Of a stretch of 64,000 nucleotides of DNA, positions 1 through 64,000 are shown one piece after another. Below the pieces are notes generated by a model that was not told where the DNA came from, did no database searches, and saw only the letters and a list, made by a program, of their open reading frames with translations. Source of the stretch: Motilibacter peucedani (GTDB taxonomy: Bacteria > Actinomycetota > Actinomycetes > Motilibacterales > Motilibacteraceae); NCBI RefSeq assembly GCF_003634695.1, contig NZ_RBWV01000010.1, positions 1-64,000 on the forward strand. Reading direction: 5' to 3'. A program made the translations under genes and the position numbers. How positions within the stretch are numbered: position 1 is the first letter of the stretch; each line of letters begins with the position of its first letter.

Positions 1-96
1 GGTTCTTCGACAGCTCCACCCCAGCTCCGGGGGCCTTCCCTGATCAAGTACCGCTAGAGGCGTGTCGCCCTGCACCAACCTGTCCGGTCAGTACAG

Positions 97-768
97 CTAG
101 CGCCGCACCCCGACGACGTCGCGCACCCGGTGGCCCTTCGCGAGGCCCTGGCGCTCGAAGCGGGTGACCGGCCGGTGGGCCGGCCGCGGCGTCCAGCCCT
201 CGACCGCGAAGCGCTCGTCCGCGCCGACGACCTCGAGCACCTGCTCGGCGTAGGGCTCCCAGTCGGTCGCCACGTGCAGCCGCCCGCCGGCGGCCAGCCG
301 CTCGGCCGCGAGGGCCACGAAGCCGGCGTCGACCAGGCGGCGCTTGTGGTGGCGCGCCTTCGGCCACGGGTCGGGGAAGAAGACGCGCAGCTCGTCGAGC
401 GACGCGGGCGGCAGCGCGCGCAGGAGGTCGACGCCGTCGCCGGTCGCGACGCGTACGTTGCCGAGCCCCCGCCGCCCGACCTCGGCGAGCAGCGCCCCGA
501 CGCCCGGCGTGTGCACGTCGACGGCGAGGACGTCGCGCCCCGGGTCCGCGGCGGCCATCGCGGCGGTCGTCTCACCCATGCCGAAGCCGACCTCGAGCAC
601 GAGCGGCGCCGTGCGGCCGAAGAGCTCGGCCGGCTCCGGCAGCGCACCGGGCGCCCACTCGACGCCGTAGCGGTGCCACAGCGTGTCGAGCGCGCGCTGC
701 TGGCCAGGCGTCACGCGGCCGCGGCGCAGCTTGAAGGAGCGGATGCGCGCGTCGGCCTCGGTCTGCAC
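97..768 (-). CDS. trmB: tRNA (guanine-N7-)-methyltransferase TrmB
   Basis: TrmB methylates guanine 46 (N7) in the variable loop of tRNAs using S-adenosylmethionine. The protein has the N-terminal SFKLRRGR...TPGQ segment typical of the family, the SAM-binding loop LEVGFGMGE, the FPDPWPK motif that contributes to catalysis, and the late ATDWEPYAE block. The length of 223 residues fits the family. The GTG at 768 is chosen because homology starts about ten residues later. The reading frame stays open much further upstream, but that part runs antisense to coaD and is not protein-like. No strong ribosome-binding site is visible. The gene is divergent from coaD. Confidence 0.9.
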   Translation of the reverse strand: MQTEADARIRSFKLRRGRVTPGQQRALDTLWHRYGVEWAPGALPEPAELFGRTAPLVLEVGFGMGETTAAMAAADPGRDVLAVDVHTPGVGALLAEVGRRGLGNVRVATGDGVDLLRALPPASLDELRVFFPDPWPKARHHKRRLVDAGFVALAAERLAAGGRLHVATDWEPYAEQVLEVVGADERFAVEGWTPRPAHRPVTRFERQGLAKGHRVRDVVGVRR

Positions 769-805
769 CCGCAGAACCGTAGGCGATCGCCGGTCTGCAG
801 GCTGG

Positions 806-811
806 TACGGT
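806..811 (+). promoter_or_regulatory. candidate -10 element (TACGGT) for coaD
   Basis: The hexamer TACGGT fits the actinobacterial TANNNT -10 pattern and lies in the short divergent gap between trmB and coaD. It predicts a leader of about 45 nt. No convincing -35 element is seen, which is common for this type of promoter. Confidence 0.3.
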
Positions 812-864
812 CGCCGCCGCGGCGCCCTGCCCTCGGCGGCGCCCCTCGACCACCAGTAGGAGAC

Positions 865-1386
865 GTGACGCAACCCCTGCGCCGGTGCATCTGCCCCGGG
901 TCGTTCGACCCGGTCACCAACGGCCACCTCGACGTCGTCGGCCGGGCGTCCCGGCTCTACGACCTCGTGACCGTCGGGGTGCTCGTCAACGCCAGCAAGA
1001 AGGGGCTCTTCGCCCTCGACGAGCGCATCGCGATGCTGCGCGAGGTGACCGCGCCGCTCGGCAACGTCGAGGTCGTGTCCTTCCAGGGCCTGCTCGTCGA
1101 CTTCTGCCGCGAGCAGGGCATCCCGGTGGTCGTCAAGGGCCTGCGTGCCGTCAGCGACTTCGACTACGAGCTGCAGATGGCCCAGATGAACCACCGGCTC
1201 ACCGGGCTCGAGACCGTCTTCGTGGCCACCAACCCCGAGTACTCCTACCTCTCCTCGAGCCTGATCAAGGAGGTCGCCGCCTACGGTGGTGACGTCTCCG
1301 GGCTCGTGCCGGAGCTGGTGCTCGAGCGGCTGCGCGAGCGGATGCCGCCGCGAGCGAGCGCCACCGACCCGCGCGCTGCCGAGTGA
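865..1386 (+). CDS. coaD: phosphopantetheine adenylyltransferase CoaD
   Basis: CoaD transfers the adenylyl group of ATP to 4'-phosphopantetheine, the penultimate step of coenzyme A synthesis, in the cytosol. The nucleotidyltransferase signature GSFDPVTNGH (T/HxGH type) lies near the N-terminus, and the family-typical segments KGLRAVSDFDYE and YSYLSSSLIKE follow. The length of 173 residues is normal. The start is the GTG at 865, preceded by a taggaga ribosome-binding site. An upstream extension in the same frame runs antisense to trmB and is discarded. The downstream gene begins about 55 nt after the stop. Confidence 0.93.
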   Translation: MTQPLRRCICPGSFDPVTNGHLDVVGRASRLYDLVTVGVLVNASKKGLFALDERIAMLREVTAPLGNVEVVSFQGLLVDFCREQGIPVVVKGLRAVSDFDYELQMAQMNHRLTGLETVFVATNPEYSYLSSSLIKEVAAYGGDVSGLVPELVLERLRERMPPRASATDPRAAE

Positions 1387-1441
1387 GCGCGCACCGCACT
1401 GCGATGCAGGACCCGACGCAGGACCCGACGCTGGAGGCGAC

Positions 1442-1993
1442 GTGGACGTCCACACCAAGCTCGACGAGCTGACCGAGCTGGTCACCGAGGCCCGCTCGAT
1501 GCCGATGTCGGCGTCCTGCATCCTCAACCGCAGCGAGGTCCTGGCTCTGCTCGACGAGGTCCGCGAGCTGCTGCCCGAGGAGCTCCACCACGCCGAGGCG
1601 CTGCTCGAGGAGCGCGAGACCGTCGTCGAGGAGGGCCGGCGCGAGGCCGAGCGGCTGGTCGAGGAGGCGCGCGCCGAGCAGACCCGGCTGGTCAGCGAGG
1701 AGGAGGTCGTCGAGGAGGCGCACCGCCACGCCGCCCAGGTCGTCGCCGACGCCCAGGAGCTCTCGGCGCGGATGCGCTCGGAGACCGACGACTACGTCGA
1801 CGCCAAGCTCGCCAACTTCGAGGTCGTGCTCGGTAAGACGCTGGCCGCGGTGAGCCGCGGCCGCGAGAAGCTGCGCGACCGCGCGGAGCTCGGCGACCTC
1901 GACGACGACGCCGCTGCCGAGGCCTACCCCGCCGGCGGCGACGGCTACGGCGCGGCAGGCTACGACGAGCCCGGCGGCTACGCCGGGCGCTGA
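1442..1993 (+). CDS. sepIVA: SepIVA-like DivIVA-family coiled-coil protein
   Basis: The product has 183 residues, most of them one charged coiled coil (about residues 10-135) rich in Glu, Arg and Ala heptads. A Gly/Tyr/Ala-rich tail follows. The placement beside a DUF177 gene, rpmF and rnc matches the mycobacterial locus that holds the DivIVA-like septation factor SepIVA, so a role in cell envelope growth or division is inferred. No enzymatic motif is visible. The GTG at 1442 follows a ggaggcga ribosome-binding site. The family call (DivIVA-like, sometimes labelled ATP synthase b-like) is firm; the SepIVA name rests partly on synteny. Confidence 0.7.
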   Translation: MDVHTKLDELTELVTEARSMPMSASCILNRSEVLALLDEVRELLPEELHHAEALLEERETVVEEGRREAERLVEEARAEQTRLVSEEEVVEEAHRHAAQVVADAQELSARMRSETDDYVDAKLANFEVVLGKTLAAVSRGREKLRDRAELGDLDDDAAAEAYPAGGDGYGAAGYDEPGGYAGR

Positions 1994-2076
1994 GCCGCGA
2001 CGGTCAGCGGCGGCCGACCGCGGCCGGTAGCGGGGGCGCTGCCGGTCGCCCGAGGGAGCCGGCCGTGCGCATCCGG

Positions 2077-2082
2077 TAGGCT
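2077..2082 (+). promoter_or_regulatory. candidate -10 element (TAGGCT) for the yceD-rpmF unit
   Basis: TAGGCT matches TANNNT and lies about 100 nt upstream of the chosen yceD start, in the gap after the SepIVA-like gene. The same hexamer occurs upstream of ffh. No -35 match is seen. Confidence 0.3.
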
Positions 2083-2183
2083 TGCCGTTCGGTCCTGTGC
2101 TCCGCGCGGGACCGTGCCAGCGTCCCGACCCCGGGACGACGGCCCTCCACCCGCCAGCCGCAGCACCCCAGGACGCCCGAACC

Positions 2184-2783
2184 ATGCCCCGCCGCGACAG
2201 AGACCAGGAGACCGCGCCCCGCCTCGACCCCCGACAGCCGCTCGTGATCGACACACGCGAGCTCGGTCGTCGGCCAGGGTCGATGAAGCGCGTGAACCGC
2301 ACGGTGCCTGCCCCGGCAGGTCTCGGCTCGGACGTCATCGGGGTGGCGCAGGGCAGCGACCTGGCGCTCGAGCTCCGGCTCGAGGCCGTCATGGAGGGCG
2401 TGCTCGTCTCGGGCACGGCGCTGGCGACGGTCACCGGTGAGTGCGTGCGGTGCCTGGACCCGATCGAGCACGAGCTCGAGGTCGACGTCCAGGAGCTGTT
2501 CGCCTACCCGGAGTCCTCGTCCGCCGAGGCGGAGGAGGACGAGGTGCACCACCTCGAGGGCGACCTGCTCGACGTCGAGCCCGTGGTGCGCGACGCGGTG
2601 GTGCTCGCACTGCCGCTGCAGCCCGTGTGCGAGGACGACTGCCCGGGGCTCTGTGTCGAGTGCGGCGCGCGCCTGGCCGACGACCCCGACCACGGCCACG
2701 AGGTGGCCGACCCGCGGTGGGCGGCCCTCTCGGGACTGCTGCCGGGCGACGAGGCCGAGCCGGCCGCGCCGCACCAGCCGTAG
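2184..2783 (+). CDS. yceD: YceD/DUF177 family protein
   Basis: This is a 199-residue member of the DUF177 (YceD) family, which is almost always encoded just before rpmF and is linked to large-subunit rRNA or ribosome accumulation. Family features seen are the opening segment LVIDTRELGRRPG and two cysteine clusters, CVRC near residue 90 and CxxxCPGLCxxC near residue 155, which probably bind zinc. The ATG at 2184 puts the homology near the N-terminus. An upstream in-frame ATG exists, but the added residues look non-coding. The gene precedes rpmF by about 150 nt, a gap that contains a tandem repeat. The biochemical activity is not established. Confidence 0.85.
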   Translation: MPRRDRDQETAPRLDPRQPLVIDTRELGRRPGSMKRVNRTVPAPAGLGSDVIGVAQGSDLALELRLEAVMEGVLVSGTALATVTGECVRCLDPIEHELEVDVQELFAYPESSSAEAEEDEVHHLEGDLLDVEPVVRDAVVLALPLQPVCEDDCPGLCVECGARLADDPDHGHEVADPRWAALSGLLPGDEAEPAAPHQP

Positions 2784-2841
2784 GACCAGCACCGCCCAGC
2801 CCGTCCCGCTCGACCACGTTCCGCCCGCAAGACCCCGCTCG

Positions 2842-2905
2842 ACACCAGAGCAGCTCAACACCAGAGCAGCTCGACACCAGTGCAGCTCGACCCAGATCCA
2901 GCTCG
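2842..2905 (+). repeat. four tandem copies of a 16-bp unit
   Basis: Four consecutive 16-bp units (2842-2857, 2858-2873, 2874-2889, 2890-2905) follow the pattern ACACCAGAGCAGCTCG. The first three differ from one another by one to three bases and the fourth is more diverged. The array lies in the untranslated gap between yceD and rpmF and ends 26 nt before the rpmF start, so it would be in the rpmF leader if the two genes are cotranscribed. Confidence 0.85.
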
Positions 2906-2931
2906 ACCCCCAGCACCCCGAGGAGTTCGTC

Positions 2932-3105
2932 GTGGCCGTTCCCAAGCGCAAGATGTCGCGCAGCAACACCCGCTCGCGCCGCGCCCAGTGGAAGGCGGCT
3001 CCCATCACGCTGACCGCGTGCGAGCGCTGCAGCTCCCCGAAGCTCCCGCACACGGCGTGCCCGACGTGCGGCACCTACGCGCGCCGTCAGATCCTCGACG
3101 TCTGA
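2932..3105 (+). CDS. rpmF: 50S ribosomal protein L32
   Basis: L32 is a small zinc-binding protein of the large ribosomal subunit. The 57-residue product begins [18 protein letters not shown], the classic L32 N-terminus, and has the paired CxxC motifs CERC and CPTC that hold zinc. The start is the GTG at 2932, preceded by aggagt. This is the cysteine-containing (zinc-replete) paralogue type. It follows yceD as in most bacteria, and rnc begins within a few bases of its stop. Confidence 0.95.
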
Positions 3106-3112
3106 CGGTCCG

Positions 3113-3844
3113 CTGAGCTCGCCCGCGGACGCGACCCAGCCTTCCGGCGCCACGCCGGAGGAGCTGGCGCGCCGGCTCGGCGTCCCCTTCGCCCCGGAGA
3201 CGCTCGAGCTCGCCCTCACGCACCGCTCCTACGCCTACGAGCAGGGCGGGCTGCCGACCAACGAGCGGCTCGAGTTCCTCGGCGACGCCGTCCTCGGGCT
3301 GGTCGTCACCGACACGCTCTACCGGCTCCACCCGGACCTGCCCGAGGGCCAGCTGGCCAAGCTGCGGGCCGCGGTGGTCAACAGCCGCGCCCTCGCCGAG
3401 GTCGCCCGGCGTCTCGAGCTCGGACGCCACGTCCGTCTCGGCCGCGGTGAGGAGACCACCGGCGGGCGCGACAAGTCCTCGATCCTCGCCGACCTGGTCG
3501 AGGCGCTCATCGGCGCCGCCTACGTCGACCGCGGTCTCGAGGAGGCCACCGCCCTCGTCCACCGGCTCGTCGACGACCTGGTCGAGCAGGCCGCCGCGCT
3601 CGGCGCCGGCCTCGACTGGAAGACCTCGCTGCAGGAGATGACCGCCGCGCTCGGCGCCGGCCCGCCGCAGTACCGCATCACCAGCACCGGCCCCGACCAC
3701 GCCAAGACCTTCGCCGCGTCCGTGGTGGTCGACGGCGAGGTGCGCGGGGAGGGCTCCGGGCGCAGCAAGAAGGAGGCCGAGCAGCAGGCGGCCTCCGCGG
3801 CCTGGGCCGTCCTGCGCGCGCTCGCCGACGCCTCCGCCGGCTGA
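3113..3844 (+). CDS. rnc: ribonuclease III
   Basis: RNase III cleaves double-stranded RNA and processes rRNA precursors and some mRNAs. The catalytic signature [12 protein letters not shown] lies at about residues 50-61. A second acidic motif, [13 protein letters not shown], follows near residue 131. The C-terminal double-stranded RNA-binding domain (DWKTSLQE ... [14 protein letters not shown]) runs from about residue 165 to the end. The frame is open from 3014, but contains no ATG, GTG or TTG upstream of the conserved LTHRSY motif. CTG at 3113 is therefore the best available start (243 residues, MSSPADAT...). It lies 8 nt after the rpmF stop, which suggests translational coupling. The next GTG, inside the catalytic domain, would remove the active site. 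Confidence 0.88.
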
Positions 3845-3847
3845 GCC

Positions 3848-4708
3848 GTGCCCGAGCTGCCCGAGGTCGAGGTGGTGCGGCGCGGCCTCGTCGACCACGT
3901 CGCCGGCCGGGTCGTGGCGAGCGCCGAGGTGCTGCACCCGCGCTCCACGCGCCGGCACTCCGCCGGCCCCACCGACTTCTCCGACCGGCTCGCCGGCCGC
4001 CGGCTCGCGGTGCCCGCCCGGCGCGGCAAGTACCTCTGGGTGCCGCTCGAGGACGGCGCCGAGGCGCTGCTCGTGCACCTGGGCATGAGCGGCCAGCTGC
4101 TCGTGCAGCCGCCGGGCGCGCCCGACGAGAAGCACCTGCGCGTACGCCTGCGCTTCGCCGACGACGGTCCCGAGGTCCGCTTCGTCGACCAGCGCACCTT
4201 CGGCGGCCTCGCGCTCGTGCCGACCGGTGCCGACGGGCTGCCCGAGCCGGTCGCCCACATCGCCCGCGACCCGCTCGACCCGGCGTTCGACGAGCTCGAC
4301 ACCGTCCGGCGCCTGCGAGCGCGGCGGACCGGGCTCAAGCGCGCGCTGCTCGACCAGACGCTGGTCAGCGGAATCGGCAACATCTACGCCGACGAGGCGC
4401 TCTGGCGGGCGCGGCTGCACTACGCGCGGCCGACCGAGAAGCTGACGCGCGGCCAGGCGCTCACGGTGCTGGGGGAGGCCCGGCAGGTCATGGCCGAGGC
4501 GCTGGGGCAGGGCGGGACGTCGTTCGACGCGCTCTACGTCAACGTCAACGGCCAGAGCGGGTACTTCGACCGCTCGCTCCACGCCTACGGGCAGGCGGGT
4601 CGGCCCTGCGACCGGTGCGGCACCCCGATCCGGCGGGCGGCCTTCATGAACCGGTCGTCGTTCTGGTGCCCGGTGTGCCAGCCGGCGCCACGGCGGCCGG
4701 CCGCGTGA
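3848..4708 (+). CDS. mutM: formamidopyrimidine-DNA glycosylase (Fpg/MutM)
   Basis: MutM excises oxidised purines such as 8-oxoguanine and cuts the abasic site (base excision repair). The mature N-terminus [13 protein letters not shown] carries the catalytic proline (residue 2) and glutamate (residue 3). RRGKYLW holds the conserved beta-elimination lysine. The helix-two-turn-helix segment [13 protein letters not shown] follows, and the C-terminal zinc finger CDRC...CPVC is intact. The length of 286 residues is typical. The GTG start lies 3 nt after the rnc stop, so the two genes are probably coupled. The rnc-mutM-smc order is common in actinobacteria. Confidence 0.95.
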
Positions 4709-4821
4709 GGTTCGTCACCGGATCGTGACCTGCCGTTGACTCCGCCGTGACGTGGTGCGACTCTGGACACCCGCCCAGAGCCGCGCCGGTGCGACGCAGC
4801 CTGGCTCCGGACACCCGCCCT

Positions 4822-4837
4822 CGACCTGCACAGGTCG
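4822..4837 (+). promoter_or_regulatory. perfect inverted repeat CGACCTG-CA-CAGGTCG
   Basis: Seven-base arms flank a 2-bp centre, about 46 nt upstream of the small coiled-coil gene at 4883. A 15-bp imperfect direct repeat, CTCTGGACACCCGCC (4761-4775) and CTCCGGACACCCGCC (4805-4819), lies just before it. The symmetry would suit a dimeric repressor or a short RNA hairpin. No regulator can be named. Confidence 0.5.
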
Positions 4838-4882
4838 GGGAGCACCCAACCGGACATCGTGCTTCGCGTGGAGGATCCCAGC

Positions 4883-5068
4883 ATGGCCAAGGCGCTCTTC
4901 GGACACGTCGGAGGCCCCGACCCCCGCATGCTCGCCGACCTCCGTCGTCTCACCCAGCGGGTCAGCGACCTCGAGCACGAGGTCGAGCGGCTCCAGGCCG
5001 AGAACGACAGCCTGCGCATCGGCGCCCTCGAGCACGACCTGCACGCCAGCGAGCTCGAGGCGGTCTGA
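4883..5068 (+). CDS. small coiled-coil protein (61 aa), function unknown
   Basis: This is a 61-residue ORF between mutM and smc. It has an excellent ggagg ribosome-binding site 8 nt before the ATG. Residues 18-55 form a leucine-zipper-like coiled coil (LRRLTQRVSDLEHEVERL and on). No signal peptide, membrane span or enzymatic motif is visible. The position directly before smc and the predicted dimeric coil suggest an accessory DNA-binding or scaffold role, but that is only inference. I do not recognise the family. The coding potential is supported by the ribosome-binding site and residue pattern rather than by known homology. Confidence 0.6.
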   Translation: MAKALFGHVGGPDPRMLADLRRLTQRVSDLEHEVERLQAENDSLRIGALEHDLHASELEAV

Positions 5069-5151
5069 GCCTGCCGCACCGGCCCGGCACCCGCGCCAGC
5101 GGGGGAGCCCCGGGCCGCGGGGAGCGCTCGTCGCTCCTGCGCCGCATCGGC

Positions 5152-5157
5152 TAGCGT
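5152..5157 (+). promoter_or_regulatory. candidate leaderless -10 element (TAGCGT) for smc
   Basis: TAGCGT ends 8 nt before the smc GTG start. Transcription would therefore begin at or next to the start codon, giving a leaderless mRNA, which is common in actinobacteria. No ribosome-binding site is present between the element and the GTG, consistent with this reading. Confidence 0.4.
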
Positions 5158-5165
5158 GCCTGCCC

Positions 5166-8100
5166 GTGCACCTCAAGAGCCTGACGCTGCGAGGGTTCAA
5201 GTCCTTCGCGTCGGCGACCACCCTGCGCTTCGAGCCGGGGATCACCGCGGTCGTCGGACCCAACGGCTCCGGCAAGTCCAACGTCGTCGACGCCCTCGCC
5301 TGGGTCATGGGCGAGCAGGGGGCCAAGAGCCTGCGCGGCGGCAAGATGGAGGACGTGATCTTCGCCGGCACCGCCGGCCGCCCGCCGCTCGGCCGGGCCG
5401 AGGTCAGCCTCACGATCGACAACGCCGACGGGGCCCTCCCGATCGACTACACCGAGGTCACGGTCACCCGGACGCTGTTCCGCAACGGCGGGTCGGAGTA
5501 CCAGATCAACGGCGCCTCCTGCCGCCTGCTCGACGTGCAGGAGCTGCTCTCCGACTCGGGCATCGGCCGCGAGATGCACGTGATCGTCGGCCAGGGCCGG
5601 CTCGACGCGGTGCTCTCGGGCACGCCCGAGGACCGCCGCGGCTTCATCGAGGAGGCGGCCGGCGTCCTCAAGCACCGCAAGCGCAAGGAGAAGGCGCTGC
5701 GCAAGCTCGAGGCGATGCAGGGCAACCTCGACCGGCTCCAGGACCTCACCACCGAGCTGCGCCGCCAGCTCAAGCCGCTCGGCCGCCAGGCGGAGGTGGC
5801 CCGGCGGGCCGCGACCGTGCAGGCCGACGTGCGCGACGCCCGGCTGCGCCTGCTGGCCGACGACCTCGTGCAGATGACCGCCCAGCTCGAGGCCGAGGTG
5901 GCCGACGAGCAGGCCCTGCGCGCCCGCCGCGAGCAGGTCGAGCAGGCGCTCACCGAGGCGCGCGCGCAGGAGGGCGCGCTGGAGGAGGAGGCGCAGGCGC
6001 AGGCCCCGCGCGCCGCGCGCGCCCAGGAGACGTGGTACGCGCTCTCCGCCCTGCGTGAGCGGCTCCGCGGCACCGCCGGCCTGGCGACCGAGCGCGAGCG
6101 CAACCTCACCCGAGAGCTGCAGGCCGCCGCGGCCGACCGCTCCGGCGACGGGCGCGACCCCGATGCCATGGAGGCCCAGGCCGCCCGCATCCGCGAGGAG
6201 GAGGCCGGGCTGCTCGCCGACGTCGAGCGCGCCCGCGCCGAGCTGGCCACGGCCGTGGCGCAGGTGAGGCAGTCGGAGCAGGCCCTCGCGGCCGAGGAGA
6301 AGGCGCTGGCGGCCGCGGTCCGCGCCCGCGCCGACCGGCGCGAGGGCCTCGCCCGCCTGGGTGGTCAGGCCGCTGCCGCGCGCAGCAGGGTCGATGCGGC
6401 CGAGGCCGAGATCGGCCGGCTCACGACCGCCCGCGACGAGGCCGTCGCCCGCGCCGAGCGCGCCCGCGTGCAGTTCGCCGCACTCGAGACGCAGGTCGCC
6501 GGCCTCGACGCCGGCGAGGAGGACCTCGACGCGGTCCACGAGGAGGCCTCGGCGGCCTACGACGAGCTCAGCGAGCGCGTGGAGGCGCTGGTGGCCGAGG
6601 AGCGGGAGGCCGAGCGCGAGCGCGCGGGCCTGCTCGCTCGCGTCGAGGCGCTCCAGCTGGGCCTCGCCACCAAGGACGGCGCCGGCACGCTGCTGGGCGA
6701 GACCCCCGCGCCAGGAGTCCTCGGCACCGCGGCGTCGCTGCTCGAGGTGCGCGCCGGCCATGAGACGGCGGTGGCGGCGGCGCTGGGCGCGGCGGCCGAG
6801 GCGGTCGTGGTGTCCGGCCTGGGCGCGGCGGTCGACGCGGTCGGCCGGCTGCGCGCGAGCGACGCCGGTCGCGCCGGTCTGCTGGTCGCCGGCGCACCTG
6901 GTCCCGACGCGGGCGAGCTCGGTGCCCTGCCTGCGGGCGCCGAGCGCGCCCTCGACCTGGTGCACGCCCCTGACGAGCTGGCCGGAGCCCTCGCCCTGCT
7001 GCTGGCCCGGGTGGTCGTGGTGCCCGACCTCGCCGCCGCCAGGGCGCTGGTCGACGCGCGGCCCGAGCTCACCGCCGTGACCGCCGAGGGCGACGTCGTG
7101 CGCGCCGGGTTCGTGGCCGGCGGCTCGGCCGGGGCTCCCAGCCTGCTCGAGGTCCAGGCCGCGGTCGACGAGGCGACCCGCCGGCTCGAGGACGCCTCGC
7201 ACCGCAGCGACCGCCTGCGCTTCGCCCTGTCGGCGGCGCGCAGCGAGCGCGGCGCGGCCGAGGAGCGGGTCGAGACCGCACTGGCCCGGTTGCACGAGTC
7301 CGACGCCCGCATGGCCGCCGTGGCCGAGGAGCTCGGCCAGCTCGGCTCGGCGGCTCGCGCCGCCTCCGCCGAGGCCGAGCGCCTCGCCGCCACCCTGGCC
7401 GCGGCCCAGGAGCGGGTCAGCGGCGCCCGCACGGCCGCCGCGGAGCTCGAGGAGCGCCTCGCCGCAGCTGCCGACGCCCCTGACGAGGGCGAGCCCAGCC
7501 GGGCCGAGCGCGACCGGCTGGCCGAGCTCGGTGCCGCCCACCGGCGGGCCGAGATGGAGGCCCGCCTGGCCGTCCGCACGGCCGAGGAGCGTGCGCGCGG
7601 GCTGGCCGGGCGCGCCGACTCCCTCGAGCGCGGCGCCCGGCAGGAGCGCGCCAGCCGCGAGCGGGCGGCGCAGCGCCGCGCGCAGCAGCAGCGCGACGTG
7701 GCGGTGGCCGCAGCCGTACGCCGTGGTGCTGAGACCGCGCTGGCCCGCCTCGAGCTCTCGCTCGCCGCGGCGGCCGAGGAGCGCACGGCCGCCGACGCCG
7801 CCCGGGCCGCCGTCACCGAGCGCCTCGCCGCCGCCCGCTCGCAGACCCGCGGGCTGGCCGCCGAGCTCGACCGGCTGGTCGACTCGGTCCACCGCGACGA
7901 GCTGGCCCGCGCGGAGCAGCGGATGCGGGTGGAGGCGCTGCGTCAGCGCAGCGTCGACGAGCTCGGCACCGACCCCGACGTGCTGGTCGAGGAGTACGGC
8001 CCCCACCAGCTGGTGCCGCCCTCGCTACCGGTCCCGGGCGACCCGGAGCCCGAGACCGAGCCGGTGCCGAAGCCGTACGTCCGCGCCGAGCAGGAGAAGC

Positions 8101-8771
8101 GCCTGCGCACCGCCGAGCGGGCCCTGGCCCAGCTCGGCAAGGTCAACCCGCTGGCGCTCGAGGAGTTCGCGGCCCTGGAGGAGCGGCACAAGTTCCTCGT
8201 GACCCAGCTCGAGGACCTGCGGGCGAGCCGGCGCGACCTGCTCGACATCGTCAAGGAGGTCGACGAGCGCGTGCAGACGGTGTTCGCCGAGGCCTACGCC
8301 GACACCGCGCGCGAGTTCGAGGGCGTCTTCTCCCGGCTCTTCCCGGGCGGCGAGGGCCGGCTGCTGCTCACCGACCCCGACGACATGCTGACGACCGGCA
8401 TCGAGGTCGAGGCGCGTCCGCCCGGCAAGAAGGTCAAGCGGCTCTCGCTGCTCTCGGGCGGCGAGCGCTCGCTCACCGCCGTCGCCCTGCTGGTGGCGAT
8501 CTTCAAGGCCCGGCCGAGCCCGTTCTACGTGATGGACGAGGTCGAGGCCGCGCTCGACGACACCAACCTCGGGCGGCTGCTCACGATCCTCGAGGAGCTG
8601 CGCGGGTCGAGCCAGCTGATCATCATCACCCACCAGAAGCGCACGATGGAGATCGCCGACGCGCTCTACGGCGTCACCATGCGCGGCGACGGCGTCACGA
8701 CCGTCATCAGCCAGCGGCTGCGCGACGAGCCGTCGGGAGCACCGGAACAGCCGGCGGCCGCCGTCAGTTAG
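5166..8771 (+). CDS. smc: chromosome segregation protein SMC
   Basis: SMC is the ATPase core of the condensin that folds and segregates the chromosome, working with ScpA and ScpB. The 1201-residue product shows the full architecture: Walker A GPNGSGKS at residues 31-38, a first long coiled coil to about residue 500, a hinge domain at about 505-665 (begins near GTLLGETPAPGVLG), a second coiled coil to about 1000, then the ABC signature LLSGGERSL near 1095 and Walker B VMDEVEAALDD near 1122. The GTG at 5166 starts the conserved MHLKSLTLRGFKSF N-terminus. A longer in-frame extension upstream overlaps mutM-side sequence and the 61-aa gene, and is rejected. Confidence 0.97.
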   Translation: MHLKSLTLRGFKSFASATTLRFEPGITAVVGPNGSGKSNVVDALAWVMGEQGAKSLRGGKMEDVIFAGTAGRPPLGRAEVSLTIDNADGALPIDYTEVTVTRTLFRNGGSEYQINGASCRLLDVQELLSDSGIGREMHVIVGQGRLDAVLSGTPEDRRGFIEEAAGVLKHRKRKEKALRKLEAMQGNLDRLQDLTTELRRQLKPLGRQAEVARRAATVQADVRDARLRLLADDLVQMTAQLEAEVADEQALRARREQVEQALTEARAQEGALEEEAQAQAPRAARAQETWYALSALRERLRGTAGLATERERNLTRELQAAAADRSGDGRDPDAMEAQAARIREEEAGLLADVERARAELATAVAQVRQSEQALAAEEKALAAAVRARADRREGLARLGGQAAAARSRVDAAEAEIGRLTTARDEAVARAERARVQFAALETQVAGLDAGEEDLDAVHEEASAAYDELSERVEALVAEEREAERERAGLLARVEALQLGLATKDGAGTLLGETPAPGVLGTAASLLEVRAGHETAVAAALGAAAEAVVVSGLGAAVDAVGRLRASDAGRAGLLVAGAPGPDAGELGALPAGAERALDLVHAPDELAGALALLLARVVVVPDLAAARALVDARPELTAVTAEGDVVRAGFVAGGSAGAPSLLEVQAAVDEATRRLEDASHRSDRLRFALSAARSERGAAEERVETALARLHESDARMAAVAEELGQLGSAARAASAEAERLAATLAAAQERVSGARTAAAELEERLAAAADAPDEGEPSRAERDRLAELGAAHRRAEMEARLAVRTAEERARGLAGRADSLERGARQERASRERAAQRRAQQQRDVAVAAAVRRGAETALARLELSLAAAAEERTAADAARAAVTERLAAARSQTRGLAAELDRLVDSVHRDELARAEQRMRVEALRQRSVDELGTDPDVLVEEYGPHQLVPPSLPVPGDPEPETEPVPKPYVRAEQEKRLRTAERALAQLGKVNPLALEEFAALEERHKFLVTQLEDLRASRRDLLDIVKEVDERVQTVFAEAYADTAREFEGVFSRLFPGGEGRLLLTDPDDMLTTGIEVEARPPGKKVKRLSLLSGGERSLTAVALLVAIFKARPSPFYVMDEVEAALDDTNLGRLLTILEELRGSSQLIIITHQKRTMEIADALYGVTMRGDGVTTVISQRLRDEPSGAPEQPAAAVS

Positions 8772-8778
8772 GCCCGGT

Positions 8779-8958
8779 ATGACCTTCTTCGTCCTGGTCC
8801 TGCTCGTCGCCGTCCTCGCTGCCGCGTTCGTGCTCGCCGTCGTCGCCTACCCGCACCGCGGCCGCCGCGTACCCGGACCCCAGCCGGTCAGCGCCGCGCT
8901 CGACCGCGTCGGCGGGCGGGTCAGCGAGCTGCTCGAGGAGGCGTCGGCCACGCGCTGA
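8779..8958 (+). CDS. small single-span membrane protein (59 aa)
   Basis: The ORF has 59 residues and begins 7 nt after the smc stop. Residues 2-24 are a continuous hydrophobic helix (TFFVLVLLVAVLAAAFVLAV). A basic stretch PHRGRRV follows, then a short amphipathic tail ending EEASATR. This arrangement predicts an inner-membrane protein with a cytoplasmic C-terminus. It lies between smc and ftsY in the same direction and may be cotranscribed. No function can be assigned. Confidence is moderate because the ribosome-binding site is weak, but the hydropathy pattern and tight spacing favour a real gene. Confidence 0.55.
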   Translation: MTFFVLVLLVAVLAAAFVLAVVAYPHRGRRVPGPQPVSAALDRVGGRVSELLEEASATR

Positions 8959-9015
8959 CGCCCCGCCGCCCCGCGGCACTCGCCCGGCTCGTGCCGCGGA
9001 TGAGAGGCTGACGAC

Positions 9016-10191
9016 GTGCTCACCGTCATCCTCGTCGCTGTCGCCGTCCTCGTGGTCGCCGTGGTCCTCGGGGCCACCCTCGTCGTCCCCCGCCGTCGGC
9101 GCACGCTGCCGCCGGCGCCGCCGCAGCGCCCAGGCCTCGACTACGCGCCGGGCGTCGGCGACGACGTCACCGTCCCGCGCGACACGCCGACCCGCACCCT
9201 CGAGGACCACGACCTCCCGCCCGTCGAGGGCCCGGCCGAGGCGCCCACCGCGCTGCTGGAGCGGCCCGAGCCGGTCGCCGGCCGGCTCACCCGGCTGCGC
9301 GAGCGGCTCTCGCGCTCGCAGAGCACGCTGGGGCGCGGCCTGCTGGCCCTGCTCTCCCGCGACACCCTCGACGAGGAGACGTGGGAGGAGGTCGAGGACA
9401 CCCTCATCCGCGCCGACGTCGGCGTCACGCCCACGCAGGAGCTGGTCGAGCGGCTGCGCACCCGGGTGCGCGTGCTGGGCACCCGCGACCCGGAGCAGGT
9501 CAAGGCGCTGCTGCGCGAGGAGCTCGTGGCCGCGCTGGCTCCTGAGCTCGACCGCAGCCTGCACACCTCGCGCCACCCCGAGGGCCGCCCGGCCGTCGTG
9601 CTCGTCGTCGGCGTCAACGGCACGGGCAAGACCACGACGGTCGGCAAGCTCGCCCGCGTGCTGGTCAGCGAGGACCGCGACGTCGTGCTCGGCGCGGCCG
9701 ACACCTTCCGCGCCGCCGCCGCCGACCAGCTCACGACGTGGGGCGACCGCGTCGGCGTGCCCACCGTGCGCGGGCCCGAGGGCGGCGACCCCGCCTCGGT
9801 GGCCTTCGACGCGCTGAAGGCCGGCACGGAGGCCGAGGCCGACGTCGTGCTGGTCGACACGGCCGGCCGCCTGCAGAACAAGGTCGGACTGATGGACGAG
9901 CTCGGCAAGGTCAAGCGCGTCCTCGAGCGCGGCGGCCCGGTCGACGAGGTGCTGCTCGTGCTCGACGCGACGACCGGCCAGAACGGCCTCATCCAGGCCC
10001 GCGTCTTCTCCGAGGCGGTCGACGTCACCGGCATCGTGCTGACCAAGCTCGACGGAACCGCCAAGGGCGGCATCGTCGTGGCCGTCCAGCGCGAGCTCGG
10101 CGTGCCGGTCAAGCTGGTCGGGCTGGGCGAGGGCGCCGACGACCTCGCGCCCTTCGAGCCGGGCGCCTTCGTCGACGCGCTGCTCGGCTGA
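9016..10191 (+). CDS. ftsY: signal recognition particle receptor FtsY
   Basis: FtsY is the membrane-associated GTPase receptor that docks SRP-ribosome complexes at the Sec translocon. Residues 2-24 form an N-terminal membrane anchor, as usual in actinobacterial FtsY. A short acidic/proline-rich A region (about 30-85) and the NG domain follow. GTPase motifs seen are G1 GVNGTGKTTT near residue 199, DTFRAAAADQL, the DTAGR loop, and TKLDGTAKGG. The length of 391 residues is normal. The GTG start is used. Its partner Ffh is encoded at 16684-18234. Confidence 0.95.
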   Translation: MLTVILVAVAVLVVAVVLGATLVVPRRRRTLPPAPPQRPGLDYAPGVGDDVTVPRDTPTRTLEDHDLPPVEGPAEAPTALLERPEPVAGRLTRLRERLSRSQSTLGRGLLALLSRDTLDEETWEEVEDTLIRADVGVTPTQELVERLRTRVRVLGTRDPEQVKALLREELVAALAPELDRSLHTSRHPEGRPAVVLVVGVNGTGKTTTVGKLARVLVSEDRDVVLGAADTFRAAAADQLTTWGDRVGVPTVRGPEGGDPASVAFDALKAGTEAEADVVLVDTAGRLQNKVGLMDELGKVKRVLERGGPVDEVLLVLDATTGQNGLIQARVFSEAVDVTGIVLTKLDGTAKGGIVVAVQRELGVPVKLVGLGEGADDLAPFEPGAFVDALLG

Positions 10192-10262
10192 GGGCGGCTC
10201 CACGCTGCGCGCACGCTGCCGGCCGGGACTGTTGACCTCGCCGTAACGTACGCGGCGCCGCT

Positions 10263-10300
10263 GTTACGTGCGCGCAACGTGGCGTCGCAGGACACGAAAC
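10263..10300 (+). promoter_or_regulatory. GlnR-like operator upstream of amt
   Basis: GTTAC (10263-10267), GCAAC (10274-10278), a degenerate TCGCA (10285-10289) and GAAAC (10296-10300) sit in strict 11-bp phase. This reproduces the GTnAC-n6-GAAAC double-box layout of actinobacterial GlnR sites, with three of four boxes recognisable. It lies 50 nt before the amt start. GlnR is the OmpR-type nitrogen regulator that activates amt-glnK-glnD under nitrogen limitation in streptomycetes, so the same control is inferred. Confidence 0.6.
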
Positions 10301-10349
10301 CTGGCGGTCGCACTCTCTGGGGCACAACCGGTCCCCATGGAGGGTACGA

Positions 10350-12001
<1,652 letters not shown>

Positions 12002-12018
12002 CCGATGATCGAGGTCGA

Positions 12019-14370
12019 GTGAGCGTCTCCGAGCAGGGCCCGCCGCCCACCGCCCGCACCCCTGCGGAGCACCTGGCGGCGCGGCGGGCCCTGGTCGCGA
12101 GGCCCGGCCCGCCGAGCCCGGCCCGGCGGCGCGAGCTCTCCGACCTGACCGACGCGTGGATCCGCGAGCTGTGGCACGACGCGGCTCCCGCGCCGGAAGG
12201 GATCGCCCTGGTCGCCGTCGGCGGCTACGGGCGGGCCGCGCTCTCGCCGCAGAGCGACCTCGACCTGCTGCTGCTCCACGACGGGCACCGCAGCGACGAC
12301 GAGGTCGCCCGGGTGGCCGAGGCGCTGTGGTACCCCGTCTGGGACTCCGGCACCCGGCTCGACCACTCGGTCCGCACGCCGGGAGAGGCCCGCAAGGTGG
12401 CTGCCGGCGACCTGTCGGTGCTGCTCGGCCTGCTCGACCTGCGGGTCGTCTGCGGGTCGGGCGCGCTGGGGCAGCGGCTGCGCACGGCGGTCTTCGACGA
12501 CTGGCGCACCAGTGCGCGGTCCCGGCTCGAGGAGCTGCTCGAGACCTGCCGCGAGCGGTGGCGCCGGGCGGGGGAGGTCGCCTTCCTGCTCGAGCCCGAG
12601 CTCAAGGAGGGCAAGGGCGGGCTGCGCGACGCCGTCGCCCTGCGCGCGGTCGCCGCCTCGTGGGTGGCCGACCGGCCGCACGGCGACCTCGACGGAGCCG
12701 TCGAGCGCCTGCTCGACGTGCGCGACGCGCTGCACCAGAGCTCGGGCCGCGCGCTCGACCGCGTGCTCCTGCAGGAGCAGGACGCCGTGGCCACCGTCCT
12801 CGGGCTGGCCGACGCCGACTCGGTGCTCCGGGTCGTGGCCGACTCGGCCCGCACCATCGCCTACGCCGGCGACACCACCTGGCGCCGCGTCGAGCAGCTG
12901 CTCGGCTCGAGGCGGCGCGCTCCGCTGCTGCTGTCCCGCCGGCCGCCACGGCCCCGCGTGCTCGCTCCCGGGCTCGCCGAACACGAGGGGGAGGTCGTGC
13001 TGGGACGCGACGGTCTGGTCGACTCGGACCCCGTGCTGCCCCTGCGCGCCGCCGCCGTCGCGGCGCAGGCCGGGCTGCCGCTCTCGCCCGGCACCGCCGA
13101 GCGCCTGGCCGCCACCAGCCCGCCGCTGCCGGAGCCGTGGCCGCGCGAGGCCCGCGACGCGCTGGTCGCGCTGCTCGGCGCCGGAGCCGGCGCGGTGCGG
13201 GTGTGGGAGGCGCTCGACCAGGCCGGCATCGTCGACCGGTTCCTGCCCGAGTGGGCGCTCGTGCGCAACCGGCCGCAGCGCACGCCGGTGCACCGCTGGA
13301 CCGTCGACCGGCACAGCGTCGAGACCTGCGTGCAGGCCGCCGCGCTCGTGCGCCGCGTCGCCCGGCCCGACCTGCTGCTCGTCGCGGCGCTGCTGCACGA
13401 CATCGGCAAGGGCCGCCGCCGCGGCGACCACTCGCGCGAGGGGGCGGCGATGGCCGCCCCGATCGTGGCCCGCATGGGCTTCTCCGAGCCCGACCAGCAG
13501 GTCGTCGTCGCGCTCGTGCTGCACCACCTGCTCCTCGCCGACACCGCGACCCGGCGCGACATCGACGACCCGGCGACCGCGGCGAAGGTCGCCGACACGC
13601 TCGGCTCGGTCGAGGTGCTCGACCTGCTCTCGGCGCTCACCGAGGCCGACGCGCTCGCCGCCGGGTCGGCTGCCTGGACCGACTGGCGCGCCGGGCTGGT
13701 CGCGGAGCTGACCCGCCGCACCCGGGCCCACCTGCGCGGCGAGCCGCCGCCGCCGGTGACGCCGCTGACCTCCGAGCAGCGCGCGCTCGCCGACGCGGGC
13801 GACCTCGCGGTCACCGTGCGCCCCGAGGGCGGCGGCTGGTCGGTGACCGTCGTCGCACCCGACCGTCGCGGCCTGATGGGCGTGGTGGCCGGCGTCCTCG
13901 CCCTGCACCGGCTCTCCGTGCGCTCCGCGACCCTGCGCACCGAGGGCGGGATCGCGGTCGACACCTGGTCGGTCGTGCCGGAGTTCGGCGACCCGCCCGC
14001 GCTGGAGGCGCTGCGCGACGACATCGACCGGGCGCTCGACCGCCGGCTCGACGTCGCCGCCGTCCTCGAGCGGCGCGAGGCGTCGCGCGCGCCGGCCCAG
14101 GCACCGCGTACGCCTGCGCAGATCGACGTCGTCCATGACGCCTCCGAGACCGCGACCGTGCTCGAGGTGCGCGCCGCCGACCGGCTGGGGCTGCTGCACC
14201 GGCTGGGCCGGGCGCTGTCGTTCGCCGGGCTCGACGTGCTCGCGGCGCGGGTGGCGACGCTGGGGGCGGAGGCGGTCGACGTGTTCTACGTGGTCGAGGA
14301 CACCGGGGAGCCGCTCACCGCCGAGCGGGCGCGAGAGGTCGCGCGGATCCTGAAGGACGTCGCCAGCTAG
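12019..14370 (+). CDS. glnD: [protein-PII] nucleotidyltransferase GlnD
   Basis: GlnD modifies and demodifies PII in response to nitrogen status; in actinobacteria the modification of GlnK is adenylylation. The 783-residue product has the nucleotidyltransferase motif GGYGRAALSPQSDLDLLLL near residue 70. A central HD phosphohydrolase domain carries LLHDIGKGRRRGDHS near residue 460. Two C-terminal ACT domains start near residues 612 (VVAPDRRGLMG) and 713 (VRAADRLGLLHRL) and are expected to sense glutamine. The GTG at 12019 gives MSVSEQG. It ends 9 nt from the convergent GGDEF-EAL gene. Confidence 0.93.
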   Translation: MSVSEQGPPPTARTPAEHLAARRALVARPGPPSPARRRELSDLTDAWIRELWHDAAPAPEGIALVAVGGYGRAALSPQSDLDLLLLHDGHRSDDEVARVAEALWYPVWDSGTRLDHSVRTPGEARKVAAGDLSVLLGLLDLRVVCGSGALGQRLRTAVFDDWRTSARSRLEELLETCRERWRRAGEVAFLLEPELKEGKGGLRDAVALRAVAASWVADRPHGDLDGAVERLLDVRDALHQSSGRALDRVLLQEQDAVATVLGLADADSVLRVVADSARTIAYAGDTTWRRVEQLLGSRRRAPLLLSRRPPRPRVLAPGLAEHEGEVVLGRDGLVDSDPVLPLRAAAVAAQAGLPLSPGTAERLAATSPPLPEPWPREARDALVALLGAGAGAVRVWEALDQAGIVDRFLPEWALVRNRPQRTPVHRWTVDRHSVETCVQAAALVRRVARPDLLLVAALLHDIGKGRRRGDHSREGAAMAAPIVARMGFSEPDQQVVVALVLHHLLLADTATRRDIDDPATAAKVADTLGSVEVLDLLSALTEADALAAGSAAWTDWRAGLVAELTRRTRAHLRGEPPPPVTPLTSEQRALADAGDLAVTVRPEGGGWSVTVVAPDRRGLMGVVAGVLALHRLSVRSATLRTEGGIAVDTWSVVPEFGDPPALEALRDDIDRALDRRLDVAAVLERREASRAPAQAPRTPAQIDVVHDASETATVLEVRAADRLGLLHRLGRALSFAGLDVLAARVATLGAEAVDVFYVVEDTGEPLTAERAREVARILKDVAS

Positions 14371-14379
14371 CGGGACCGC

Positions 14380-16464
14380 TCACCAGAACGAGTGGGTCAG
14401 CACGTCCTGCAGATCGTCGGCCGGGAGCGCCCGGCTGAACAGGTAGCCCTGGGCCTGGTCGCAGCCCATGCGCACCAGCTCGTCGACCTGCGACTCGTGC
14501 TCGGCGCCCTCCGCGACCGTCCGCAGCCCCAGCCCGTGGGCGAGCCCGACGACCGCGCGCACGATGTGGATGCTCTCGAGGTCGTCGGTGATCGCCGAGA
14601 CGAACGACCGGTCGGCCTTGACGACGCTCACCGGCAGCCGGGTGAGGTAGGACAGCGACGAGTAGCCGGTGCCGAAGTCGTCGACCGCCATCTCGACGCC
14701 CAGCGCGTGCAGCTCGCGGACCGCCCGGGTGCACGCCTCGGTCTCGGCGATGACGCTGCTCTCGGTGATCTCCAGGCAGAGCGCGCCGGCCTGCACGCCG
14801 TGCCGGCCGAGGCTGTCGCTCACCTGGCGGACCAGCGCCGAGCCGCGCAGCAGCTGGTGCGGCGAGACGTTGACCGCGACCCGGGGGGCCGCCGGGCCGA
14901 GCACCCGGGCCCACTCGGCGCGCTGGGCGCAGGCCGTGCTCAACACGAAGGCGCCGAGGGTGTGGATGAGTCCGGAGTCCTCGGCGACGGCGATGAAGTC
15001 CTCGGGTCCGACGCTGCCGAGCTCGGCGTCGTCCCACCGCGCCAGCGCCTCGACGCTGACCACGCGCCCGCTGCGCAGGTCGACGACCGGCTGGTAGTGC
15101 ACCTGCAGCTGGTCGGCGGCCAGAGCCGTGCGCAGCCGTCGCTCGAGGCTGTGGCGCGCGACGGCCCGCTCGCGCAGGCCCTCCTCGAAGACGCGCACCC
15201 GCCGGCGCCCGTCGGCCTTCGCCTGGTACATCGCGGTGTCGGCGTCGCGCAGCAGCGTCACCGCGTCGGCGTGCCCGTGCCGGTCGGCCACGGCGATGCC
15301 GACCGAGGCGTCGACGTGCAGGGCCGGCGAGCCGTCGAGCGGTGCCGCGAGGGCCTGGAGGAGGCGCTCGCCGCGGCGGATGGCGTCACCGACGTCGTCG
15401 ACGCGCTCGCAGAGCACGGCGAACTCGTCGCCGCCCAGCCGGGCGACGGTGTCCTCCGCCCGCACCGTGGCGACGATGCGCGCGGCGACCGCCCGCAGCA
15501 GCTCGTCGCCGGCAGCGTGGCCGAGGGAGTCGTTGACGACCTTGAACCGGTCGAGGTCGAGGAAGAGCACGGCGAGGTGGCCGCCGCTGCGGCGGGCCAC
15601 GGCGTGACCGAGCCGGTCGAGGAAGACCGCCCGGTTCGGGAGCCCGGTGAGCGGGTCGCGCGTGGCCCGCTCGACCAGCAGCGACTCGGTGCGCCGCTGC
15701 TCGGTGACGTCGCGCACGGCGATCCCCGCGCCGAGGACGTCGCCGGCGGCCTCCCCGGGCACGCGCACGGGGTAGTAGTCCGACACCCACTGGCGCCGTG
15801 CGCCGTCGTGGGCGGCGGTCGAGCCGAGCACCTCGACGCCCAGGACGGGTACGCCGTGGCGCAGCACCCGGTCGATGCTGGTGATCGCGACGGGGTCGAC
15901 GTCGGGCAGCACCTCGGCGACGTGGACGCCGAGGTGCTCCTCGACGGGCCGGCCGTTCATCGCCGCGAGCGCCGGGTTGACGCGGCGGTAGACACCGCTC
16001 GCGTCGACGTAGGCCAGGCCCACGGGGGCGGCGTCGATCAGCGTGTCGAGCAGCGCCCGGGAGTCCTTGTGCTCCTGGGTCTCGACCGCCCGCGCGTGCT
16101 CCGCCTTCTTGCGCTCGGTGATCTCGTGGAAGAAGATCACGACGCCGTCGGGCAGCGGGTGGATCCGGCACTCGAACCACCGGTCCCACGCGCCGATGTA
16201 GTCCTCGACCAGCACCTGGCGCTGCTCGGCCAGCGCCAGCTCGTAGGCCTGCTGGTAGGGCTCGCGCACCGCCTCGGGGAACTCGGTCCAGATGTGGCGC
16301 CCGAGCAGGTCCTCGGGACGGCGGCCGAACAGCTGCGCCGCCTGGGAGTTGACGTAGACGTAGCGCCAGTCGCGGTCGAGCGCCACGAGCGCGTCGCTGA
16401 CCGCGTCGAGCACCTCGTCCTTGCTGAGCCGCAGCGGCCCGGCCGACCCGCCCTGCTCCGTCAC
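14380..16464 (-). CDS. PAS-PAS-GGDEF-EAL cyclic-di-GMP signalling protein
   Basis: The 694-residue cytosolic protein carries two PAS sensor domains (about 15-115 and 140-265), then a diguanylate cyclase domain and a phosphodiesterase domain. The GGDEF motif is intact at residues 344-348 (RLGGDEFAVL). The EAL motif is intact at residues 472-474 (VEALARW), and the later phosphodiesterase motif DDFGTGYSSL is also present, so both activities are possible. No membrane segment is seen. The GTG at 16464 has a strong ggagggg ribosome-binding site. The same frame stays open far upstream, antisense to ffh, and that part is not coding. The gene is monocistronic and divergent from ffh. The ligand of the PAS domains cannot be told from the sequence. 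Confidence 0.9.
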   Translation of the reverse strand: MTEQGGSAGPLRLSKDEVLDAVSDALVALDRDWRYVYVNSQAAQLFGRRPEDLLGRHIWTEFPEAVREPYQQAYELALAEQRQVLVEDYIGAWDRWFECRIHPLPDGVVIFFHEITERKKAEHARAVETQEHKDSRALLDTLIDAAPVGLAYVDASGVYRRVNPALAAMNGRPVEEHLGVHVAEVLPDVDPVAITSIDRVLRHGVPVLGVEVLGSTAAHDGARRQWVSDYYPVRVPGEAAGDVLGAGIAVRDVTEQRRTESLLVERATRDPLTGLPNRAVFLDRLGHAVARRSGGHLAVLFLDLDRFKVVNDSLGHAAGDELLRAVAARIVATVRAEDTVARLGGDEFAVLCERVDDVGDAIRRGERLLQALAAPLDGSPALHVDASVGIAVADRHGHADAVTLLRDADTAMYQAKADGRRRVRVFEEGLRERAVARHSLERRLRTALAADQLQVHYQPVVDLRSGRVVSVEALARWDDAELGSVGPEDFIAVAEDSGLIHTLGAFVLSTACAQRAEWARVLGPAAPRVAVNVSPHQLLRGSALVRQVSDSLGRHGVQAGALCLEITESSVIAETEACTRAVRELHALGVEMAVDDFGTGYSSLSYLTRLPVSVVKADRSFVSAITDDLESIHIVRAVVGLAHGLGLRTVAEGAEHESQVDELVRMGCDQAQGYLFSRALPADDLQDVLTHSFW

Positions 16465-16578
16465 GGTCCCCCCTCCGGGGGCCCGCGACGTCGGGAGCCC
16501 CCGCCCATCGTCCTGCCCGCGCGCGAGCAGGGACAACCGGGGCGCTGCTGCTCCCCCCCGGCGCCGCGGAGGGGCGGC

Positions 16579-16584
16579 TAGGCT
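16579..16584 (+). promoter_or_regulatory. candidate -10 element (TAGGCT) for ffh
   Basis: The same TAGGCT hexamer as upstream of yceD lies in the 219-bp divergent gap before ffh and would give a leader of about 92 nt. The rest of the gap (16465-16683) shows no other clear structure. Confidence 0.35.
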
Positions 16585-16683
16585 GGGGCGCGGCCGACGG
16601 CGTACCCGGACCTGCGCCCCACCGCGCACGGGCACCGCCCGTCCGTCGGCCCAGCCGCCTGTCACACAAGTGGAAGCGAACAC

Positions 16684-18234
16684 GTGTTCACGACGCTCCA
16701 GGACCGCCTGACCGCGACCTTCAAGGGACTGCGCGGCAAGGGCCGCCTCTCCGAGGCCGACATCGACGCGACCGCGCGCGAGATCCGGGTCGCCCTCCTC
16801 GAGGCCGACGTCGCGCTGCCGGTCGTGCGCGAGTTCATCGCCGCGGTGCGCGAGCGGGCCCGCGGCGCCGAGGTGTCGCAGGCGCTCAACCCCGCGCAGC
16901 AGATCATCAAGATCGTCAACGAGGAGCTCGTGACGATCCTCGGCGGCGAGACCCGCCGGGTCCGGTTCGCCAAGAACCCGCCGACGGTGATCATGCTCGC
17001 CGGCCTCCAGGGCGCCGGCAAGACCACGCTCGCCGGCAAGCTCGCGCTCTGGCTCAAGGGCCAGGGCCACGCCCCGCTGCTCGTCGCGGCCGACCTCCAG
17101 CGTCCGAACGCCGTGACCCAGCTGCAGGTCGTGGGGGAGCGGGCCGGCACGCCGGTGTTCGCCCCTGAGCCCGGCAACGGCGTGGGCGACCCGGTCCGGG
17201 TGGCGCGCCAGGCCATGGACTTCGCGCGCGACAAGCAGCACGACGTGGTCGTCGTCGACACCGCCGGCCGCCTCGGCATCGACGCCGAGCTCATGCAGCA
17301 GGCCGCCGACATCCGCGACGCCGTGCAGCCCGACGAGATCCTCTTCGTCGTCGACGCGATGATCGGCCAGGACGCGGTCGTCACGGCCGAGGCGTTCCTC
17401 GAGGGCGTCGGCTTCACCGGCGTCGTGCTGACCAAGCTCGACGGCGACGCGCGCGGCGGTGCCGCCCTCTCGGTCGCCAAGGTCACCGGGCGGCAGGTGA
17501 TGTTCGCCAGCAACGGCGAGAAGCTCACCGACTTCGACGTCTTCCACCCCGACCGGATGGCCTCGCGCATCCTCGACATGGGCGACGTGCTCACGCTGAT
17601 CGAGCAGGCCGAGCGCACGTTCGACGCGCAGCAGCAGGAGGAGATCGCGCGCAAGTTCTCGACGGGTGAGGACTTCACCCTCGAGGACTTCATGTCGCAG
17701 ATGCAGCAGCTGCGCAAGATGGGCTCGATGTCGAAGATCTTCGGCATGCTGCCCGGGATGGGCCAGTTCCGCGAGCAGATCGAGAACATCGACGAGCGCG
17801 AGCTCGACCGCACGCAGGCCATGATCTCGTCGATGACGCCCGCCGAGCGCCGCGACCCCAAGATCCTCAACGGCTCGCGCCGCTCGCGCATCGCCCGCGG
17901 CTCGGGCACCTCGGTCTCGGCCGTCAACGACCTCGTCGAGCGGTTCGGCCAGGCCCAGCAGATGATGCGGACCATGCGCAGCGGGGGCGCGATCCCCGGC
18001 ATGCCGGGCTTCGGCAAGAAGTCCAAGGGCAAGCAGGCGCCGCAGCAGAAGAAGGGCAAGGGCGGCCGCTCCTCGGGCAACCCCGCCAAGCGCGCGCTCG
18101 AGGCGCAGCAGGCACCGGCGCGTACGCCTGCGGCCGGCAGCCCGTTCGGCCCTGCCGCAGGCGGCGGAGCCGGTGCCGGCGGCTTCGAGCTCCCCGCCGA
18201 GCTGCGCGACCTGCTGCCGCCCGGCTCGCGCTGA
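16684..18234 (+). CDS. ffh: signal recognition particle protein Ffh (SRP54)
   Basis: Ffh binds 4.5S RNA and the signal sequences of nascent membrane proteins and hands them to FtsY. The NG domain shows G1 GLQGAGKTT near residue 108, DLQRPNAVTQL, the DTAGR loop, and TKLDGDARGG. The methionine-rich M domain (about 310-460) contains the MGSMSKIFGMLPGMG segment that binds signal peptides. The tail (about 440-516) is Lys/Pro/Gly-rich and longer than in E. coli, as is common in actinobacteria. The start is the GTG at 16684, preceded by a modest ggaag. A 282-bp gap with a palindromic repeat separates it from rpsP. Confidence 0.96.
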   Translation: MFTTLQDRLTATFKGLRGKGRLSEADIDATAREIRVALLEADVALPVVREFIAAVRERARGAEVSQALNPAQQIIKIVNEELVTILGGETRRVRFAKNPPTVIMLAGLQGAGKTTLAGKLALWLKGQGHAPLLVAADLQRPNAVTQLQVVGERAGTPVFAPEPGNGVGDPVRVARQAMDFARDKQHDVVVVDTAGRLGIDAELMQQAADIRDAVQPDEILFVVDAMIGQDAVVTAEAFLEGVGFTGVVLTKLDGDARGGAALSVAKVTGRQVMFASNGEKLTDFDVFHPDRMASRILDMGDVLTLIEQAERTFDAQQQEEIARKFSTGEDFTLEDFMSQMQQLRKMGSMSKIFGMLPGMGQFREQIENIDERELDRTQAMISSMTPAERRDPKILNGSRRSRIARGSGTSVSAVNDLVERFGQAQQMMRTMRSGGAIPGMPGFGKKSKGKQAPQQKKGKGGRSSGNPAKRALEAQQAPARTPAAGSPFGPAAGGGAGAGGFELPAELRDLLPPGSR

Positions 18235-18260
18235 CGCCCGCGGCACGCCCCCCCTCGTTG

Positions 18261-18309
18261 GCACGATGTGACTCCTTGCCAATCAGATCGGCAAGGAGTC
18301 ACATCGTGC
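18261..18309. repeat. 49-bp palindromic intergenic element, copy 1
   Basis: Perfect 20-bp arms, GCACGATGTGACTCCTTGCC (18261-18280) and its reverse complement (18290-18309), flank a 9-base centre that is itself nearly symmetric. A second copy at 42904-42954 differs at only four of 49 positions. It lies 26 nt after the ffh stop and about 210 nt before rpsP. It could fold as a terminator for ffh, but no T-tract follows and the second copy is not in a terminator position. Confidence 0.9.
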
Positions 18310-18516
18310 GGGGGCGAGGCGGACGCCGCAGGGACGTTCGAGGGGCGCGGGTTCGCCAGCACCCCCGCGCGTCTGGCACAATCGCAGGCTGCACCAGTCC
18401 GCACGCAGGCCCCTCTCTCCCGCGTGCTGGCTCCCAGCACCCCCGGTGCTGCCGCAGGTCCGGACCCACCCGGCAAGACGGCACCCGAACGCGTCCGACG
18501 AGGAGAACCCAGCCCC

Positions 18517-18993
18517 GTGGCTGTCAAGATCAAGCTGATGCGCATGGGCAAGATCCGTGCGCCGTACTACCGCATCGTCGTCGCCGACGCCCGCACCAAG
18601 CGCGACGGCCGCTTCATCGAGGCGATCGGCAAGTACCACCCCACCGAGGAGCCCTCGCTCATCGAGGTCGACGGCGAGCGGGCGCAGTACTGGCTGGGCG
18701 TCGGCGCGCAGCCGACCGAGCCCGTGCGCGCGATCCTCACGGTGACCGGCGACTGGCAGAAGTTCAAGGGCCTCCCCGGCGCCGAGGGCACCCTGCGCGT
18801 CGCCGCTCCCAAGGCCGACAAGAAGGCGGCCTTCGACGCCGCCGCCCGCGAGGTGGGCACCGGCGAGACCGTCGGCGCCGCGACCACGCCGCGCGCGAAG
18901 AAGTCCGCCGAGGCTGCTGCCGAGCCCGCCGAGGCTCCCGCCGCCGCTGAGGCGCCGGCCGCCGAGGCTCCGGCCGAGACCTCCGAGGCGTAG
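18517..18993 (+). CDS. rpsP: 30S ribosomal protein S16
   Basis: S16 is a small-subunit protein needed for 30S assembly. The conserved core spans residues 1-85 ([21 protein letters not shown] ... GDWQKFKG). The remaining 70 or so residues are an Ala/Glu/Pro-rich tail (for example [14 protein letters not shown]) not found in short S16 proteins; similar tails occur in some actinobacteria. The total is 158 residues. The GTG at 18517 lies about 12 nt after an aggaga ribosome-binding site. The khpA-like gene starts at the next base after the stop. Confidence 0.95.
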
Positions 18994-19236
18994 GTGCTCG
19001 AGGAGGCCCTCGAGCACCTGGTCCGGGGCATCGTCGACAACCCCGAGGACGTCGCCGTCCGCCGCCGCGAAGGGCGGCGGGGGCGCGTGCTCGAGGTCCG
19101 GGTCCACCCCGACGACCTCGGCAAGGTGATCGGCCGCAGCGGTCGCACTGCCACCGCGCTGCGCACCGTGCTCGGCGCCCTGGCCGACGGCCGCCCCGTC
19201 CGCGTCGACTTCCTCGACGTCGACGAGCGGCGCTGA
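18994..19236 (+). CDS. khpA: KH-domain RNA-binding protein (KhpA-like)
   Basis: This is an 80-residue protein made of one type II KH domain. The nucleic-acid-binding GxxG loop is visible in GKVIGRSGRTA (about residues 43-53). It follows rpsP directly with no gap and precedes rimM, the standard rpsP-KH-rimM-trmD arrangement. KhpA homologues bind RNA broadly and, with KhpB, affect cell-size control in Gram-positive bacteria. The GTG start abuts the rpsP stop, so translational coupling is likely. Confidence 0.88.
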   Translation: MLEEALEHLVRGIVDNPEDVAVRRREGRRGRVLEVRVHPDDLGKVIGRSGRTATALRTVLGALADGRPVRVDFLDVDERR

Positions 19237-19258
19237 CGCCCTCCCGGGGCGCGTCCTC

Positions 19259-19777
19259 GTGATCGAGCTGTCCGTCGGCCGCATCGGCCGCGCGCACGGC
19301 ATCCGCGGCGACGTGCTCGTGGAGCCCCGCACCGACGACCCCGGGTCGCGCTTCGCGCCCGGGGTCGTGCTGCGCACCGACCCGGCGGCGACCGGCCCGC
19401 TGACCGTCGAGTCGGCGCGCTGGCAGTCCGGGCGCCTGGTCGTCCGCTTCGCCGGGGTCGACGACCGCAGCGCTGCAGAGGCGCTGCGCGGCACGCTGCT
19501 CGTCGTCGACATCGACGAGCACGAGTCGCTCGACGACCCCGACGAGTTCTACGACCACCAGCTGGTCGGCCTCGCCGCCGTGACCGTGGCCGGCGACCCG
19601 GTCGGCACGGTGAGCGACGTGCTCCACCTGCCGGCCCAGGACGTGCTGGCCATCACCCGGCCCGACGGCCGCGAGGTGCTCGTCCCGTTCGTCTCCGAGC
19701 TCGTGCCCGCGGTCGACCTCGACGCCGGCCAGGTGCAGGTGGAGCCGATCGGCGGCCTGCTCGACCCCGAGGACTGA
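19259..19777 (+). CDS. rimM: ribosome maturation factor RimM
   Basis: RimM binds S19 and helps mature the 3' (head) domain of 16S rRNA. The 172-residue product has the N-terminal RimM barrel (VGRIGRAHGIRGDVLVEP, residues 5-22) and the C-terminal PRC-barrel half (EFYDHQLVGLAAV ... VPFVSELVPAVD). The GTG at 19259 is used. It lies 22 nt after the KH gene and 9 nt before trmD, so an operon is likely. Confidence 0.94.
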   Translation: MIELSVGRIGRAHGIRGDVLVEPRTDDPGSRFAPGVVLRTDPAATGPLTVESARWQSGRLVVRFAGVDDRSAAEALRGTLLVVDIDEHESLDDPDEFYDHQLVGLAAVTVAGDPVGTVSDVLHLPAQDVLAITRPDGREVLVPFVSELVPAVDLDAGQVQVEPIGGLLDPED

Positions 19778-19786
19778 GCCACCGGC

Positions 19787-20560
19787 ATGCGCATCGACGT
19801 CCTGACGATCTTTCCCGACTACCTCGCCCCGCTGGGCCTCTCGCTGATCGGCAAGGCACGGGAGCAGGGGCTGGTCGAGCTCGCCGTCCACGACCTGCGC
19901 GGGTGGACGACCGACCGGCACCGCACCGTGGACGACACGCCCTACGGCGGTGGCCCCGGCATGGTGATGCGGCCCGAGCCCTGGGGGCAGGCCCTCGACG
20001 CGGTGGCCGCGATGGGCGCGCCCGAGCGTCCCCGCCTCGTGCTGCCGACGCCGGCCGGGCGCCCGTTCACCCAGGCGGTCGCGCACGAGTACGCCGCGCT
20101 GCCCTGGCTGGTCTTCGGCTGCGGGCGCTACGAGGGCATCGACGCCCGCGTCGCGGAGGAGGCGCGCGAGCGCTACGACGTCGACGAGGTCTCGCTCGGG
20201 GACTACGTGCTCAACGGCGGCGAGGTCGCGGTGCTGGTCGTGGTCGAGGCGGTCGCCCGGCTGCTGCCCGGGGTGATCGGCAACGCCCAGAGCCTTGACG
20301 ACGAGTCGCACGCGGCGGGGCTGCTCGAGGCGCCCGCCTACACCAAGCCGGCGCTGTGGCGCGGCCACCGCGTACCCGACGTCCTGCTCTCCGGCGACCA
20401 CGCGCGCATCGCGCGCTGGAAGCGCGACGAGGCCCTGCGGCGTACGCGCTCGGTGCGTCCTGACCTCGTCGCCGCGCTGCCGCCGGGCGACCTCGACCGG
20501 CGCGACCGCGAGGTGCTCGGCGAGCTCGGCTCGGCGCCTCCGGAGGCCCCGGCGGGCTGA
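19787..20560 (+). CDS. trmD: tRNA (guanine-N1-)-methyltransferase TrmD
   Basis: TrmD methylates N1 of guanine 37 next to the anticodon and prevents frameshifting. It is a SPOUT-fold enzyme. The trefoil-knot SAM-binding motifs [13 protein letters not shown] and [12 protein letters not shown] are both present, along with [12 protein letters not shown]. The length of 257 residues is normal. The ATG at 19787 starts the typical [13 protein letters not shown]. It follows rimM closely, and a 189-nt gap with hairpins precedes rplS. Confidence 0.96.
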
Positions 20561-20684
20561 GCGAGTTCGTCCGATCCGGCGCGCGTGTGTCAAACTGGCT
20601 CGTCGCGCCTATGAACTCGACGGCCGCGCCCTGCCGCAGGGGAGCGCGTTCCGGACGCCGAGCGGCGCACGACCTGACCGCTGA

Positions 20685-20722
20685 GGGGTCTCGCAGCATG
20701 CGAGGTCCCGCCACCCGGGGTG
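20685..20722 (+). promoter_or_regulatory. two adjacent hairpins in the rplS leader
   Basis: The first hairpin (20685-20709) has CTCGCA/TGCGAG arms around a GCA loop, extended by GGG/CCC pairs and two wobbles. The second is CACCC-G-GGGTG (20712-20722). Both lie within 65 nt upstream of the rplS start. Such leaders can mediate feedback by the ribosomal protein, but no known leader class is matched here. Confidence 0.4.
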
Positions 20723-20749
20723 ACCTGCCGGCACCCGAGGAGCTCCCAC

Positions 20750-21115
20750 ATGAACATTCTCGACGGTCTCGACGCGGCCTCGCTGCGCACCGACATCCCG
20801 GCCTTCGGGCCTGGCGACACGCTCAAGGTCCACGTCCGCGTCGTGGAGGGCAACCGCTCGCGCATCCAGGTCTTCCAGGGCGTCATCATCCGCCGCCAGG
20901 GCGGCGGCGTCCGCGAGACGTTCACGATCCGCAAGGTCAGCTTCGGCACCGGCGTCGAGCGCACGTTCCCCGTGCACTCGCCGGTCATCGACAAGATCGA
21001 GGTCGTCACCCGCGGTGACGTCCGACGCGCGAAGCTCTACTACCTGCGCGACCTGCGCGGCAAGGCCGCCAAGATCAAGGAGAAGCGCGACGTCCTCCCG
21101 GGCGCCGGTCGCTGA
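20750..21115 (+). CDS. rplS: 50S ribosomal protein L19
   Basis: L19 lies at the 30S-50S interface. The 121-residue product has the family core [19 protein letters not shown], the [20 protein letters not shown] block and the closing [17 protein letters not shown]. The ATG at 20750 follows a gaggagc ribosome-binding site. It lies downstream of trmD as usual, and a strong terminator hairpin begins 8 nt after the stop. Confidence 0.96.
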
Positions 21116-21123
21116 TCTGCTGC

Positions 21124-21167
21124 GAACGCGCCGGACGGCCCTCTGACGGGGGACGTCCGGCGCGTTC
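21124..21167 (+). terminator. terminator hairpin after rplS
   Basis: Perfect 14-bp arms, GAACGCGCCGGACG (21124-21137) and its complement (21154-21167), enclose a 16-nt loop that can pair further. It starts 8 nt after the rplS stop. There is no long T-tract, as is usual for high-GC actinobacterial terminators. Confidence 0.75.
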
Positions 21168-21254
21168 TGCGCGTTGGTCCCACCGGCACGGCCGGGAGGA
21201 CGTGCCCGCCCCTCCGGGACCCGGCGCAGGCGACGACCCACGAAAGGCCGATGC

Positions 21255-22121
21255 GTGAGCACGACGGACCCGTCCGAGAGCGCCGCTGCGGAGCCCGAGC
21301 GCGTGCCCGAGGACCGGCCGGCCGCGCCGGTGCTGACTTCGACGCCGGGGGAGCCTGCCGGTGACGCGGCCGTCGGCGCGGACGGCCCTGACCCGTCCGC
21401 ACCCGCCGAGGACGCGGACCAGCCGCACCGCAGCCACCGCCGCCGCGGCTTCCTGCCCGTCGTGCCTTCCTGGGCCGAGCTGCCGGTCCTCGTCGGCCTC
21501 GCGCTCGTCCTGGCGATGGTCGTCAAGGCCTTCCTGGTGCAGGCGTTCTACATCCCGTCGGGCTCGATGGAGGACACCCTGCGGGTCGGCGACCGCGTGC
21601 TCGTCGACAAGGTGTCCTACCGGTTCGGCGACATCCACCGCGGCGACATCGTGGTCTTCAACGGCGTCGACTCCTTCACCTCCGAGGTCGACGTCGAGGA
21701 GTCCGGCAACCCGGTGGCCCGCGCGGTGCGCGAGGTCGGCAGCTGGGTGGGCGTGGCCCAGCCCAGCGAGCGCGACTTCATCAAGCGCGTGATCGGCGTC
21801 CCCGGCGACCACGTCGTCGCCGACGGGCACGGCAAGGTGGTCGTCAACGGCGTGCCCCTCGAGGAGACCTCCTACCTGTTCCCCGGCGACGCGCCCTCCG
21901 ACCGGGCCTTCGACGTCACCGTGCCGGCGGGCAAGCTCTGGGTCATGGGCGACCACCGCAGCGAGTCGGCGGACTCCCGCGAGCACATGGGCGACCCGGG
22001 CGGCGGCTACGTCCCCGAGGACAAGGTCATCGGAAAGGCCTTCGTGGTCGTGTGGCCGTTCGGCCACTGGGACACCCTCGGCACGCCGAAGACGTTCCAC
22101 GACCCCGCCTCGTCCCGGTAG
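21255..22121 (+). CDS. lepB: signal peptidase I
   Basis: LepB is the membrane protease that removes signal peptides from exported proteins. After a disordered Pro/Ala/Asp-rich cytoplasmic leader (about 1-65), a single membrane anchor runs about 75-95. The catalytic serine lies in PSGSMEDT near residue 103 and the lysine general base in FIKRVIGVPGD near residue 177. The GDHRSESADSR box of the S26 family is also present. Length 288. The GTG at 21255 follows a gaaagg ribosome-binding site. It would process the exported proteins of the copper island in this window. Confidence 0.94.
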   Translation: MSTTDPSESAAAEPERVPEDRPAAPVLTSTPGEPAGDAAVGADGPDPSAPAEDADQPHRSHRRRGFLPVVPSWAELPVLVGLALVLAMVVKAFLVQAFYIPSGSMEDTLRVGDRVLVDKVSYRFGDIHRGDIVVFNGVDSFTSEVDVEESGNPVARAVREVGSWVGVAQPSERDFIKRVIGVPGDHVVADGHGKVVVNGVPLEETSYLFPGDAPSDRAFDVTVPAGKLWVMGDHRSESADSREHMGDPGGGYVPEDKVIGKAFVVVWPFGHWDTLGTPKTFHDPASSR

Positions 22122-22135
22122 GCCCCTCTCCCGGT

Positions 22136-22141
22136 TAGCCT
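22136..22141 (+). promoter_or_regulatory. candidate leaderless -10 element (TAGCCT) for rnhB
   Basis: TAGCCT ends 7 nt before the rnhB ATG, which predicts transcription starting at the initiation codon. No Shine-Dalgarno sequence is present in the 7 nt between. Confidence 0.4.
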
Positions 22142-22148
22142 TTCGCCC

Positions 22149-22946
22149 ATGTCGGTCCCTCCGAGCCTGCGCTACGAGCGCGAGGCCTGGCGCTCCGGCG
22201 CCGGTCTGCTCGCGGCCGTCGACGAGGTCGGGCGCGGGTCGCTCGCCGGGCCGGTCAGCGTCGGGGTGGTGCTGCTGGAGCCGGGCTGCAAGCCGGGCCC
22301 GGTCGGGCTGCGCGACAGCAAGCTGCTGACGCCCGAGGCGCGCACCGCGCTGGTGCCGCGCATCCGGCGCTGGGTCCTCGAGGGCGCCGTCGGGCACGCG
22401 TCCGCCGCCGAGATCGACGCCGTCGGCATCCTGCGCGCCCTGCGCCTCGCCGCCGAGCGCGCCGTCGCCTCGCTGAGCCGGACGCCCGACTGGGTGCTGC
22501 TCGACGGCAACCACGACTACCTCACCCGGCGCCCGCAGCCGCTGCTGCTCGAGTTCGACGACGGGCTCGACGCGCTGGCCGCGGCTCCTGAGCTCGAGGG
22601 CGGCTGGCGCTGCGAGGTCCCCGTGCGCACGCTGGTCAAGGCCGACCTGAAGTGCTCGTCGGTCGCCGCCGCCAGCGTCCTCGCCAAGACCGAGCGCGAC
22701 GCGCTGATGGCCGAGCTGGCCGCGTCCTACCCGGCCTACGGCTGGGACTCCAACCGCGGCTACTCAGCGCCGGCGCACCTCGCGGCGCTCGAGGAGCACG
22801 GTCCGTGCGAGCAGCACCGGCGCTCGTGGCGGCTGCCCGGGCAGCGCGGCCCTGCTGACGAGCTGGCAGCTGACGAGCTGCCGGGGTGGGACACCGAGGC
22901 GTCGACCGGCGAGGTCGCCGACGAGCGAGAGCAGGAGCTGGCATGA
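22149..22946 (+). CDS. rnhB: ribonuclease HII
   Basis: RNase HII nicks DNA at embedded ribonucleotides and degrades RNA in RNA-DNA hybrids. Active-site motifs are [13 protein letters not shown] near residue 24 (Asp-Glu), [15 protein letters not shown] (Asp), and [17 protein letters not shown] (Asp). The WDSNRGY motif near the C-terminus is present. The 265 residues include a divergent acidic C-terminal tail of about 35 residues. The ATG at 22149 has a leaderless-type promoter. The stop overlaps the next gene by 4 nt (ATGA). Confidence 0.94.
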
Positions 22947-23257
22947 GCGCCGAGGACCTGGAGAAGTACGAGACCGAGATGGAGCTGCAGCTCTACCGGG
23001 AGTACCGCGACGTCGTCGGCCTGTTCCAGTACGTCGTGGAGACCGAGCGCCGCTTCTACCTCACCAACTCGGTGCGGCTCGAGCCCCGCACGACCGAGGG
23101 CGGCGACGTCTACTTCGAGGTCACCATGTCCGACGCCTGGGTCTGGGACATGTACCGCCCGGCGCGCTTCGTCCGCAACGTGCGCGTGGTGACGTTCAAG
23201 GACGTCAACGTCGAGGAGCTCGCCAAGAGCGAGCTGGAGCCCCCGCCCACCACCTGA
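22943..23257 (+). CDS. DUF2469 family protein
   Basis: This is a 104-residue protein of the actinobacteria-specific DUF2469 family, recognised by [20 protein letters not shown] at the start, [14 protein letters not shown] in the middle, and [20 protein letters not shown]. It has no membrane span or catalytic motif. It overlaps rnhB by 4 nt and is almost always encoded beside rnhB, so the two are probably translated together. Its function is unknown. A link to RNA or genome maintenance is suggested only by the neighbour. Confidence 0.9.
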
Positions 23258-23367
23258 CCCGCCGCCGCGGTCCTCCACAGGGGGCCGCCGCTCCGTCCAC
23301 AGGGGCCCGGCCGAGAGCGGCGGCACCACGGCCACCTCGCCCAGTGTGGGGCGCGGAGGTGGTTGCC

Positions 23368-23778
23368 GTGCCCGTGCGCAAGGCAGAGGTGGACGAGGCG
23401 GTGCCCCGGCAGGTGCCGGCGGGCACCGCGAGGGCGGCGCTGGGGCGCTACGGCGAGGACGTCGCCGTCCGGTTCCTGGTCGAGCAGGGGATGGTGATCC
23501 TCGAGCGCAACTGGCGCTGCGAGCTGGGCGAGGTCGACATCGTGGCGCGCGACGGCGACACGCTGGTCGTCTGCGAGGTCAAGACCCGTCGCTCCGAGCG
23601 GTTCGGCCCGCCGCAGGAGGCCGTGACCCGCGTGAAGCTGTCGCGGCTGCGCCGGCTCGCCGTGCGCTGGCTGCTGGCCCACGACGTGCACCCGCCGCAC
23701 GTGCGCATCGACGTCGTGGCCGTGCGCCGCGACGCCCGCGGCCCGGCCGCGGTCGAGCACCTGCGAGGGGTGGCCTGA
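23368..23778 (+). CDS. yraN: YraN/UPF0102 family putative endonuclease
   Basis: The protein (136 residues) belongs to UPF0102, which has a restriction-endonuclease-like fold. The core motif [21 protein letters not shown] carries the Asp and the ExK pair of the nuclease site, so metal-dependent DNA cleavage is likely but unproven for this gene. GTG at 23368 is preferred because GGAGG (23355-23359) lies 8 nt upstream. An earlier in-frame GTG at 23344 would add eight residues. The stop overlaps the comM ATG (TGATG). Confidence 0.88.
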
Positions 23779-25334
23779 TGGCGCTCGGTCGCGCGCGCGC
23801 CGTCGCCCTGCTCGGCGTCGACGGCGCGGTCGTCGAGGTCGAGGCCCACATCGCTGCCGGGCTGCCCGGGTTCAGCCTCGTCGGGCTGCCCGACGCAGCT
23901 CTGTCGGAGGCCCGCGACCGCGTGCGCGCCGCCCTCGTCAACTCCGGCGAGCCGTGGCCGCAGAGCCGCATCACCGTCGGCCTCTCGCCGGCCAGCCTGC
24001 CCAAGCGCGGCTCCGGCTTCGACCTGGCGGTGGCCGCGGCGATCATGCTCGCCGCCGGGCAGCAGGCGCAGCCGCCGGTGCACCCCGAGGTGCTGAAGGA
24101 CGCCCTGCTGCTCGCCGAGCTCGGCCTCGACGGCCGCCTGCGCCCGGTGCCTGGCGTCCTGCCCGCCGTCGCGGCAGCTGCCCGGGCCGGCGTGCGCGCG
24201 GTCTTCGTGGCCGAGCCCAACGCCGCCGAGGCGGCCCTCGTGCCCGGTGTCGAGGTCGTCGGCCTGCGCTCGGTGGCGCAGCTGGGCGCGCTGCTGCGCC
24301 GCCTGCCGGTGCCCGACGAGCCGCCGCTCCCGGCGCCGCAGCGCCCGCTGGGCTCCGGGACCGTCCCCGAGCCCTCTGACAAGGACCTCAGCGACGTCGT
24401 CGGCCAGCACGAGGCTCGCCACGCCGTCGAGGTCGCCGCGGCAGGAGGTCACGCGCTGTTCCTCGTGGGGGCGCCCGGCACCGGCAAGACGATGCTCGCC
24501 GAGCGGATGCCCGGCCTGCTGCCCCCGCTCACTCCCGAGGAGGCGCTCGAGGTCACGGCCGTGCACTCACTGGCCGGCACGCTCGACCCCGACACCCCGC
24601 TGGTGCGCCGCCCGCCGTTCCGCGCGCCGCACCACAGCGCCACGACGGCGGCCGTCGTGGGGGGAGGCAGCGGCGTCCCGCGGCCGGGCGCGGTCTCGCT
24701 CGCGCACCGCGGCGTGCTGCTGCTCGACGAGGCCCCGGAGTTCTCGCCCTCGGTGCTCGACGCGCTGCGCCAGCCGCTCGAGTCGGGCACGGTCGTGCTG
24801 TCGCGCGCCGGCGGCACGGCGCGCTACCCGGCGCGCTGCACCCTCGTGCTGGCGTCCAACCCGTGCCCCTGCGGCCTCTCGGTCGGCAAGGGCCTCGACT
24901 GCCGGTGCACGCCGCTCGCCCGCCGGCGCTACCTCGGCCGCCTGTCGGGCCCGCTGCTCGACCGGGTCGACCTGCGCGTCGAGGTCCGGCCGGCGCTGGG
25001 CGCGGGCTCGACCCTCGAGGGCGAGAGCACCGCCGTGGTCGCCGCGCGCGTGCGGGAGGCACGGGCCCGGGCGGCCCACCGCTACGCCGACACCCCGTGG
25101 CGCACCAACGCCGAGGTGCCCGGCCGCGAGCTGCGGGGGAGGTGGCGGGTCGAGGAGGCCCGCGCCGTCGAGGACGCCGTGCGCCGCGGCTCCCTGACGC
25201 TGCGGGGCGCCGACCGCACCCTGCGGGTCGCGTGGACGCTGTGCGACCTGGCTGGCCGCGCGCGGCCCTCGAGCTCCGACGTCGCCGCCGCGCTCGGGCT
25301 CCGGCTCGCCGGCGGCGCGGGGGTGGCCGCGTGA
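23778..25334 (+). CDS. comM: YifB/ComM family Mg-chelatase-like AAA+ ATPase
   Basis: ComM-type proteins are hexameric AAA+ helicases that promote branch migration during natural transformation. The N-terminal domain (about 1-170) holds the family block VEAHIAAGLPGFSLVGLPDAALSEA. Walker A is GAPGTGKTML near residue 232. Walker B LLLDEAPEFSP follows near 315, and the NPCPCG cysteine motif and a C-terminal Mg_chelatase_C domain complete the 518 residues. It lies between yraN and dprA with overlaps at both ends (TGATG and GTGA), a compact competence/recombination operon. Confidence 0.93.
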   Translation: MALGRARAVALLGVDGAVVEVEAHIAAGLPGFSLVGLPDAALSEARDRVRAALVNSGEPWPQSRITVGLSPASLPKRGSGFDLAVAAAIMLAAGQQAQPPVHPEVLKDALLLAELGLDGRLRPVPGVLPAVAAAARAGVRAVFVAEPNAAEAALVPGVEVVGLRSVAQLGALLRRLPVPDEPPLPAPQRPLGSGTVPEPSDKDLSDVVGQHEARHAVEVAAAGGHALFLVGAPGTGKTMLAERMPGLLPPLTPEEALEVTAVHSLAGTLDPDTPLVRRPPFRAPHHSATTAAVVGGGSGVPRPGAVSLAHRGVLLLDEAPEFSPSVLDALRQPLESGTVVLSRAGGTARYPARCTLVLASNPCPCGLSVGKGLDCRCTPLARRRYLGRLSGPLLDRVDLRVEVRPALGAGSTLEGESTAVVAARVREARARAAHRYADTPWRTNAEVPGRELRGRWRVEEARAVEDAVRRGSLTLRGADRTLRVAWTLCDLAGRARPSSSDVAAALGLRLAGGAGVAA

Positions 25335-26635
25335 ACCGGCCCGAGCAGGACGCGGCACAGGGTCCCAGGGTCGGCACGGAGTACGTCGACGAGGGGCGCG
25401 GCCACGAGGCGAGCGTCCCCGAGGCGTGCGTCCCCGACCCGCGGGAGTCCCGCCGCAGGGCGGTGGCGGTGCTCCTGCGGCTGGTCGAGCCGCCGTCGCC
25501 GCACCTGGTCGCCCTCGTCGACCGCAGCGGCCCCGAGGCGGTCGTCGAGCGGCTGCTCGACGACCGGCCGCCGGAGCTCGCGCTGTTCGACGACGGGTCG
25601 CGCCCGCTGGCCGAGGCCAAGGCCGAGCACGCCCGGGCCGTCGCCCGGCTCGACCGGTGGCGCGCGAGGCTGCCCGTCGTCGACGTCGACCGCGACCTGA
25701 TGCTCGCCCGCCGCGTCGGCGCCCGCCTGGTCGTCCCCGGCGACGACGAGTGGCCGACGGGGCTCGACGCGCTCGGCACGACGCGGCCGCTCGGGCTGTG
25801 GGTCCGCGGCCGGGGGTCGCTCCGCGAGCTCGCCGAGAGGTCGGTGGCGGTGGTCGGGGCACGGGCGTGCACGGCCTACGGCGAGCACGTCGCGTCCTCG
25901 CTGTCGGCGGAGCTGGTCTCGAGGGGGTGGAGCGTCGTCTCGGGCGCCGCCTTCGGCATCGACGCCGCTGCCCACCGCGGGGCGCTCGCCGCGGGCGGTC
26001 CGACGCTGGCGGTGCTCGCGTGCGGCGTCGACCTCGCCTACCCCCGGGCCCACGACACGCTGCTGGCCCGCGTCGCCGAGGACGGCCTCGTGGTCAGCGA
26101 GTACCCGCCGGCCACTCCGGTGACCCGCGGCCGCTTCCTCGACCGCAACCGGCTGCTCGCGGCGCTCACCCGCGGCACGGTGCTCGTCGAGGCCGGCCTG
26201 CGCAGCGGCTCGCGCAGCACCGTCAAGCACGCCCGGTCGCTGAACCGCCCGGTGCTCGTCGTGCCGGGGCCGGTGACGAGCCCCGCCTCGGCCGGCTGCC
26301 ACGCCGAGCTGCGTGCGGGCGGCGACACCTTCGTGGTGACCGACGCCGACGACGTGCTGGAGGTGCTGGGGCCGCTCGCAGCCGAGGTCGGGGGCGCGCG
26401 CAGAGGCCCCGACCGCCCGCTCGACCAGCTCGGTGCGGACGCGCTGCGCGTCTACGACGCGATGCCGCAGCGAGCGGCGATCGGCGTCGACGACCTGTGC
26501 CTCGGCACCGGCCTGCCGGTGGGCGAGCTGCTCGCGCTGCTCGGACAGATGGCTGCTGACGGCTTCGTGCGCGCCGAGGAGGGCGGCTGGGCGCGCGTGC
26601 CCGCCGGCCGCGGCGGCACCCGCCCCGGCGCGTGA
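25331..26635 (+). CDS. dprA: DNA processing protein DprA
   Basis: DprA binds incoming single-stranded DNA and loads RecA during transformation. The Rossmann core shows [17 protein letters not shown] near residue 178, the [15 protein letters not shown] motif, and [20 protein letters not shown]. The 434 residues include an N-terminal SAM-like region and a C-terminal winged-helix (DprA_WH) portion near 370-425. The GTG overlaps the comM stop by 4 nt. Its stop codon lies in the loop of a perfect hairpin and is followed by short direct repeats. Confidence 0.93.
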
Positions 26636-26675
26636 CGCGCCGGGGCACGACGCGCCGGGGCACGACGCGCCGGGG
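26622..26675 (+). repeat. hairpin with the dprA stop codon as loop, plus 15-bp tandem repeats
   Basis: GCCCCGGCGCG (26622-26632) pairs with CGCGCCGGGGC (26636-26646), leaving only TGA, the dprA stop, in the loop. The right arm is part of a 15-bp unit, GACGCGCCGGGGCAC, repeated at 26634, 26649 and (partly) 26664. Three alternative right arms are therefore available for the same left arm. This may act as a terminator or attenuator before xerC. Confidence 0.8.
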
Positions 26676-26721
26676 AGCGAGGTGCTTGACGATCTTGCCC
26701 CTGAGCGTGACCGTGTGCCTG

Positions 26722-27729
26722 GTGAGCGAGACGGGGCTGGTGGGACCGGCCGACGACGGGGGAGCCCCGGCCGAGCCGGGCGAGGCCCCGCCGGGGGAGC
26801 CGGGCGGCTCGGCGGGCCTGCCGCCGGCCCTGGCGTCCGCGCGCGAGGCGTTCGTCGCGCACCTGCGCCACGAGCGCGGCGCCTCCGGCCACACGGTCCG
26901 CGCCTACTCCGCTGACATCGCCGCGCTGCTCGAGCACGCCCGGCGCATGGGCCGGACATCCGTGCCTGAGCTCGACCTGCCCGTGCTGCGCAGCTGGCTG
27001 GCTCGTCAGCGCGCCTCCGGGTGCGCGCGGTCGACGCTGGCCCGGCGGGCCGCCGCTGCTCGGACGTTCACGGCCTGGGCGGCCCGTGCCGGCCTCGCCG
27101 AGGCCGACGCCGGCGCGCTGCTCGCCAGCCCCAAGGCGCGGCGACCGCTCCCGACGGTCCTCCGCCGGGACGAGGCAGCGGCGGTGCTCGACTCGGCGGC
27201 CGCGCTCGCGGCCGACGGCGAGCCGCTCCCCCTGCGCAACGCCGCCCTGCTCGAGGTGCTCTACGCCTCGGGGATCCGAGTGGCAGAGCTCTGCGGCCTC
27301 GACACCGACGACGTCGACGAGAGCCGGCGGCTGCTGCGGGTGGTCGGCAAGGGCGACAAGGAGCGCCGCGTACCCGTCGGCCTGCCCGCGGTGCGCGCGG
27401 TGCGCGCGTGGCTGCAGGAGGGCCGCCCTGCGCTGCGCACGCCGTTCAGCGGACCCGCGCTCTTCCTGGGCGCGCGCGGCGGCCGGCTCGACGTGCGGAC
27501 CGCCCGGCGGGTGGTCCACGAGCGGCTCGCGGCGACCCCCGGAGCTCCCGACCTCGCCCCCCACGGGCTGCGCCACACGGCGGCCACGCACCTGCTCGAG
27601 GGAGGTGCTGACCTACGCAGCGTCCAGGAGCTGCTCGGTCACGCTAGTCTCGGCACGACACAGGTCTACACGCATGTGTCGGTAGAAAGGCTGAAGGCCA
27701 CCTATGAGCGAGCTCACCCCCGAGCGTGA
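26722..27729 (+). CDS. xerC: tyrosine recombinase XerC
   Basis: XerC, with XerD, resolves chromosome dimers at dif. The N-terminal SAM-like core-binding domain spans about 40-130 and the catalytic domain about 150-330. Catalytic residues are visible: R186 (SGIRVAEL), the lysine in GKGDKERR, H281 and R284 (HGLRHTA), the histidine in [10 protein letters not shown], and the nucleophile Y316 (VYTHVS). The start is uncertain: GTG at 26722 (335 residues) is chosen, but in-frame GTG codons lie just upstream and back to 26632 inside the repeat. The end overlaps the sigma factor gene by 26 nt. Chromosomal context favours XerC over a phage integrase. Confidence 0.92.
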
Positions 27730-28594
27730 GGCGGACGCGCCCCACGGCGGTGTGGCAGTAGAGGAGGCGGGACCCCAGGTGGCCGACGACACGTCGGCTT
27801 CGAGCCCTGCGGCCTCGCCGGCCCCGGGCGACGAGGCCCTGCAGGCGCTGTGGACCGAGTTCAAGCAGACCGGTGACACGCACGTGCGCGAGCGCCTGAT
27901 CCTGCACTACTCGCCGCTGGTCAAGTACGTCGCCGGCCGCGTCGGCGTCGGCCTGCCGCCCAACATCGAGCAGGCCGACCTCGTCTCCTACGGCATCTTC
28001 GGCCTGATGGACGCCATCGAGAAGTTCGACCTCGAGCGCGGCTTCAAGTTCGAGACCTACGCGATCAACCGTATCCGCGGCGCCATCATCGACGAGCTGC
28101 GCGCCATCGACTGGATCCCGCGCTCGGTGCGCTACAAGGCCCGCGAGGTCGAGAAGGCCTACGCGGCGCTGGAGTCGCGCCTGCACCGCTCGCCCAGCGA
28201 GGCCGAGGTGGCGCAGGAGATGGGCATCAAGCTCGAGGAGCTGCACCAGGTCTTCAACCAGGTGTCGTTCGTCAACGTCGTGGCGCTCGACGAGCTGATC
28301 AGCGTCGGCGGGGAGAAGGGCGACAAGCTCTCGCTCGTCGACACCCTCGAGGACACCCGGGTCGAGGACCCGGTGATGGCCTTCGAGGGCCAGGAGACCA
28401 AGCAGCTGCTCGCCGGCGCGATCAACCTGCTGCCCGAGCGCGAGAAGATCGTCGTGACGCTCTACTACTACGAGGGCCTCACGCTCGCCGAGATCGGGCA
28501 GGTGCTCGGCGTCACCGAGAGCCGCATCTGCCAGATGCACACCAAGGCGGTCCTGCAGCTGCGCAGCCGGCTGGCCGAGGCGCACGACGACTGA
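27704..28594 (+). CDS. whiG: RNA polymerase sigma factor, WhiG/FliA type
   Basis: This is a 296-residue sigma-70 group 3 factor. Region 2 contains [21 protein letters not shown] and [18 protein letters not shown]. Region 3 follows [16 protein letters not shown]. Region 4, with its helix-turn-helix, includes [19 protein letters not shown] and [16 protein letters not shown]. The first 45 or so residues are a variable Ala/Pro-rich extension. In Streptomyces the orthologue WhiG controls early sporulation genes, and in motile relatives the factor drives flagellar genes. Which applies here is not known. The start overlaps the xerC 3' end. It converges with the M23 gene. Confidence 0.92.
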
Positions 28595-28617
28595 GGAGGG
28601 TCGCCGGTCCCGGGGCG

Positions 28618-29349
28618 TCAGCGACGGCGGAGCAGCAGCAGCGCCGCTGCCCCGGTGACCGCGCCCGCCGCGAGCCCGCCGGTGCGCGGGACGCCACCGG
28701 TCGGCGGGCGCCGCGGCGCAGCACGTGCCAGTAGGCCTGAGCCCTCTGCCGGTGTGCCGGAGCCGCGCGCCGGTGAGCCGGAGCCTGGTGCCGCTGCGCC
28801 GCCCCGCAGTGGTGCTCCGGTCACAGGGCCGTCGAGCGGCAGCAGCCGCGGCGGGCCGGCCGCGCCGAGCAGCAGCAGCGGGTCGAGGTAGGTCGCGCCC
28901 CGCAGCAGTCCCCAGTGCAGGCAGGCGGCGGGGGAGCAGTGGCCGGCCGCAGCCGCCACGACGCCGAGCACCTGCCCGGCCGACACGACCGCGCCGGAGC
29001 GCACACCCGCCGCGGGCACGACCGGCTCGTAGGTGGTGCGCAGCGCCCCGTGGCCGACGCTGACCACGCCGCGCCCGCCGACCGGGCCGGCGAAGAGGAC
29101 GACGCCGGATCCGGCGGCCAGCACCTGCTCGCCGGGCCCGGCCGCCAGGTCGACGCCGCGGTGCCCGGGCAGCCACGGCTGAGCCGGTGCGTCGAACGGT
29201 CGGACCACCTCGAGCGGCCCGGTCAGCGGTGCGCGCCAGGCCGGCGCCGCCCGCGCGGGACGGGCCTCCCACCCGGCCGCGGCCCACAGCGCCGCCAGCA
29301 GCAGGCCGAGGAGCAGCAGGGGGGCACGGGGGTGCGGGAGACGGGGCAC
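28618..29349 (-). CDS. exported M23 (LytM-like) peptidase-family protein
   Basis: The 243-residue product has a signal peptide (about 1-35, hydrophobic core [15 protein letters not shown], ending ARAA). The M23 fold follows with [10 protein letters not shown] (HxxxD zinc motif) near residue 63. The usual second motif HxH appears as CLHWG, so its first histidine is replaced by cysteine, which may pair with the nearby CSPAAC. A long Pro/Gly/Ser-rich linker leads to a C-terminal hydrophobic helix and RRR, a likely membrane anchor. The zinc site may be incomplete, so this could be a cell-wall-binding or regulatory LytM protein rather than an active endopeptidase. GTG start at 29349. It is divergent from rpsB. 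Confidence 0.82.
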
Positions 29350-29718
29350 GCGTCCGAGGATCGGCGAGCAGGGGCGGCCGGCGACAGGCGTACGCCGCCG
29401 GCTGTGGACGGCCGGGCGCGGCGACCGGTCGGGCTGTGGACGGCCGCCGGCCGCTCCGGACGGGCGGCTGGCGATCTCGCGCTAGACTTGCCGTGCGGCT
29501 CGCTCCGGCGGGCCGACTTCGCACGCCCGCAAGTCCGCACCCCGGCACCGCCCGGACGGACGATCCCGGTCGCGCCACCTCGGTCCCTGCGCCACGAGCC
29601 TGCTCGTGCACGGGGCGGAGACGCGGCCCGCGGGCGTCAGGCGCGTCCGTGCACCCGCACGGCGCGGACAACCGAGGGGGCTCCGCCGCTGGGCGGGGCC
29701 GGAGGAGGAGCGCCGGCC
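29350..29718 (+). promoter_or_regulatory. 369-bp upstream region and leader of rpsB
   Basis: No credible gene lies here. A perfect 15-bp direct repeat GGCTGTGGACGGCCG occurs at 29400-29414 and 29432-29446 (32 bp apart). A candidate -10 element TAGACT is at 29483-29488. The resulting leader of about 220 nt contains hairpin CCGTGC-ACCC-GCACGG (29647-29662) and a second hairpin (29679-29700) that abuts the GGAGGAGGAG ribosome-binding site at 29701-29710. The second hairpin is well placed to control rpsB translation, but no known leader family is recognised. Confidence 0.55.
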
Positions 29719-30681
<963 letters not shown>

Positions 30682-30699
30682 GCGAGCGCAGCACCTGAC

Positions 30700-30744
30700 G
30701 GCGGCCCCGGCGCCCGGGACCACCTCCCGGGCACCGGGGCCGCC
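30700..30744 (+). terminator. strong hairpin between rpsB and tsf
   Basis: Arms of 20 nt (30700-30719 and 30725-30744) pair with one internal mismatch around a CCACC loop. It begins 19 nt after the rpsB stop and has no T-tract. It may terminate or attenuate rpsB transcription and so reduce read-through into tsf. Confidence 0.65.
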
Positions 30745-30780
30745 GCCCACCACCTTCGACGAGCGAGGAGCAACACCGAT

Positions 30781-31599
30781 ATGGCCACTATCAGCGCTGC
30801 GGACGTCAAGCGGCTCCGCGAGCTGACCGGCGCCGGGATGATGGACTGCAAGCGGGCGCTCGAGGAGGCCGAGGGCGACTTCGACCAGGCCGTCGAGATC
30901 CTGCGGGTCAAGATGGGCGCCAAGGTCGACAAGAAGGCCGGCGAGCGCACCGCCGCCAACGGCATCGTCGCGGCCGCCGAGGGCGCGATCGTCGAGCTGC
31001 GCTGCGAGACCGACTTCGTGGCCAAGAACGAGCAGTTCCAGCAGCTCGCGAGCGACATCGTCGCCCACGTCGCCAAGACGGGCGTCAGCGACCCGGCCGC
31101 CCTGCTCGAGGAGACGCTGGCCGACGGTGCCAGCGTCGCCGAGAACCTCAAGTCGGCCTCGGCCGTCATCGGCGAGAAGCTCGAGCTCGGCGCCGTGGCC
31201 TACTTCGAGGGCCAGGTCGCCGCTTACATGCACCGCCGCAGCACCGACCTGCCGCCCCAGGTGGGCGTGCTCGTCGAGTTCGAGGGCGGTGACGTCGACG
31301 CCGCCCGCGGTGCGGCGATGCAGATCGCCGCGATGCGTCCGCTCTACGTCACCCGCGACGAGGTCCCGGCCGACCAGGTCGAGAACGAGCGCCGCATCGC
31401 CGAGGCGACCGCCCGCGAGGAGGGCAAGCCCGAGGGCGCGCTGCCCAAGATCGTCGAGGGTCGCGTCAACGGCTTCTTCAAGGACGTCGTGCTGCTCGAG
31501 CAGGCCTCCGTGCAGGACAGCAAGAAGAGCGTGAAGGCGCTCCTGGACGAGAAGGGCGTCACCGTGCGCCGCTTCGTCCGCTTCGAGGTCGGCGCCTAG
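30781..31599 (+). CDS. tsf: translation elongation factor Ts
   Basis: EF-Ts is the GDP/GTP exchange factor for EF-Tu. The 272-residue product has the N-terminal UBA-like domain with [19 protein letters not shown], and the core motif [14 protein letters not shown] that contacts EF-Tu. Two dimerisation subdomains follow, with the second ending in [15 protein letters not shown]. The ATG at 30781 lies about 100 nt after rpsB and beyond the strong hairpin. Confidence 0.96.
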
Positions 31600-31624
31600 C
31601 CTCCGCTCCGAAGACAGCGCCGTC

Positions 31625-31670
31625 CGGCTCCCCGGTCTCCCGCCTGCTGGCGGGTGCGACCGGGGAGCCG
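31625..31670 (+). terminator. hairpin between tsf and pyrH
   Basis: Thirteen-base arms CGGCTCCCCGGTC (31625-31637) and GACCGGGGAGCCG (31658-31670) enclose a loop that folds again as CCCGCC/GGCGGG. The hairpin lies 26 nt after the tsf stop and 43 nt before pyrH, so it probably ends or attenuates the tsf transcript. Confidence 0.7.
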
Positions 31671-31713
31671 ACCGGCGAGAGGGCCAGCAGACGAGAGTGG
31701 GGCCGACGCAGCA

Positions 31714-32508
31714 ATGACCGCCGACACCAGCCGAAGCACGAGCAGCGGCACCAGCGAGGACCGGGCCGACGCGGCTCGCCAGGACCACCGCCCCGCGGGA
31801 CCGCGCTACGAGCGCGTCCTGCTCAAGCTCTCTGGCGAGGTCTTCGGCGGCGAGGCCGGCTTCGGCGTCGACCCCGACGTCGTGCAGTCCATCGCCGCGC
31901 AGATCAAGGACGTCGTCGAGGCGGGCTCCCAGGTCGCCGTCGTCGTCGGCGGGGGCAACTACTTCCGCGGCGCCGAGCTCAGCCTGCGCGGCATGGACCG
32001 CGCGCGCAGCGACTACATGGGCATGCTCGGCACGGTCATGAACTGCTTGGCGCTGCAGGACTTCCTCGAGAAGCAGGGCATCGACACCCGCGTGCAGACC
32101 GCCATCACGATGGGCCAGGTCGCCGAGCCCTACATCCCGCGCCGCGCCATCCGGCACCTCGAGAAGGGCCGCGTGGTGATCTTCGGCGCCGGCGCGGGCA
32201 TGCCCTACTTCTCCACCGACACCGCCGCCGCCCAGCGCGCGCTCGAGATCGGCGCGCAGGTGCTGATGATGGCCAAGGCCGTCGACGGCGTCTACGACAG
32301 CGACCCGCGGCACAACCCCGACGCCCAGCGCTACGACACGGTGAGCTACCAGGAGGTCCTGCAGAAGGGGCTCAAGGTCGCCGACGCCACCGCGTTCAGC
32401 CTGTGCATGGACAACGTGCTGCCGATCATCGTCTTCAACCTGCTCGAGCACGGCAACATCGGCCGCGTGGTGCAGGGTGAGAGGATCGGGACGCTCGTCT
32501 CGACCTGA
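31714..32508 (+). CDS. pyrH: UMP kinase
   Basis: PyrH phosphorylates UMP to UDP in pyrimidine nucleotide synthesis and is a hexameric member of the amino-acid-kinase fold. Motifs seen are [13 protein letters not shown] (about residues 31-43), [11 protein letters not shown], and [13 protein letters not shown]. The catalytic-core length is normal; about 25 extra N-terminal residues are polar and disordered. The ATG at 31714 (264 residues) is chosen. An in-frame ATG further upstream falls inside the preceding hairpin. The ribosome-binding site is weak. Confidence 0.95.
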
Positions 32509-32582
32509 GGCGGGCACCAGCGGCACGAACGACCAGCGACACGCCAGCCAGCGACACGCGCAGCCCGACGAAGGGGACCCCA

Positions 32583-33140
32583 GTGATCGACGACACCCTC
32601 CTCGAGGCCGAGGTGAAGATGGACAAGGCGCTCGAGGTCGCCAAGGACGACTTCGCGACGATCCGCACCGGGCGGGCCAACCCGGCGCTGTTCAACAAGA
32701 TCGTCGTCGACTACTACGGCACCTACACGCCGGTCGCGCAGCTCGCCTCGTTCCAGACGCCCGACCCGCGCATGATCGTCATCGCCCCCTACGACAAGGG
32801 CTCGATGGGTGCGATCGAGCGCGCGATCCGCGACAGCGACCTCGGCGTCAACCCGTCGAACGACGGCACGGTCATCCGCGTCCCGCTGCCCCAGCTCAGC
32901 CAGGAAAGGCGCAAGGACTACGTCAAGGTGGCGCGCACCAAGGCCGAGGACGCCCGGGTCTCGATCCGGAGCATCCGCCGGCACGCCAAGGACGCGCTCG
33001 ACCGCCTGCAGAAGGACGGCGACGCCGGCGAGGACGAGGTCACCCGTGCGGAGAAGCAGCTCGAGGCGCTGACCAAGCGCCACATCGACTCGGTCGACGA
33101 CCTGCTCAAGCACAAGGAATCCGAACTGCTCGAGGTGTAG
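32583..33140 (+). CDS. frr: ribosome recycling factor
   Basis: RRF, with EF-G, splits terminated ribosomes. The 185-residue product matches the whole family: [26 protein letters not shown] at the N-terminal helix, [21 protein letters not shown], and the C-terminal helical [22 protein letters not shown]. The GTG at 32583 follows a gaaggggac ribosome-binding site. It is located after pyrH, as in most bacteria. Confidence 0.97.
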
Positions 33141-33144
33141 CCCC

Positions 33145-34125
33145 GTGCTGCCCGACGAGGGCGCGGGCCACGCCACCGGCGTGGCCGACGGCGCACCAGA
33201 CGAAGCCGTGGCGCGGGTGGCCCGCCCCCGCGGCTCGCGCCGGCACGGCGCGACGCACGAGAGGTCCGAGATGCACGAGCCCGCCGGCGAGCAGCCGGGC
33301 CGCCCCCGGCGGCGCAAGCGGTCGGCGGGCCGCAACGTACCCCAGTCCATCGCCGTGGGCCTGGGTCTCGTCGCGGTCGTCCTGCTCTCGCTCTACGTCG
33401 TGAAGGCCGCGTTCGTCGGGCTCGCCTCGGTGGCGGTGCTGATCGCGCTGTGGGAGCTCGCGCACGCCTTCCGGTCCCGCCAGGTGGACGTCCCGGTCGT
33501 GCCGCTGGGCGTCGGCGGCGTCGCCATGCTGGTGGCCGCCTACGCCGAGGGCACCGGCCCGCTGCTCGGCTGCTTCCTGGCGACCTGCGCCGCCGCGCTC
33601 GTGTGGCGGGCGCGCAGCGGCCCGGCCGGGTTCGTGCGCGACGTCACGGCGGCGGTCTTCACCGCCGCCTACGTCCCCCTGCTCGCCAGCTTCGCCGTGC
33701 TGATGCTCAGCGCCCACGACGGTGCCGACCGGGTCGTGGCGTTCGTGCTCGCCGTGGTCGCCAGCGACGTCGGCGGCTTCGTCGCCGGCGTGCTGTGGGG
33801 CAGGCACCCGATGTCGCCGACGATCAGCCCGCGCAAGTCGTGGGAGGGGTTCGCCGGGTCGCTCGTCGTCGGGGCGGCCACCGGGGCGGCGTCGGTGCCG
33901 CTGCTGCTCGACGGCCCGGCCTGGGGCGGCGTGCTGCTCGGCGTGCTGGCCGTGCTCACCGCGACCGCCGGCGACCTCACCGAGTCCCTGCTCAAGCGCG
34001 ACCTGGAGATCAAGGACATGGGCTCGCTGCTGCCCGGCCACGGGGGCCTCATGGACCGTCTCGACTCCCTGCTGCCGACCGCCCCGGTCGCCTACCTGGT
34101 GCTGGACCATGTCCTCAACCGCTGA
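33145..34125 (+). CDS. cdsA: phosphatidate cytidylyltransferase
   Basis: CdsA makes CDP-diacylglycerol from phosphatidic acid and CTP in the membrane, the branch point for phospholipids. After a basic, disordered N-terminus (about 1-65, rich in Arg), about seven to eight membrane spans follow. The C-terminal signature [21 protein letters not shown], just before RLDS, contains the conserved acidic residues. Length 326. The GTG lies 4 nt after the frr stop. The 3' end overlaps rlmN by 17 nt. Confidence 0.93.
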
Positions 34126-35374
34126 CACGCCCGCCGAGGGCGGCCCCGTCGAGCCCGCGCCCGGTGCCACCCGCCTGGTGCTCGCCGCGCCGCGCCGCGG
34201 GAAGCCGCCGCGCCACCTGAGCGACCTCACCCCCGAGCAGCGTCGCGCCGCCGTGGTCGAGCTCGGGCAGCCGGCCTTCCGCGCGAAGCAGCTCTCCACC
34301 CACTGGTTCTCGCGGCTGGTCGACGACACCTCGGCCATGCCCGACCTCCCGCTCGAGGCGCGCGAGGTGCTCCGCGAGGGCCTGCTCCCTCAGCTGCTCA
34401 CCTCCGTGCGCCAGTGGGACACCGACGCGGGCGCGACCGTCAAGACGCTGTGGCGGCTGCACGACGGCGCGCTGGTCGAGAGCGTGCTCATGCGCTACGG
34501 CAGCCGCGCGGTCGCCGACCTGCCGGGCGCGGCCTCGAGCCTCCAGGGCCTGGGCGACGAGTCCGAGGAGGAGGGCGCGCCGCGGCGCAGCCGGGTCACG
34601 ATGTGCGTCAGCAGCCAGGCCGGCTGCGGCATGGCCTGCCCGTTCTGCGCCACCGGCCAGCAGGGCCTGACCCGCAACCTGTCGACCGCCGAGATCGTCG
34701 AGCAGGTGCTCGACGGCGCCCGCATGCTGGCCCGCGACCGCGTCGCCGGCGGACCCGGCCGCGTCTCCAACGTGGTGTTCATGGGCATGGGCGAGCCGCT
34801 CGCCAACTACGCCGCGGTGCTCGGGGCCGTGCGCCGGCTGACCGACCCCGCGCCCGACGGGCTCGGCATGTCGCGCCGCGGCATCACGATCTCGACCGTG
34901 GGCCTGGCCCCGGCCATCCGCAGGCTCGCCGACGAGCAGCTGCCGGTGACGCTCGCGGTCAGCCTGCACGCGCCCGACGACGAGCTGCGCGACGAGCTGG
35001 TGCCGATCAACACCCGCTACAAGCTCGACGAGGTGCTCGACGCGGCCTGGCTCTACGCCGACCGCACCGGGCGCCGGGTGAGCATCGAGTACGCGCTGAT
35101 CCGCGACATCAACGACCAGGCCTGGCGGGCCGACCTGCTCGGCCGCAAGCTCAAGGGCCACCTGGTCCACGTCAACCTCATCCCGCTCAACCCGACGCCG
35201 GGCTCGAAGTGGACCGCGTCGCGCGAGCGCGACGAGCGCGCGTTCGTGCGCGGGCTGCAGGCCCACGGCGTACCCGTCACCGTCCGCGACACCCGCGGTC
35301 GCGAGATCGAAGGGGCGTGCGGCCAGCTCGCCGCCACCGAGGCCGACCTCGTCCCGCCAGCCGGAGGAGCCTGA
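34109..35374 (+). CDS. rlmN: 23S rRNA (adenine2503-C2)-methyltransferase RlmN
   Basis: RlmN is a radical-SAM enzyme that methylates C2 of A2503 in 23S rRNA (and A37 in some tRNAs). The CxxxCxxC iron-sulfur motif is CGMACPFC at C173, C177 and C180. The SAM-binding GEP motif lies in [11 protein letters not shown], and the late [14 protein letters not shown] block holds the second conserved cysteine that forms a methyl intermediate. The 421-residue product has an acidic insert near 135-160 (DESEEEGA). The ATG at 34109 overlaps cdsA. Confidence 0.95.
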
Positions 35375-35375
35375 G

Positions 35376-36092
35376 ATGCCGCGGCTGCACCGCGTGTCCG
35401 TGCTGCGCAAGGGCTACCGGCGCCGGGAGGTCGACGAGGCCGTCGCCCGGCTCGAGCGCGCCTTCGCCGAGCACTCGCCGCCCGCCGCCGCCGAGGTGCG
35501 CAGGATCGGCTTCGAGCTCGTACGCCGCGGCTACGAGCCGTCGGCGGTCGACCGGATGCTCGACCGCTACGAGCAGCGGTGCATCGACGCCGCGGTCGCC
35601 GGCGCACCGCCCTGGCAGGTGGGCGACGAGCTGGCCCACGACGTCGGCGAGCTGCACCACCAGCTCGACGGACCGCCGGGCGCCAGGTTCCGCCGGGTGT
35701 CGCGGCTGCGCAAGGGCTACTCGGTCGCCGAGGTCGACGCGCTGGTCGAGCGCTGCCTCGCCGGGCTGACCGGGCCGCTCGAGGGCCCGCAGGACCCCTC
35801 GGCCGACGACGTGCGGCTCTCGTCGTTCCGCCGCGCGCGCCACGGCTACGCCGAGGCCGAGGTCGACGAGGTCTTCGACCGGGTGATCGACCTGCTGCTG
35901 CGCCAGGCGGGGCTGCGCAGCGCGCTGTCCGCGCCGTTCGTGCCGCAGGTCGAGCAGACCGGCTACTGGACCGGCTTCGAGCCGCCGGTCGCCCCGGTGG
36001 ACGAGCCGGAGCCGGTCAGCTCTCCGGACCAGGAGCAGCAGGGGCACCCGCAGCACCCGGAGGAGCGTCAGGAGCAGGCCGAGCAGCGGTGA
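35376..36092 (+). CDS. protein with four DivIVA-type repeat motifs
   Basis: The 238-residue protein contains four copies of the short DivIVA-domain motif (roughly Arg/Phe ... GY ... EVD ... helix): RKGYRRREVDEAV near residue 11, RRGYEPSAVDRML near 50, RKGYSVAEVDALV near 112, and RHGYAEAEVDEVF near 156. It has no membrane span, and the final 40 residues are acidic/Gln-rich. DivIVA motifs bind curved membranes in polar-growth proteins, but here they are tandem and lack the long coiled coil, so the function is open. The ATG lies 1 nt after the rlmN stop with a ggagga site. Its 3' end overlaps the convergent PPOX gene by 77 bp. Confidence 0.8.
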   Translation: MPRLHRVSVLRKGYRRREVDEAVARLERAFAEHSPPAAAEVRRIGFELVRRGYEPSAVDRMLDRYEQRCIDAAVAGAPPWQVGDELAHDVGELHHQLDGPPGARFRRVSRLRKGYSVAEVDALVERCLAGLTGPLEGPQDPSADDVRLSSFRRARHGYAEAEVDEVFDRVIDLLLRQAGLRSALSAPFVPQVEQTGYWTGFEPPVAPVDEPEPVSSPDQEQQGHPQHPEERQEQAEQR

Positions 36093-36465
36093 GCCCGGGC
36101 GAGCCGAGCACCCGGTCGACGGCGATCTCGACGACCACCCGCTCCGGGTTCTCGCGCGGCTGCCGGTAGCGCTGGCCGTACGCCGCGACCGCGGCGGCCA
36201 CTGACTCGGGGTCGCGCAGCACGCGTACGGTTCCCTCGAGCGTGAGCCAGCGCGCGCCGTCGACCGAGCAGAGCACCGCGCGTCCGCCGCGGGCGGCGTT
36301 GCGCGCCTTGGTGCTCGTGCCGCTGGTGATGACGCGGGCGACGCCGCCCGAGACCGTGAAGCCGACGGGTACGACGTGGGGCGTGCCGTCCGCGCGCATC
36401 GTCGTGAGCGTGGCGAGGTGGCGCTCGGCGACGAACTCCAGCGCCGAGCGCTCGAGCAGCCTCAC
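36016..36465 (-). CDS. PPOX-class (pyridoxamine oxidase-fold) flavin/F420 protein
   Basis: The product has 149 residues with the split-barrel fold of the pyridoxamine-phosphate-oxidase superfamily: HLATLTTMRADGTPHVVPVGF near residue 15, then RVITSGTSTKARNAARGGRAVL, which is typical of F420- or FMN-binding members. Actinobacterial proteins of this class often reduce substrates with F420H2, but the cofactor cannot be told from the sequence. The Pro/Ala-rich C-terminal 25 residues run across the 3' end of the DivIVA-repeat gene. The GTG start overlaps the upstream GNAT stop by 4 nt, so the two are cotranscribed. Confidence 0.82.
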   Translation of the reverse strand: MRLLERSALEFVAERHLATLTTMRADGTPHVVPVGFTVSGGVARVITSGTSTKARNAARGGRAVLCSVDGARWLTLEGTVRVLRDPESVAAAVAAYGQRYRQPRENPERVVVEIAVDRVLGSPGLTAARPAPDAPPGAAGAPAAPGPES

Positions 36466-36917
36466 AACGACTTCTCGTAGCAGCGCGAGAGTGGGTGCCC
36501 GGCCCAGTAGCCGAACCCCTCGATCGGGTCGTAGCCGCACGCCTCGTAGAGCGCCATCGCCTCCGGCTGCCGCGTGCCGGTCTCGAGGCGCAGGACCCTC
36601 AGCCCGAGCTCGCGGGCCGCGTCCTCGGCCGCCACGAGCAGCGCTCGCGCGACGCCGGTGCGCCGGGCGCCCGCCGCGACGTACATCCGCTTGAGCTCGC
36701 CGGCGCCCGGTCCGGCGGGGCAGACCGCGACGACGCCGACGGGGTCGTCGCCTCGGCGGGCCAGCAGCCAGCGCAGGGCCACGACCTGCGGACCGAGGTC
36801 GTCGTCCTCGGGGTAGCGCTCGCGCAGCTCGTCCTCGGCGGCGCGCACGAGCCCGGCCACGGCGGGATCGTCTAGCCCGGCCGCCTCGACGAGCAGGGGG
36901 TGGGGAGCGGTCTGCAC
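36462..36917 (-). CDS. GNAT family N-acetyltransferase
   Basis: The 151-residue protein has a GNAT fold. The acetyl-CoA-binding region is recognisable as [21 protein letters not shown] (R/QxxGxG/A type), followed by [21 protein letters not shown]. The substrate is unknown. The GTG start is used, and the gene is divergent from dxr across an 80-bp gap. It is the first gene of a two-gene unit with the PPOX protein. Confidence 0.85.
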
Positions 36918-36997
36918 GAGGGTGCACGCTACCCAGGACCGGTCCGCGGCGCGCCCCGGGCCGGGCGCCCGCGGCCGGGTGGGCGGACAATGGGCGG

Positions 36998-38257
36998 GTG
37001 AGCGCAGCTTCCCGGTCAGTCGTCGTCCTCGGGTCCACCGGCTCCATCGGCACCCAGGCGCTCGAGGTCGTGACCGCCGACCCGGAGCAGCGGTTCCGCG
37101 TCGTCGGGCTCGCGGCGGGCGGCGACCGCGTCGACCTGCTCGCCGAGCAGGCGCTCGCCCACCGTGTCGAGGTGGTCGCGGTCGCCCGGGCCACTGCCGC
37201 CTCCGACCTCCAGCTCGCGCTGTACGCAGCGGCGCAGCGCCGCGGCTTCAGCACCGGCGACTACGTGCTGCCGAAGATCCTGGCCGGCCCGGAGGCCGCC
37301 ACGGAGGCGGCCGGGTGGCCCTGCGACGTCGTGCTCAACGGCATGACCGGCTCCGTGGGCCTCGGGCCCACGCTCGCGGCGGTCGAGGCCGGCCGGACGG
37401 TCGCCCTGGCCAACAAGGAGTCGCTGGTCGCGGGCGGCCCGCTCGTGCGCGCCGCGCTGGCACGTACGCCTGCCGCCTCCCTCGTGCCCGTCGACTCCGA
37501 GCACTCCGCCCTGGCCCAGTGCCTGCGCGGCGGCTCGGCGGGCGAGGTCCGCCGGCTGCTGCTCACGGCCTCGGGCGGGCCGTTCCGCGGCCGGTCGCGC
37601 GACGAGCTCGCGGGCGTGACGCCGGAGCAGGCCCTTGCCCACCCCACCTGGACGATGGGCCCCGTCGTCACCGTCAACTCGGCGACGCTGATGAACAAGG
37701 GGCTCGAGGTCGTCGAGGCGCACGAGCTCTTCGGCGTGCCCTACGACCGCATCGACGTCGTGGTGCACCCGCAGTCGGTCGTGCACTCCATGGTCGAGTT
37801 CACCGACGGCTCGACGCTCGCGCAGGCCAGCCCGCCCGACATGCGCCTGCCGATCGCGCTCGCGCTGGGCTGGCCCGACCGGGTCGCCGGCGCCGCGGCC
37901 GGGTGCGACTGGACGGCGGCCAGGAGCTGGACGTTCGAGCCGCTCGACGAGGCGGCGTTCCCGGCGGTCGCCCTGTGCAAGAGCGCGGGGGAGCGCGGCG
38001 GCACGGCGCCCGCCGTCCTCAACGCGGCCAACGAGGAGTGCGTCGCGGCCTTCCTCGCCGGGCGGATCCCGTTCACCGCGATCGTGGATACCGTGGAGAG
38101 GGTGCTCGGCGAGCACGACCCTGCGACGGGGGTCACCGCAGCGGCTGGGAACGCGCTGTCGGTGGCCGATGTTCTGATGGCGGAGGGCTGGGCGCGGCGC
38201 CGGGCCCACGAGGTGCTGGCCGCGACCGCGGGCGCAGCGACGAGCGACGGGAGCTAG
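36998..38257 (+). CDS. dxr: 1-deoxy-D-xylulose 5-phosphate reductoisomerase
   Basis: Dxr converts DXP to MEP with NADPH, the committed step of the non-mevalonate isoprenoid pathway. The NADPH loop GSTGSIG is at about residues 12-18. The metal site lies in [13 protein letters not shown] (Asp, Glu) and [13 protein letters not shown] (Glu). The substrate-closing loop contains [13 protein letters not shown]. Length 419. The GTG lies 6 nt after a GACAAT sequence that may be a leaderless -10 element. The rseP and ispG genes follow in a common dxr-rseP-ispG cluster. Confidence 0.95.
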
Positions 38258-38262
38258 ACCGC

Positions 38263-39486
38263 GTGTTCTGGGTGGGCCTGGTGCTCTTCGCGCTCGGGAT
38301 CTTCGTCTCGGTGTGCCTGCACGAGGCCGGTCACATGGTCACCGCCAAGGCGTTCGGCATGAAGGTGACGCAGTACTTCGCCGGCTTCGGCCCGACCGTG
38401 TGGTCCTTCCGCCGCGGCGAGACGGAGTACGGCCTCAAGGCCGTGCCCGCCGGCGGGTTCGTCAAGATTGTCGGGATGACGCCGCTCGAGCCGGTGGCCG
38501 CGCAGGACGACGACCGCGCGTTCTGGCGCTCACCGCTGTGGCAGCGCACCGTGGTGCTCTCAGCAGGGTCGATCACCCACTTCCTGCTGGCGGCGATCGT
38601 CGCGTGGATCGCGGCGGTGACCACGGGGCTGCCCAACGTGCACGGCATCGAGTCGTTCTCCGCTGCGAAGGCCGCGCCCGTGGTCTCGGTGGCCGACTGC
38701 GTACCCGCCAGTGCCACGGCCACCACCTGCACCACCAAGGACTCCCCGGCGCGGGTCGCCGGGCTGCACGACGGCGACCGGATCCTCGCGGTCGGGTCCA
38801 CGCCCGTGTCGACCTACGGCGCGCTGGTCACGACGCTGCGCGCGGTCCCCGCCGGCCCGGTCGTGCTCCACGTGCAGCGCGGCGCGGAGCAGGTCGACGT
38901 GCCGATCACGCCCCAGCGCGTCACGCGCACGCTCGACGACGGGACCACCGGCACGGTGTCCGCGATCGGGGTCTTCCTCGACGCGAGCCAGGCGCCGCCG
39001 AACCTGCTCCACTACGACGCGGCGGGCGCGTTCGGCGGCACCGCTGTCTTCGGGCGCGAGGTCGTCTCGGCGACCTTCGGCGCGCTCAAGGACTTCCCGA
39101 GCCGCGTCCCGAAGCTCGTCGACGCCATCGGGGGCGGCACGCGCGACGCGGACACCCCGGTCAGCGTGCTGGGCGCCAGCCGCATCGGCGGCGAGGCCGT
39201 CGAGCGCGGCCTCACCTACATCGCGCTGACCGCGTTCGTCCAGCTCAACGTCTTCATCGGCATCTTCAACCTGTTCCCGCTGCTCCCGCTCGACGGTGGG
39301 CACATCGCGGTCGCGTGGTTCGAGCGGGTCCGCAGCGCGCTGGCCCGCCGGCTCGGCCGCCCCGACCCGGGCCGGGTCGACTACGCCAAGCTGATGCCGC
39401 TCACCTATGCCGTCATCCTGCTGTTCGGGGTCGTCACGCTGCTCACGCTGACGGCCGACATCGTCAACCCCATCCGCCTGAGCTAG
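38263..39486 (+). CDS. rseP: RseP/Rip1-type site-2 protease (M50)
   Basis: This intramembrane zinc metalloprotease cleaves anti-sigma factors and other membrane proteins. The zinc motif HEAGH lies in the first membrane span ([11 protein letters not shown] near residue 20). A PDZ domain occupies about 155-225 ([18 protein letters not shown]). The second catalytic motif, [11 protein letters not shown], is near residue 342. About four membrane spans are visible over 407 residues. The GTG at 38263 lies 5 nt after the dxr stop. The anti-sigma factor encoded at 41583-42305 is a conceivable substrate. Confidence 0.93.
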
Positions 39487-39511
39487 CCGTCCTACCAGGG
39501 AGCGAACAGCC

Positions 39512-40684
39512 GTGTCAGCCTCCACCCAGGTCCCCGTCCAGCTCGGGATGCCGGCGACCCCGCCGCGCCCGCTGGCCACGCGCCGCCGCTCGCGCCAGCT
39601 CACCGTCGGCAGCGTCAAGGTCGGCGGCGACGCGCCCGTCAGCGTGCAGTCGATGACCACCACGCTGACCTCCGACATCGGCGCGACGCTGCAGCAGATC
39701 GCCGAGCTCACGGCCAGCGGCTGCGAGATCGTGCGCGTGGCGGTGCCGAGCCAGGACGACGCCGACGCGCTGCCGGTGATCGCCCGCAAGTCGACGATCC
39801 CGGTGATCGCCGACATCCACTTCCAGCCGAAGTACGTCTTCGCCGCCATCGACGCCGGGTGTGCGGCCGTCCGGGTCAACCCGGGCAACATCAAGCAGTT
39901 CGACGACAAGGTCAAGGAGATCGCCAAGGCGGCCGGCGACGCCGGCACCCCGATCCGCATCGGCGTCAACGCCGGCTCCCTCGACAAGCGGCTGCTCGCG
40001 AAGTACGGCAAGGCGACGCCCGAGGCGCTGGTCGAGTCGGCGCTGTGGGAGTGCTCGCTGTTCGAGGAGCACGGGTTCCGCGACATCAAGATCTCGGTCA
40101 AGCACAACGACCCGGTCGTCATGATCAACGCCTACCGCCTGCTGGCCCAGCAGTGCGACTACCCGCTGCACCTGGGCGTCACCGAGGCCGGCCCCGCGTT
40201 CCAGGGCACCATCAAGTCCTCCGTCGCCTTCGGCGCGCTGCTGGCCGAGGGCATCGGCGACACCATCCGGGTCTCGCTCTCGGCCCCGCCGGCCGAGGAG
40301 GTCAAGGTCGGCATCGCGATCCTCGAGTCGCTCGGCCTGCGCCAGCGCGGCTTCGAGATCGTCTCGTGCCCGAGCTGCGGGCGCGCCCAGGTCGACGTCT
40401 ACACCCTGGCCGAGCAGGTCACCGAGGCGCTGTCGGGCATGGACGTGCCGATGCGCGTGGCCGTCATGGGCTGCGTCGTCAACGGCCCGGGCGAGGCGCG
40501 CGAGGCCGACCTCGGCGTCGCGTCCGGCAACGGCAAGGGCCAGATCTTCGTCAAGGGCGAGGTCATCCGCACCGTGCCCGAGGCCGACATCGTGCCAACC
40601 CTCATCACCGAGGCCAACCGTCTCGCCGACGAGCTGCGCCTGGCCGGGGTACCCTCCGGCGAGCCGACGGTCAGCTGGGCCTGA
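39512..40684 (+). CDS. ispG: 4-hydroxy-3-methylbut-2-enyl diphosphate synthase (IspG/GcpE)
   Basis: IspG reduces MEcPP to HMBPP, the penultimate step of the MEP pathway, with a 4Fe-4S cluster. The TIM-barrel part starts with [17 protein letters not shown]. The cluster ligands are CPSC near residue 288 and GCVVNGPGE near residue 322. Length 390. The GTG at 39512 follows an aggga site. It completes the dxr-rseP-ispG set, so two MEP pathway steps are encoded side by side. Confidence 0.96.
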
Positions 40685-40730
40685 CGCCGGCCGGTCAGCC
40701 GGGGCGCAGGAGAGGGGAGAGGGAGCAGAC

Positions 40731-41573
40731 GTGCTGCGTACCTCCTCCCTGCGCGTCCTCGGCCCGCGGGACACCGCAGCGGCCCTCGAGCTGGTCGACC
40801 GCGACCCGGTGTCCAACGTCTTCGTCGGCGCGCGCCTGCACGCCGCCGGGCTCGACAGCTGGCGCCTCGGCGCCGAGGTGTGGGGGCACGTCGTCGACGG
40901 CCGCATCGACGCCCTCTGCTACGCCGGGGCCAACCTGGTGCCGGTGGAGGCGGGGCCCGACGCGGTGGCGGTCTTCGCCGAGCGCGCGCGGCGGCTCGGC
41001 CGGCGCTGCTCCTCGATCGTCGGACCCGCCGAGGCCGTCGCCCAGCTCTGGGAGCTGCTCGAGCCGTCGTGGGGGCCGGCCCGCGACGTGCGCGCCTCGC
41101 AGCCGCTGATGGCGATCTCGCAGGCCCCAGCTGTGCCGGCCGACCCGGCGGTGCGCCGCGTGCGCCGCGACGAGCTCGACGTGCTGCTGCCGGCGTGCCT
41201 GGCGATGTACACCGAGGAGATCGGCGTCTCGCCGCTGGCCGGCGACGGGGGAGCTGTCTACCGCGCCCGCGTCTCCGAGCTGATCGCCTCGGGCCGGGCC
41301 TTCGCCCGCATCGAGGACGGCAAGGTCGTGTTCAAGGCCGAGGTCGGCGCCGTCGTGCCGGGCGCCTGCCAGGTGCAGGGCGTCTGGGTCGACCCCGCGC
41401 TGCGCGGGCGCGGCTACTCCGTGGGCGGCATGGCCGCGGTCGCCGAGACCGCGCTGCGCGAGATCGCGCCGGTCGTCTCGCTCTACGTCAACGACTACAA
41501 CGCGCCGGCCCGGGCCGCCTACGAGCGCGTCGGCTTCACCCAGGTGGGCAGCTTCGCGTCCGTGCTCTTCTGA
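40731..41573 (+). CDS. DUF4081-GNAT two-domain acetyltransferase
   Basis: The 280-residue protein has an N-terminal DUF4081 domain (about 1-130) and a C-terminal GNAT domain. The latter shows QGVWVDPALRGRGYSVGGMAAV, the acetyl-CoA motif, and VSLYVNDYNAPARAAYERVGF. The gene is commonly found after ispG in actinobacteria. The substrate is unknown. The GTG start at 40731 follows a purine-rich gggagagggagc stretch. It is convergent with the anti-sigma gene, with a 9-bp gap. Confidence 0.87.
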   Translation: MLRTSSLRVLGPRDTAAALELVDRDPVSNVFVGARLHAAGLDSWRLGAEVWGHVVDGRIDALCYAGANLVPVEAGPDAVAVFAERARRLGRRCSSIVGPAEAVAQLWELLEPSWGPARDVRASQPLMAISQAPAVPADPAVRRVRRDELDVLLPACLAMYTEEIGVSPLAGDGGAVYRARVSELIASGRAFARIEDGKVVFKAEVGAVVPGACQVQGVWVDPALRGRGYSVGGMAAVAETALREIAPVVSLYVNDYNAPARAAYERVGFTQVGSFASVLF

Positions 41574-41582
41574 CGCCGCGAG

Positions 41583-42305
41583 CTACAGCGCGGCTCGGGC
41601 GACGTCCTTGTGGTCGTCCAGCGTGGTGAACCCGACCGCAGCGGCCTCGTCGAGCGGCAGCTTGGCCGTCAGCTCGAGGTGGCAGGTCGGGCCCCAGGCG
41701 GTCCACGTGCCGGCACCCACCCGGGTGCCGTCGTGGCGCTCGAGCCACAGCCCGTACCTCCGCCCGTCGACCAGGCCCCACGCGTCCATCCGGATCTCGG
41801 TGGTGCGCGCGGTCGTCACGAAGTGCACGGTCGCGGTCGCCTGCGAGCCGCCGACCGAGGCGAGGTGGCGCTCCTGCGGCGCCGACGAGCCGGGCAGGCC
41901 GATGACGAGCAGCAGGGCGACGACCGCGGCAGCGGCGGCCATCGGTGCGGCGAGCAGGGCCCGCCGACGCCGCCGACGGCGCAGCTCGTCCTCGCGACCG
42001 AGCGCGTCGAGCACCGACTCGCGCAGGTGGGCCGGCGCGGCCGGCACGAGCGCGGGCGACCACGCCTCGGCCTGCTCGTCGGACAGGCTGCGGTAGTCGA
42101 GCAGCTCGTCGTCCTCGGCGAGGGTGTCGGGGTCGACCCGGCCCAGCAGCGCGACGACCGGCTCCAGCTCTGCCAGGTCGGTGGCGCAGTGCGGGCAGGC
42201 GGCGACGTGGGCGCGGGCCCGCGCCTCCTCCGCCGGCGTCAGCCGCCCGAGCAGGAGGGGGCCGAGGGCCGCGCGCGCCGCGAGGCACTCCTGCGACTCG
42301 CTCAT
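41583..42305 (-). CDS. zinc-finger anti-sigma factor
   Basis: The 240-residue membrane protein has an N-terminal ZAS motif HVAACPHC (HxxxCxxC) at about residues 33-40, the segment that holds the sigma factor. An Ala/Glu-rich cytosolic stretch follows. One membrane span (about 114-132, ALLAAPMAAAAAVVALLLVI) is preceded by an Arg-rich stop. The exported C-terminal domain (about 140-240) is of the anti-sigma-K/RskA type. Its ATG overlaps the sigma factor stop by 4 nt. Release probably involves regulated proteolysis, perhaps by the RseP homologue in this window, although that is inference. Confidence 0.88.
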   Translation of the reverse strand: MSESQECLAARAALGPLLLGRLTPAEEARARAHVAACPHCATDLAELEPVVALLGRVDPDTLAEDDELLDYRSLSDEQAEAWSPALVPAAPAHLRESVLDALGREDELRRRRRRRALLAAPMAAAAAVVALLLVIGLPGSSAPQERHLASVGGSQATATVHFVTTARTTEIRMDAWGLVDGRRYGLWLERHDGTRVGAGTWTAWGPTCHLELTAKLPLDEAAAVGFTTLDDHKDVARAAL

Positions 42306-42871
42306 CCGCCCCACCCCATCTCCTCCAACGCCAGTCTGAGTGCCTTCAACGCGTAGAACGTGCGGCTCCTCGCCGTCCCCTCCGGTATGCCCAGCTCGGC
42401 CGCGACCTCGGCGTAGGCCCGGCCCCGCAGGTGCACCTCGACCAGGATCCGGCGGTGGTCCGGCCGCAGCCGGCGCAGCGCGTCCTCCACCATCCAGCCG
42501 TCGAGGACGCGGTCGAACTCGTCGTCGCCCTCGCTGTGCGGCTCGGGCTCGTCGCCCCTGGCCATCGGCGGGCGCACCGCGGCGGCCCGTGAGGCGTCGA
42601 CGAGGACGTTGCGCAGGATCGCGAACAGCCACGTACGCAGCGAGCCCGCGCTCTCGTCGTAGCGCTCGGCGGCGCGCCACGCGCGGACGAAGGTCTCCTG
42701 CACCGCCTCCTCGGCGGCGTGGTGGTCGCGCGTGCGGCGCACGGCGAAGCCGTAGAGCTCACCCCCGTGGGCGTCGAACGCGCGGCGCAGCATCGTCTCC
42801 GCCGGGGGGCGGGCAGCCGCGGTACGTCCGAACACACCTCTGTCTACGTCACCGGGGCCCGCCGCGTTCAC
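42302..42871 (-). CDS. ECF-family RNA polymerase sigma factor
   Basis: This group 4 sigma factor contains only regions 2 and 4. Region 2 includes AEEAVQETFVRAWRAAERYD and LRTWLFAILRNVLVD; region 4 has LRRLRPDHRRILVEVHLRG and VAAELGIPEGTARSRTFYALK. The start is uncertain. The frame is open to 42946 inside the palindromic repeat. GTG at 42871 (189 residues) is preferred because it has a gggaag upstream, but GTG at 42835 or ATG at 42793 are possible. Its cognate anti-sigma factor overlaps downstream. The palindromic repeat lies in its upstream region, shared with proS. Confidence 0.88.
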   Translation of the reverse strand: MNAAGPGDVDRGVFGRTAAARPPAETMLRRAFDAHGGELYGFAVRRTRDHHAAEEAVQETFVRAWRAAERYDESAGSLRTWLFAILRNVLVDASRAAAVRPPMARGDEPEPHSEGDDEFDRVLDGWMVEDALRRLRPDHRRILVEVHLRGRAYAEVAAELGIPEGTARSRTFYALKALRLALEEMGWGG

Positions 42872-42901
42872 GCTTCCCGCACGTTCGTGCCGCCTCCCTG
42901 A

Positions 42902-42956
42902 TTGGCACGATGTGACTCCTTGCCAATCCCATGGGCAAGAAGTCACATCGTGCCAA
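42902..42956. repeat. palindromic intergenic element, copy 2
   Basis: Arms of 23 bp (TTGGCACGATGTGACTCC...TTGCC side at 42902-42924, and 42934-42956) pair with one mismatch around a 9-base centre. The inner 49 bp match copy 1 (18261-18309) at 45 positions. It lies between the divergent ECF sigma gene and proS, so it cannot be a terminator of either. Confidence 0.9.
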
Positions 42957-43006
42957 CGGGGCGGGCGGGGGGGGCGGCGCGGGGGAAAGGGGTGGCGCAG
43001 CGCCGA

Positions 43007-43012
43007 TACCCT
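43007..43012 (+). promoter_or_regulatory. candidate -10 element (TACCCT) for proS
   Basis: TACCCT fits TANNNT and lies 41 nt before the proS ATG, 50 bp downstream of palindromic element copy 2. A G-rich tract (about 42959-42993) occupies the -35 zone. Confidence 0.35.
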
Positions 43013-43053
43013 GGGCGCGTACCCGAGGTCCCTCGACGAGGAGTTCCACCAGC

Positions 43054-44823
43054 ATGCTCCAGCGGATGTCGACGTTGTTCCTGCGCACGCTGCGCGAGGA
43101 CCCGGCCGACGCCGAGGTCGCGAGCCACCGCCTCCTCGTGCGCGCCGGCTACGTGCGCCGTGCCGCGCCCGGCATCTACAGCTGGCTGCCGGTCGGCTGG
43201 CAGGTGCTGCGCAACGTCGAGCGGGTCGTGCGCGAGGAGATGGAGCGGTCCGGTGCCCAGGAGGTGCACTTCCCGGCGCTGCTGCCGCGCGAGCCCTACG
43301 AGGCGACGGGGCGCTGGACCGAGTACGGCGAGAACCTCTTCCGCCTGCACGACCGCAAGGGCGGTGACTACCTGCTCGGGCCGACGCACGAGGAGATGTT
43401 CACCCTGCTGGTGAAGGACCTCTACTCCTCCTACAAGGACCTGCCGCTCTCGCTGTTCCAGATCCAGAACAAGTACCGCGACGAGGCCCGACCGCGCGCC
43501 GGCATCCTGCGCGGTCGCGAGTTCGTCATGAAGGACAGCTACTCCTTCGACGTCGACGACGCCGGCCTCCAGGTGTCCTACGACTCCCACCGGGTGGCCT
43601 ACCAGCGCATCTTCGAGCGGCTCGGCCTCGACTACGTCATCGTCTCGGCGGTCTCCGGCGCCATGGGCGGGTCGGCCTCGGAGGAGTTCCTCGCGCCGTG
43701 CGAGGCGGGCGAGGACACGTTCGTACGCTGCACGTCCTGCGACTACGCCGCCAACACCGAGGCGGTGCGCACACCGGTGCCGCCGGCCCTCGACACCTCC
43801 GCCGCGCCGGCTTCCCGCGTGGTCGACACCCCGTCGACGCCGAGCATCGCGACGCTGGTCGACCTGCTCAACGCCACGGACGACCTGCGCCGCGGGGACC
43901 GGGAGTGGACCGCGGCCGACACGCTGAAGAACGTCGTCGTGACGCTCGTGCACCCGGACGGCACGCGCGAGCCGCTGGTCGTCGGCGTTCCGGGAGACCG
44001 GGAGGTCGACGCCAAGCGGCTCGAGGCGGCGGTCTCGCCGGCCGAGGTGGAGGCGTTCACCGACGAGGACTTCGCCAAGCACCCGGCGCTCGTGCGCGGC
44101 TACATCGGGCCCGGGGCGCTGGGCGAGCAGAGCGCGTCAGGCATCCGCTACCTCGTCGACCCGCGCGTGGTCGAGGGAAGCGAGTGGGTCACCGGTGCCG
44201 ACGAGACCGGCAAGCACGTGGTCCACCTGGTGGCCGGCCGCGACTTCACCGCCAACGGCACGATCGAGGCGGCCGAGGTGCGCGAGGGCGACCCGTGCCC
44301 GGTCGACGGCGCGCCGCTGACGATCGCGCGGGGCATCGAGATCGGCCACATCTTCCAGCTCGGGCGCAAGTACGCCGACGCGCTGGGCCTCAAGGTGCTC
44401 GACGCCAACGGCAAGCAGGTCACCGTGACGATGGGCTCCTACGGCATCGGCGTCTCGCGCGCGGTGGCGGCGATCGCGGAGCAGACCTCTGACGAGCTCG
44501 GCCTGGTCTGGCCGCGCGAGGTGGCGCCGGCCGACGTCCACGTGGTGGCCACGGGCAAGGACGCGTCGGTCTTCGACGAGGCCGAGCGCCTCGCGACCGG
44601 GCTCGAGGCGGCCGGTCGCCGGGTGCTGCTCGACGACCGGCGCGGGGTCTCGCCCGGCGTGAAGTTCAAGGACGCCGAGCTGCTGGGCGTGCCGACGATC
44701 GTCGTCGTCGGCAAGGGCCTCGCGACCGGTGTCGTCGAGCTGCGCGACCGGCGCACCGGCGAGAAGCAGGAGATCGCGGTCGAGGGCGCCGTCGAGGCCG
44801 TGGCCGCCGCCTCGGCGAGCTGA
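43054..44823 (+). CDS. proS: prolyl-tRNA synthetase, bacterial type with editing domain
   Basis: ProRS charges tRNA-Pro. The class II motifs are visible: motif 1 region [20 protein letters not shown], motif 2 [18 protein letters not shown], and motif 3 [13 protein letters not shown] near residue 465. Between motifs 2 and 3 lies the long INS editing domain (about 220-405) that removes mischarged alanine, so this is the E. coli-like form. The anticodon-binding domain closes the 589 residues. The ATG at 43054 follows gaggag. A longer frame reaches back into the palindromic repeat and is rejected. Confidence 0.95.
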
Positions 44824-44848
44824 CCCGGGCCGACCCGGAGCGAGCGGC

Positions 44849-45616
44849 GTGCCCGACGGCTGGGCGGTCCTCGCGCTGTGCGGCGCGTCCCTGCTCGCCG
44901 GCTGGGTCGACGCCGTCGGCGGCGGGGGAGGGCTCGTGCAGCTGCCGGCCCTGCTCGTCCTCGCCCCTGGCGCGAGCCCGGTGCAGGTGCTCGCGACCAA
45001 CAAGCTGTCAGGTGCCTGCGGCACAGCGGTCGCGGCCTGGACCTACCTGCGCCGCGTGCGTCCCGACCTGCGCACCGCGCTGCCCATGGCTGGTGCGGCG
45101 CTGCTCGGCTCGGCGGGCGGTGCCGGCTGCGCGTCGCTGCTGCCGGAGTCGGCCTTCCGCCCGCTGGTGGTCGTGCTCGTCGTGCTCGTCGGCGCCTACA
45201 CGGCGCTGCGGCCCGACCTGGGCGGCACCTCGGCCCTCCGGTGGTCCGGGCGCTCGCACTACGTCGCCGCGGTGGCGGCCGCCGTCACCATCGGCTTCTA
45301 CGACGGCATCTTCGGGCCCGGCACCGGCAGCTTCCTCACCTTCGCCCTGGTCGCCCTGCTCGGCTACTCCTTCGTGCAGTCCTCGGCGAAGGCGCGCATC
45401 GTCAACCTGGCGACCAACGTGGGGGCGCTGGTGGTCTTCGTGTCGCAGGGGGCGCCGATGTACCGCCTGGGCCTGGCGATGGCCGCGTGCAACGTCGTCG
45501 GCGGGCGCCTCGGCGCGCTCACGGCGATCGAGCGGGGAAGCCGCTTCGTACGCACCGTCTTCCTGGCCGTCGTCGCCCTGCTGCTCGTGCGCCTCGGCGT
45601 CGACCTGGTGGACTGA
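44849..45616 (+). CDS. TSUP (TauE/SafE) family permease
   Basis: The 255-residue membrane protein has about eight spans. The repeated TSUP motifs are visible: AGWVDAVGGGGGLVQLPALL at residue 17 and the second-half IGFYDGIFGPGTGSFL near residue 149. The family moves sulfite, sulfoacetate or related organosulfonates, but the actual substrate is unknown. The GTG at 44849 is 25 nt after proS. It is convergent with the histidine kinase gene. Confidence 0.88.
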   Translation: MPDGWAVLALCGASLLAGWVDAVGGGGGLVQLPALLVLAPGASPVQVLATNKLSGACGTAVAAWTYLRRVRPDLRTALPMAGAALLGSAGGAGCASLLPESAFRPLVVVLVVLVGAYTALRPDLGGTSALRWSGRSHYVAAVAAAVTIGFYDGIFGPGTGSFLTFALVALLGYSFVQSSAKARIVNLATNVGALVVFVSQGAPMYRLGLAMAACNVVGGRLGALTAIERGSRFVRTVFLAVVALLLVRLGVDLVD

Positions 45617-45658
45617 GTGGTACGCGTGGGCTGAGTGGCAGTTGGAGGACTGCCGGTC

Positions 45659-46765
45659 CTACCTGCGGCGCAGAGGGTACGTGTCGGTGGTGACCGTGCC
45701 GGTGCCGCCGCCCGCGGTCTCCACAGGGACCAGCCGCGAGTGGCGGTCACGCGGCAGGCGCAGGGTGACGGTCGTGCCGGCGCCGACCTCGCTGGTCACC
45801 GTGGCCGTACCGCCGCTCTGCTCGACGATGACGCGCACGATGGTCAGCCCCAGCCCGGTGCCCGGCCCGTGTCCCAGGGCGACGGAGGTCGTGAAGGGCA
45901 GGAACACGAAGGGCAGGCGGTCACCCGGGATGCCGGCTCCGGTGTCGCTCACCTCGAGCACCACGTCGCCGTCCTCGACCCGCCCCTCGAGGCAGATGCG
46001 GTCGCCGGGCGAGGTGAACTTCACGGCGTTCTCGACGAGGGTGTCCAGGGCGGTCTCCAGCCGGGCCATCGGGCCGTGGAACGAGCCGACGCTGCTGCTC
46101 ACCTGCCAGTCGCGCTCGGCGGTCGGCAGCCAGCGCATCGTCGTGCGGCGCAGCAGCGCGTCGACGTCGAACAGCTCGGGCGTGAAGCCCTGCTGCACCT
46201 CGATGATGGTGAGCAGCCGCTCCGAGATGCGGCCGATCTTGTCGAGCTCGTCGAGGATGATGGCGGTGTCCTGCAGCGTCGTCGGGTCCGGGTGCGCCGA
46301 GCGCACCAGCTCGGCGTAGCCGCGGGCGACGGTGATGGGCGTGCGCAGCTCGTGGGACGCGAGCCGGGTGAACAGCTCCCGCGACTCGCGGCGGCCCTGC
46401 TCGGCTGCGGCGAGCGCCTCGGCCATGGCGACCGCCTGCTGACGGCGGTGCACGTGCCACGCCATCACGGCGAAGACGGCGGTCATCAGCGGGATCTCGA
46501 AGAGCTCGTCGCTGTGCGTCCCGCGGACGACGGAGAGCCCGAGCACGCTGCCCGTGACGAGGGCGACGGACGCGAGCGCGAGCAGGGTCTCGCGCAGGCG
46601 CCAGACCGTGAAGCCGTAGACGAGCCCGAGGCTGATCCAGATGAAGTGGAACGGGACGGTCTCGCGGCCGGTGAGGTAGAACATCCAGACGACGTTGGCC
46701 AGGCTGAAGACGACCCAGCCGATCGTCCACAGCCGGCTAGCCGGCCAGGAACGCATAGCCCACAT
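45659..46765 (-). CDS. membrane sensor histidine kinase
   Basis: The 368-residue kinase has about four N-terminal membrane spans (12-105) with only short loops, so it has no extracellular sensor domain. The phospho-acceptor is H138 in SHELRTPI. The ATPase domain shows the N box LVENAVKF, the G1 box DTGAGIP and the G2 box GPGTGLGLTIV. The start is the ATG at 46765, which overlaps the response-regulator 3' end by 29 nt (a second ATG lies at 46756). It is the second gene of the unit and is transcribed away from the beta-helix/cupredoxin array, which it probably controls. Confidence 0.9.
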   Translation of the reverse strand: MWAMRSWPASRLWTIGWVVFSLANVVWMFYLTGRETVPFHFIWISLGLVYGFTVWRLRETLLALASVALVTGSVLGLSVVRGTHSDELFEIPLMTAVFAVMAWHVHRRQQAVAMAEALAAAEQGRRESRELFTRLASHELRTPITVARGYAELVRSAHPDPTTLQDTAIILDELDKIGRISERLLTIIEVQQGFTPELFDVDALLRRTTMRWLPTAERDWQVSSSVGSFHGPMARLETALDTLVENAVKFTSPGDRICLEGRVEDGDVVLEVSDTGAGIPGDRLPFVFLPFTTSVALGHGPGTGLGLTIVRVIVEQSGGTATVTSEVGAGTTVTLRLPRDRHSRLVPVETAGGGTGTVTTDTYPLRRR

Positions 46766-47396
46766 TGCGCACCGTCTCGATGTAGCGCTGCCCGATCTTC
46801 GAGCGCAGCCGGCGCACGCTGACGTCGACGACGTTGCTGCCGGGGTCGAACGTCAGCCCCCAGACGCTGAGCAGCAGCTCGGCGCGGCTGCAGACGGTGC
46901 CCGGACGGGTCATGAGGTGGTGCAGCAGCTCGTACTCCCGCTCCGAGAGGGCGACCAGCCTGCCGTCGACACGGATGCTGCGGCGCGCGTGGTCGAGCTG
47001 CAGCGCGGACGCGGACGGCTGGTCGGCCGTCTCGACAGGGGAGCGCAGGCGTACGCGCACCCGGGCCAGGAGCTCCTCGACCGCGAACGGCTTGGGCAGG
47101 AAGTCGGCGGCGCCCAGCTCGAGCGCGGCCACCCGCGGTGAGACCTCCGAGGTCGCCGAGAGCACGAGGACCCGCTGGTGGGGCAGCTGCTCGCGCAGCC
47201 GGCGCAGCACCTCCAGGCCGGGGATGCCCGGCAGCACGAGGTCGAGGATGAGCATGTCGTAGTGGGCGACGAGGGCCAGCTCGAGCGCGCGGGTGCCGGT
47301 GTAGGCGAGCTCGGCCTCGTGGTTGTCGCGGGCGAGTGCCCGCGCGACGAGGCTTGCCAGCCTCTCGTCGTCGTCGACGACCAGCAACCGAGCCAT
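46737..47396 (-). CDS. OmpR/PhoB-family response regulator
   Basis: The 219-residue regulator has a receiver domain with D8-D10 acidic cluster (VVDDDE) and the phospho-acceptor D52 in LILDLVLPG. The conserved lysine lies in LPKPFAVEEL. The C-terminal winged helix (about 125-217) has the family signature LSEREYELLHHL ... VVDVSVRRLRSKIG ... TVRNVGYAF. The ATG at 47396 follows agggggagac. CTGTCAT repeats in the divergent promoter region (47555-47584) are a plausible binding site. Copper sensing is inferred only from the neighbours. Confidence 0.92.
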   Translation of the reverse strand: MARLLVVDDDERLASLVARALARDNHEAELAYTGTRALELALVAHYDMLILDLVLPGIPGLEVLRRLREQLPHQRVLVLSATSEVSPRVAALELGAADFLPKPFAVEELLARVRVRLRSPVETADQPSASALQLDHARRSIRVDGRLVALSEREYELLHHLMTRPGTVCSRAELLLSVWGLTFDPGSNVVDVSVRRLRSKIGQRYIETVRNVGYAFLAG

Positions 47397-47554
47397 GTCT
47401 CCCCCTGGGGACGTCGGGCGCGTCGGCGCACCCGGCTCCGGGACAGAGGATGCACCAACGACCGGGCCGGCGGGACGGCTTTGCGGCGACGCGGGTGTCA
47501 GTAGCGGGCAGTCGTCGGCGATGAGTGACCGCTCGGACGCGAAGCGTCGATCTC

Positions 47555-47584
47555 CATGACAGGTCCATGACAGCGGCATGACAG
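47555..47584 (-). promoter_or_regulatory. three CTGTCATG direct repeats at 11-bp spacing (PhoB-box-like)
   Basis: On the minus strand CTGTCATG occurs three times (plus-strand CATGACAG at 47555-47562, 47566-47573, 47577-47584), each exactly 11 bp from the next. This is the layout of a PhoB/OmpR-type binding site and the half-site equals the enterobacterial PhoB half-site CTGTCAT. It lies about 100 bp before the beta-helix gene and about 160 bp before the regulator gene. Confidence 0.65.
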
Positions 47585-47681
47585 GGCCGTCATGTTCGGC
47601 GACGGCCGGCGCGACCCGGCACAGGGTGACGCCGAAACCCCGCGAGCTCCGCGGTGGAGCACGTCTATGGAGGGAGGGGCC

Positions 47682-50600
47682 GTGTTCGGACCACGAACGG
47701 CCTTGAGACGCTCGTTCCCAGCCCTTGTCGCCACAGGTCTCGTCACCGTGGCCATGCCGGCAGCGCAAGGGGGCCTCGCGACCCCGGCCGCTGCGGCGGC
47801 GGAGAGCCCGGGGAGCATCCACCTGCACGTGCAGAGCGCGCGCTCGGTCAACAACGGGCCGGGCTTCGTGCACGCGGGCGACGCCGTGACGGCGTACCAC
47901 TGGATCATCAACGAGGACGACACCGGCAACCCGCGCGACGCCCTGGCGAACTGCCTGCCCTCGAGCGCGAACGTGGCGAGCGCGCACGACTTCGCCGACC
48001 ACTGCCAGTGGCCGTCGACGCGGACGACCGCCGGCTGGGCACCGATCGTCGCGCAGGGCGACCAGACGACCCTGGACGACGACACGGCCCTCGACGGGCT
48101 GCCCCCGGGCAAGTACCTCATCTCGGTGACGGCCGACGGCTTCAAGATCGACGGCTCGCACTTCACCGTCGGCGCCGGCACGAGCCAGCAGGTCACCGTG
48201 GGCCTCCAGCCCTCGCCCCTGCCACTGCAGACCATCCGCCTGCAGGTCTTCAACGACAACGCCCCGGTGGACGGCACCTACGAGGTCGACGCCGAGCAGG
48301 GTCTGGCCGGCTTCACAGGGAACCTGACCGACGTCTTCGGCCCGGTGAGCGTCGACTACTACGGCAACGCGCTGTGCACCGTCTACAAGCACACGACCAC
48401 GTCGCCCACCTCGCCGATCGTCTTCGACGCGAACAACAAGCCCGTCGTCGACACCACGAGGTCGACGGGCAAGTGCACCAGCGACCGCACCGGCCTCATC
48501 ACCATCCCGAACCTCGGGCCGAACCGCTACGCGGCCACGGTCACCCCGCCGCTGGGCTCGACCTGGGTGCAGACCACCACGCTCGAGGGCGGCCACGACT
48601 ACGACATCTGGCAGCAGGAGGGCGAGACCGGCTTCGACACCGAGCAGACCAAGGGGGCCGAGCTCGTACCCTCCGTGCACTTCGGCTTCGCCCTGCAGAA
48701 GGCGGTGACGATCCCTCGGCGCAACGTCCCCACCGGTGAGATCAAGGGCGTGGCCGTCGCCGGTCTGCCCTACATCGGCGGGCAGAACGGCCAGGTGGTC
48801 CCGGAGACCGGATTCGCCGGCGCGAAGATCGGCGGCCCCATCCGGAACCCGTGGATCGCGCTGTCGGATCTCGACCAGGGCGACGCGGAGGTCTACCTCG
48901 GCCGCGGTGACGCCAACGGCGCCTTCGACATCAAGAACCTGCCGGACGGCACCTACTCGCTGACCGTGTGGGACGACGACCAGGACTACATCCTCTGGGC
49001 GTTCCAGGTGGAGGTCCACGACGGCGGCGTCACCGACGTCGGCAACAAGATGATCGTCGGCTGGTTCACCCACATCTACGGCAAGGTCTTCGTCGACACC
49101 AACGGCAACGGCAAGCTGGACGCCGGCGAGAAAAGCGTGCCGCAGTTCGGCCTGACCCTGCGCGAGCGGGACAACTCGCTGATGGACCAGTACACCAACA
49201 CGGTGACGACGGGCAGCGATGGCGTCTACGACATCCGCGAGGCCTACCCGATCGGCAAGTGGCTGGTGCTCGAGGCGTTCAACACGCGCTACCGCACGAC
49301 GGGCGTCACCTACAAGGCCGAGAACGAGACGAAGGCGACGACGCTGCTCGGCAGCGCCGTCGACATCGACGTGCTCGACATCATCGGGCTCGGTGGCGAG
49401 GTCGACTGGGGCGTCGAGCCCTACCCGGCGGGCGCGAACGGCGGCATCGTCGGCACCGTCTCCTACGACACCACCCGCAACGAGCTCGACCCCGCTGACG
49501 CGGCGAGCGAGAGCTACCAGCCGGGCATCCCGGACGTCCCCGTGCACGTGTACCTGCCGAAGGCGTGCGACGACCCGAGCACCGAGCTGTGCCGGCAGGG
49601 CTACCAGATCGAGCCGCCGCAGGTCCCCGACCCCGACGACAGCAGCAAGCTGGTCGACAACCCGCAGAACGGTGCCTTCGTCAAGGGGCCGGAGGTGCAG
49701 GACGCCTACACCTCCGAGACCTGGGCGCCACCCCGGGGGTGCACTGCACGCATGTTCAACGGCCAGCCGCTCACGGACCAGCAGGCGCTGCCCGCGTTCG
49801 GGGCCACGGCGAACGAGAAGTGCATCGAGGCGCCGATGATGGGCTTCCAGACCGGCGCCTCGGAGACCGGCCCCGACGGGTTCGCCCAGACGGTCAACGG
49901 CAACTACGGCTTCGCGACCTCGAAGATCAACCTGTACGCGCCGGGCGACAGCCGCAACCCGGCACCCGACCACGACCTGCCGCTCTACGCCGACCTCAAG
50001 GCCAACGGCTACGAGGAGCAGGACCTGCCGGCCAAGGACTACATCGTCTCGGTGGAGATCCCGCAGAACCCGGTCGGCGGCGGGGACATGTACAAGGTCA
50101 CCTCCGAGGAGGACGTCAACGTCTTCGACGGCGACGGCTACCTGCCGCAGGAGAACTTCCCGCCCACGCTCGCGCAGGCCAACGACATCCCCGGCCCGCC
50201 CGAGAGCGACCCGCTGCCGCCGACGCAGCCGCCCTCCCAGCAGGCCGGCATCATCTCGCCGTGCGTCGGGGTGCTGCACAAGGTGGACGTCACCGACCAG
50301 GCCTTCCTCGACGGAGGAGGCAGCCCGTTCCAGGGCCAGGAGCGCCCGTCGTGCTCCGACAAGCTGGTCACGGTCCGCGCCGGCCAGGCGACCGCGCCGA
50401 ACTTCAACCTGTTCACCACGGTCCCGGTCCCCACGCACTTCTGGGGCCTGACCATCAACGACCTGGGCCTCTCGCTCGACAAGCGGAGCATCAACTTCGG
50501 CGAGGCGCAGGGACTTCCCTACGTCCCCGTCGGGCTCTACGACTGGTCCGGCCGCCTGGTCGACACCACGCTCACGGACTTCAACGGCATGTACGAGGCC

Positions 50601-53063
50601 CTGGAGCCCTCCACCTCCACCTACAACTGCCCGGTGCCCGCAGGACCCTGTCCGAACATGTACCGCTTCGTGGGCAACGACCCGGGGCAGCCCGGGCACC
50701 TGAACCCCGACTACAACCCGCGGTTCCGCACCATCGCGACGAACTTCCAGGCGTGGCCGGGGCTCTACACCGTGACGGACACCGCCCCCACGCAGGTCGC
50801 GACGACGGCGCTGGCACCTGACACGACGACGGTCAACCCGACGATGTGCGACCTCGGCCCGACCATCCCGCAACCGCTGGCCGTGGACCGGCCCTACATC
50901 CGCAAGAACGACACCAACCGGACGCTCACCATCACCGGCACCGGCTTCGGTGCCGCGGGGACCGTGAAGCTCGGCGCCACCGCTCTCGCGGTGACCAGCT
51001 GGACCGACAAGCAGATCAAGGCGACGGTCCCGACGACGCTCGCCTCAGGCCCCACGGTGCTCTCGATCGTCACCGCCGCGGGCCAGAAGAACGTCAACGG
51101 CCTGACGGTGCAGCTGCTCGACGCCGCCAACGCTGCGACCGCCGGCACGACGGCGACCAACCCGCTCCTGGCGGAGGTCGGCCCCGGCAAGTCGTTCTCG
51201 ACCGTCCAGTCGGCGCTGGAGGCCGCCAAGCCCGCCGCAGCCGTACGCAACAGCCGGGGCCAGGTCGTCACGGCTGCCAAGCCGTACTGGCTCGTGGTGG
51301 TCTGGCCGAACGCCCAGACCAGCGCCAACCCGCACGGTGAGTACACCGAGAACGTGATCGTCCACCACCAGGTGCGCATCCAGGGCGTGGGACCGGGCGG
51401 CTTCGACTCGGCCGGCACCTTCGTCCCGGGTTCGATCCTCGACGGTGCCGGCTTCAACCCCGACAACCCCAGCGGCGCCAACTGGATCGCGCTGCTGAGC
51501 TCGCTGCGCTACGACGGCCCTGCGGCCGTGCCCGACGCAGCGGTGGTCACGGTGCTCGACGACCCGGCCCTCGCCGGTGTCGTGCCGAGCAGCTACTACC
51601 CGGCGATCGACGGGCTCCAGATCACCGGTGGCGCACAGTCGGACTTCGCGACCAACATCAACGAGGTCACGGGCGGCACCAAGACGCCGTACGGCGCCAC
51701 GGGTGCGCTCGTCACCCAGGGCGGCGGGGTCTTCGTCCACGCCGGCGTGCAGAACCTGCAGGTGACCGACGACGTCATCCGCGGCAACGGCGGGTCCTAC
51801 GGCGGGGGCGTGCGGGTCGGGACCCCGTACGCAGGGGACCTGAACAACCACAACCTCCTGCTGGCACGCAACCAGATCCGCGACAACGGCGGCACCAACC
51901 TCGCCGGCGGCATCGGCATCTTCAACGACAGCGACGGCTACACCGTCGACGGCAACGCCATCTGCGGCAACTTCTCCGCGGAGTACGGCGGCGCCATGAC
52001 GGCCTACGGCTACGACGGGACCGCCGGGGGCAAGGTGACCGGCAACCGCATCTGGTTCAACTCGTCCTACGACGAGGGCGGCGGCGTGATGATCGCCGGC
52101 GAGCTGCCGGCGGACCCGTCCCTGCTGTCGGAGGGCAGCGGACCGGTCACGATCGACAGCAACGTCATCCAGACCAACCTGGCGAGCGACGACGGTGGCG
52201 GCATCCGCCTGCTGCAGACCAGCGGCTCGCACATCAGCCGCTACAGCCCGGAGACGATCACCATCAGCAACAACACGGTGGCGAACAACGTCTCGGCCCA
52301 TGAGGGCGGTGGCATCTCGCTCGACGACGCGGCCTTCGTCAACGTGGTGGGCAACACGGTGGCCAAGAACCTCACCACGGCCACCGCGGTGACGAGCGAC
52401 GGGAACCCCGCCCCGGCGGGCCTCTCGACGGCGATGAACAGCGACCCGCTGCAGGCCCGGCTGCGGAACACCTCGCTGCTCGTCTTCCCCGCGTCGAGCA
52501 CCCTGGCCGCGACGACCTTCAGCAAGCCCACGCTGCTCGACAACGTCTTCTCGGACAACAGGGCGGGCACGTTCAGCGGTGGCTACGTCTACGGCATCGG
52601 CGGGAGCCTCCCGGACGGCACGGCCAACGACGTCAACGACTGGGACATGGGCGTCGCCGACGGCGACGGCAGCCAGCTGCTGGCACCGCTGAGCTCGGTG
52701 CTGCAGACCACCACGGGCACCGCGTCCTCGGCCACGAACACCGTGACGGACGACGCAGGGCTCCTGCAGCCCTGGGACGTGTCGGTGAACGTGCTGGCCT
52801 CACGGACCTACCCGGCCTTCCGGCAGTCCGTGATCGTGGCGGAGATCCTGCCGCCCAGCCTCATGGGCGACTACCACCTGGCGGCCACGTCGGTGGCGAA
52901 GGGCCGGGGAGCTGCCAGCACCAACGTCGTCTGGGGCACCGGAGCGCTGGGGTTCAGCTACACGGTCAGCGCTCCCAGCCGCGACATCGACGGCAACGCC
53001 CGGCCGAGCGGCACAGGCGCCGCGCGGCGCTGGGACGCCGGCTCCGACCAGCTTCAGCCGTAG
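47682..53063 (+). CDS. giant exported protein with SdrD-like, IPT/TIG and beta-helix domains
   Basis: The 1793-residue product has a signal peptide (about 1-42: basic RTALRRS, hydrophobic core, then a run of Ala). Carboxypeptidase-regulatory/SdrD-B-like beta-sandwich domains lie between about 60 and 900; one near residue 466 has the calcium-loop sequence DTNGNGKLDAGEK. An IPT/TIG domain runs about 1070-1150 (ITGTGFGAAGTVKLG). A right-handed parallel beta-helix runs about 1165-1680, rich in NN and GGG turn motifs (DGGGIRLLQ, NNTVANN). No LPXTG motif, membrane anchor or catalytic site is visible. GTG at 47682 is chosen for its ggagggagggg site; an earlier in-frame start gives a poor signal sequence. 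It is the first gene of the cupredoxin array and may be its extracellular scaffold. Confidence 0.85.
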   Translation: MFGPRTALRRSFPALVATGLVTVAMPAAQGGLATPAAAAAESPGSIHLHVQSARSVNNGPGFVHAGDAVTAYHWIINEDDTGNPRDALANCLPSSANVASAHDFADHCQWPSTRTTAGWAPIVAQGDQTTLDDDTALDGLPPGKYLISVTADGFKIDGSHFTVGAGTSQQVTVGLQPSPLPLQTIRLQVFNDNAPVDGTYEVDAEQGLAGFTGNLTDVFGPVSVDYYGNALCTVYKHTTTSPTSPIVFDANNKPVVDTTRSTGKCTSDRTGLITIPNLGPNRYAATVTPPLGSTWVQTTTLEGGHDYDIWQQEGETGFDTEQTKGAELVPSVHFGFALQKAVTIPRRNVPTGEIKGVAVAGLPYIGGQNGQVVPETGFAGAKIGGPIRNPWIALSDLDQGDAEVYLGRGDANGAFDIKNLPDGTYSLTVWDDDQDYILWAFQVEVHDGGVTDVGNKMIVGWFTHIYGKVFVDTNGNGKLDAGEKSVPQFGLTLRERDNSLMDQYTNTVTTGSDGVYDIREAYPIGKWLVLEAFNTRYRTTGVTYKAENETKATTLLGSAVDIDVLDIIGLGGEVDWGVEPYPAGANGGIVGTVSYDTTRNELDPADAASESYQPGIPDVPVHVYLPKACDDPSTELCRQGYQIEPPQVPDPDDSSKLVDNPQNGAFVKGPEVQDAYTSETWAPPRGCTARMFNGQPLTDQQALPAFGATANEKCIEAPMMGFQTGASETGPDGFAQTVNGNYGFATSKINLYAPGDSRNPAPDHDLPLYADLKANGYEEQDLPAKDYIVSVEIPQNPVGGGDMYKVTSEEDVNVFDGDGYLPQENFPPTLAQANDIPGPPESDPLPPTQPPSQQAGIISPCVGVLHKVDVTDQAFLDGGGSPFQGQERPSCSDKLVTVRAGQATAPNFNLFTTVPVPTHFWGLTINDLGLSLDKRSINFGEAQGLPYVPVGLYDWSGRLVDTTLTDFNGMYEALEPSTSTYNCPVPAGPCPNMYRFVGNDPGQPGHLNPDYNPRFRTIATNFQAWPGLYTVTDTAPTQVATTALAPDTTTVNPTMCDLGPTIPQPLAVDRPYIRKNDTNRTLTITGTGFGAAGTVKLGATALAVTSWTDKQIKATVPTTLASGPTVLSIVTAAGQKNVNGLTVQLLDAANAATAGTTATNPLLAEVGPGKSFSTVQSALEAAKPAAAVRNSRGQVVTAAKPYWLVVVWPNAQTSANPHGEYTENVIVHHQVRIQGVGPGGFDSAGTFVPGSILDGAGFNPDNPSGANWIALLSSLRYDGPAAVPDAAVVTVLDDPALAGVVPSSYYPAIDGLQITGGAQSDFATNINEVTGGTKTPYGATGALVTQGGGVFVHAGVQNLQVTDDVIRGNGGSYGGGVRVGTPYAGDLNNHNLLLARNQIRDNGGTNLAGGIGIFNDSDGYTVDGNAICGNFSAEYGGAMTAYGYDGTAGGKVTGNRIWFNSSYDEGGGVMIAGELPADPSLLSEGSGPVTIDSNVIQTNLASDDGGGIRLLQTSGSHISRYSPETITISNNTVANNVSAHEGGGISLDDAAFVNVVGNTVAKNLTTATAVTSDGNPAPAGLSTAMNSDPLQARLRNTSLLVFPASSTLAATTFSKPTLLDNVFSDNRAGTFSGGYVYGIGGSLPDGTANDVNDWDMGVADGDGSQLLAPLSSVLQTTTGTASSATNTVTDDAGLLQPWDVSVNVLASRTYPAFRQSVIVAEILPPSLMGDYHLAATSVAKGRGAASTNVVWGTGALGFSYTVSAPSRDIDGNARPSGTGAARRWDAGSDQLQP

Positions 53064-53068
53064 GCCCC

Positions 53069-53104
53069 GCCACCTGCCCCGCCCGCCCGGGCGGGGCGGG
53101 TGGC
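53069..53104 (+). terminator. strong hairpin after the beta-helix gene
   Basis: Sixteen-base arms (53069-53084 and 53089-53104) pair fully, with one G-T wobble, around GCCC. The hairpin begins 5 nt after the stop and ends 43 nt before the first cupredoxin gene. It may set the ratio of the large protein to the oxidase subunits rather than end transcription completely. Confidence 0.65.
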
Positions 53105-53147
53105 CTCCCACCCGACTCCGCACCCACGTACCCGCAGGAGTGCTCCC

Positions 53148-54410
53148 GTGACACACACCCGCTCGTCCTTCCCGATGTCGAGGCGGTCGTTCCTCGGCGC
53201 CACCGGGCTCGCTGCCGCCACCGCGGTGGGGGCCCGCCTCGTCGGCGGCGAGGTCGCCCAGGCGGCCACGTCGGCGGCCGCGGCCGTCACCCATCCCCGC
53301 AAGGAGCTCCACCTCGTCGGCACCGACGGCTGGGTGTCCATGCCGGCCGACGCGCCGGCCGACCCGCCGTTCTTCCCCGACGCGCTGGCCCCCTCGCCGT
53401 TCAACACCTACGTGTTCGGCTTCCGCGACGTCAGCGGGATGACCGCGAGCCAGGTCGCCGCGCAGCGCGGGCACGCGCAGATCAGCGCGCCCATGATGGC
53501 GTTCGACGAGGAGGACGACATCTACCTCACGCTGACCAACCTCGGGCTCTCGCAGCGGCCGGACCTCTTCGACGGCCACACGCTGCACTGGCACGGCTTC
53601 GTCAACGCGATCCCGCTCTTCGACGGCGTCCCCGAGCTCTCGCTGGCCGTGCCGGTCGGACGCGACCTCACCTACTTCTACCGCCCGCACGACGCCGGGA
53701 CCTACATGTACCACTGCCACTTCGAGGACGTGGAGCACGTGCAGATGGGGATGACGGGCATGGTCTTCGTGCGGCCCAAGCAGAACAAGCTCGCCGTTGC
53801 AGGGAACCCCGTCGGCACGAAGTACGCCTACAACGACGGCGACGGGTCCACGAGGTACGACCGCGAGTTCGCCTACATGATCACCGAGCTGTGGTCCGCC
53901 GCGCACTACCGCGACGCGCACATCCAGGTCAACGACTGGACCGACTACGACCCGAGCTTCTGGCTGCTGAACGGGCGGGCCTACCCGGACACCCTCGCGC
54001 CGACCGGGGACCCGAGGACGAGCACCGGACGCCTGCAGTACCAGCCGATCTCCTCGCTGGTGCAGTGCAACGAAGGCGAGCGGGTGCTGCTGCGCCTGTC
54101 CAGCCTGGGCTACCAGAACCACGCGATGACGGTCGACGAGATCGACCTGCAGATCGTGGCGAAGGACGCGAGCCTGCTGAAGGGCCGCGACGGCACGACG
54201 AACTACATCACCACGAACACCGTCGACGTGGGGCCGGGGGAGAGCCGCGACGTCATGTTCACCGCACCGGCGCCGGGCGAGTACCTGCTCTACGACCGCA
54301 AGTACTCCTACCTCGACAACGGAGGCGGCCCCGGCTACGGCGGCATGATGACGAAGATCGTCGTGCACCCGGCGGGGCAGCTGGCCAAGCAGACCAACCC
54401 CAACACCTGA
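53148..54410 (+). CDS. multicopper-oxidase paralogue A: type 1 copper site plus half of the trinuclear site
   Basis: This 420-residue protein has a Tat signal (SRRSFLGATGLAAATA near residue 9) and two cupredoxin domains. Domain 1 carries HTLHWHG (H144, H147, H149) and HCHFEDVEHVQMGM (H189, C190, H191, H197, M202). That is a complete type 1 copper set and four of the eight histidines of a trinuclear centre. Domain 2 has lost the matching motifs: NHAM replaces HxH, and YLLYDRKYSY replaces the final HxH motif. Alone it should not form a trinuclear site. The GTG at 53148 follows ggag. Gene B starts 23 nt downstream. The substrate is unknown; metal ions or phenolics are family possibilities. Confidence 0.88.
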   Translation: MTHTRSSFPMSRRSFLGATGLAAATAVGARLVGGEVAQAATSAAAAVTHPRKELHLVGTDGWVSMPADAPADPPFFPDALAPSPFNTYVFGFRDVSGMTASQVAAQRGHAQISAPMMAFDEEDDIYLTLTNLGLSQRPDLFDGHTLHWHGFVNAIPLFDGVPELSLAVPVGRDLTYFYRPHDAGTYMYHCHFEDVEHVQMGMTGMVFVRPKQNKLAVAGNPVGTKYAYNDGDGSTRYDREFAYMITELWSAAHYRDAHIQVNDWTDYDPSFWLLNGRAYPDTLAPTGDPRTSTGRLQYQPISSLVQCNEGERVLLRLSSLGYQNHAMTVDEIDLQIVAKDASLLKGRDGTTNYITTNTVDVGPGESRDVMFTAPAPGEYLLYDRKYSYLDNGGGPGYGGMMTKIVVHPAGQLAKQTNPNT

Positions 54411-54433
54411 TCCGCGGAACGGAGGAGACGACC

Positions 54434-55732
54434 ATGCACCCCGCACTACGCGCGCGAGCCCGCTCTCTGACCGCCGCCGGCGCCATCGGCGCCTTGGTGT
54501 CAGGAGTCCTGCTCACCACGCCGCACGCCGCCAGCGCGGCGATGTCCGAAGGGCTGGCCTGCGACACCAGCTCCAGCGGCACGTTCTCCCTCACGGCGTC
54601 CGACGGCTACGTCTCGACGCCCGACGGGAACTCCATCTACATGTGGAGCTACGGAGCCAGCAGCCGCGGCTTCCAGCTCCCGGGCCCGACGCTGTGCGTC
54701 GAGTCGGGCAGGACGGTCACGGTCGTGCTGCACAACAGCCTGCCGGAGAGCACGTCGATCGTCTTCCCCGGTCAGCGGGGCGTACGCGCCAACGGTGCCC
54801 CTGCCCAGCCGCAGTTCGACGACGGCGGGTCGCTGACCTCGCTCGTGCAGGCGGCGGCGCCGGGCGACGGGTCGGTGACCTACACCTTCACCGCCGGCAG
54901 CCCCGGGACCTACCTCTACGAGAGCGGCACCGACGTCAGCAAGCAGGTGCAGATGGGGATGTACGGCGCCCTCGTCGTCCGCCCGGCCGGGCACCCGGAC
55001 CAGGTGAACGACCGCGCCGACTCGAGGTTCACCGCCGACAAGGACTACGTGTTCCTGCTCTCCGAGGTCGACCCCGACGTGCACCTGGCCGTCGAGCGCA
55101 ACCAGCCGATCGACGACTCGGCCTACACGGCGCGCTACTTCATGATCAACGGACGGAGCATGCCCGACACGCTCGCGCCGAACGGCGCGTCGTGGCTGCC
55201 GAACCAGCCCTACGGCGCCGTCGTCCACATCAAGCCCTACGACGCGGCAACGAACCCCTACCCCGCGGCGATCCGCTACCTCAACGCCGGCACGGTCAAC
55301 TACCCGTTCCACCCGCACGGCAGTGACGAGCGGGTCGTCGACCGCGACGGGCACGCCCTCGAGGGACCGAACCACGAAGACCTCTCCTTCCAGAAGTACG
55401 ACCTCGACGTCGGTCCCGGGCAGACGCTGGACGTGCTCATGGACTGGCGCGACGTCGAGCACTGGAACGCCCTGACGAACCCCGTGCCCACGAAGCTGCC
55501 CGCCATCACGGACCAGGACCTCGTCGGCACCGACACGTGGTTCTCCGAGAGCCCCTACCTCGGCACCAAGAACGCGCTGCCCACGAGCATCACGTCCAAC
55601 AACCAGTGCGGCGAGTACTACCACATAGCCCACAGCCACGCGCTCGAGCAGGCGACCAACTACGGCGCAACCTTCGGCGGCATGATGACGGTCTTCCGCA
55701 TCGACCCGCCCAACGGCTGCCAGGCACAGTGA
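54434..55732 (+). CDS. multicopper-oxidase paralogue B: other half of the trinuclear site
   Basis: This 432-residue protein has a Sec signal (about 1-36, ending ASA) and two cupredoxin domains. Domain 2 carries HPH (H293, H295, in YPFHPHG) and HIAHSH (H397, H400, H402), supplying the HxH pairs that paralogue A lacks. There is no cysteine in the last motif, so it has no type 1 site. Domain 1 aligns residue for residue with A but has E163-S164-G165 where A has His-Cys-His, while the following VQMGM is kept. It is a partner subunit by inference. The ATG follows ggaggag. Gene C starts 11 nt after its stop. Confidence 0.86.
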   Translation: MHPALRARARSLTAAGAIGALVSGVLLTTPHAASAAMSEGLACDTSSSGTFSLTASDGYVSTPDGNSIYMWSYGASSRGFQLPGPTLCVESGRTVTVVLHNSLPESTSIVFPGQRGVRANGAPAQPQFDDGGSLTSLVQAAAPGDGSVTYTFTAGSPGTYLYESGTDVSKQVQMGMYGALVVRPAGHPDQVNDRADSRFTADKDYVFLLSEVDPDVHLAVERNQPIDDSAYTARYFMINGRSMPDTLAPNGASWLPNQPYGAVVHIKPYDAATNPYPAAIRYLNAGTVNYPFHPHGSDERVVDRDGHALEGPNHEDLSFQKYDLDVGPGQTLDVLMDWRDVEHWNALTNPVPTKLPAITDQDLVGTDTWFSESPYLGTKNALPTSITSNNQCGEYYHIAHSHALEQATNYGATFGGMMTVFRIDPPNGCQAQ

Positions 55733-55743
55733 GGACGGCAGCG

Positions 55744-58700
55744 ATGAGCATCTACGACACTCCACGGCGCTCGGCCCCGAGGGCCGGCCGCAGAGTACGC
55801 ACGGCGGCCCTCAGCTCCGCCGCGGCCGCGAGCCTGCTCGCCGCACAGACGCACGCGGGCGTCGCGAGCGCCGAGACGCCGGCCGCCCCGGTCGTCACGG
55901 CACCGGCCGCCACGGCGGTGCACGCCGCGGCGGTGGGACAGCTGGCCGCGAGCGGCTGCACCGAGACGGCAGGTGCTGCCACGTGCGACCTCTACGCCAT
56001 GACAGGCAGCCTCTCGCTCCTCGGCAGGACGATCCCGATCTGGGGGTTCTCGACGACCGGCGCGGCCGGCTCGGCGACCGCCCCTGGCCCGGTCCTGGTC
56101 GTGAACGCGGGCGACGCGGTCACGCTCACCCTGCACAACGCCATCGACGGCGAGACGATGTCGCTCGCGCTGCCCGGCCAGCAGGCCGTCAGCTCCTCCG
56201 GAGCGATCGGCGACGACGTGACGGGGGTGGGCTCAGGAGGCACCAGGACCTACACCTTCACTGCCGGGCGTCCCGGCACGTTCGTCTACGAAGCGGGCCA
56301 CACGGCCAACGGCACGCGGCAGGTCGCCATGGGTCTCGCGGGGGCGCTCGTCGTGCTCCCCGGCGACCACACGGCCTACGGAGCCGGCTCGACCGGCCCC
56401 AGCACCGCGTACGACGACGACGCACCGCTGGTGCTCAGCGAGATCGACCCCAGGCTCAACGCGGACCCCGCGCACTTCGACATGCGCAGCTTCCGCCCGG
56501 TCTACCGGCTGGTGAACGGCGAGGTCTTCCCCGAGACGAACTCCGTGAGCACCGACCAGGGACACACGGTCCTGCTGCGCTACGTGAACGTGGGCTCCGA
56601 GACGCACTCGATGAGCCTGCTCGGCGCTGACCAGCTCGAGGTCGCCCAGGACGGGCACCCGATGAGGTTCGGTACGCGGCTGGCCGCCGAGAGCATCGAG
56701 CCCGGGCAGACGGTCGACACCCTCGTGACGATGCCCACCGGGCCCGAGGCCAAGGTCGCGGTCTACGAGGCCGCCCTGCACCTCGACAACGGCCAGCACA
56801 CCGCCGACCCGCGGCAGTTCGCCTTCGGCGGCATGCTCACCTTCCTCGACACCAACGCACCAGCGCCCTCGACCGACGTCGTCGGACCGACGGCGACGCA
56901 CATCGCCCTCACGCCGAACCCGTCGAACGGGCTGGCCGACGTGACCGTGACCGCGGACCTCAGCGACGCCAACGGCGGCAGCGCCGTCACCCAGGCAGAG
57001 CTGGTCGTCGACGACCCGACGGCGACCGGCCCCGGCTTCGGCACCCCGATGACGGGCGCCTTCGGCACGGTCGACGTGTCCCACGCGACCGGCACCATCC
57101 CCACCGCGGTCCTCGACACCCTCGACGCCGGCAAGCACACCGTCTACGTGCGGGCGATGGACTCGGCCGGCAACTGGGGGGTCGTCGGATCGGCCGTCCT
57201 GAGCCTGCCGAAGACCGGCCCGCAGACCGTCGCCGGCTCCGTGGTGGACGTGCCGGCGAACGGCACCGCCGACCTCGAGATCAGCGCCACGGGCGACGAC
57301 AGCGCGGCCGGCGGGACGATCACCGCGGCTGAGTACTTCATCGACACCGCAGGACCGGACGGGACGGGGACCCCCCTCACGCCGAACCGCACGGCCACCG
57401 TCGTGGCCGAGTCGGCGACCGTGCCGGCCGCCCAGGTGGCCGCGCTCGGAGAGGGCCGGCACCACCTGCTCATCCACAGCAAGGACAGCCTCGGCCTCTG
57501 GGGCCCGACCCTCGACGTCGCGCTGCCGGTGGACCTCACCGGTCCGCAGGTGGACGCCGCCGCGATCGGCCCCAACCCCAGCAACGGCCTGCTCAGCGAC
57601 AAGAGCAACCCCGGCTACCTGCTGATCTCGGCCCAGGTCACCGACAAGGACGCAGGCGGCGCGGTGCAGAGCACGCTGACCGACGCCGAGGCGTTCCTCG
57701 ACCCCAAGGCGGCCAACCCCGCCGGCGGCGCCGGCATCCAGCTGATCGCCGTCGACGGGAGGATGGACAGCCCGACGGAGTCGGTCTACGGGCTGCTGCC
57801 CATCGGCCAGGTCAAGGCCCTGGCTGACGGGGACCACACCGTCTCGGTGCGCGGGCAGGACGCCGCCGGCAACTGGGGGCCGCTGTTCGCCTTCAAGCTG
57901 ACGGTCGACAAGACGGCCCCTGTCCTCAGCGCCTTCGCCGCGTCGCCCAGCCCCACCGGTGGCGCAGCCTCGCTCACCCTCACCGCGAAGGTCGCTGACG
58001 CGTCGCTGATCTCCAACGCGGAGTACTGGACCGGCACCACCGACCCCGGCGTCGGGAAGGCCTCGCCGCTCGCGGTCAACTTCGCCAACGGCACGGTGAC
58101 CGAGGTGGTCGACCTCACCGGTGTGCCGGCCGGCGTGACGCAGTTCAACCTGCGCGTCAAGGACCTCGCGGGCAACTGGAGCAAGGCCGTCTCCACCTCG
58201 GTCACGGTCCAGCCGCCGAACGCGATCTTCTCCGACACGTTCGACTCCGGCACCCTGGCGGCGTGGAGCGCGTCCACCGGCGGCGTCTCGGTCACGGCAG
58301 CGGCGGGCATCGTCGGCGGCAAGGGCCTGGCTGTGAACCTGCCGGGTGGCCGGAACAACCGCGCGGCGTACGTGACGGACACTCGGCCGGCAGCTGAGCC
58401 GAGCTACCACGCGAGGTTCGCCTTCAACCGCAGCACGTTGACCTCGGGATCGAACGCGGCAACCGCGCTCACGCTGTTCGAGGCGCGGAACGCGGCCAAC
58501 GCGCAGGTGTTCGCGCTGCAGTACCGCCTGAGCGGCAGCCAGGCACAGCTGCGCACGGTGCTGTCACGCACCGGCGCGACGGCCATGACGGGTGCGTGGG
58601 TCAACCTCGCGGCCGGGACCTCGACCCTGCAGCTGGACTGGCAGTCCGGCGGCGCGACCGGCACTCCTCAGGGCAAGCTGGTCCTGTCGGTGGACGGCGC

Positions 58701-58854
58701 GGCAGTGCAGAGCGCCACCGGCAACACCAGTGGGCTGAAGGTGGACACCGTCCTGCTCGGAGTGACGGCAGGGGTGACCACGACCACGACCGGCAGCACC
58801 GCCGGCACGGCGTACGTCGACTCCTTCGTCTCGACCCGCTCCACGATGCCCTAG
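55744..58854 (+). CDS. multicopper-oxidase paralogue C: ligand-free cupredoxins, Ig-like repeats, LamG-like end
   Basis: The 1036-residue product has a signal peptide (about 1-43) and two cupredoxin-like domains (about 65-375) related to A and B. All copper ligands are missing: E183-A184-G185 stands in place of His-Cys-His, and HSM in place of HPH. Four Ig-like repeats follow (about 378-820), several opening with a NPSNG or SPTGG turn and closing with DxAGNW. A C-terminal jelly-roll of laminin-G/concanavalin type begins near 828 (FSDTFDSGTLAAWSAS). It looks like a structural third subunit and a link to the cell surface or a glycan. The ATG follows gagga. Confidence 0.83.
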   Translation: MSIYDTPRRSAPRAGRRVRTAALSSAAAASLLAAQTHAGVASAETPAAPVVTAPAATAVHAAAVGQLAASGCTETAGAATCDLYAMTGSLSLLGRTIPIWGFSTTGAAGSATAPGPVLVVNAGDAVTLTLHNAIDGETMSLALPGQQAVSSSGAIGDDVTGVGSGGTRTYTFTAGRPGTFVYEAGHTANGTRQVAMGLAGALVVLPGDHTAYGAGSTGPSTAYDDDAPLVLSEIDPRLNADPAHFDMRSFRPVYRLVNGEVFPETNSVSTDQGHTVLLRYVNVGSETHSMSLLGADQLEVAQDGHPMRFGTRLAAESIEPGQTVDTLVTMPTGPEAKVAVYEAALHLDNGQHTADPRQFAFGGMLTFLDTNAPAPSTDVVGPTATHIALTPNPSNGLADVTVTADLSDANGGSAVTQAELVVDDPTATGPGFGTPMTGAFGTVDVSHATGTIPTAVLDTLDAGKHTVYVRAMDSAGNWGVVGSAVLSLPKTGPQTVAGSVVDVPANGTADLEISATGDDSAAGGTITAAEYFIDTAGPDGTGTPLTPNRTATVVAESATVPAAQVAALGEGRHHLLIHSKDSLGLWGPTLDVALPVDLTGPQVDAAAIGPNPSNGLLSDKSNPGYLLISAQVTDKDAGGAVQSTLTDAEAFLDPKAANPAGGAGIQLIAVDGRMDSPTESVYGLLPIGQVKALADGDHTVSVRGQDAAGNWGPLFAFKLTVDKTAPVLSAFAASPSPTGGAASLTLTAKVADASLISNAEYWTGTTDPGVGKASPLAVNFANGTVTEVVDLTGVPAGVTQFNLRVKDLAGNWSKAVSTSVTVQPPNAIFSDTFDSGTLAAWSASTGGVSVTAAAGIVGGKGLAVNLPGGRNNRAAYVTDTRPAAEPSYHARFAFNRSTLTSGSNAATALTLFEARNAANAQVFALQYRLSGSQAQLRTVLSRTGATAMTGAWVNLAAGTSTLQLDWQSGGATGTPQGKLVLSVDGAAVQSATGNTSGLKVDTVLLGVTAGVTTTTTGSTAGTAYVDSFVSTRSTMP

Positions 58855-58874
58855 CCCTGGCACCACCGGGCACC

Positions 58875-58907
58875 TCCCGGGGCCGCGCGCACTGCGCGGC
58901 CCCGGGA
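58875..58907 (+). terminator. hairpin after paralogue C
   Basis: Fourteen-base perfect arms TCCCGGGGCCGCGC (58875-58888) and its complement (58894-58907) surround GCACT, 20 nt after the stop of paralogue C and 23 nt before the next ATG. It is a likely partial or full terminator. Confidence 0.7.
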
Positions 58908-58930
58908 CCTCCGCTCCGAAAGGAACTCCC

Positions 58931-59404
58931 ATGGTCCTCAGCCTGCGCGTACTGCGTCCCTCGGTCCCGACGGCCCTGCGCGCCGTCGCCGTCCTCGTCG
59001 TCGCGCTCCTGGTGTGCCTCCTGGCGCGCAACCTGCTGCTCACGCCGGCGGACGCGACGACCGCCTCAGTGCCGCAGAACGCGACGATGGAGGCCCAGCT
59101 CGGCATCCGCTTCTCGCGGGTCGCCGTGGTGGGCGACGGTGGTCTGGTCACCGTCACCTACGTCGTGCTCGATGCCGAGAAGGCCCAGCAGTTGCAGGCC
59201 TCCCAGGCCCACCCGCCCGTGCTCAGCAGCGAGTCCCGCAAGGGCAGCACCTCACGGGTGTCGCTGATGAAGCAGGGGCACTCGCTGCGCGCGGGGCAGA
59301 CCTACTACCTCGTCTACGAGAACACGCGCGGCGCGCTGCGGCACGGCGAGCGCGTCACCATCACCGACGGCGCCCTGCGCCTGGCGCACGTCCCGGTGCT
59401 GTGA
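58931..59404 (+). CDS. small membrane-anchored exported protein, function unknown
   Basis: The 157-residue protein has one N-terminal hydrophobic helix (about 15-37, LRAVAVLVVALLVCLLARNLL) that serves as an anchor or signal. The exported domain of about 115 residues is predicted beta-rich (for example VVGDGGLVTVTYVVLD, YYLVYENTRGAL). A few histidines and methionines are present but no recognisable copper motif. The ATG has a gaaaggaac site. Its stop overlaps the copCD start (TGATG), so it is coupled to copper-import functions. I do not recognise the family. Confidence 0.75.
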   Translation: MVLSLRVLRPSVPTALRAVAVLVVALLVCLLARNLLLTPADATTASVPQNATMEAQLGIRFSRVAVVGDGGLVTVTYVVLDAEKAQQLQASQAHPPVLSSESRKGSTSRVSLMKQGHSLRAGQTYYLVYENTRGALRHGERVTITDGALRLAHVPVL

Positions 59405-61254
59405 TGGCGCGGCTGGCCGGCCGGCTCGCCGCGGTCGTGGTGGTCGCCGCGGCGGCGCTGGTCGGGCCGGTGTCGTCCGCCTCGGCGCACGCCTTCCTCG
59501 TCGAGAGCGGGCCGTCGGACGGGCAGGTCGTCCCCACCGCTCCGGCGACGCTGCGGATGCAGTTCAGCGAGTCGGTGGCACTGCCGGCGACCTCCATCGA
59601 CATCGTCGACGGGGACGGCCGCCACTACGCGCCGACGCACCTCGAGCTGGTGCGCAGCAGCGAGGACGACGAGGATCCCGTGCAGGTCGTGGCGACCCTG
59701 CCGGCGCTCCCGCACAACACCTTCCGCGTGTCGTGGGAGACGCTGTCCAGCGACGACCTGCACCGCACCAGCGGTGTCCTCGTCTTCGGCGTCGACGTCC
59801 CGGTGCGCTCGAGCGGCCTGCACGAGACCAACCCCTCGCCCGAGGAGTCGGCGCTGCGCTGGGCGCTGTTCACCTCCGTCGCGCTCGCCCTCGGCGGGCT
59901 GCTGCTCCGCCGCCTCTGCGTGCCAGCCGGACTCGTCGCGCAGGGGCGGCGCGCCGCCGGGCTTGCCTGCCTCGGAGGGGTCGGCGCGCTCGCCGCGTCG
60001 GTCGCGCTGCTCCTCGACCAGCTGGGCGGCGCCGGCTGGCGGTTCCAAGCCGTGCTGGTCGGCGCCTACGGCGTCCGGTGGCTGGTGCGCGAGGCCGGCC
60101 TGCTCCTCGTGCTCACCGCCGCGTTGACCGCCTGGCGGGCGCGCCGTCCCGTGGCGGGCGTCGGCCTCCTGGCGGCCGCCGGGACCGTCGCCGCGATGGT
60201 CGGCTCGGCCCTGCTCGGGCACGCGGGAGCCGCCCGCGGCCCGGCCCTCACCCGGGTTGCTGCCGAGGCCGCCCACTTCGGCGCCGCTGCGCTCTGGTCG
60301 GGCTTCCTGCTCGCCGCGGTGCCGCTGCTGCTCCCGCTCCTGCGCCCGGGAGGCGACGCCGGGGCCGCCCGCCGCGTCCTGCGCGGGTTCGGCGTCCCGG
60401 CCGCTGCGTGCGTCAGCACCGTGGTGGTGACCGGTGTCTACCTCGCCAGCGGGGTCGTCGGCTCGGTCGACGCCGCGCTGTTCACGACCTACGGGCGCGT
60501 GCTGCTGCTGAAGGTCGTGGTCGCGGCGGTCGCCGGAGCGCTGGGGCTCCAGCACGTACGCCGCCTGCACGCCGCCGTCCCGCGGCCGGTGCGCGCGTGG
60601 ACCCTGCGCGCTGAGGCGGGGGCCGCACTGCTGGTGCTCGGGCTGGCGGGGGTGCTCACGAGCGGGCAGCCCGCCCAGGAGCCGCAGCTGGTGCGCGCAC
60701 CGCACGCTGCGACCGTCCCGGTGGTGGACGGGGCGATCGCCGACCTGCAGTCGGCGGTCAGCGTGCAGCCGAACCGGCCGGGGCGCAACGTGGTCCTCGT
60801 CGACACCTTCGACACCCGCCGGCCCTCGCCGGGAGCGGTCCGCCGCGTCACGCTCACGGTGGTGGGCCTCGACGGCCGCTCCTCCCCGCCGGTGGCAGCC
60901 GAGCGGATCGCCGAGGGCCGCTGGTCGGCAGCGACCACGCTGAGCTCGCCGGGGCGTACGCAGCTGCTCGTCAGCGTCACGCGCACCGGCCTGCCCGAGG
61001 TGCACCGCACCTTCTCGTGGACGGTCGCCGGGGCACCGTCGCCCACCCGCGCGGCCCGGGTGTCGACCGCGCCGGTCGACGGCCTGCTGCGCGCGGCGGC
61101 CGCGGGGCTCGCGCTGGCGGTGCTGGCCGGGTGGCTGGGGTTCGCGGTGCTGCGCCGGCGCGGCCGGCGGCTCCTGCCCGACGCGGTCCCGCCGGCTCGC
61201 CGAGCCGACGAGGACCTGGCGGAGGAGGCCGAGCTGGTGCGCTCCTCGTCGTAG
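59404..61254 (+). CDS. CopC-CopD fusion, copper-binding and import protein
   Basis: The 616-residue protein begins with a signal peptide ending SASA, followed by a CopC domain (about 28-125). Its mature N-terminus is His-Ala, the usual copper ligand, and the later DDLHRTSG holds the Asp-x-His-type ligand pair. A CopD domain with about eight membrane spans (about 145-430) follows, then an exported YtkA/FixH-like beta domain (about 440-560) and a final span (about 565-585). CopC-CopD proteins deliver copper across or to the membrane. Next to copper oxidase genes, a role in metallation is the likely reading. The ATG overlaps the preceding stop. Confidence 0.9.
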   Translation: MARLAGRLAAVVVVAAAALVGPVSSASAHAFLVESGPSDGQVVPTAPATLRMQFSESVALPATSIDIVDGDGRHYAPTHLELVRSSEDDEDPVQVVATLPALPHNTFRVSWETLSSDDLHRTSGVLVFGVDVPVRSSGLHETNPSPEESALRWALFTSVALALGGLLLRRLCVPAGLVAQGRRAAGLACLGGVGALAASVALLLDQLGGAGWRFQAVLVGAYGVRWLVREAGLLLVLTAALTAWRARRPVAGVGLLAAAGTVAAMVGSALLGHAGAARGPALTRVAAEAAHFGAAALWSGFLLAAVPLLLPLLRPGGDAGAARRVLRGFGVPAAACVSTVVVTGVYLASGVVGSVDAALFTTYGRVLLLKVVVAAVAGALGLQHVRRLHAAVPRPVRAWTLRAEAGAALLVLGLAGVLTSGQPAQEPQLVRAPHAATVPVVDGAIADLQSAVSVQPNRPGRNVVLVDTFDTRRPSPGAVRRVTLTVVGLDGRSSPPVAAERIAEGRWSAATTLSSPGRTQLLVSVTRTGLPEVHRTFSWTVAGAPSPTRAARVSTAPVDGLLRAAAAGLALAVLAGWLGFAVLRRRGRRLLPDAVPPARRADEDLAEEAELVRSSS

Positions 61255-61303
61255 CGCACCCGTGGACCGGGTGCCCAGGCACGCCCCCTGGGCCTGGCAC
61301 CCT

Positions 61304-61357
61304 GCGGTCGGACCCCTCCTCGCTGGCGCCCCCCTCCTCGAGGAGAGGTCCGACCGC
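61304..61357. terminator. bidirectional terminator between copCD and the arabinofuranosidase gene
   Basis: Nineteen-base arms (61304-61322 and 61339-61357) pair with a single mismatch around a 16-nt loop, midway between two convergent genes. A smaller imperfect hairpin (about 61269-61302) precedes it. The symmetry would stop transcription from both sides. Confidence 0.75.
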
Positions 61358-61377
61358 CTCGTGCGTGTGCCTGGTGC

Positions 61378-62880
61378 CTACGCCTCCAGCCGCAGCATGT
61401 TCCACGACAGCGGGGGCAGCACGACCTGCGCGCGGCCGCCGTCGAGCGAGATGCTCCCGGCGTCGCGCGGCACCACGCGGTCAGGCTGCTCGGCGCTGTT
61501 GACGGCCTCCGGGTCGTCGTCGGAGAGGCACGTGTGCGAGCCGCGCGCCAGACCGGTCATGCCCCGCAGGTCGAGGTCGAGGGTGACCGGCGTGGTCTGG
61601 TCGCGGTTGACGGCGAAGACCGTGACCGCGCCGCTCTCCTCGTCGAGCACCGCGACCGAGTCGAGCACGGGCACCTCGCCCTGCCAGGCGGTGTCGTGGA
61701 CAGGGGAGGTCGGCTCCACCCGCAGCACGGTGCCCCGGCCGTACTTCGAGGTCAGCGCGAACGGGTGGTAGATGCTCTGCCGCCAGGCCGGTCCGCCGGG
61801 CTCGCTGCGGATGGGCGCGATGACGTTGACCAGCTGGGCGAGGCAGGCGATGCTCACCCGGTCGGCGTGGCGGAGCAGGCTGTTGAGCAGCGTGCCGACC
61901 ACGACCGCGTCGGTCACCGAGTAGACGTCCTCGATCAGGCGCGGCTTGTCGGCCCACTCGAGGTTCTTCTCGCCGACGAACTTGCCGATGTACCACACGT
62001 TCCACTCGTCGAAGCTGATGTTGATGCGCTTCTTGTGGCGCCCGACGGCGCGCACGTGGTCTGCAGTGGCGACCACCGAGTCGATGAAGTTGTCCATGTC
62101 GACGGCACAGGCGAGGAAGCTGTCGCGGTCGCCGCCGCGCTCCTCGTAGTAGGTGTGCGCCGAGATGTAGTCGACGTCCTCGTAGCACTCGGCGAGCACC
62201 GTCGCCTCCCACGAGCCGAACGTGGGCATCCGGCTGTTGCTGCTGCCGCAGGCGACCAGCTCGATCGTCGGGTCGACCAGCTTCATGGCCTTCGCCGTCT
62301 CGTGCGCCAGCCGGGCGTACTCCTCGGCCGTCTTGTGCCCGATCTGCCAGGGGCCGTCCATCTCGTTGCCGAGGCACCACAGCTTGATGCCGTAGGGGTC
62401 GGCCGACCCGTTGGAGCGGCGGAGGTCGGACCACTGCGTGCCTGAGGAGTGGTTGCAGTACTCGACGAGGCGGCGTGCCGCGTCAACCCCGCGGGTGCCC
62501 AGGTTGACGGCCATCATCGTCTCGGTGCCGATGCCGCGCGCCCACTCCTGGAAGTCGTCGACACCCACCTGGTTGGACTCGATGGAGCGCCAGGCGAGGT
62601 CGAGGCGGGCGGGCCGCTGGTCGCGCGGCCCGATCCCGTCCTCCCAGTTGTAGCCGGAGACGAAGTTGCCTCCCGGGTAGCGGACGATCGGCACGCCCAG
62701 GTCGCGCACCAGGTCCGCGACATCGGTGCGGAAGCCGTGGGCGTCGGCCGACGGGTGCTCCGGCTCGTAGATGCCGGTGTAGACGCAGCGGCCCATGTGC
62801 TCGACGAACGAGCCGAAGAGCCGGGGGTCGACCTCGGCGACGCGGAAGGCCGGGTCGAGGGTGAGTGACGCGGAGTGCAA
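61378..62880 (-). CDS. alpha-L-arabinofuranosidase (GH51)
   Basis: GH51 enzymes release terminal arabinofuranose from arabinan or arabinoxylan oligosaccharides; the lack of a signal peptide indicates a cytosolic role on imported substrates. The acid/base glutamate lies in CLGNEMDGPWQ and the nucleophile glutamate in SFDEWNVWY. Family blocks FGSFVEHMGRCVYTGIYEP and RYPGGNFVSGYNWEDGIG are intact. Length 500 is normal. The TTG at 62880 is preferred because ggagaa sits 5 nt upstream. A TTG at 62892 would add four residues. It is downstream of two sugar ABC permease genes. Confidence 0.92.
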   Translation of the reverse strand: MHSASLTLDPAFRVAEVDPRLFGSFVEHMGRCVYTGIYEPEHPSADAHGFRTDVADLVRDLGVPIVRYPGGNFVSGYNWEDGIGPRDQRPARLDLAWRSIESNQVGVDDFQEWARGIGTETMMAVNLGTRGVDAARRLVEYCNHSSGTQWSDLRRSNGSADPYGIKLWCLGNEMDGPWQIGHKTAEEYARLAHETAKAMKLVDPTIELVACGSSNSRMPTFGSWEATVLAECYEDVDYISAHTYYEERGGDRDSFLACAVDMDNFIDSVVATADHVRAVGRHKKRINISFDEWNVWYIGKFVGEKNLEWADKPRLIEDVYSVTDAVVVGTLLNSLLRHADRVSIACLAQLVNVIAPIRSEPGGPAWRQSIYHPFALTSKYGRGTVLRVEPTSPVHDTAWQGEVPVLDSVAVLDEESGAVTVFAVNRDQTTPVTLDLDLRGMTGLARGSHTCLSDDDPEAVNSAEQPDRVVPRDAGSISLDGGRAQVVLPPLSWNMLRLEA

Positions 62881-62905
62881 GGGGTTCTCCAATCGGGTGG
62901 GCTGC

Positions 62906-63793
62906 TCAGCCCTTGAGTCCGGTGCCGGCGATGCCCTGGACGATGTGCTTCTGGAACAGCAGGAACACCGCCACGAGCGGGAGCGCGCCGAGGATGGCCG
63001 AGGCCATCGTGTCGGCGTAGCGGATGCCGAAGGAGCCCTGGACCGTCGCCAGGCCCACGGGGATCGTCATCAGCTTGGGGTTGGTCAGCACCAGCAGCGG
63101 CCACAGCAGGTTGTTCCACGCCTGCACGAAGGTGAAGATCGCGACAGCGGCCATGGCCGGGCGGGTCAGCGGCATGATGACGGTGCGGTAGACGCGCCAG
63201 AAGCTCGCGCCGTCGACGCGGGCGGCCTCGTCGAGGTCGCGCGGGAGACCGTCGAAGAACTGCTTGAAGATGAACACCGCGACCGCCGTCGGCACCTGCG
63301 GGAGCACGACCGCCCAGAAGGTGTTGAGCAGCCCGACGCTGTTGAACTCGCGGAACTGCGGGACGATCAGCACCTGCCCGGGGATCATGATGCCGGCGAG
63401 CACGAACCAGAAGACCCAGTTCTTGAAGCGGAAGTTCAGCCGCGACAGGGCGTAGGCCGCGAGGCTCGCGGTGATCACCGTGAAGATCGCGTTGAGCGCC
63501 GCGGTGATGAAGCTGGCGGCGTACCACCGCAGGATGTCGGTGTCCTGCAGCGTGCGGCGGAACGCGCCGAAGGTCGGGTTGTCGATCCACCAGGTGGCCT
63601 TGGTGGTCTCGGCGTTGGGCTTGAGGCCGGTGTCGAGCGCCCAGGCGAGCGGCACGAGCCACAGGATCGCGAAGGCGATCAGCACGCCGAGGCAGATGCG
63701 GTTGAACAGCTTGGTACGCGCGTCGACCTGCGCGCGGGTCACCCCGCCGCCGCGGCGGCCGGACTCGGCGGGGGCTTCGAGGGTCGTAGCCAT
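62906..63793 (-). CDS. carbohydrate ABC transporter permease (MalG/AraQ type)
   Basis: The 295-residue inner-membrane permease has six spans. The EAA loop that contacts the ATPase is EAARVDGASFWRVYRTVIMP near residue 188. Its N-terminus (about 1-28) is polar with Gly/Arg. It belongs to the CUT1 family that imports oligosaccharides. The GH51 enzyme encoded 25 nt downstream suggests arabino-oligosaccharides as the substrate. The ATG lies 1 nt after the stop of the partner permease, so the two are cotranscribed. Confidence 0.93.
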   Translation of the reverse strand: MATTLEAPAESGRRGGGVTRAQVDARTKLFNRICLGVLIAFAILWLVPLAWALDTGLKPNAETTKATWWIDNPTFGAFRRTLQDTDILRWYAASFITAALNAIFTVITASLAAYALSRLNFRFKNWVFWFVLAGIMIPGQVLIVPQFREFNSVGLLNTFWAVVLPQVPTAVAVFIFKQFFDGLPRDLDEAARVDGASFWRVYRTVIMPLTRPAMAAVAIFTFVQAWNNLLWPLLVLTNPKLMTIPVGLATVQGSFGIRYADTMASAILGALPLVAVFLLFQKHIVQGIAGTGLKG

Positions 63794-63794
63794 G

Positions 63795-64000
63795 TCAGGC
63801 CTCCTTCTCCTGGGTGCGGACGATGGCGAACCAGACGGCCGAGACCGCGAGGACCACCACGAAGAACAGCATCGAGACCGCCGAGGCGTAGCCGACGCGG
63901 AAGTTGGTGAAGCCCTCGTCGTAGACGTACTCGAGGACCGAGCGGGTGCTGAAGTTCGGCCCGCCCGCGGTCATGATGTACATCTGGTCGAAGACCTTGA
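63795..64000 (-). CDS. carbohydrate ABC transporter permease (MalF/AraP type), C-terminal fragment
   Basis: Only the last 68 or so residues are in the window. The segment VFDQMYIMTAGGPNFSTRS is the characteristic CUT1 permease motif following the EAA loop, and a final membrane span (SAVSMLFFVVVLAVSAVWFAI) precedes the end TQEKEA. The start lies beyond the window edge. It pairs with the MalG-type permease just downstream. The solute-binding protein is probably encoded further upstream, outside the window. Confidence 0.9.
   Translation of the reverse strand, partial: KVFDQMYIMTAGGPNFSTRSVLEYVYDEGFTNFRVGYASAVSMLFFVVVLAVSAVWFAIVRTQEKEA

Follow-up and report, generated by a model that had tools for sequence, protein, structure and literature searches.

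Copper ligands of a predicted two-domain multicopper oxidase are divided between two adjacent genes beside a ligand-free third paralogue

Introduction

Two-domain multicopper oxidases are trimers (PMC13151041; PMC3192119). In the type C enzymes, among which we count the structures 3g5w and 2zwn on the basis of the HCH in their domain 1, each subunit has two cupredoxin domains with a type 1 site in domain 1, and the trinuclear copper center (TNC) spans the interface of domain 1 in one protomer with domain 2 in its neighbor, with an HxH and an HCH motif contributed by domain 1 and two HxH motifs by domain 2. The known type C oxidases are homotrimers of one gene product. The copper nitrite reductase NirK shares the two-domain fold but has a type 2 site and no TNC, while the spore-coat laccase CotA is a single three-domain chain with all ligands. 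In ceruloplasmin, hephaestin, and six-domain oxidases including MnxG, six cupredoxin domains with a single surviving TNC are fused in one chain. The type 1 sites of ceruloplasmin are in domains 2, 4, and 6, the TNCs known from six-domain enzymes are at 1-6 or 2-3, and one published scheme derives enzymes of the ceruloplasmin type from a triplicated two-domain ancestor that lost its extra copper sites (PMC3600357). Finally, the Mnx complex (MnxG + MnxE3F3), which is active on spores, is a heteromeric bacterial multicopper oxidase encoded by adjacent genes, of which mnxG is the sole multicopper oxidase gene and MnxE and MnxF are about 12 kDa (PMC5622069).

Here, we describe a locus in a 64,000-nucleotide stretch of Motilibacter peucedani (contig NZ_RBWV01000010.1; hereafter, the window) in which the parts of a type C oxidase are spread over three genes. 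In full-text literature searches, with preprints and most subscription papers outside coverage, we found no two-domain oxidase described as heteromeric, and within the same bounds the outcome agrees with the original prediction, whose author knew of no report of this three-gene arrangement.

Results

The three genes, A (53148..54410, 420 aa), B (54434..55732, 432 aa), and C (55744..58854, 1036 aa), are all on the forward strand and are separated in the ORF listing by 23 nt (A-B) and 11 nt (B-C). Pfam matches are Cu-oxidase_2, Cu-oxidase_3, and Cu-oxidase in A and Cu-oxidase_3 in both B and C. Two cupredoxin domains are recognizable in each subunit, by predicted-structure alignment for B and C and by sequence for A, and the ORF positions, Pfam matches, and alignments with 3g5w/2zwn agree with the proposal that these are consecutive two-domain paralogues. 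A two-domain multicopper oxidase (2dMCO) would also carry its four copper-binding motifs together on a single polypeptide, which is not the case here: A has only the domain-1 motifs, B only the domain-2 motifs, and C none. There is no tRNA in the window, and a scan of positions 47000-61600 returned no promoter-like sites and three terminator-like sites (2.6 expected).

By sequence, A is the only subunit with a type 1 site in domain 1, the type C feature. Its HTLHWHG motif (53577..53597, forward strand) provides H144 to the type 1 site and H147 and H149 to the TNC, and HCHFEDVEHVQMGM (53712..53753, forward strand), in which HCHFEDVEH begins at residue 189, provides H189 and H191 to the TNC and C190, H197, and a Met to the type 1 site; the type 1, 2, and 3 roles of single histidines are presumed by us from laccase chemistry. 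Domain 2 of A is ligand-free, reading HAMTVD and YDRKYSY where 3g5w, the closest solved structure to A by sequence (E 1e-18, covering both domains), reads HAIHTH and HDHVDTH in the alignment. The start of A appears Tat-like, with supportive hydropathy, an RRxF motif that recurs in 35 of 68 non-Bacillota A genes, and a sub-threshold match to Pfam TAT_signal (E 0.01). Signal peptides were called from hydropathy and the RRxF motif without a dedicated predictor, and an alternative in-frame GTG lies upstream of A at 53100.

In B, domain 1 is ligand-free, and ESG (residues 163-165; 54920..54928, forward strand) occupies the position of the HCH of A, with serine in place of the type 1 cysteine. Domain 2 carries the other four TNC histidines, in HPH (H293, H295; 55310..55318, forward strand) and HSH (H400, H402; 55631..55639, forward strand). 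The closest solved structure to B is likewise 3g5w (E 1e-6), and it is only jointly that A and B supply the motifs of 3g5w/2zwn. A motif scan places these motifs where they had been claimed and finds the ligand complementarity of A, B, and C exact to the residue. Judged from sequence, no further domain in the three proteins is able to complete either the type 1 site or the TNC, and with this ligand distribution no more than one full TNC could form per A:B:C, an oligomer that is itself inferred.

C has no copper ligands at the aligned sites and bears a long C-terminal extension, with a Big_13 match slightly below the Pfam cut-off. Its closest solved structures by sequence are copper nitrite reductases. 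All three subunits fall far short of the 296.3-bit cut-off of TIGR02376, the NCBIfam model for copper nitrite reductase (A 44.5, B 27.4, C 35.4 bits). The C part of the model for one relative (L080) aligns with 2zwn at Z 29.6, indicating that the two-domain fold is retained. ORF lengths of C range from 251 to 439 aa in Bacillota and from 148 to 1384 aa elsewhere, some truncated by contig ends. One genome (G838) has an intact-looking C and a shortened D (the gene upstream of A, described below) without A or B, from which it follows that C is able to outlive the enzyme.

A genome scan gave 99 relatives, and the best 80 were retained, corresponding to 79 loci (near-copies included) that span Actinomycetota, Chloroflexota, and Bacillota. 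Across these loci from the best 80 relatives, A retains H144, H147, H149, C190, H191, H197, M200, and M202 in 79/79 cases and H189 in 78/79, L022 having leucine at H189. One A gene (L121) has leucine at the first Met. No HxH occurs in A domain 2 of these loci or of the window (0/80). B immediately follows A in 76/79 loci, and in the remaining three the contig stops within 302 nt past the A stop. In this same set, HPH and HSH are each conserved in 76/76 B genes, the middle residue of the latter being S in 58, N in 16, and A in 2, and in domain 1 of all 76, residue 164 is S or T and residue 165 is G. C follows B in 74/76, with the other two contigs stopping within 337 nt past the B stop. By this 79-locus tally, the ligand pattern is far beyond chance, and the search for adjacent triplets with complementary ligand loss that had been suggested with the original prediction has a positive answer. 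B is also the neighbor of each of five additional A genes (in G063, G185, and G290), one being frameshifted, and no fused A-B or A-B-C protein is present among the ORFs of 113 loci. Frameshifts occur in some draft loci (L124, L152, L158). In the search for fused proteins, two generic ORFs (at L087 and L110) show weak resemblance to C in one stretch and to A in another (52-62 bits).

In a tree of 48 chosen sequences, A, B, and C are each monophyletic (supports of 100/99, 81/77, and 94/87, respectively), B and C group together at 100/100, and the split between Bacillota and Chloroflexota/Actinomycetota is repeated within each clade. The branches of C are long, and C did not form a single clade in an earlier tree of 47 chosen sequences, which had fewer outgroups. 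The alignments A2, A3, and A4 comprised 40, 34, and 32 chosen rows. With these caveats, the three clades look like the product of one ancient double duplication. All eight TNC histidines do occur in one protein in single-gene relatives (L146, L147, L148, L157, L166, L167, and L177-L181), with neither B nor C nearby in the retrieved DNA, the flanks of L147 and L166 being short. Orthologues of A with all eight histidines and no B would have refuted the original prediction; these relatives, however, fall outside the A clade (100/99) and were rejected as a refutation, although the fork separating them from A+B+C is weak (63/47).

Surveys of two further genome sets bear on co-inheritance. In Chloroflexota, A is found at E<=1e-150 in 8/400 genomes with B adjoining in all eight (that of G485 is also L046); Candidatus Aquidulcis is counted here as a member of this phylum. 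In Bacillota, A is found at E<=1e-110 in 18/398 genomes and B at E<=1e-150 in 17/398, and the two sets of genomes are identical except for G530, which has A without a strong B. The A of G530 (L150) reads HTIYWEG and HCYFETVEH, such that three of the four TNC histidines are lost while the type 1 site is retained, and neither B nor D was found in the 12 kb retrieved around it. This is a natural co-loss of B and the TNC histidines of A, as co-inheritance of ligands and partner would have it, in a single case. Together with the invariance in three phyla, the adjacency, and the complete single-gene outgroups, it strongly supports the earlier proposal of one predicted TNC shared by the first domain of A and the second domain of B (A1:B2).

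Among 29 matching Bacillota genomes, regions of 20 were read, followed by those of eight more; G476 is the Moorella locus L074. Of the loci added later, eight (L153, L155, L160, L162, L168, L174, L175, L182) repeat earlier ones. D, A, B, and C occur together in 13/20 regions, D being split over two ORFs in L161 and the A start frameshifted in L152. Upstream of D in Bacillota, sigma-E/K-like sites in 5/19 regions score as <=7% of 60 shuffles do. A stop-to-stop start was used for twelve regions, and two further rows (preceding a Mn catalase gene and the L083 A) were left uncounted. With a home-made score, this signal is suggestive only. Like CotA, the Bacillota versions lack a signal peptide, as judged by hydropathy, and occur in spore formers (Moorella and Tepidibacillus); the labels CotJC and CotA are our own assignments. 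The Bacillota oxidase is possibly a spore-coat protein.

Foldseek and VIA comparisons of two AF2 chains did not fix the A:B geometry. The chains of A+B and A+B+C reach pTM values of 0.75 and 0.60, and both domains of the B part and of the C part match 3g5w/2zwn at Z of about 29. In the HTxHWHG loop of A, the pLDDT blocks are at 51 (A+B) and 56-60 (A+B+C). With the copper loops at such low confidence and no coordinates, structure, or biochemistry, the TNC geometry and 1:1:1 stoichiometry remain inferred. The VIA rows listed cover mainly the C part of the A+B+C chain or the B part of the A+B chain, with no A rows, and ceruloplasmin is not among the 50 VIA matches listed for either chain. The alignment of A+B with the factor V chain 4bxs_V covers 517 residues and has an rmsd of 14.8. 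Superposition on bacterial three-domain laccases gives TMt of 0.67-0.76 for A+B+C and 0.46-0.50 for A+B; ceruloplasmin (4enz) matches the A+B+C chain at a Foldseek E of 1e-47, yet with a TM of 0.21-0.23 and an rmsd of about 30. Domain-distance correlations, from an analysis of 71 triplets with that of the window included (62 of them remaining with A under 93% identity; L021, L024, L073, and L078 excluded), are 0.39, 0.30, and 0.02 for the predicted A1-B2, B1-C2, and C1-A2 interfaces, versus -0.23, 0.02, and 0.13 for the opposite ring order. As non-partner pairs reach an equal correlation (e.g., A2-B2, 0.39), this covariation signal favors the predicted interfaces only weakly.

Directly upstream of A is D (47592..53063, forward strand), a giant protein of 1823 aa with SdrD_B, CarboxypepD_reg, TIG, and sub-threshold beta-helix matches in Pfam. 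A D homologue of >900 aa lies upstream of A in 71/79 loci from the best 80 of 99 relatives; in seven of the eight others, A sits close to where the contig begins, and in the eighth, L024, two ORFs take the place of one. D is the usual fourth partner of A, B, and C, one that the original prediction did not mention. Downstream of C is E (58931..59404, forward strand; 157 aa), which has an N-terminal hydrophobic stretch and no Pfam family above cut-off and whose cluster is conserved in 49/79 of these loci, followed by a CopC-CopD fusion (59404..61254, forward strand; Pfam), whose cluster is found in 35/79 (members L006 and L008 scanned). On the reverse strand are a histidine kinase (45659..46765; HisKA, HATPase_c) and an OmpR-type response regulator (46737..47396; Response_reg, Trans_reg_C), both assigned by Pfam, whose clusters appear in the retrieved flanks of 30/79 (members L008 and L074 scanned) and 36/79 loci (members L006 and L074 scanned), respectively. 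From this neighborhood, we infer that D probably anchors or scaffolds the oxidase and that the CopC-CopD fusion probably handles or supplies copper under two-component control.

Discussion

We favor, with a probability of roughly 0.8, the reading that D-A-B-C encodes a surface multicopper oxidase with an obligate A:B:C heteromer of three paralogous two-domain subunits as its catalytic unit and with its TNC at A1:B2, arising from duplication and complementary loss. Inferring from how known trimers are built, we would place one type 2 copper and two type 3 coppers where the first domain of A meets the second domain of B, and C would close the ring to give one working center per trimer. The substrate, whether a metal ion or a phenol, would be oxidized at the type 1 copper of A, and electrons would pass via the HCH bridge to the shared TNC, where O2 would be reduced to water. 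Copper would come from CopC-CopD under two-component control, with D as anchor or scaffold. The set would have arisen from a single-gene type C-like oxidase through two rounds of duplication, with complementary loss then tying the subunits to one another. We also lean, more cautiously, towards a fuller account of an ancient obligate heterotrimer with an irreversibly partitioned TNC, assembled extracellularly on D (A via Tat, B and C via Sec), redeployed to the spore coat in Bacillota, and evolved independently as an unfused counterpart of ceruloplasmin.

The occupancy of the third ring position by C is inferred from its presence wherever the contig continues, its two-domain fold, and its place as sister of B. 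It is conceivable, if rather improbable, that A and B share the active site without a 1:1:1 ring, as an A:B heterodimer or a two-copy ring, and that C is an accessory or surface protein: C is long-branched and highly variable in length, it persists with a shortened D in G838 without A or B, and the A+B chain alone reaches the pTM of 0.75. This is countered by the presence of C in 74/76 B loci from the best 80 of 99 relatives (the other two at contig edges) and by the fold retained at Z 29.6; moreover, since two-domain oxidases are trimers (PMC13151041, PMC3192119), an A:B pair would leave one ring place empty.

We give much less credence to A, B, and C being ordinary paralogues, with an A homotrimer bearing a type 1 or partial site (a carrier or nitrite reductase-like protein) and the histidines of B serving another metal. 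All three match TIGR02376, if far under its cut-off, and the A of L150 retains its type 1 site without B. All four TNC histidines of A, needless in a type 1-only carrier, are nonetheless kept in 78/79 loci from the best 80 of 99 relatives, domain 2 of A offers no HxH, and where B is absent, three of the four TNC histidines are absent as well (L150). A reading error, by which a frameshift or misassembly would have split one normal gene set, could draw on the frameshifted drafts L124, L152, and L158 but is refuted as the cause of the split, since the same layout and ligand division recur in the 79 loci (best 80 of 99 relatives) as well as in another 20 A loci with sequences outside that set, some on contigs >1 Mb.

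Compared with Mnx, the favored A:B:C heteromer is also encoded by adjacent genes but has three oxidase-like subunits (420, 432, and 1036 aa) and so is not of the Mnx type. The ceruloplasmin group is fused, whereas A, B, and C are separate ORFs in the loci examined. The original description as "unfused ceruloplasmin-like" holds by analogy, a single TNC surviving among six domains, but fails in domain order: the type 1 site is in the first domain, and A1:B2 would be a "1-4" center that corresponds to no collinear six-domain arrangement. A:B:C may thus be regarded as an analogue of ceruloplasmin, by analogy only, and not as its same-order unfused form.

The underlying logic resembles the published triplication-and-loss scheme for ceruloplasmin-type oxidases (PMC3600357), here without gene fusion and conserved in three phyla. 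Searches that require four copper motifs per protein would miss such enzymes, and we infer that oxidase inventories may undercount them. The locus also points to an undescribed giant partner, D, and a possible new spore-coat oxidase. If true, this would be a textbook example of subunits that evolved to depend on one another, with the co-loss visible, in which the origin of an obligate hetero-oligomer by complementary degeneration locking paralogues together is directly testable by reconstitution.

Division of copper ligands among three adjacent paralogues

Genes A (53148-54410), B (54434-55732) and C (55744-58854) follow one another on the + strand as ORFs that Pfam places in Cu-oxidase families, with intergenic gaps of 23 nt between A and B and 11 nt between B and C. 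The two-domain oxidases 3g5w and 2zwn are closest to A and B, and copper nitrite reductases are closest to C. When A is aligned to 3g5w, all ligands of domain 1 are present, and those of domain 2 are substituted (HAIHTH to HAMTVD, HDHVDTH to YDRKYSY). In B, domain 2 contains HPH and HSH, and domain 1 reads ESG at the HCH position; a comparison of motif positions finds no copper ligand at any of these sites in C. Alignment and motif positions together confirm the ligand partition that had originally been seen in the sequence, with complementary halves in domain 1 of A and domain 2 of B and a ligand-free C. No other locus of the organism's genome is matched by the Cu-oxidase_3 or the Cu-oxidase_2 profile.

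Conservation, co-inheritance and loss

A homologue scan with A, restricted to one genome per species, yielded 79 loci from the best 80 of 99 relatives: judged by record title, 11 from Bacillota, 13 from Chloroflexota and the rest, but for one, from Actinomycetota. Within this best-80 set, B lies directly 3' of A in 76/79 loci, and in the other three (L038, L053 and L082) the contig ends no more than 302 nt past the A stop. C comes next after B in 74 of those 76, the exceptions being contigs that end before C (L025 and L040); in L024, C is present as a fragment only. Column tallies find every type 1 and trinuclear copper centre (TNC) ligand of A domain 1 in 79/79 loci, save H189 (78/79), and the four domain-2 histidines of B in 76/76, with S, N or A at the former type 1 cysteine position of that domain. 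HxH occurs in A domain 2 in none of the 80 rows (79 loci plus the window), and the scanned stretches contain a stray HxH string, off the listed ligand sites, in 5/77 B rows (domain 1) and 4/75 C rows. For the check proposed with the original observation, other genomes do contain adjacent triplets, and their ligand loss is complementary and co-inherited.

Whole-genome searches likewise document co-inheritance. In Actinomycetota, A is found at E<=1e-30 in 3/396 sampled genomes, including the window's own, and B adjoins every one of the five A genes in genomes G063, G185 and G290; B is frameshifted at locus L124. Among Chloroflexota, A is detected at E<=1e-150 in 8/400 genomes, with B beside it in all 8. 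One of these, Oscillochloris G485 (also locus L046), has two A-B copies ~10 kb apart. In Bacillota, A occurs at E<=1e-110 in 18/398 genomes and B at E<=1e-150 in 17/398, and the genomes with A are those with B, G530 excepted.

This exception documents one co-loss. At the G530 locus (L150, 4617-6692), A and C persist, with B and D, the giant protein gene usually upstream of A, not found in the 12 kb fetched. H147, H149 and H191 of A are gone (HTIYWEG, HCYFETVEH), and the type 1 site is retained. Because A and C of this locus group as sisters with Tepidibacillus genes in the tree (support 100/97 and 100/100), we read the loss of B and of the TNC histidines as secondary. Having lost three TNC histidines and kept its type 1 site, this A may now be an electron carrier. 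Decay is also seen in G655, where A is frameshifted and B is missing, and in a Moorella-like locus of G838 (L165, 7316-10201), where D is shortened, A and B are missing and C is left.

Neighbouring genes and export

D (47592-53063), which encodes an 1823 aa protein directly upstream of A, exceeds 900 aa in 71/79 loci and usually accompanies A, B and C as a fourth gene across three phyla. Four near-invariant cysteines are common to its 68 long rows (1494-2726 aa), and a conserved Trp is also seen; no name for D was found. Of the 8 loci without a long D, 7 have A close to the contig start, and in L024 the stretch consists of two ORFs. The small downstream protein E (58931-59404), with the motif VAVVGDGGLV, has no Pfam family above cut-off, and its cluster is present in 49/79 loci. 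Clusters for CopC-CopD are found downstream in 35/79 loci, and the fetched flanks contain a response-regulator cluster in 36 of the 79 and a histidine-kinase cluster in 30; these identities rest on scanned cluster members. Roles for D, E and CopC-CopD in the set are inferred.

A, B and C have a hydrophobic start in most Actinomycetota and Chloroflexota loci, where an RRxF motif precedes A in 35/68, and no hydrophobic stretch is found at their starts in the 11 Bacillota loci. In Moorella L074, D is adjoined by a manganese catalase gene (4443-5195 of that locus), which we take to be CotJC-like, and a Coat_F gene (17448-18014) lies ~4 kb past C. These neighbors, together with sigma-K-like sites (5/19), suggest, without proving, a spore-coat role for the Moorella set.

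Proposed assembly and comparison with known oxidases

Two-domain trimers are described as forming the TNC where domain 1 of a protomer meets domain 2 of the following one (PMC13151041, PMC3192119). By this precedent, we propose that A domain 1 and B domain 2 would form a complete TNC beside the type 1 copper of A; the remaining interfaces, B1:C2 and C1:A2, have no ligands. The A1:B2 interface, a 1:1:1 stoichiometry and O2 reduction are all inferred. A natural in-frame A-B-C run (L080), with stops read through and predicted as one AF2 chain, gave pLDDT 76 and pTM 0.60, and the A-B run of Kribbella L008, whose A and B share 78% and 80% identity with those of the window, gave pLDDT 82 and pTM 0.75. 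We infer that the latter pTM exceeds expectation for independently placed halves. The C part of the former chain and the B part of the latter match 3g5w/2zwn with Z ~29 and rmsd 2-3. Confidence is only low to middling at the copper loops, the predictions come without coordinates, and superposition on laccases and ceruloplasmin does not fix the arrangement with either. Domain-distance correlations lean weakly to the predicted interface order.

The set would share its mode of working with the type C two-domain oxidases, but it does not meet that family's one-gene definition. The original description of the set as ceruloplasmin-like holds only by analogy, for the parallel of six domains with one TNC, whereas the type 1 site of the set lies in a first-type domain. 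The TNC of known six-domain proteins lies at 1-6 or 2-3 (PMC3600357), whereas A1:B2 would equal "1-4", and the likeness to ceruloplasmin thus looks like separate evolution. Mnx is heteromeric like the A/B/C set, but its oxidase is encoded by mnxG alone (PMC5622069). A full-text literature search, without preprints and most subscription papers, listed no report of such a split multicopper oxidase, in agreement with the earlier statement that no description of the three-gene arrangement was known.

Origin of the three-gene set

The A profile also matches, more weakly, single genes in which one chain holds the HCH...EH type 1 motif together with all eight TNC histidines. They comprise the Bacillota S family (L146, L147, L148, L157 and L177-L181; 510-553 aa), with L149 as a degenerate member, and Chloroflexota relatives (L166 and L167). 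The Bacillota proteins are two-domain and type C-like, with long insertions. Neither B nor C was found around the single-gene relatives in the fetched DNA, the flanks of L147 and L166 being short. An earlier tree with two outgroup rows only did not hold C together. In our main tree, built from 48 chosen rows, each of the three genes forms a single clade, with B and C as sisters (100/100); the single-gene rows fall outside A/B/C, but the deepest fork is weak (63/47). The three genes are evidently of common origin, and in Thermincola their mutual identity is still 40-45%. The split between Bacillota and Chloroflexota/Actinomycetota is repeated within each of A, B and C. The simplest reading of these sequences is that two duplications preceded the phylum split and that the ligand partition has been kept ever since.
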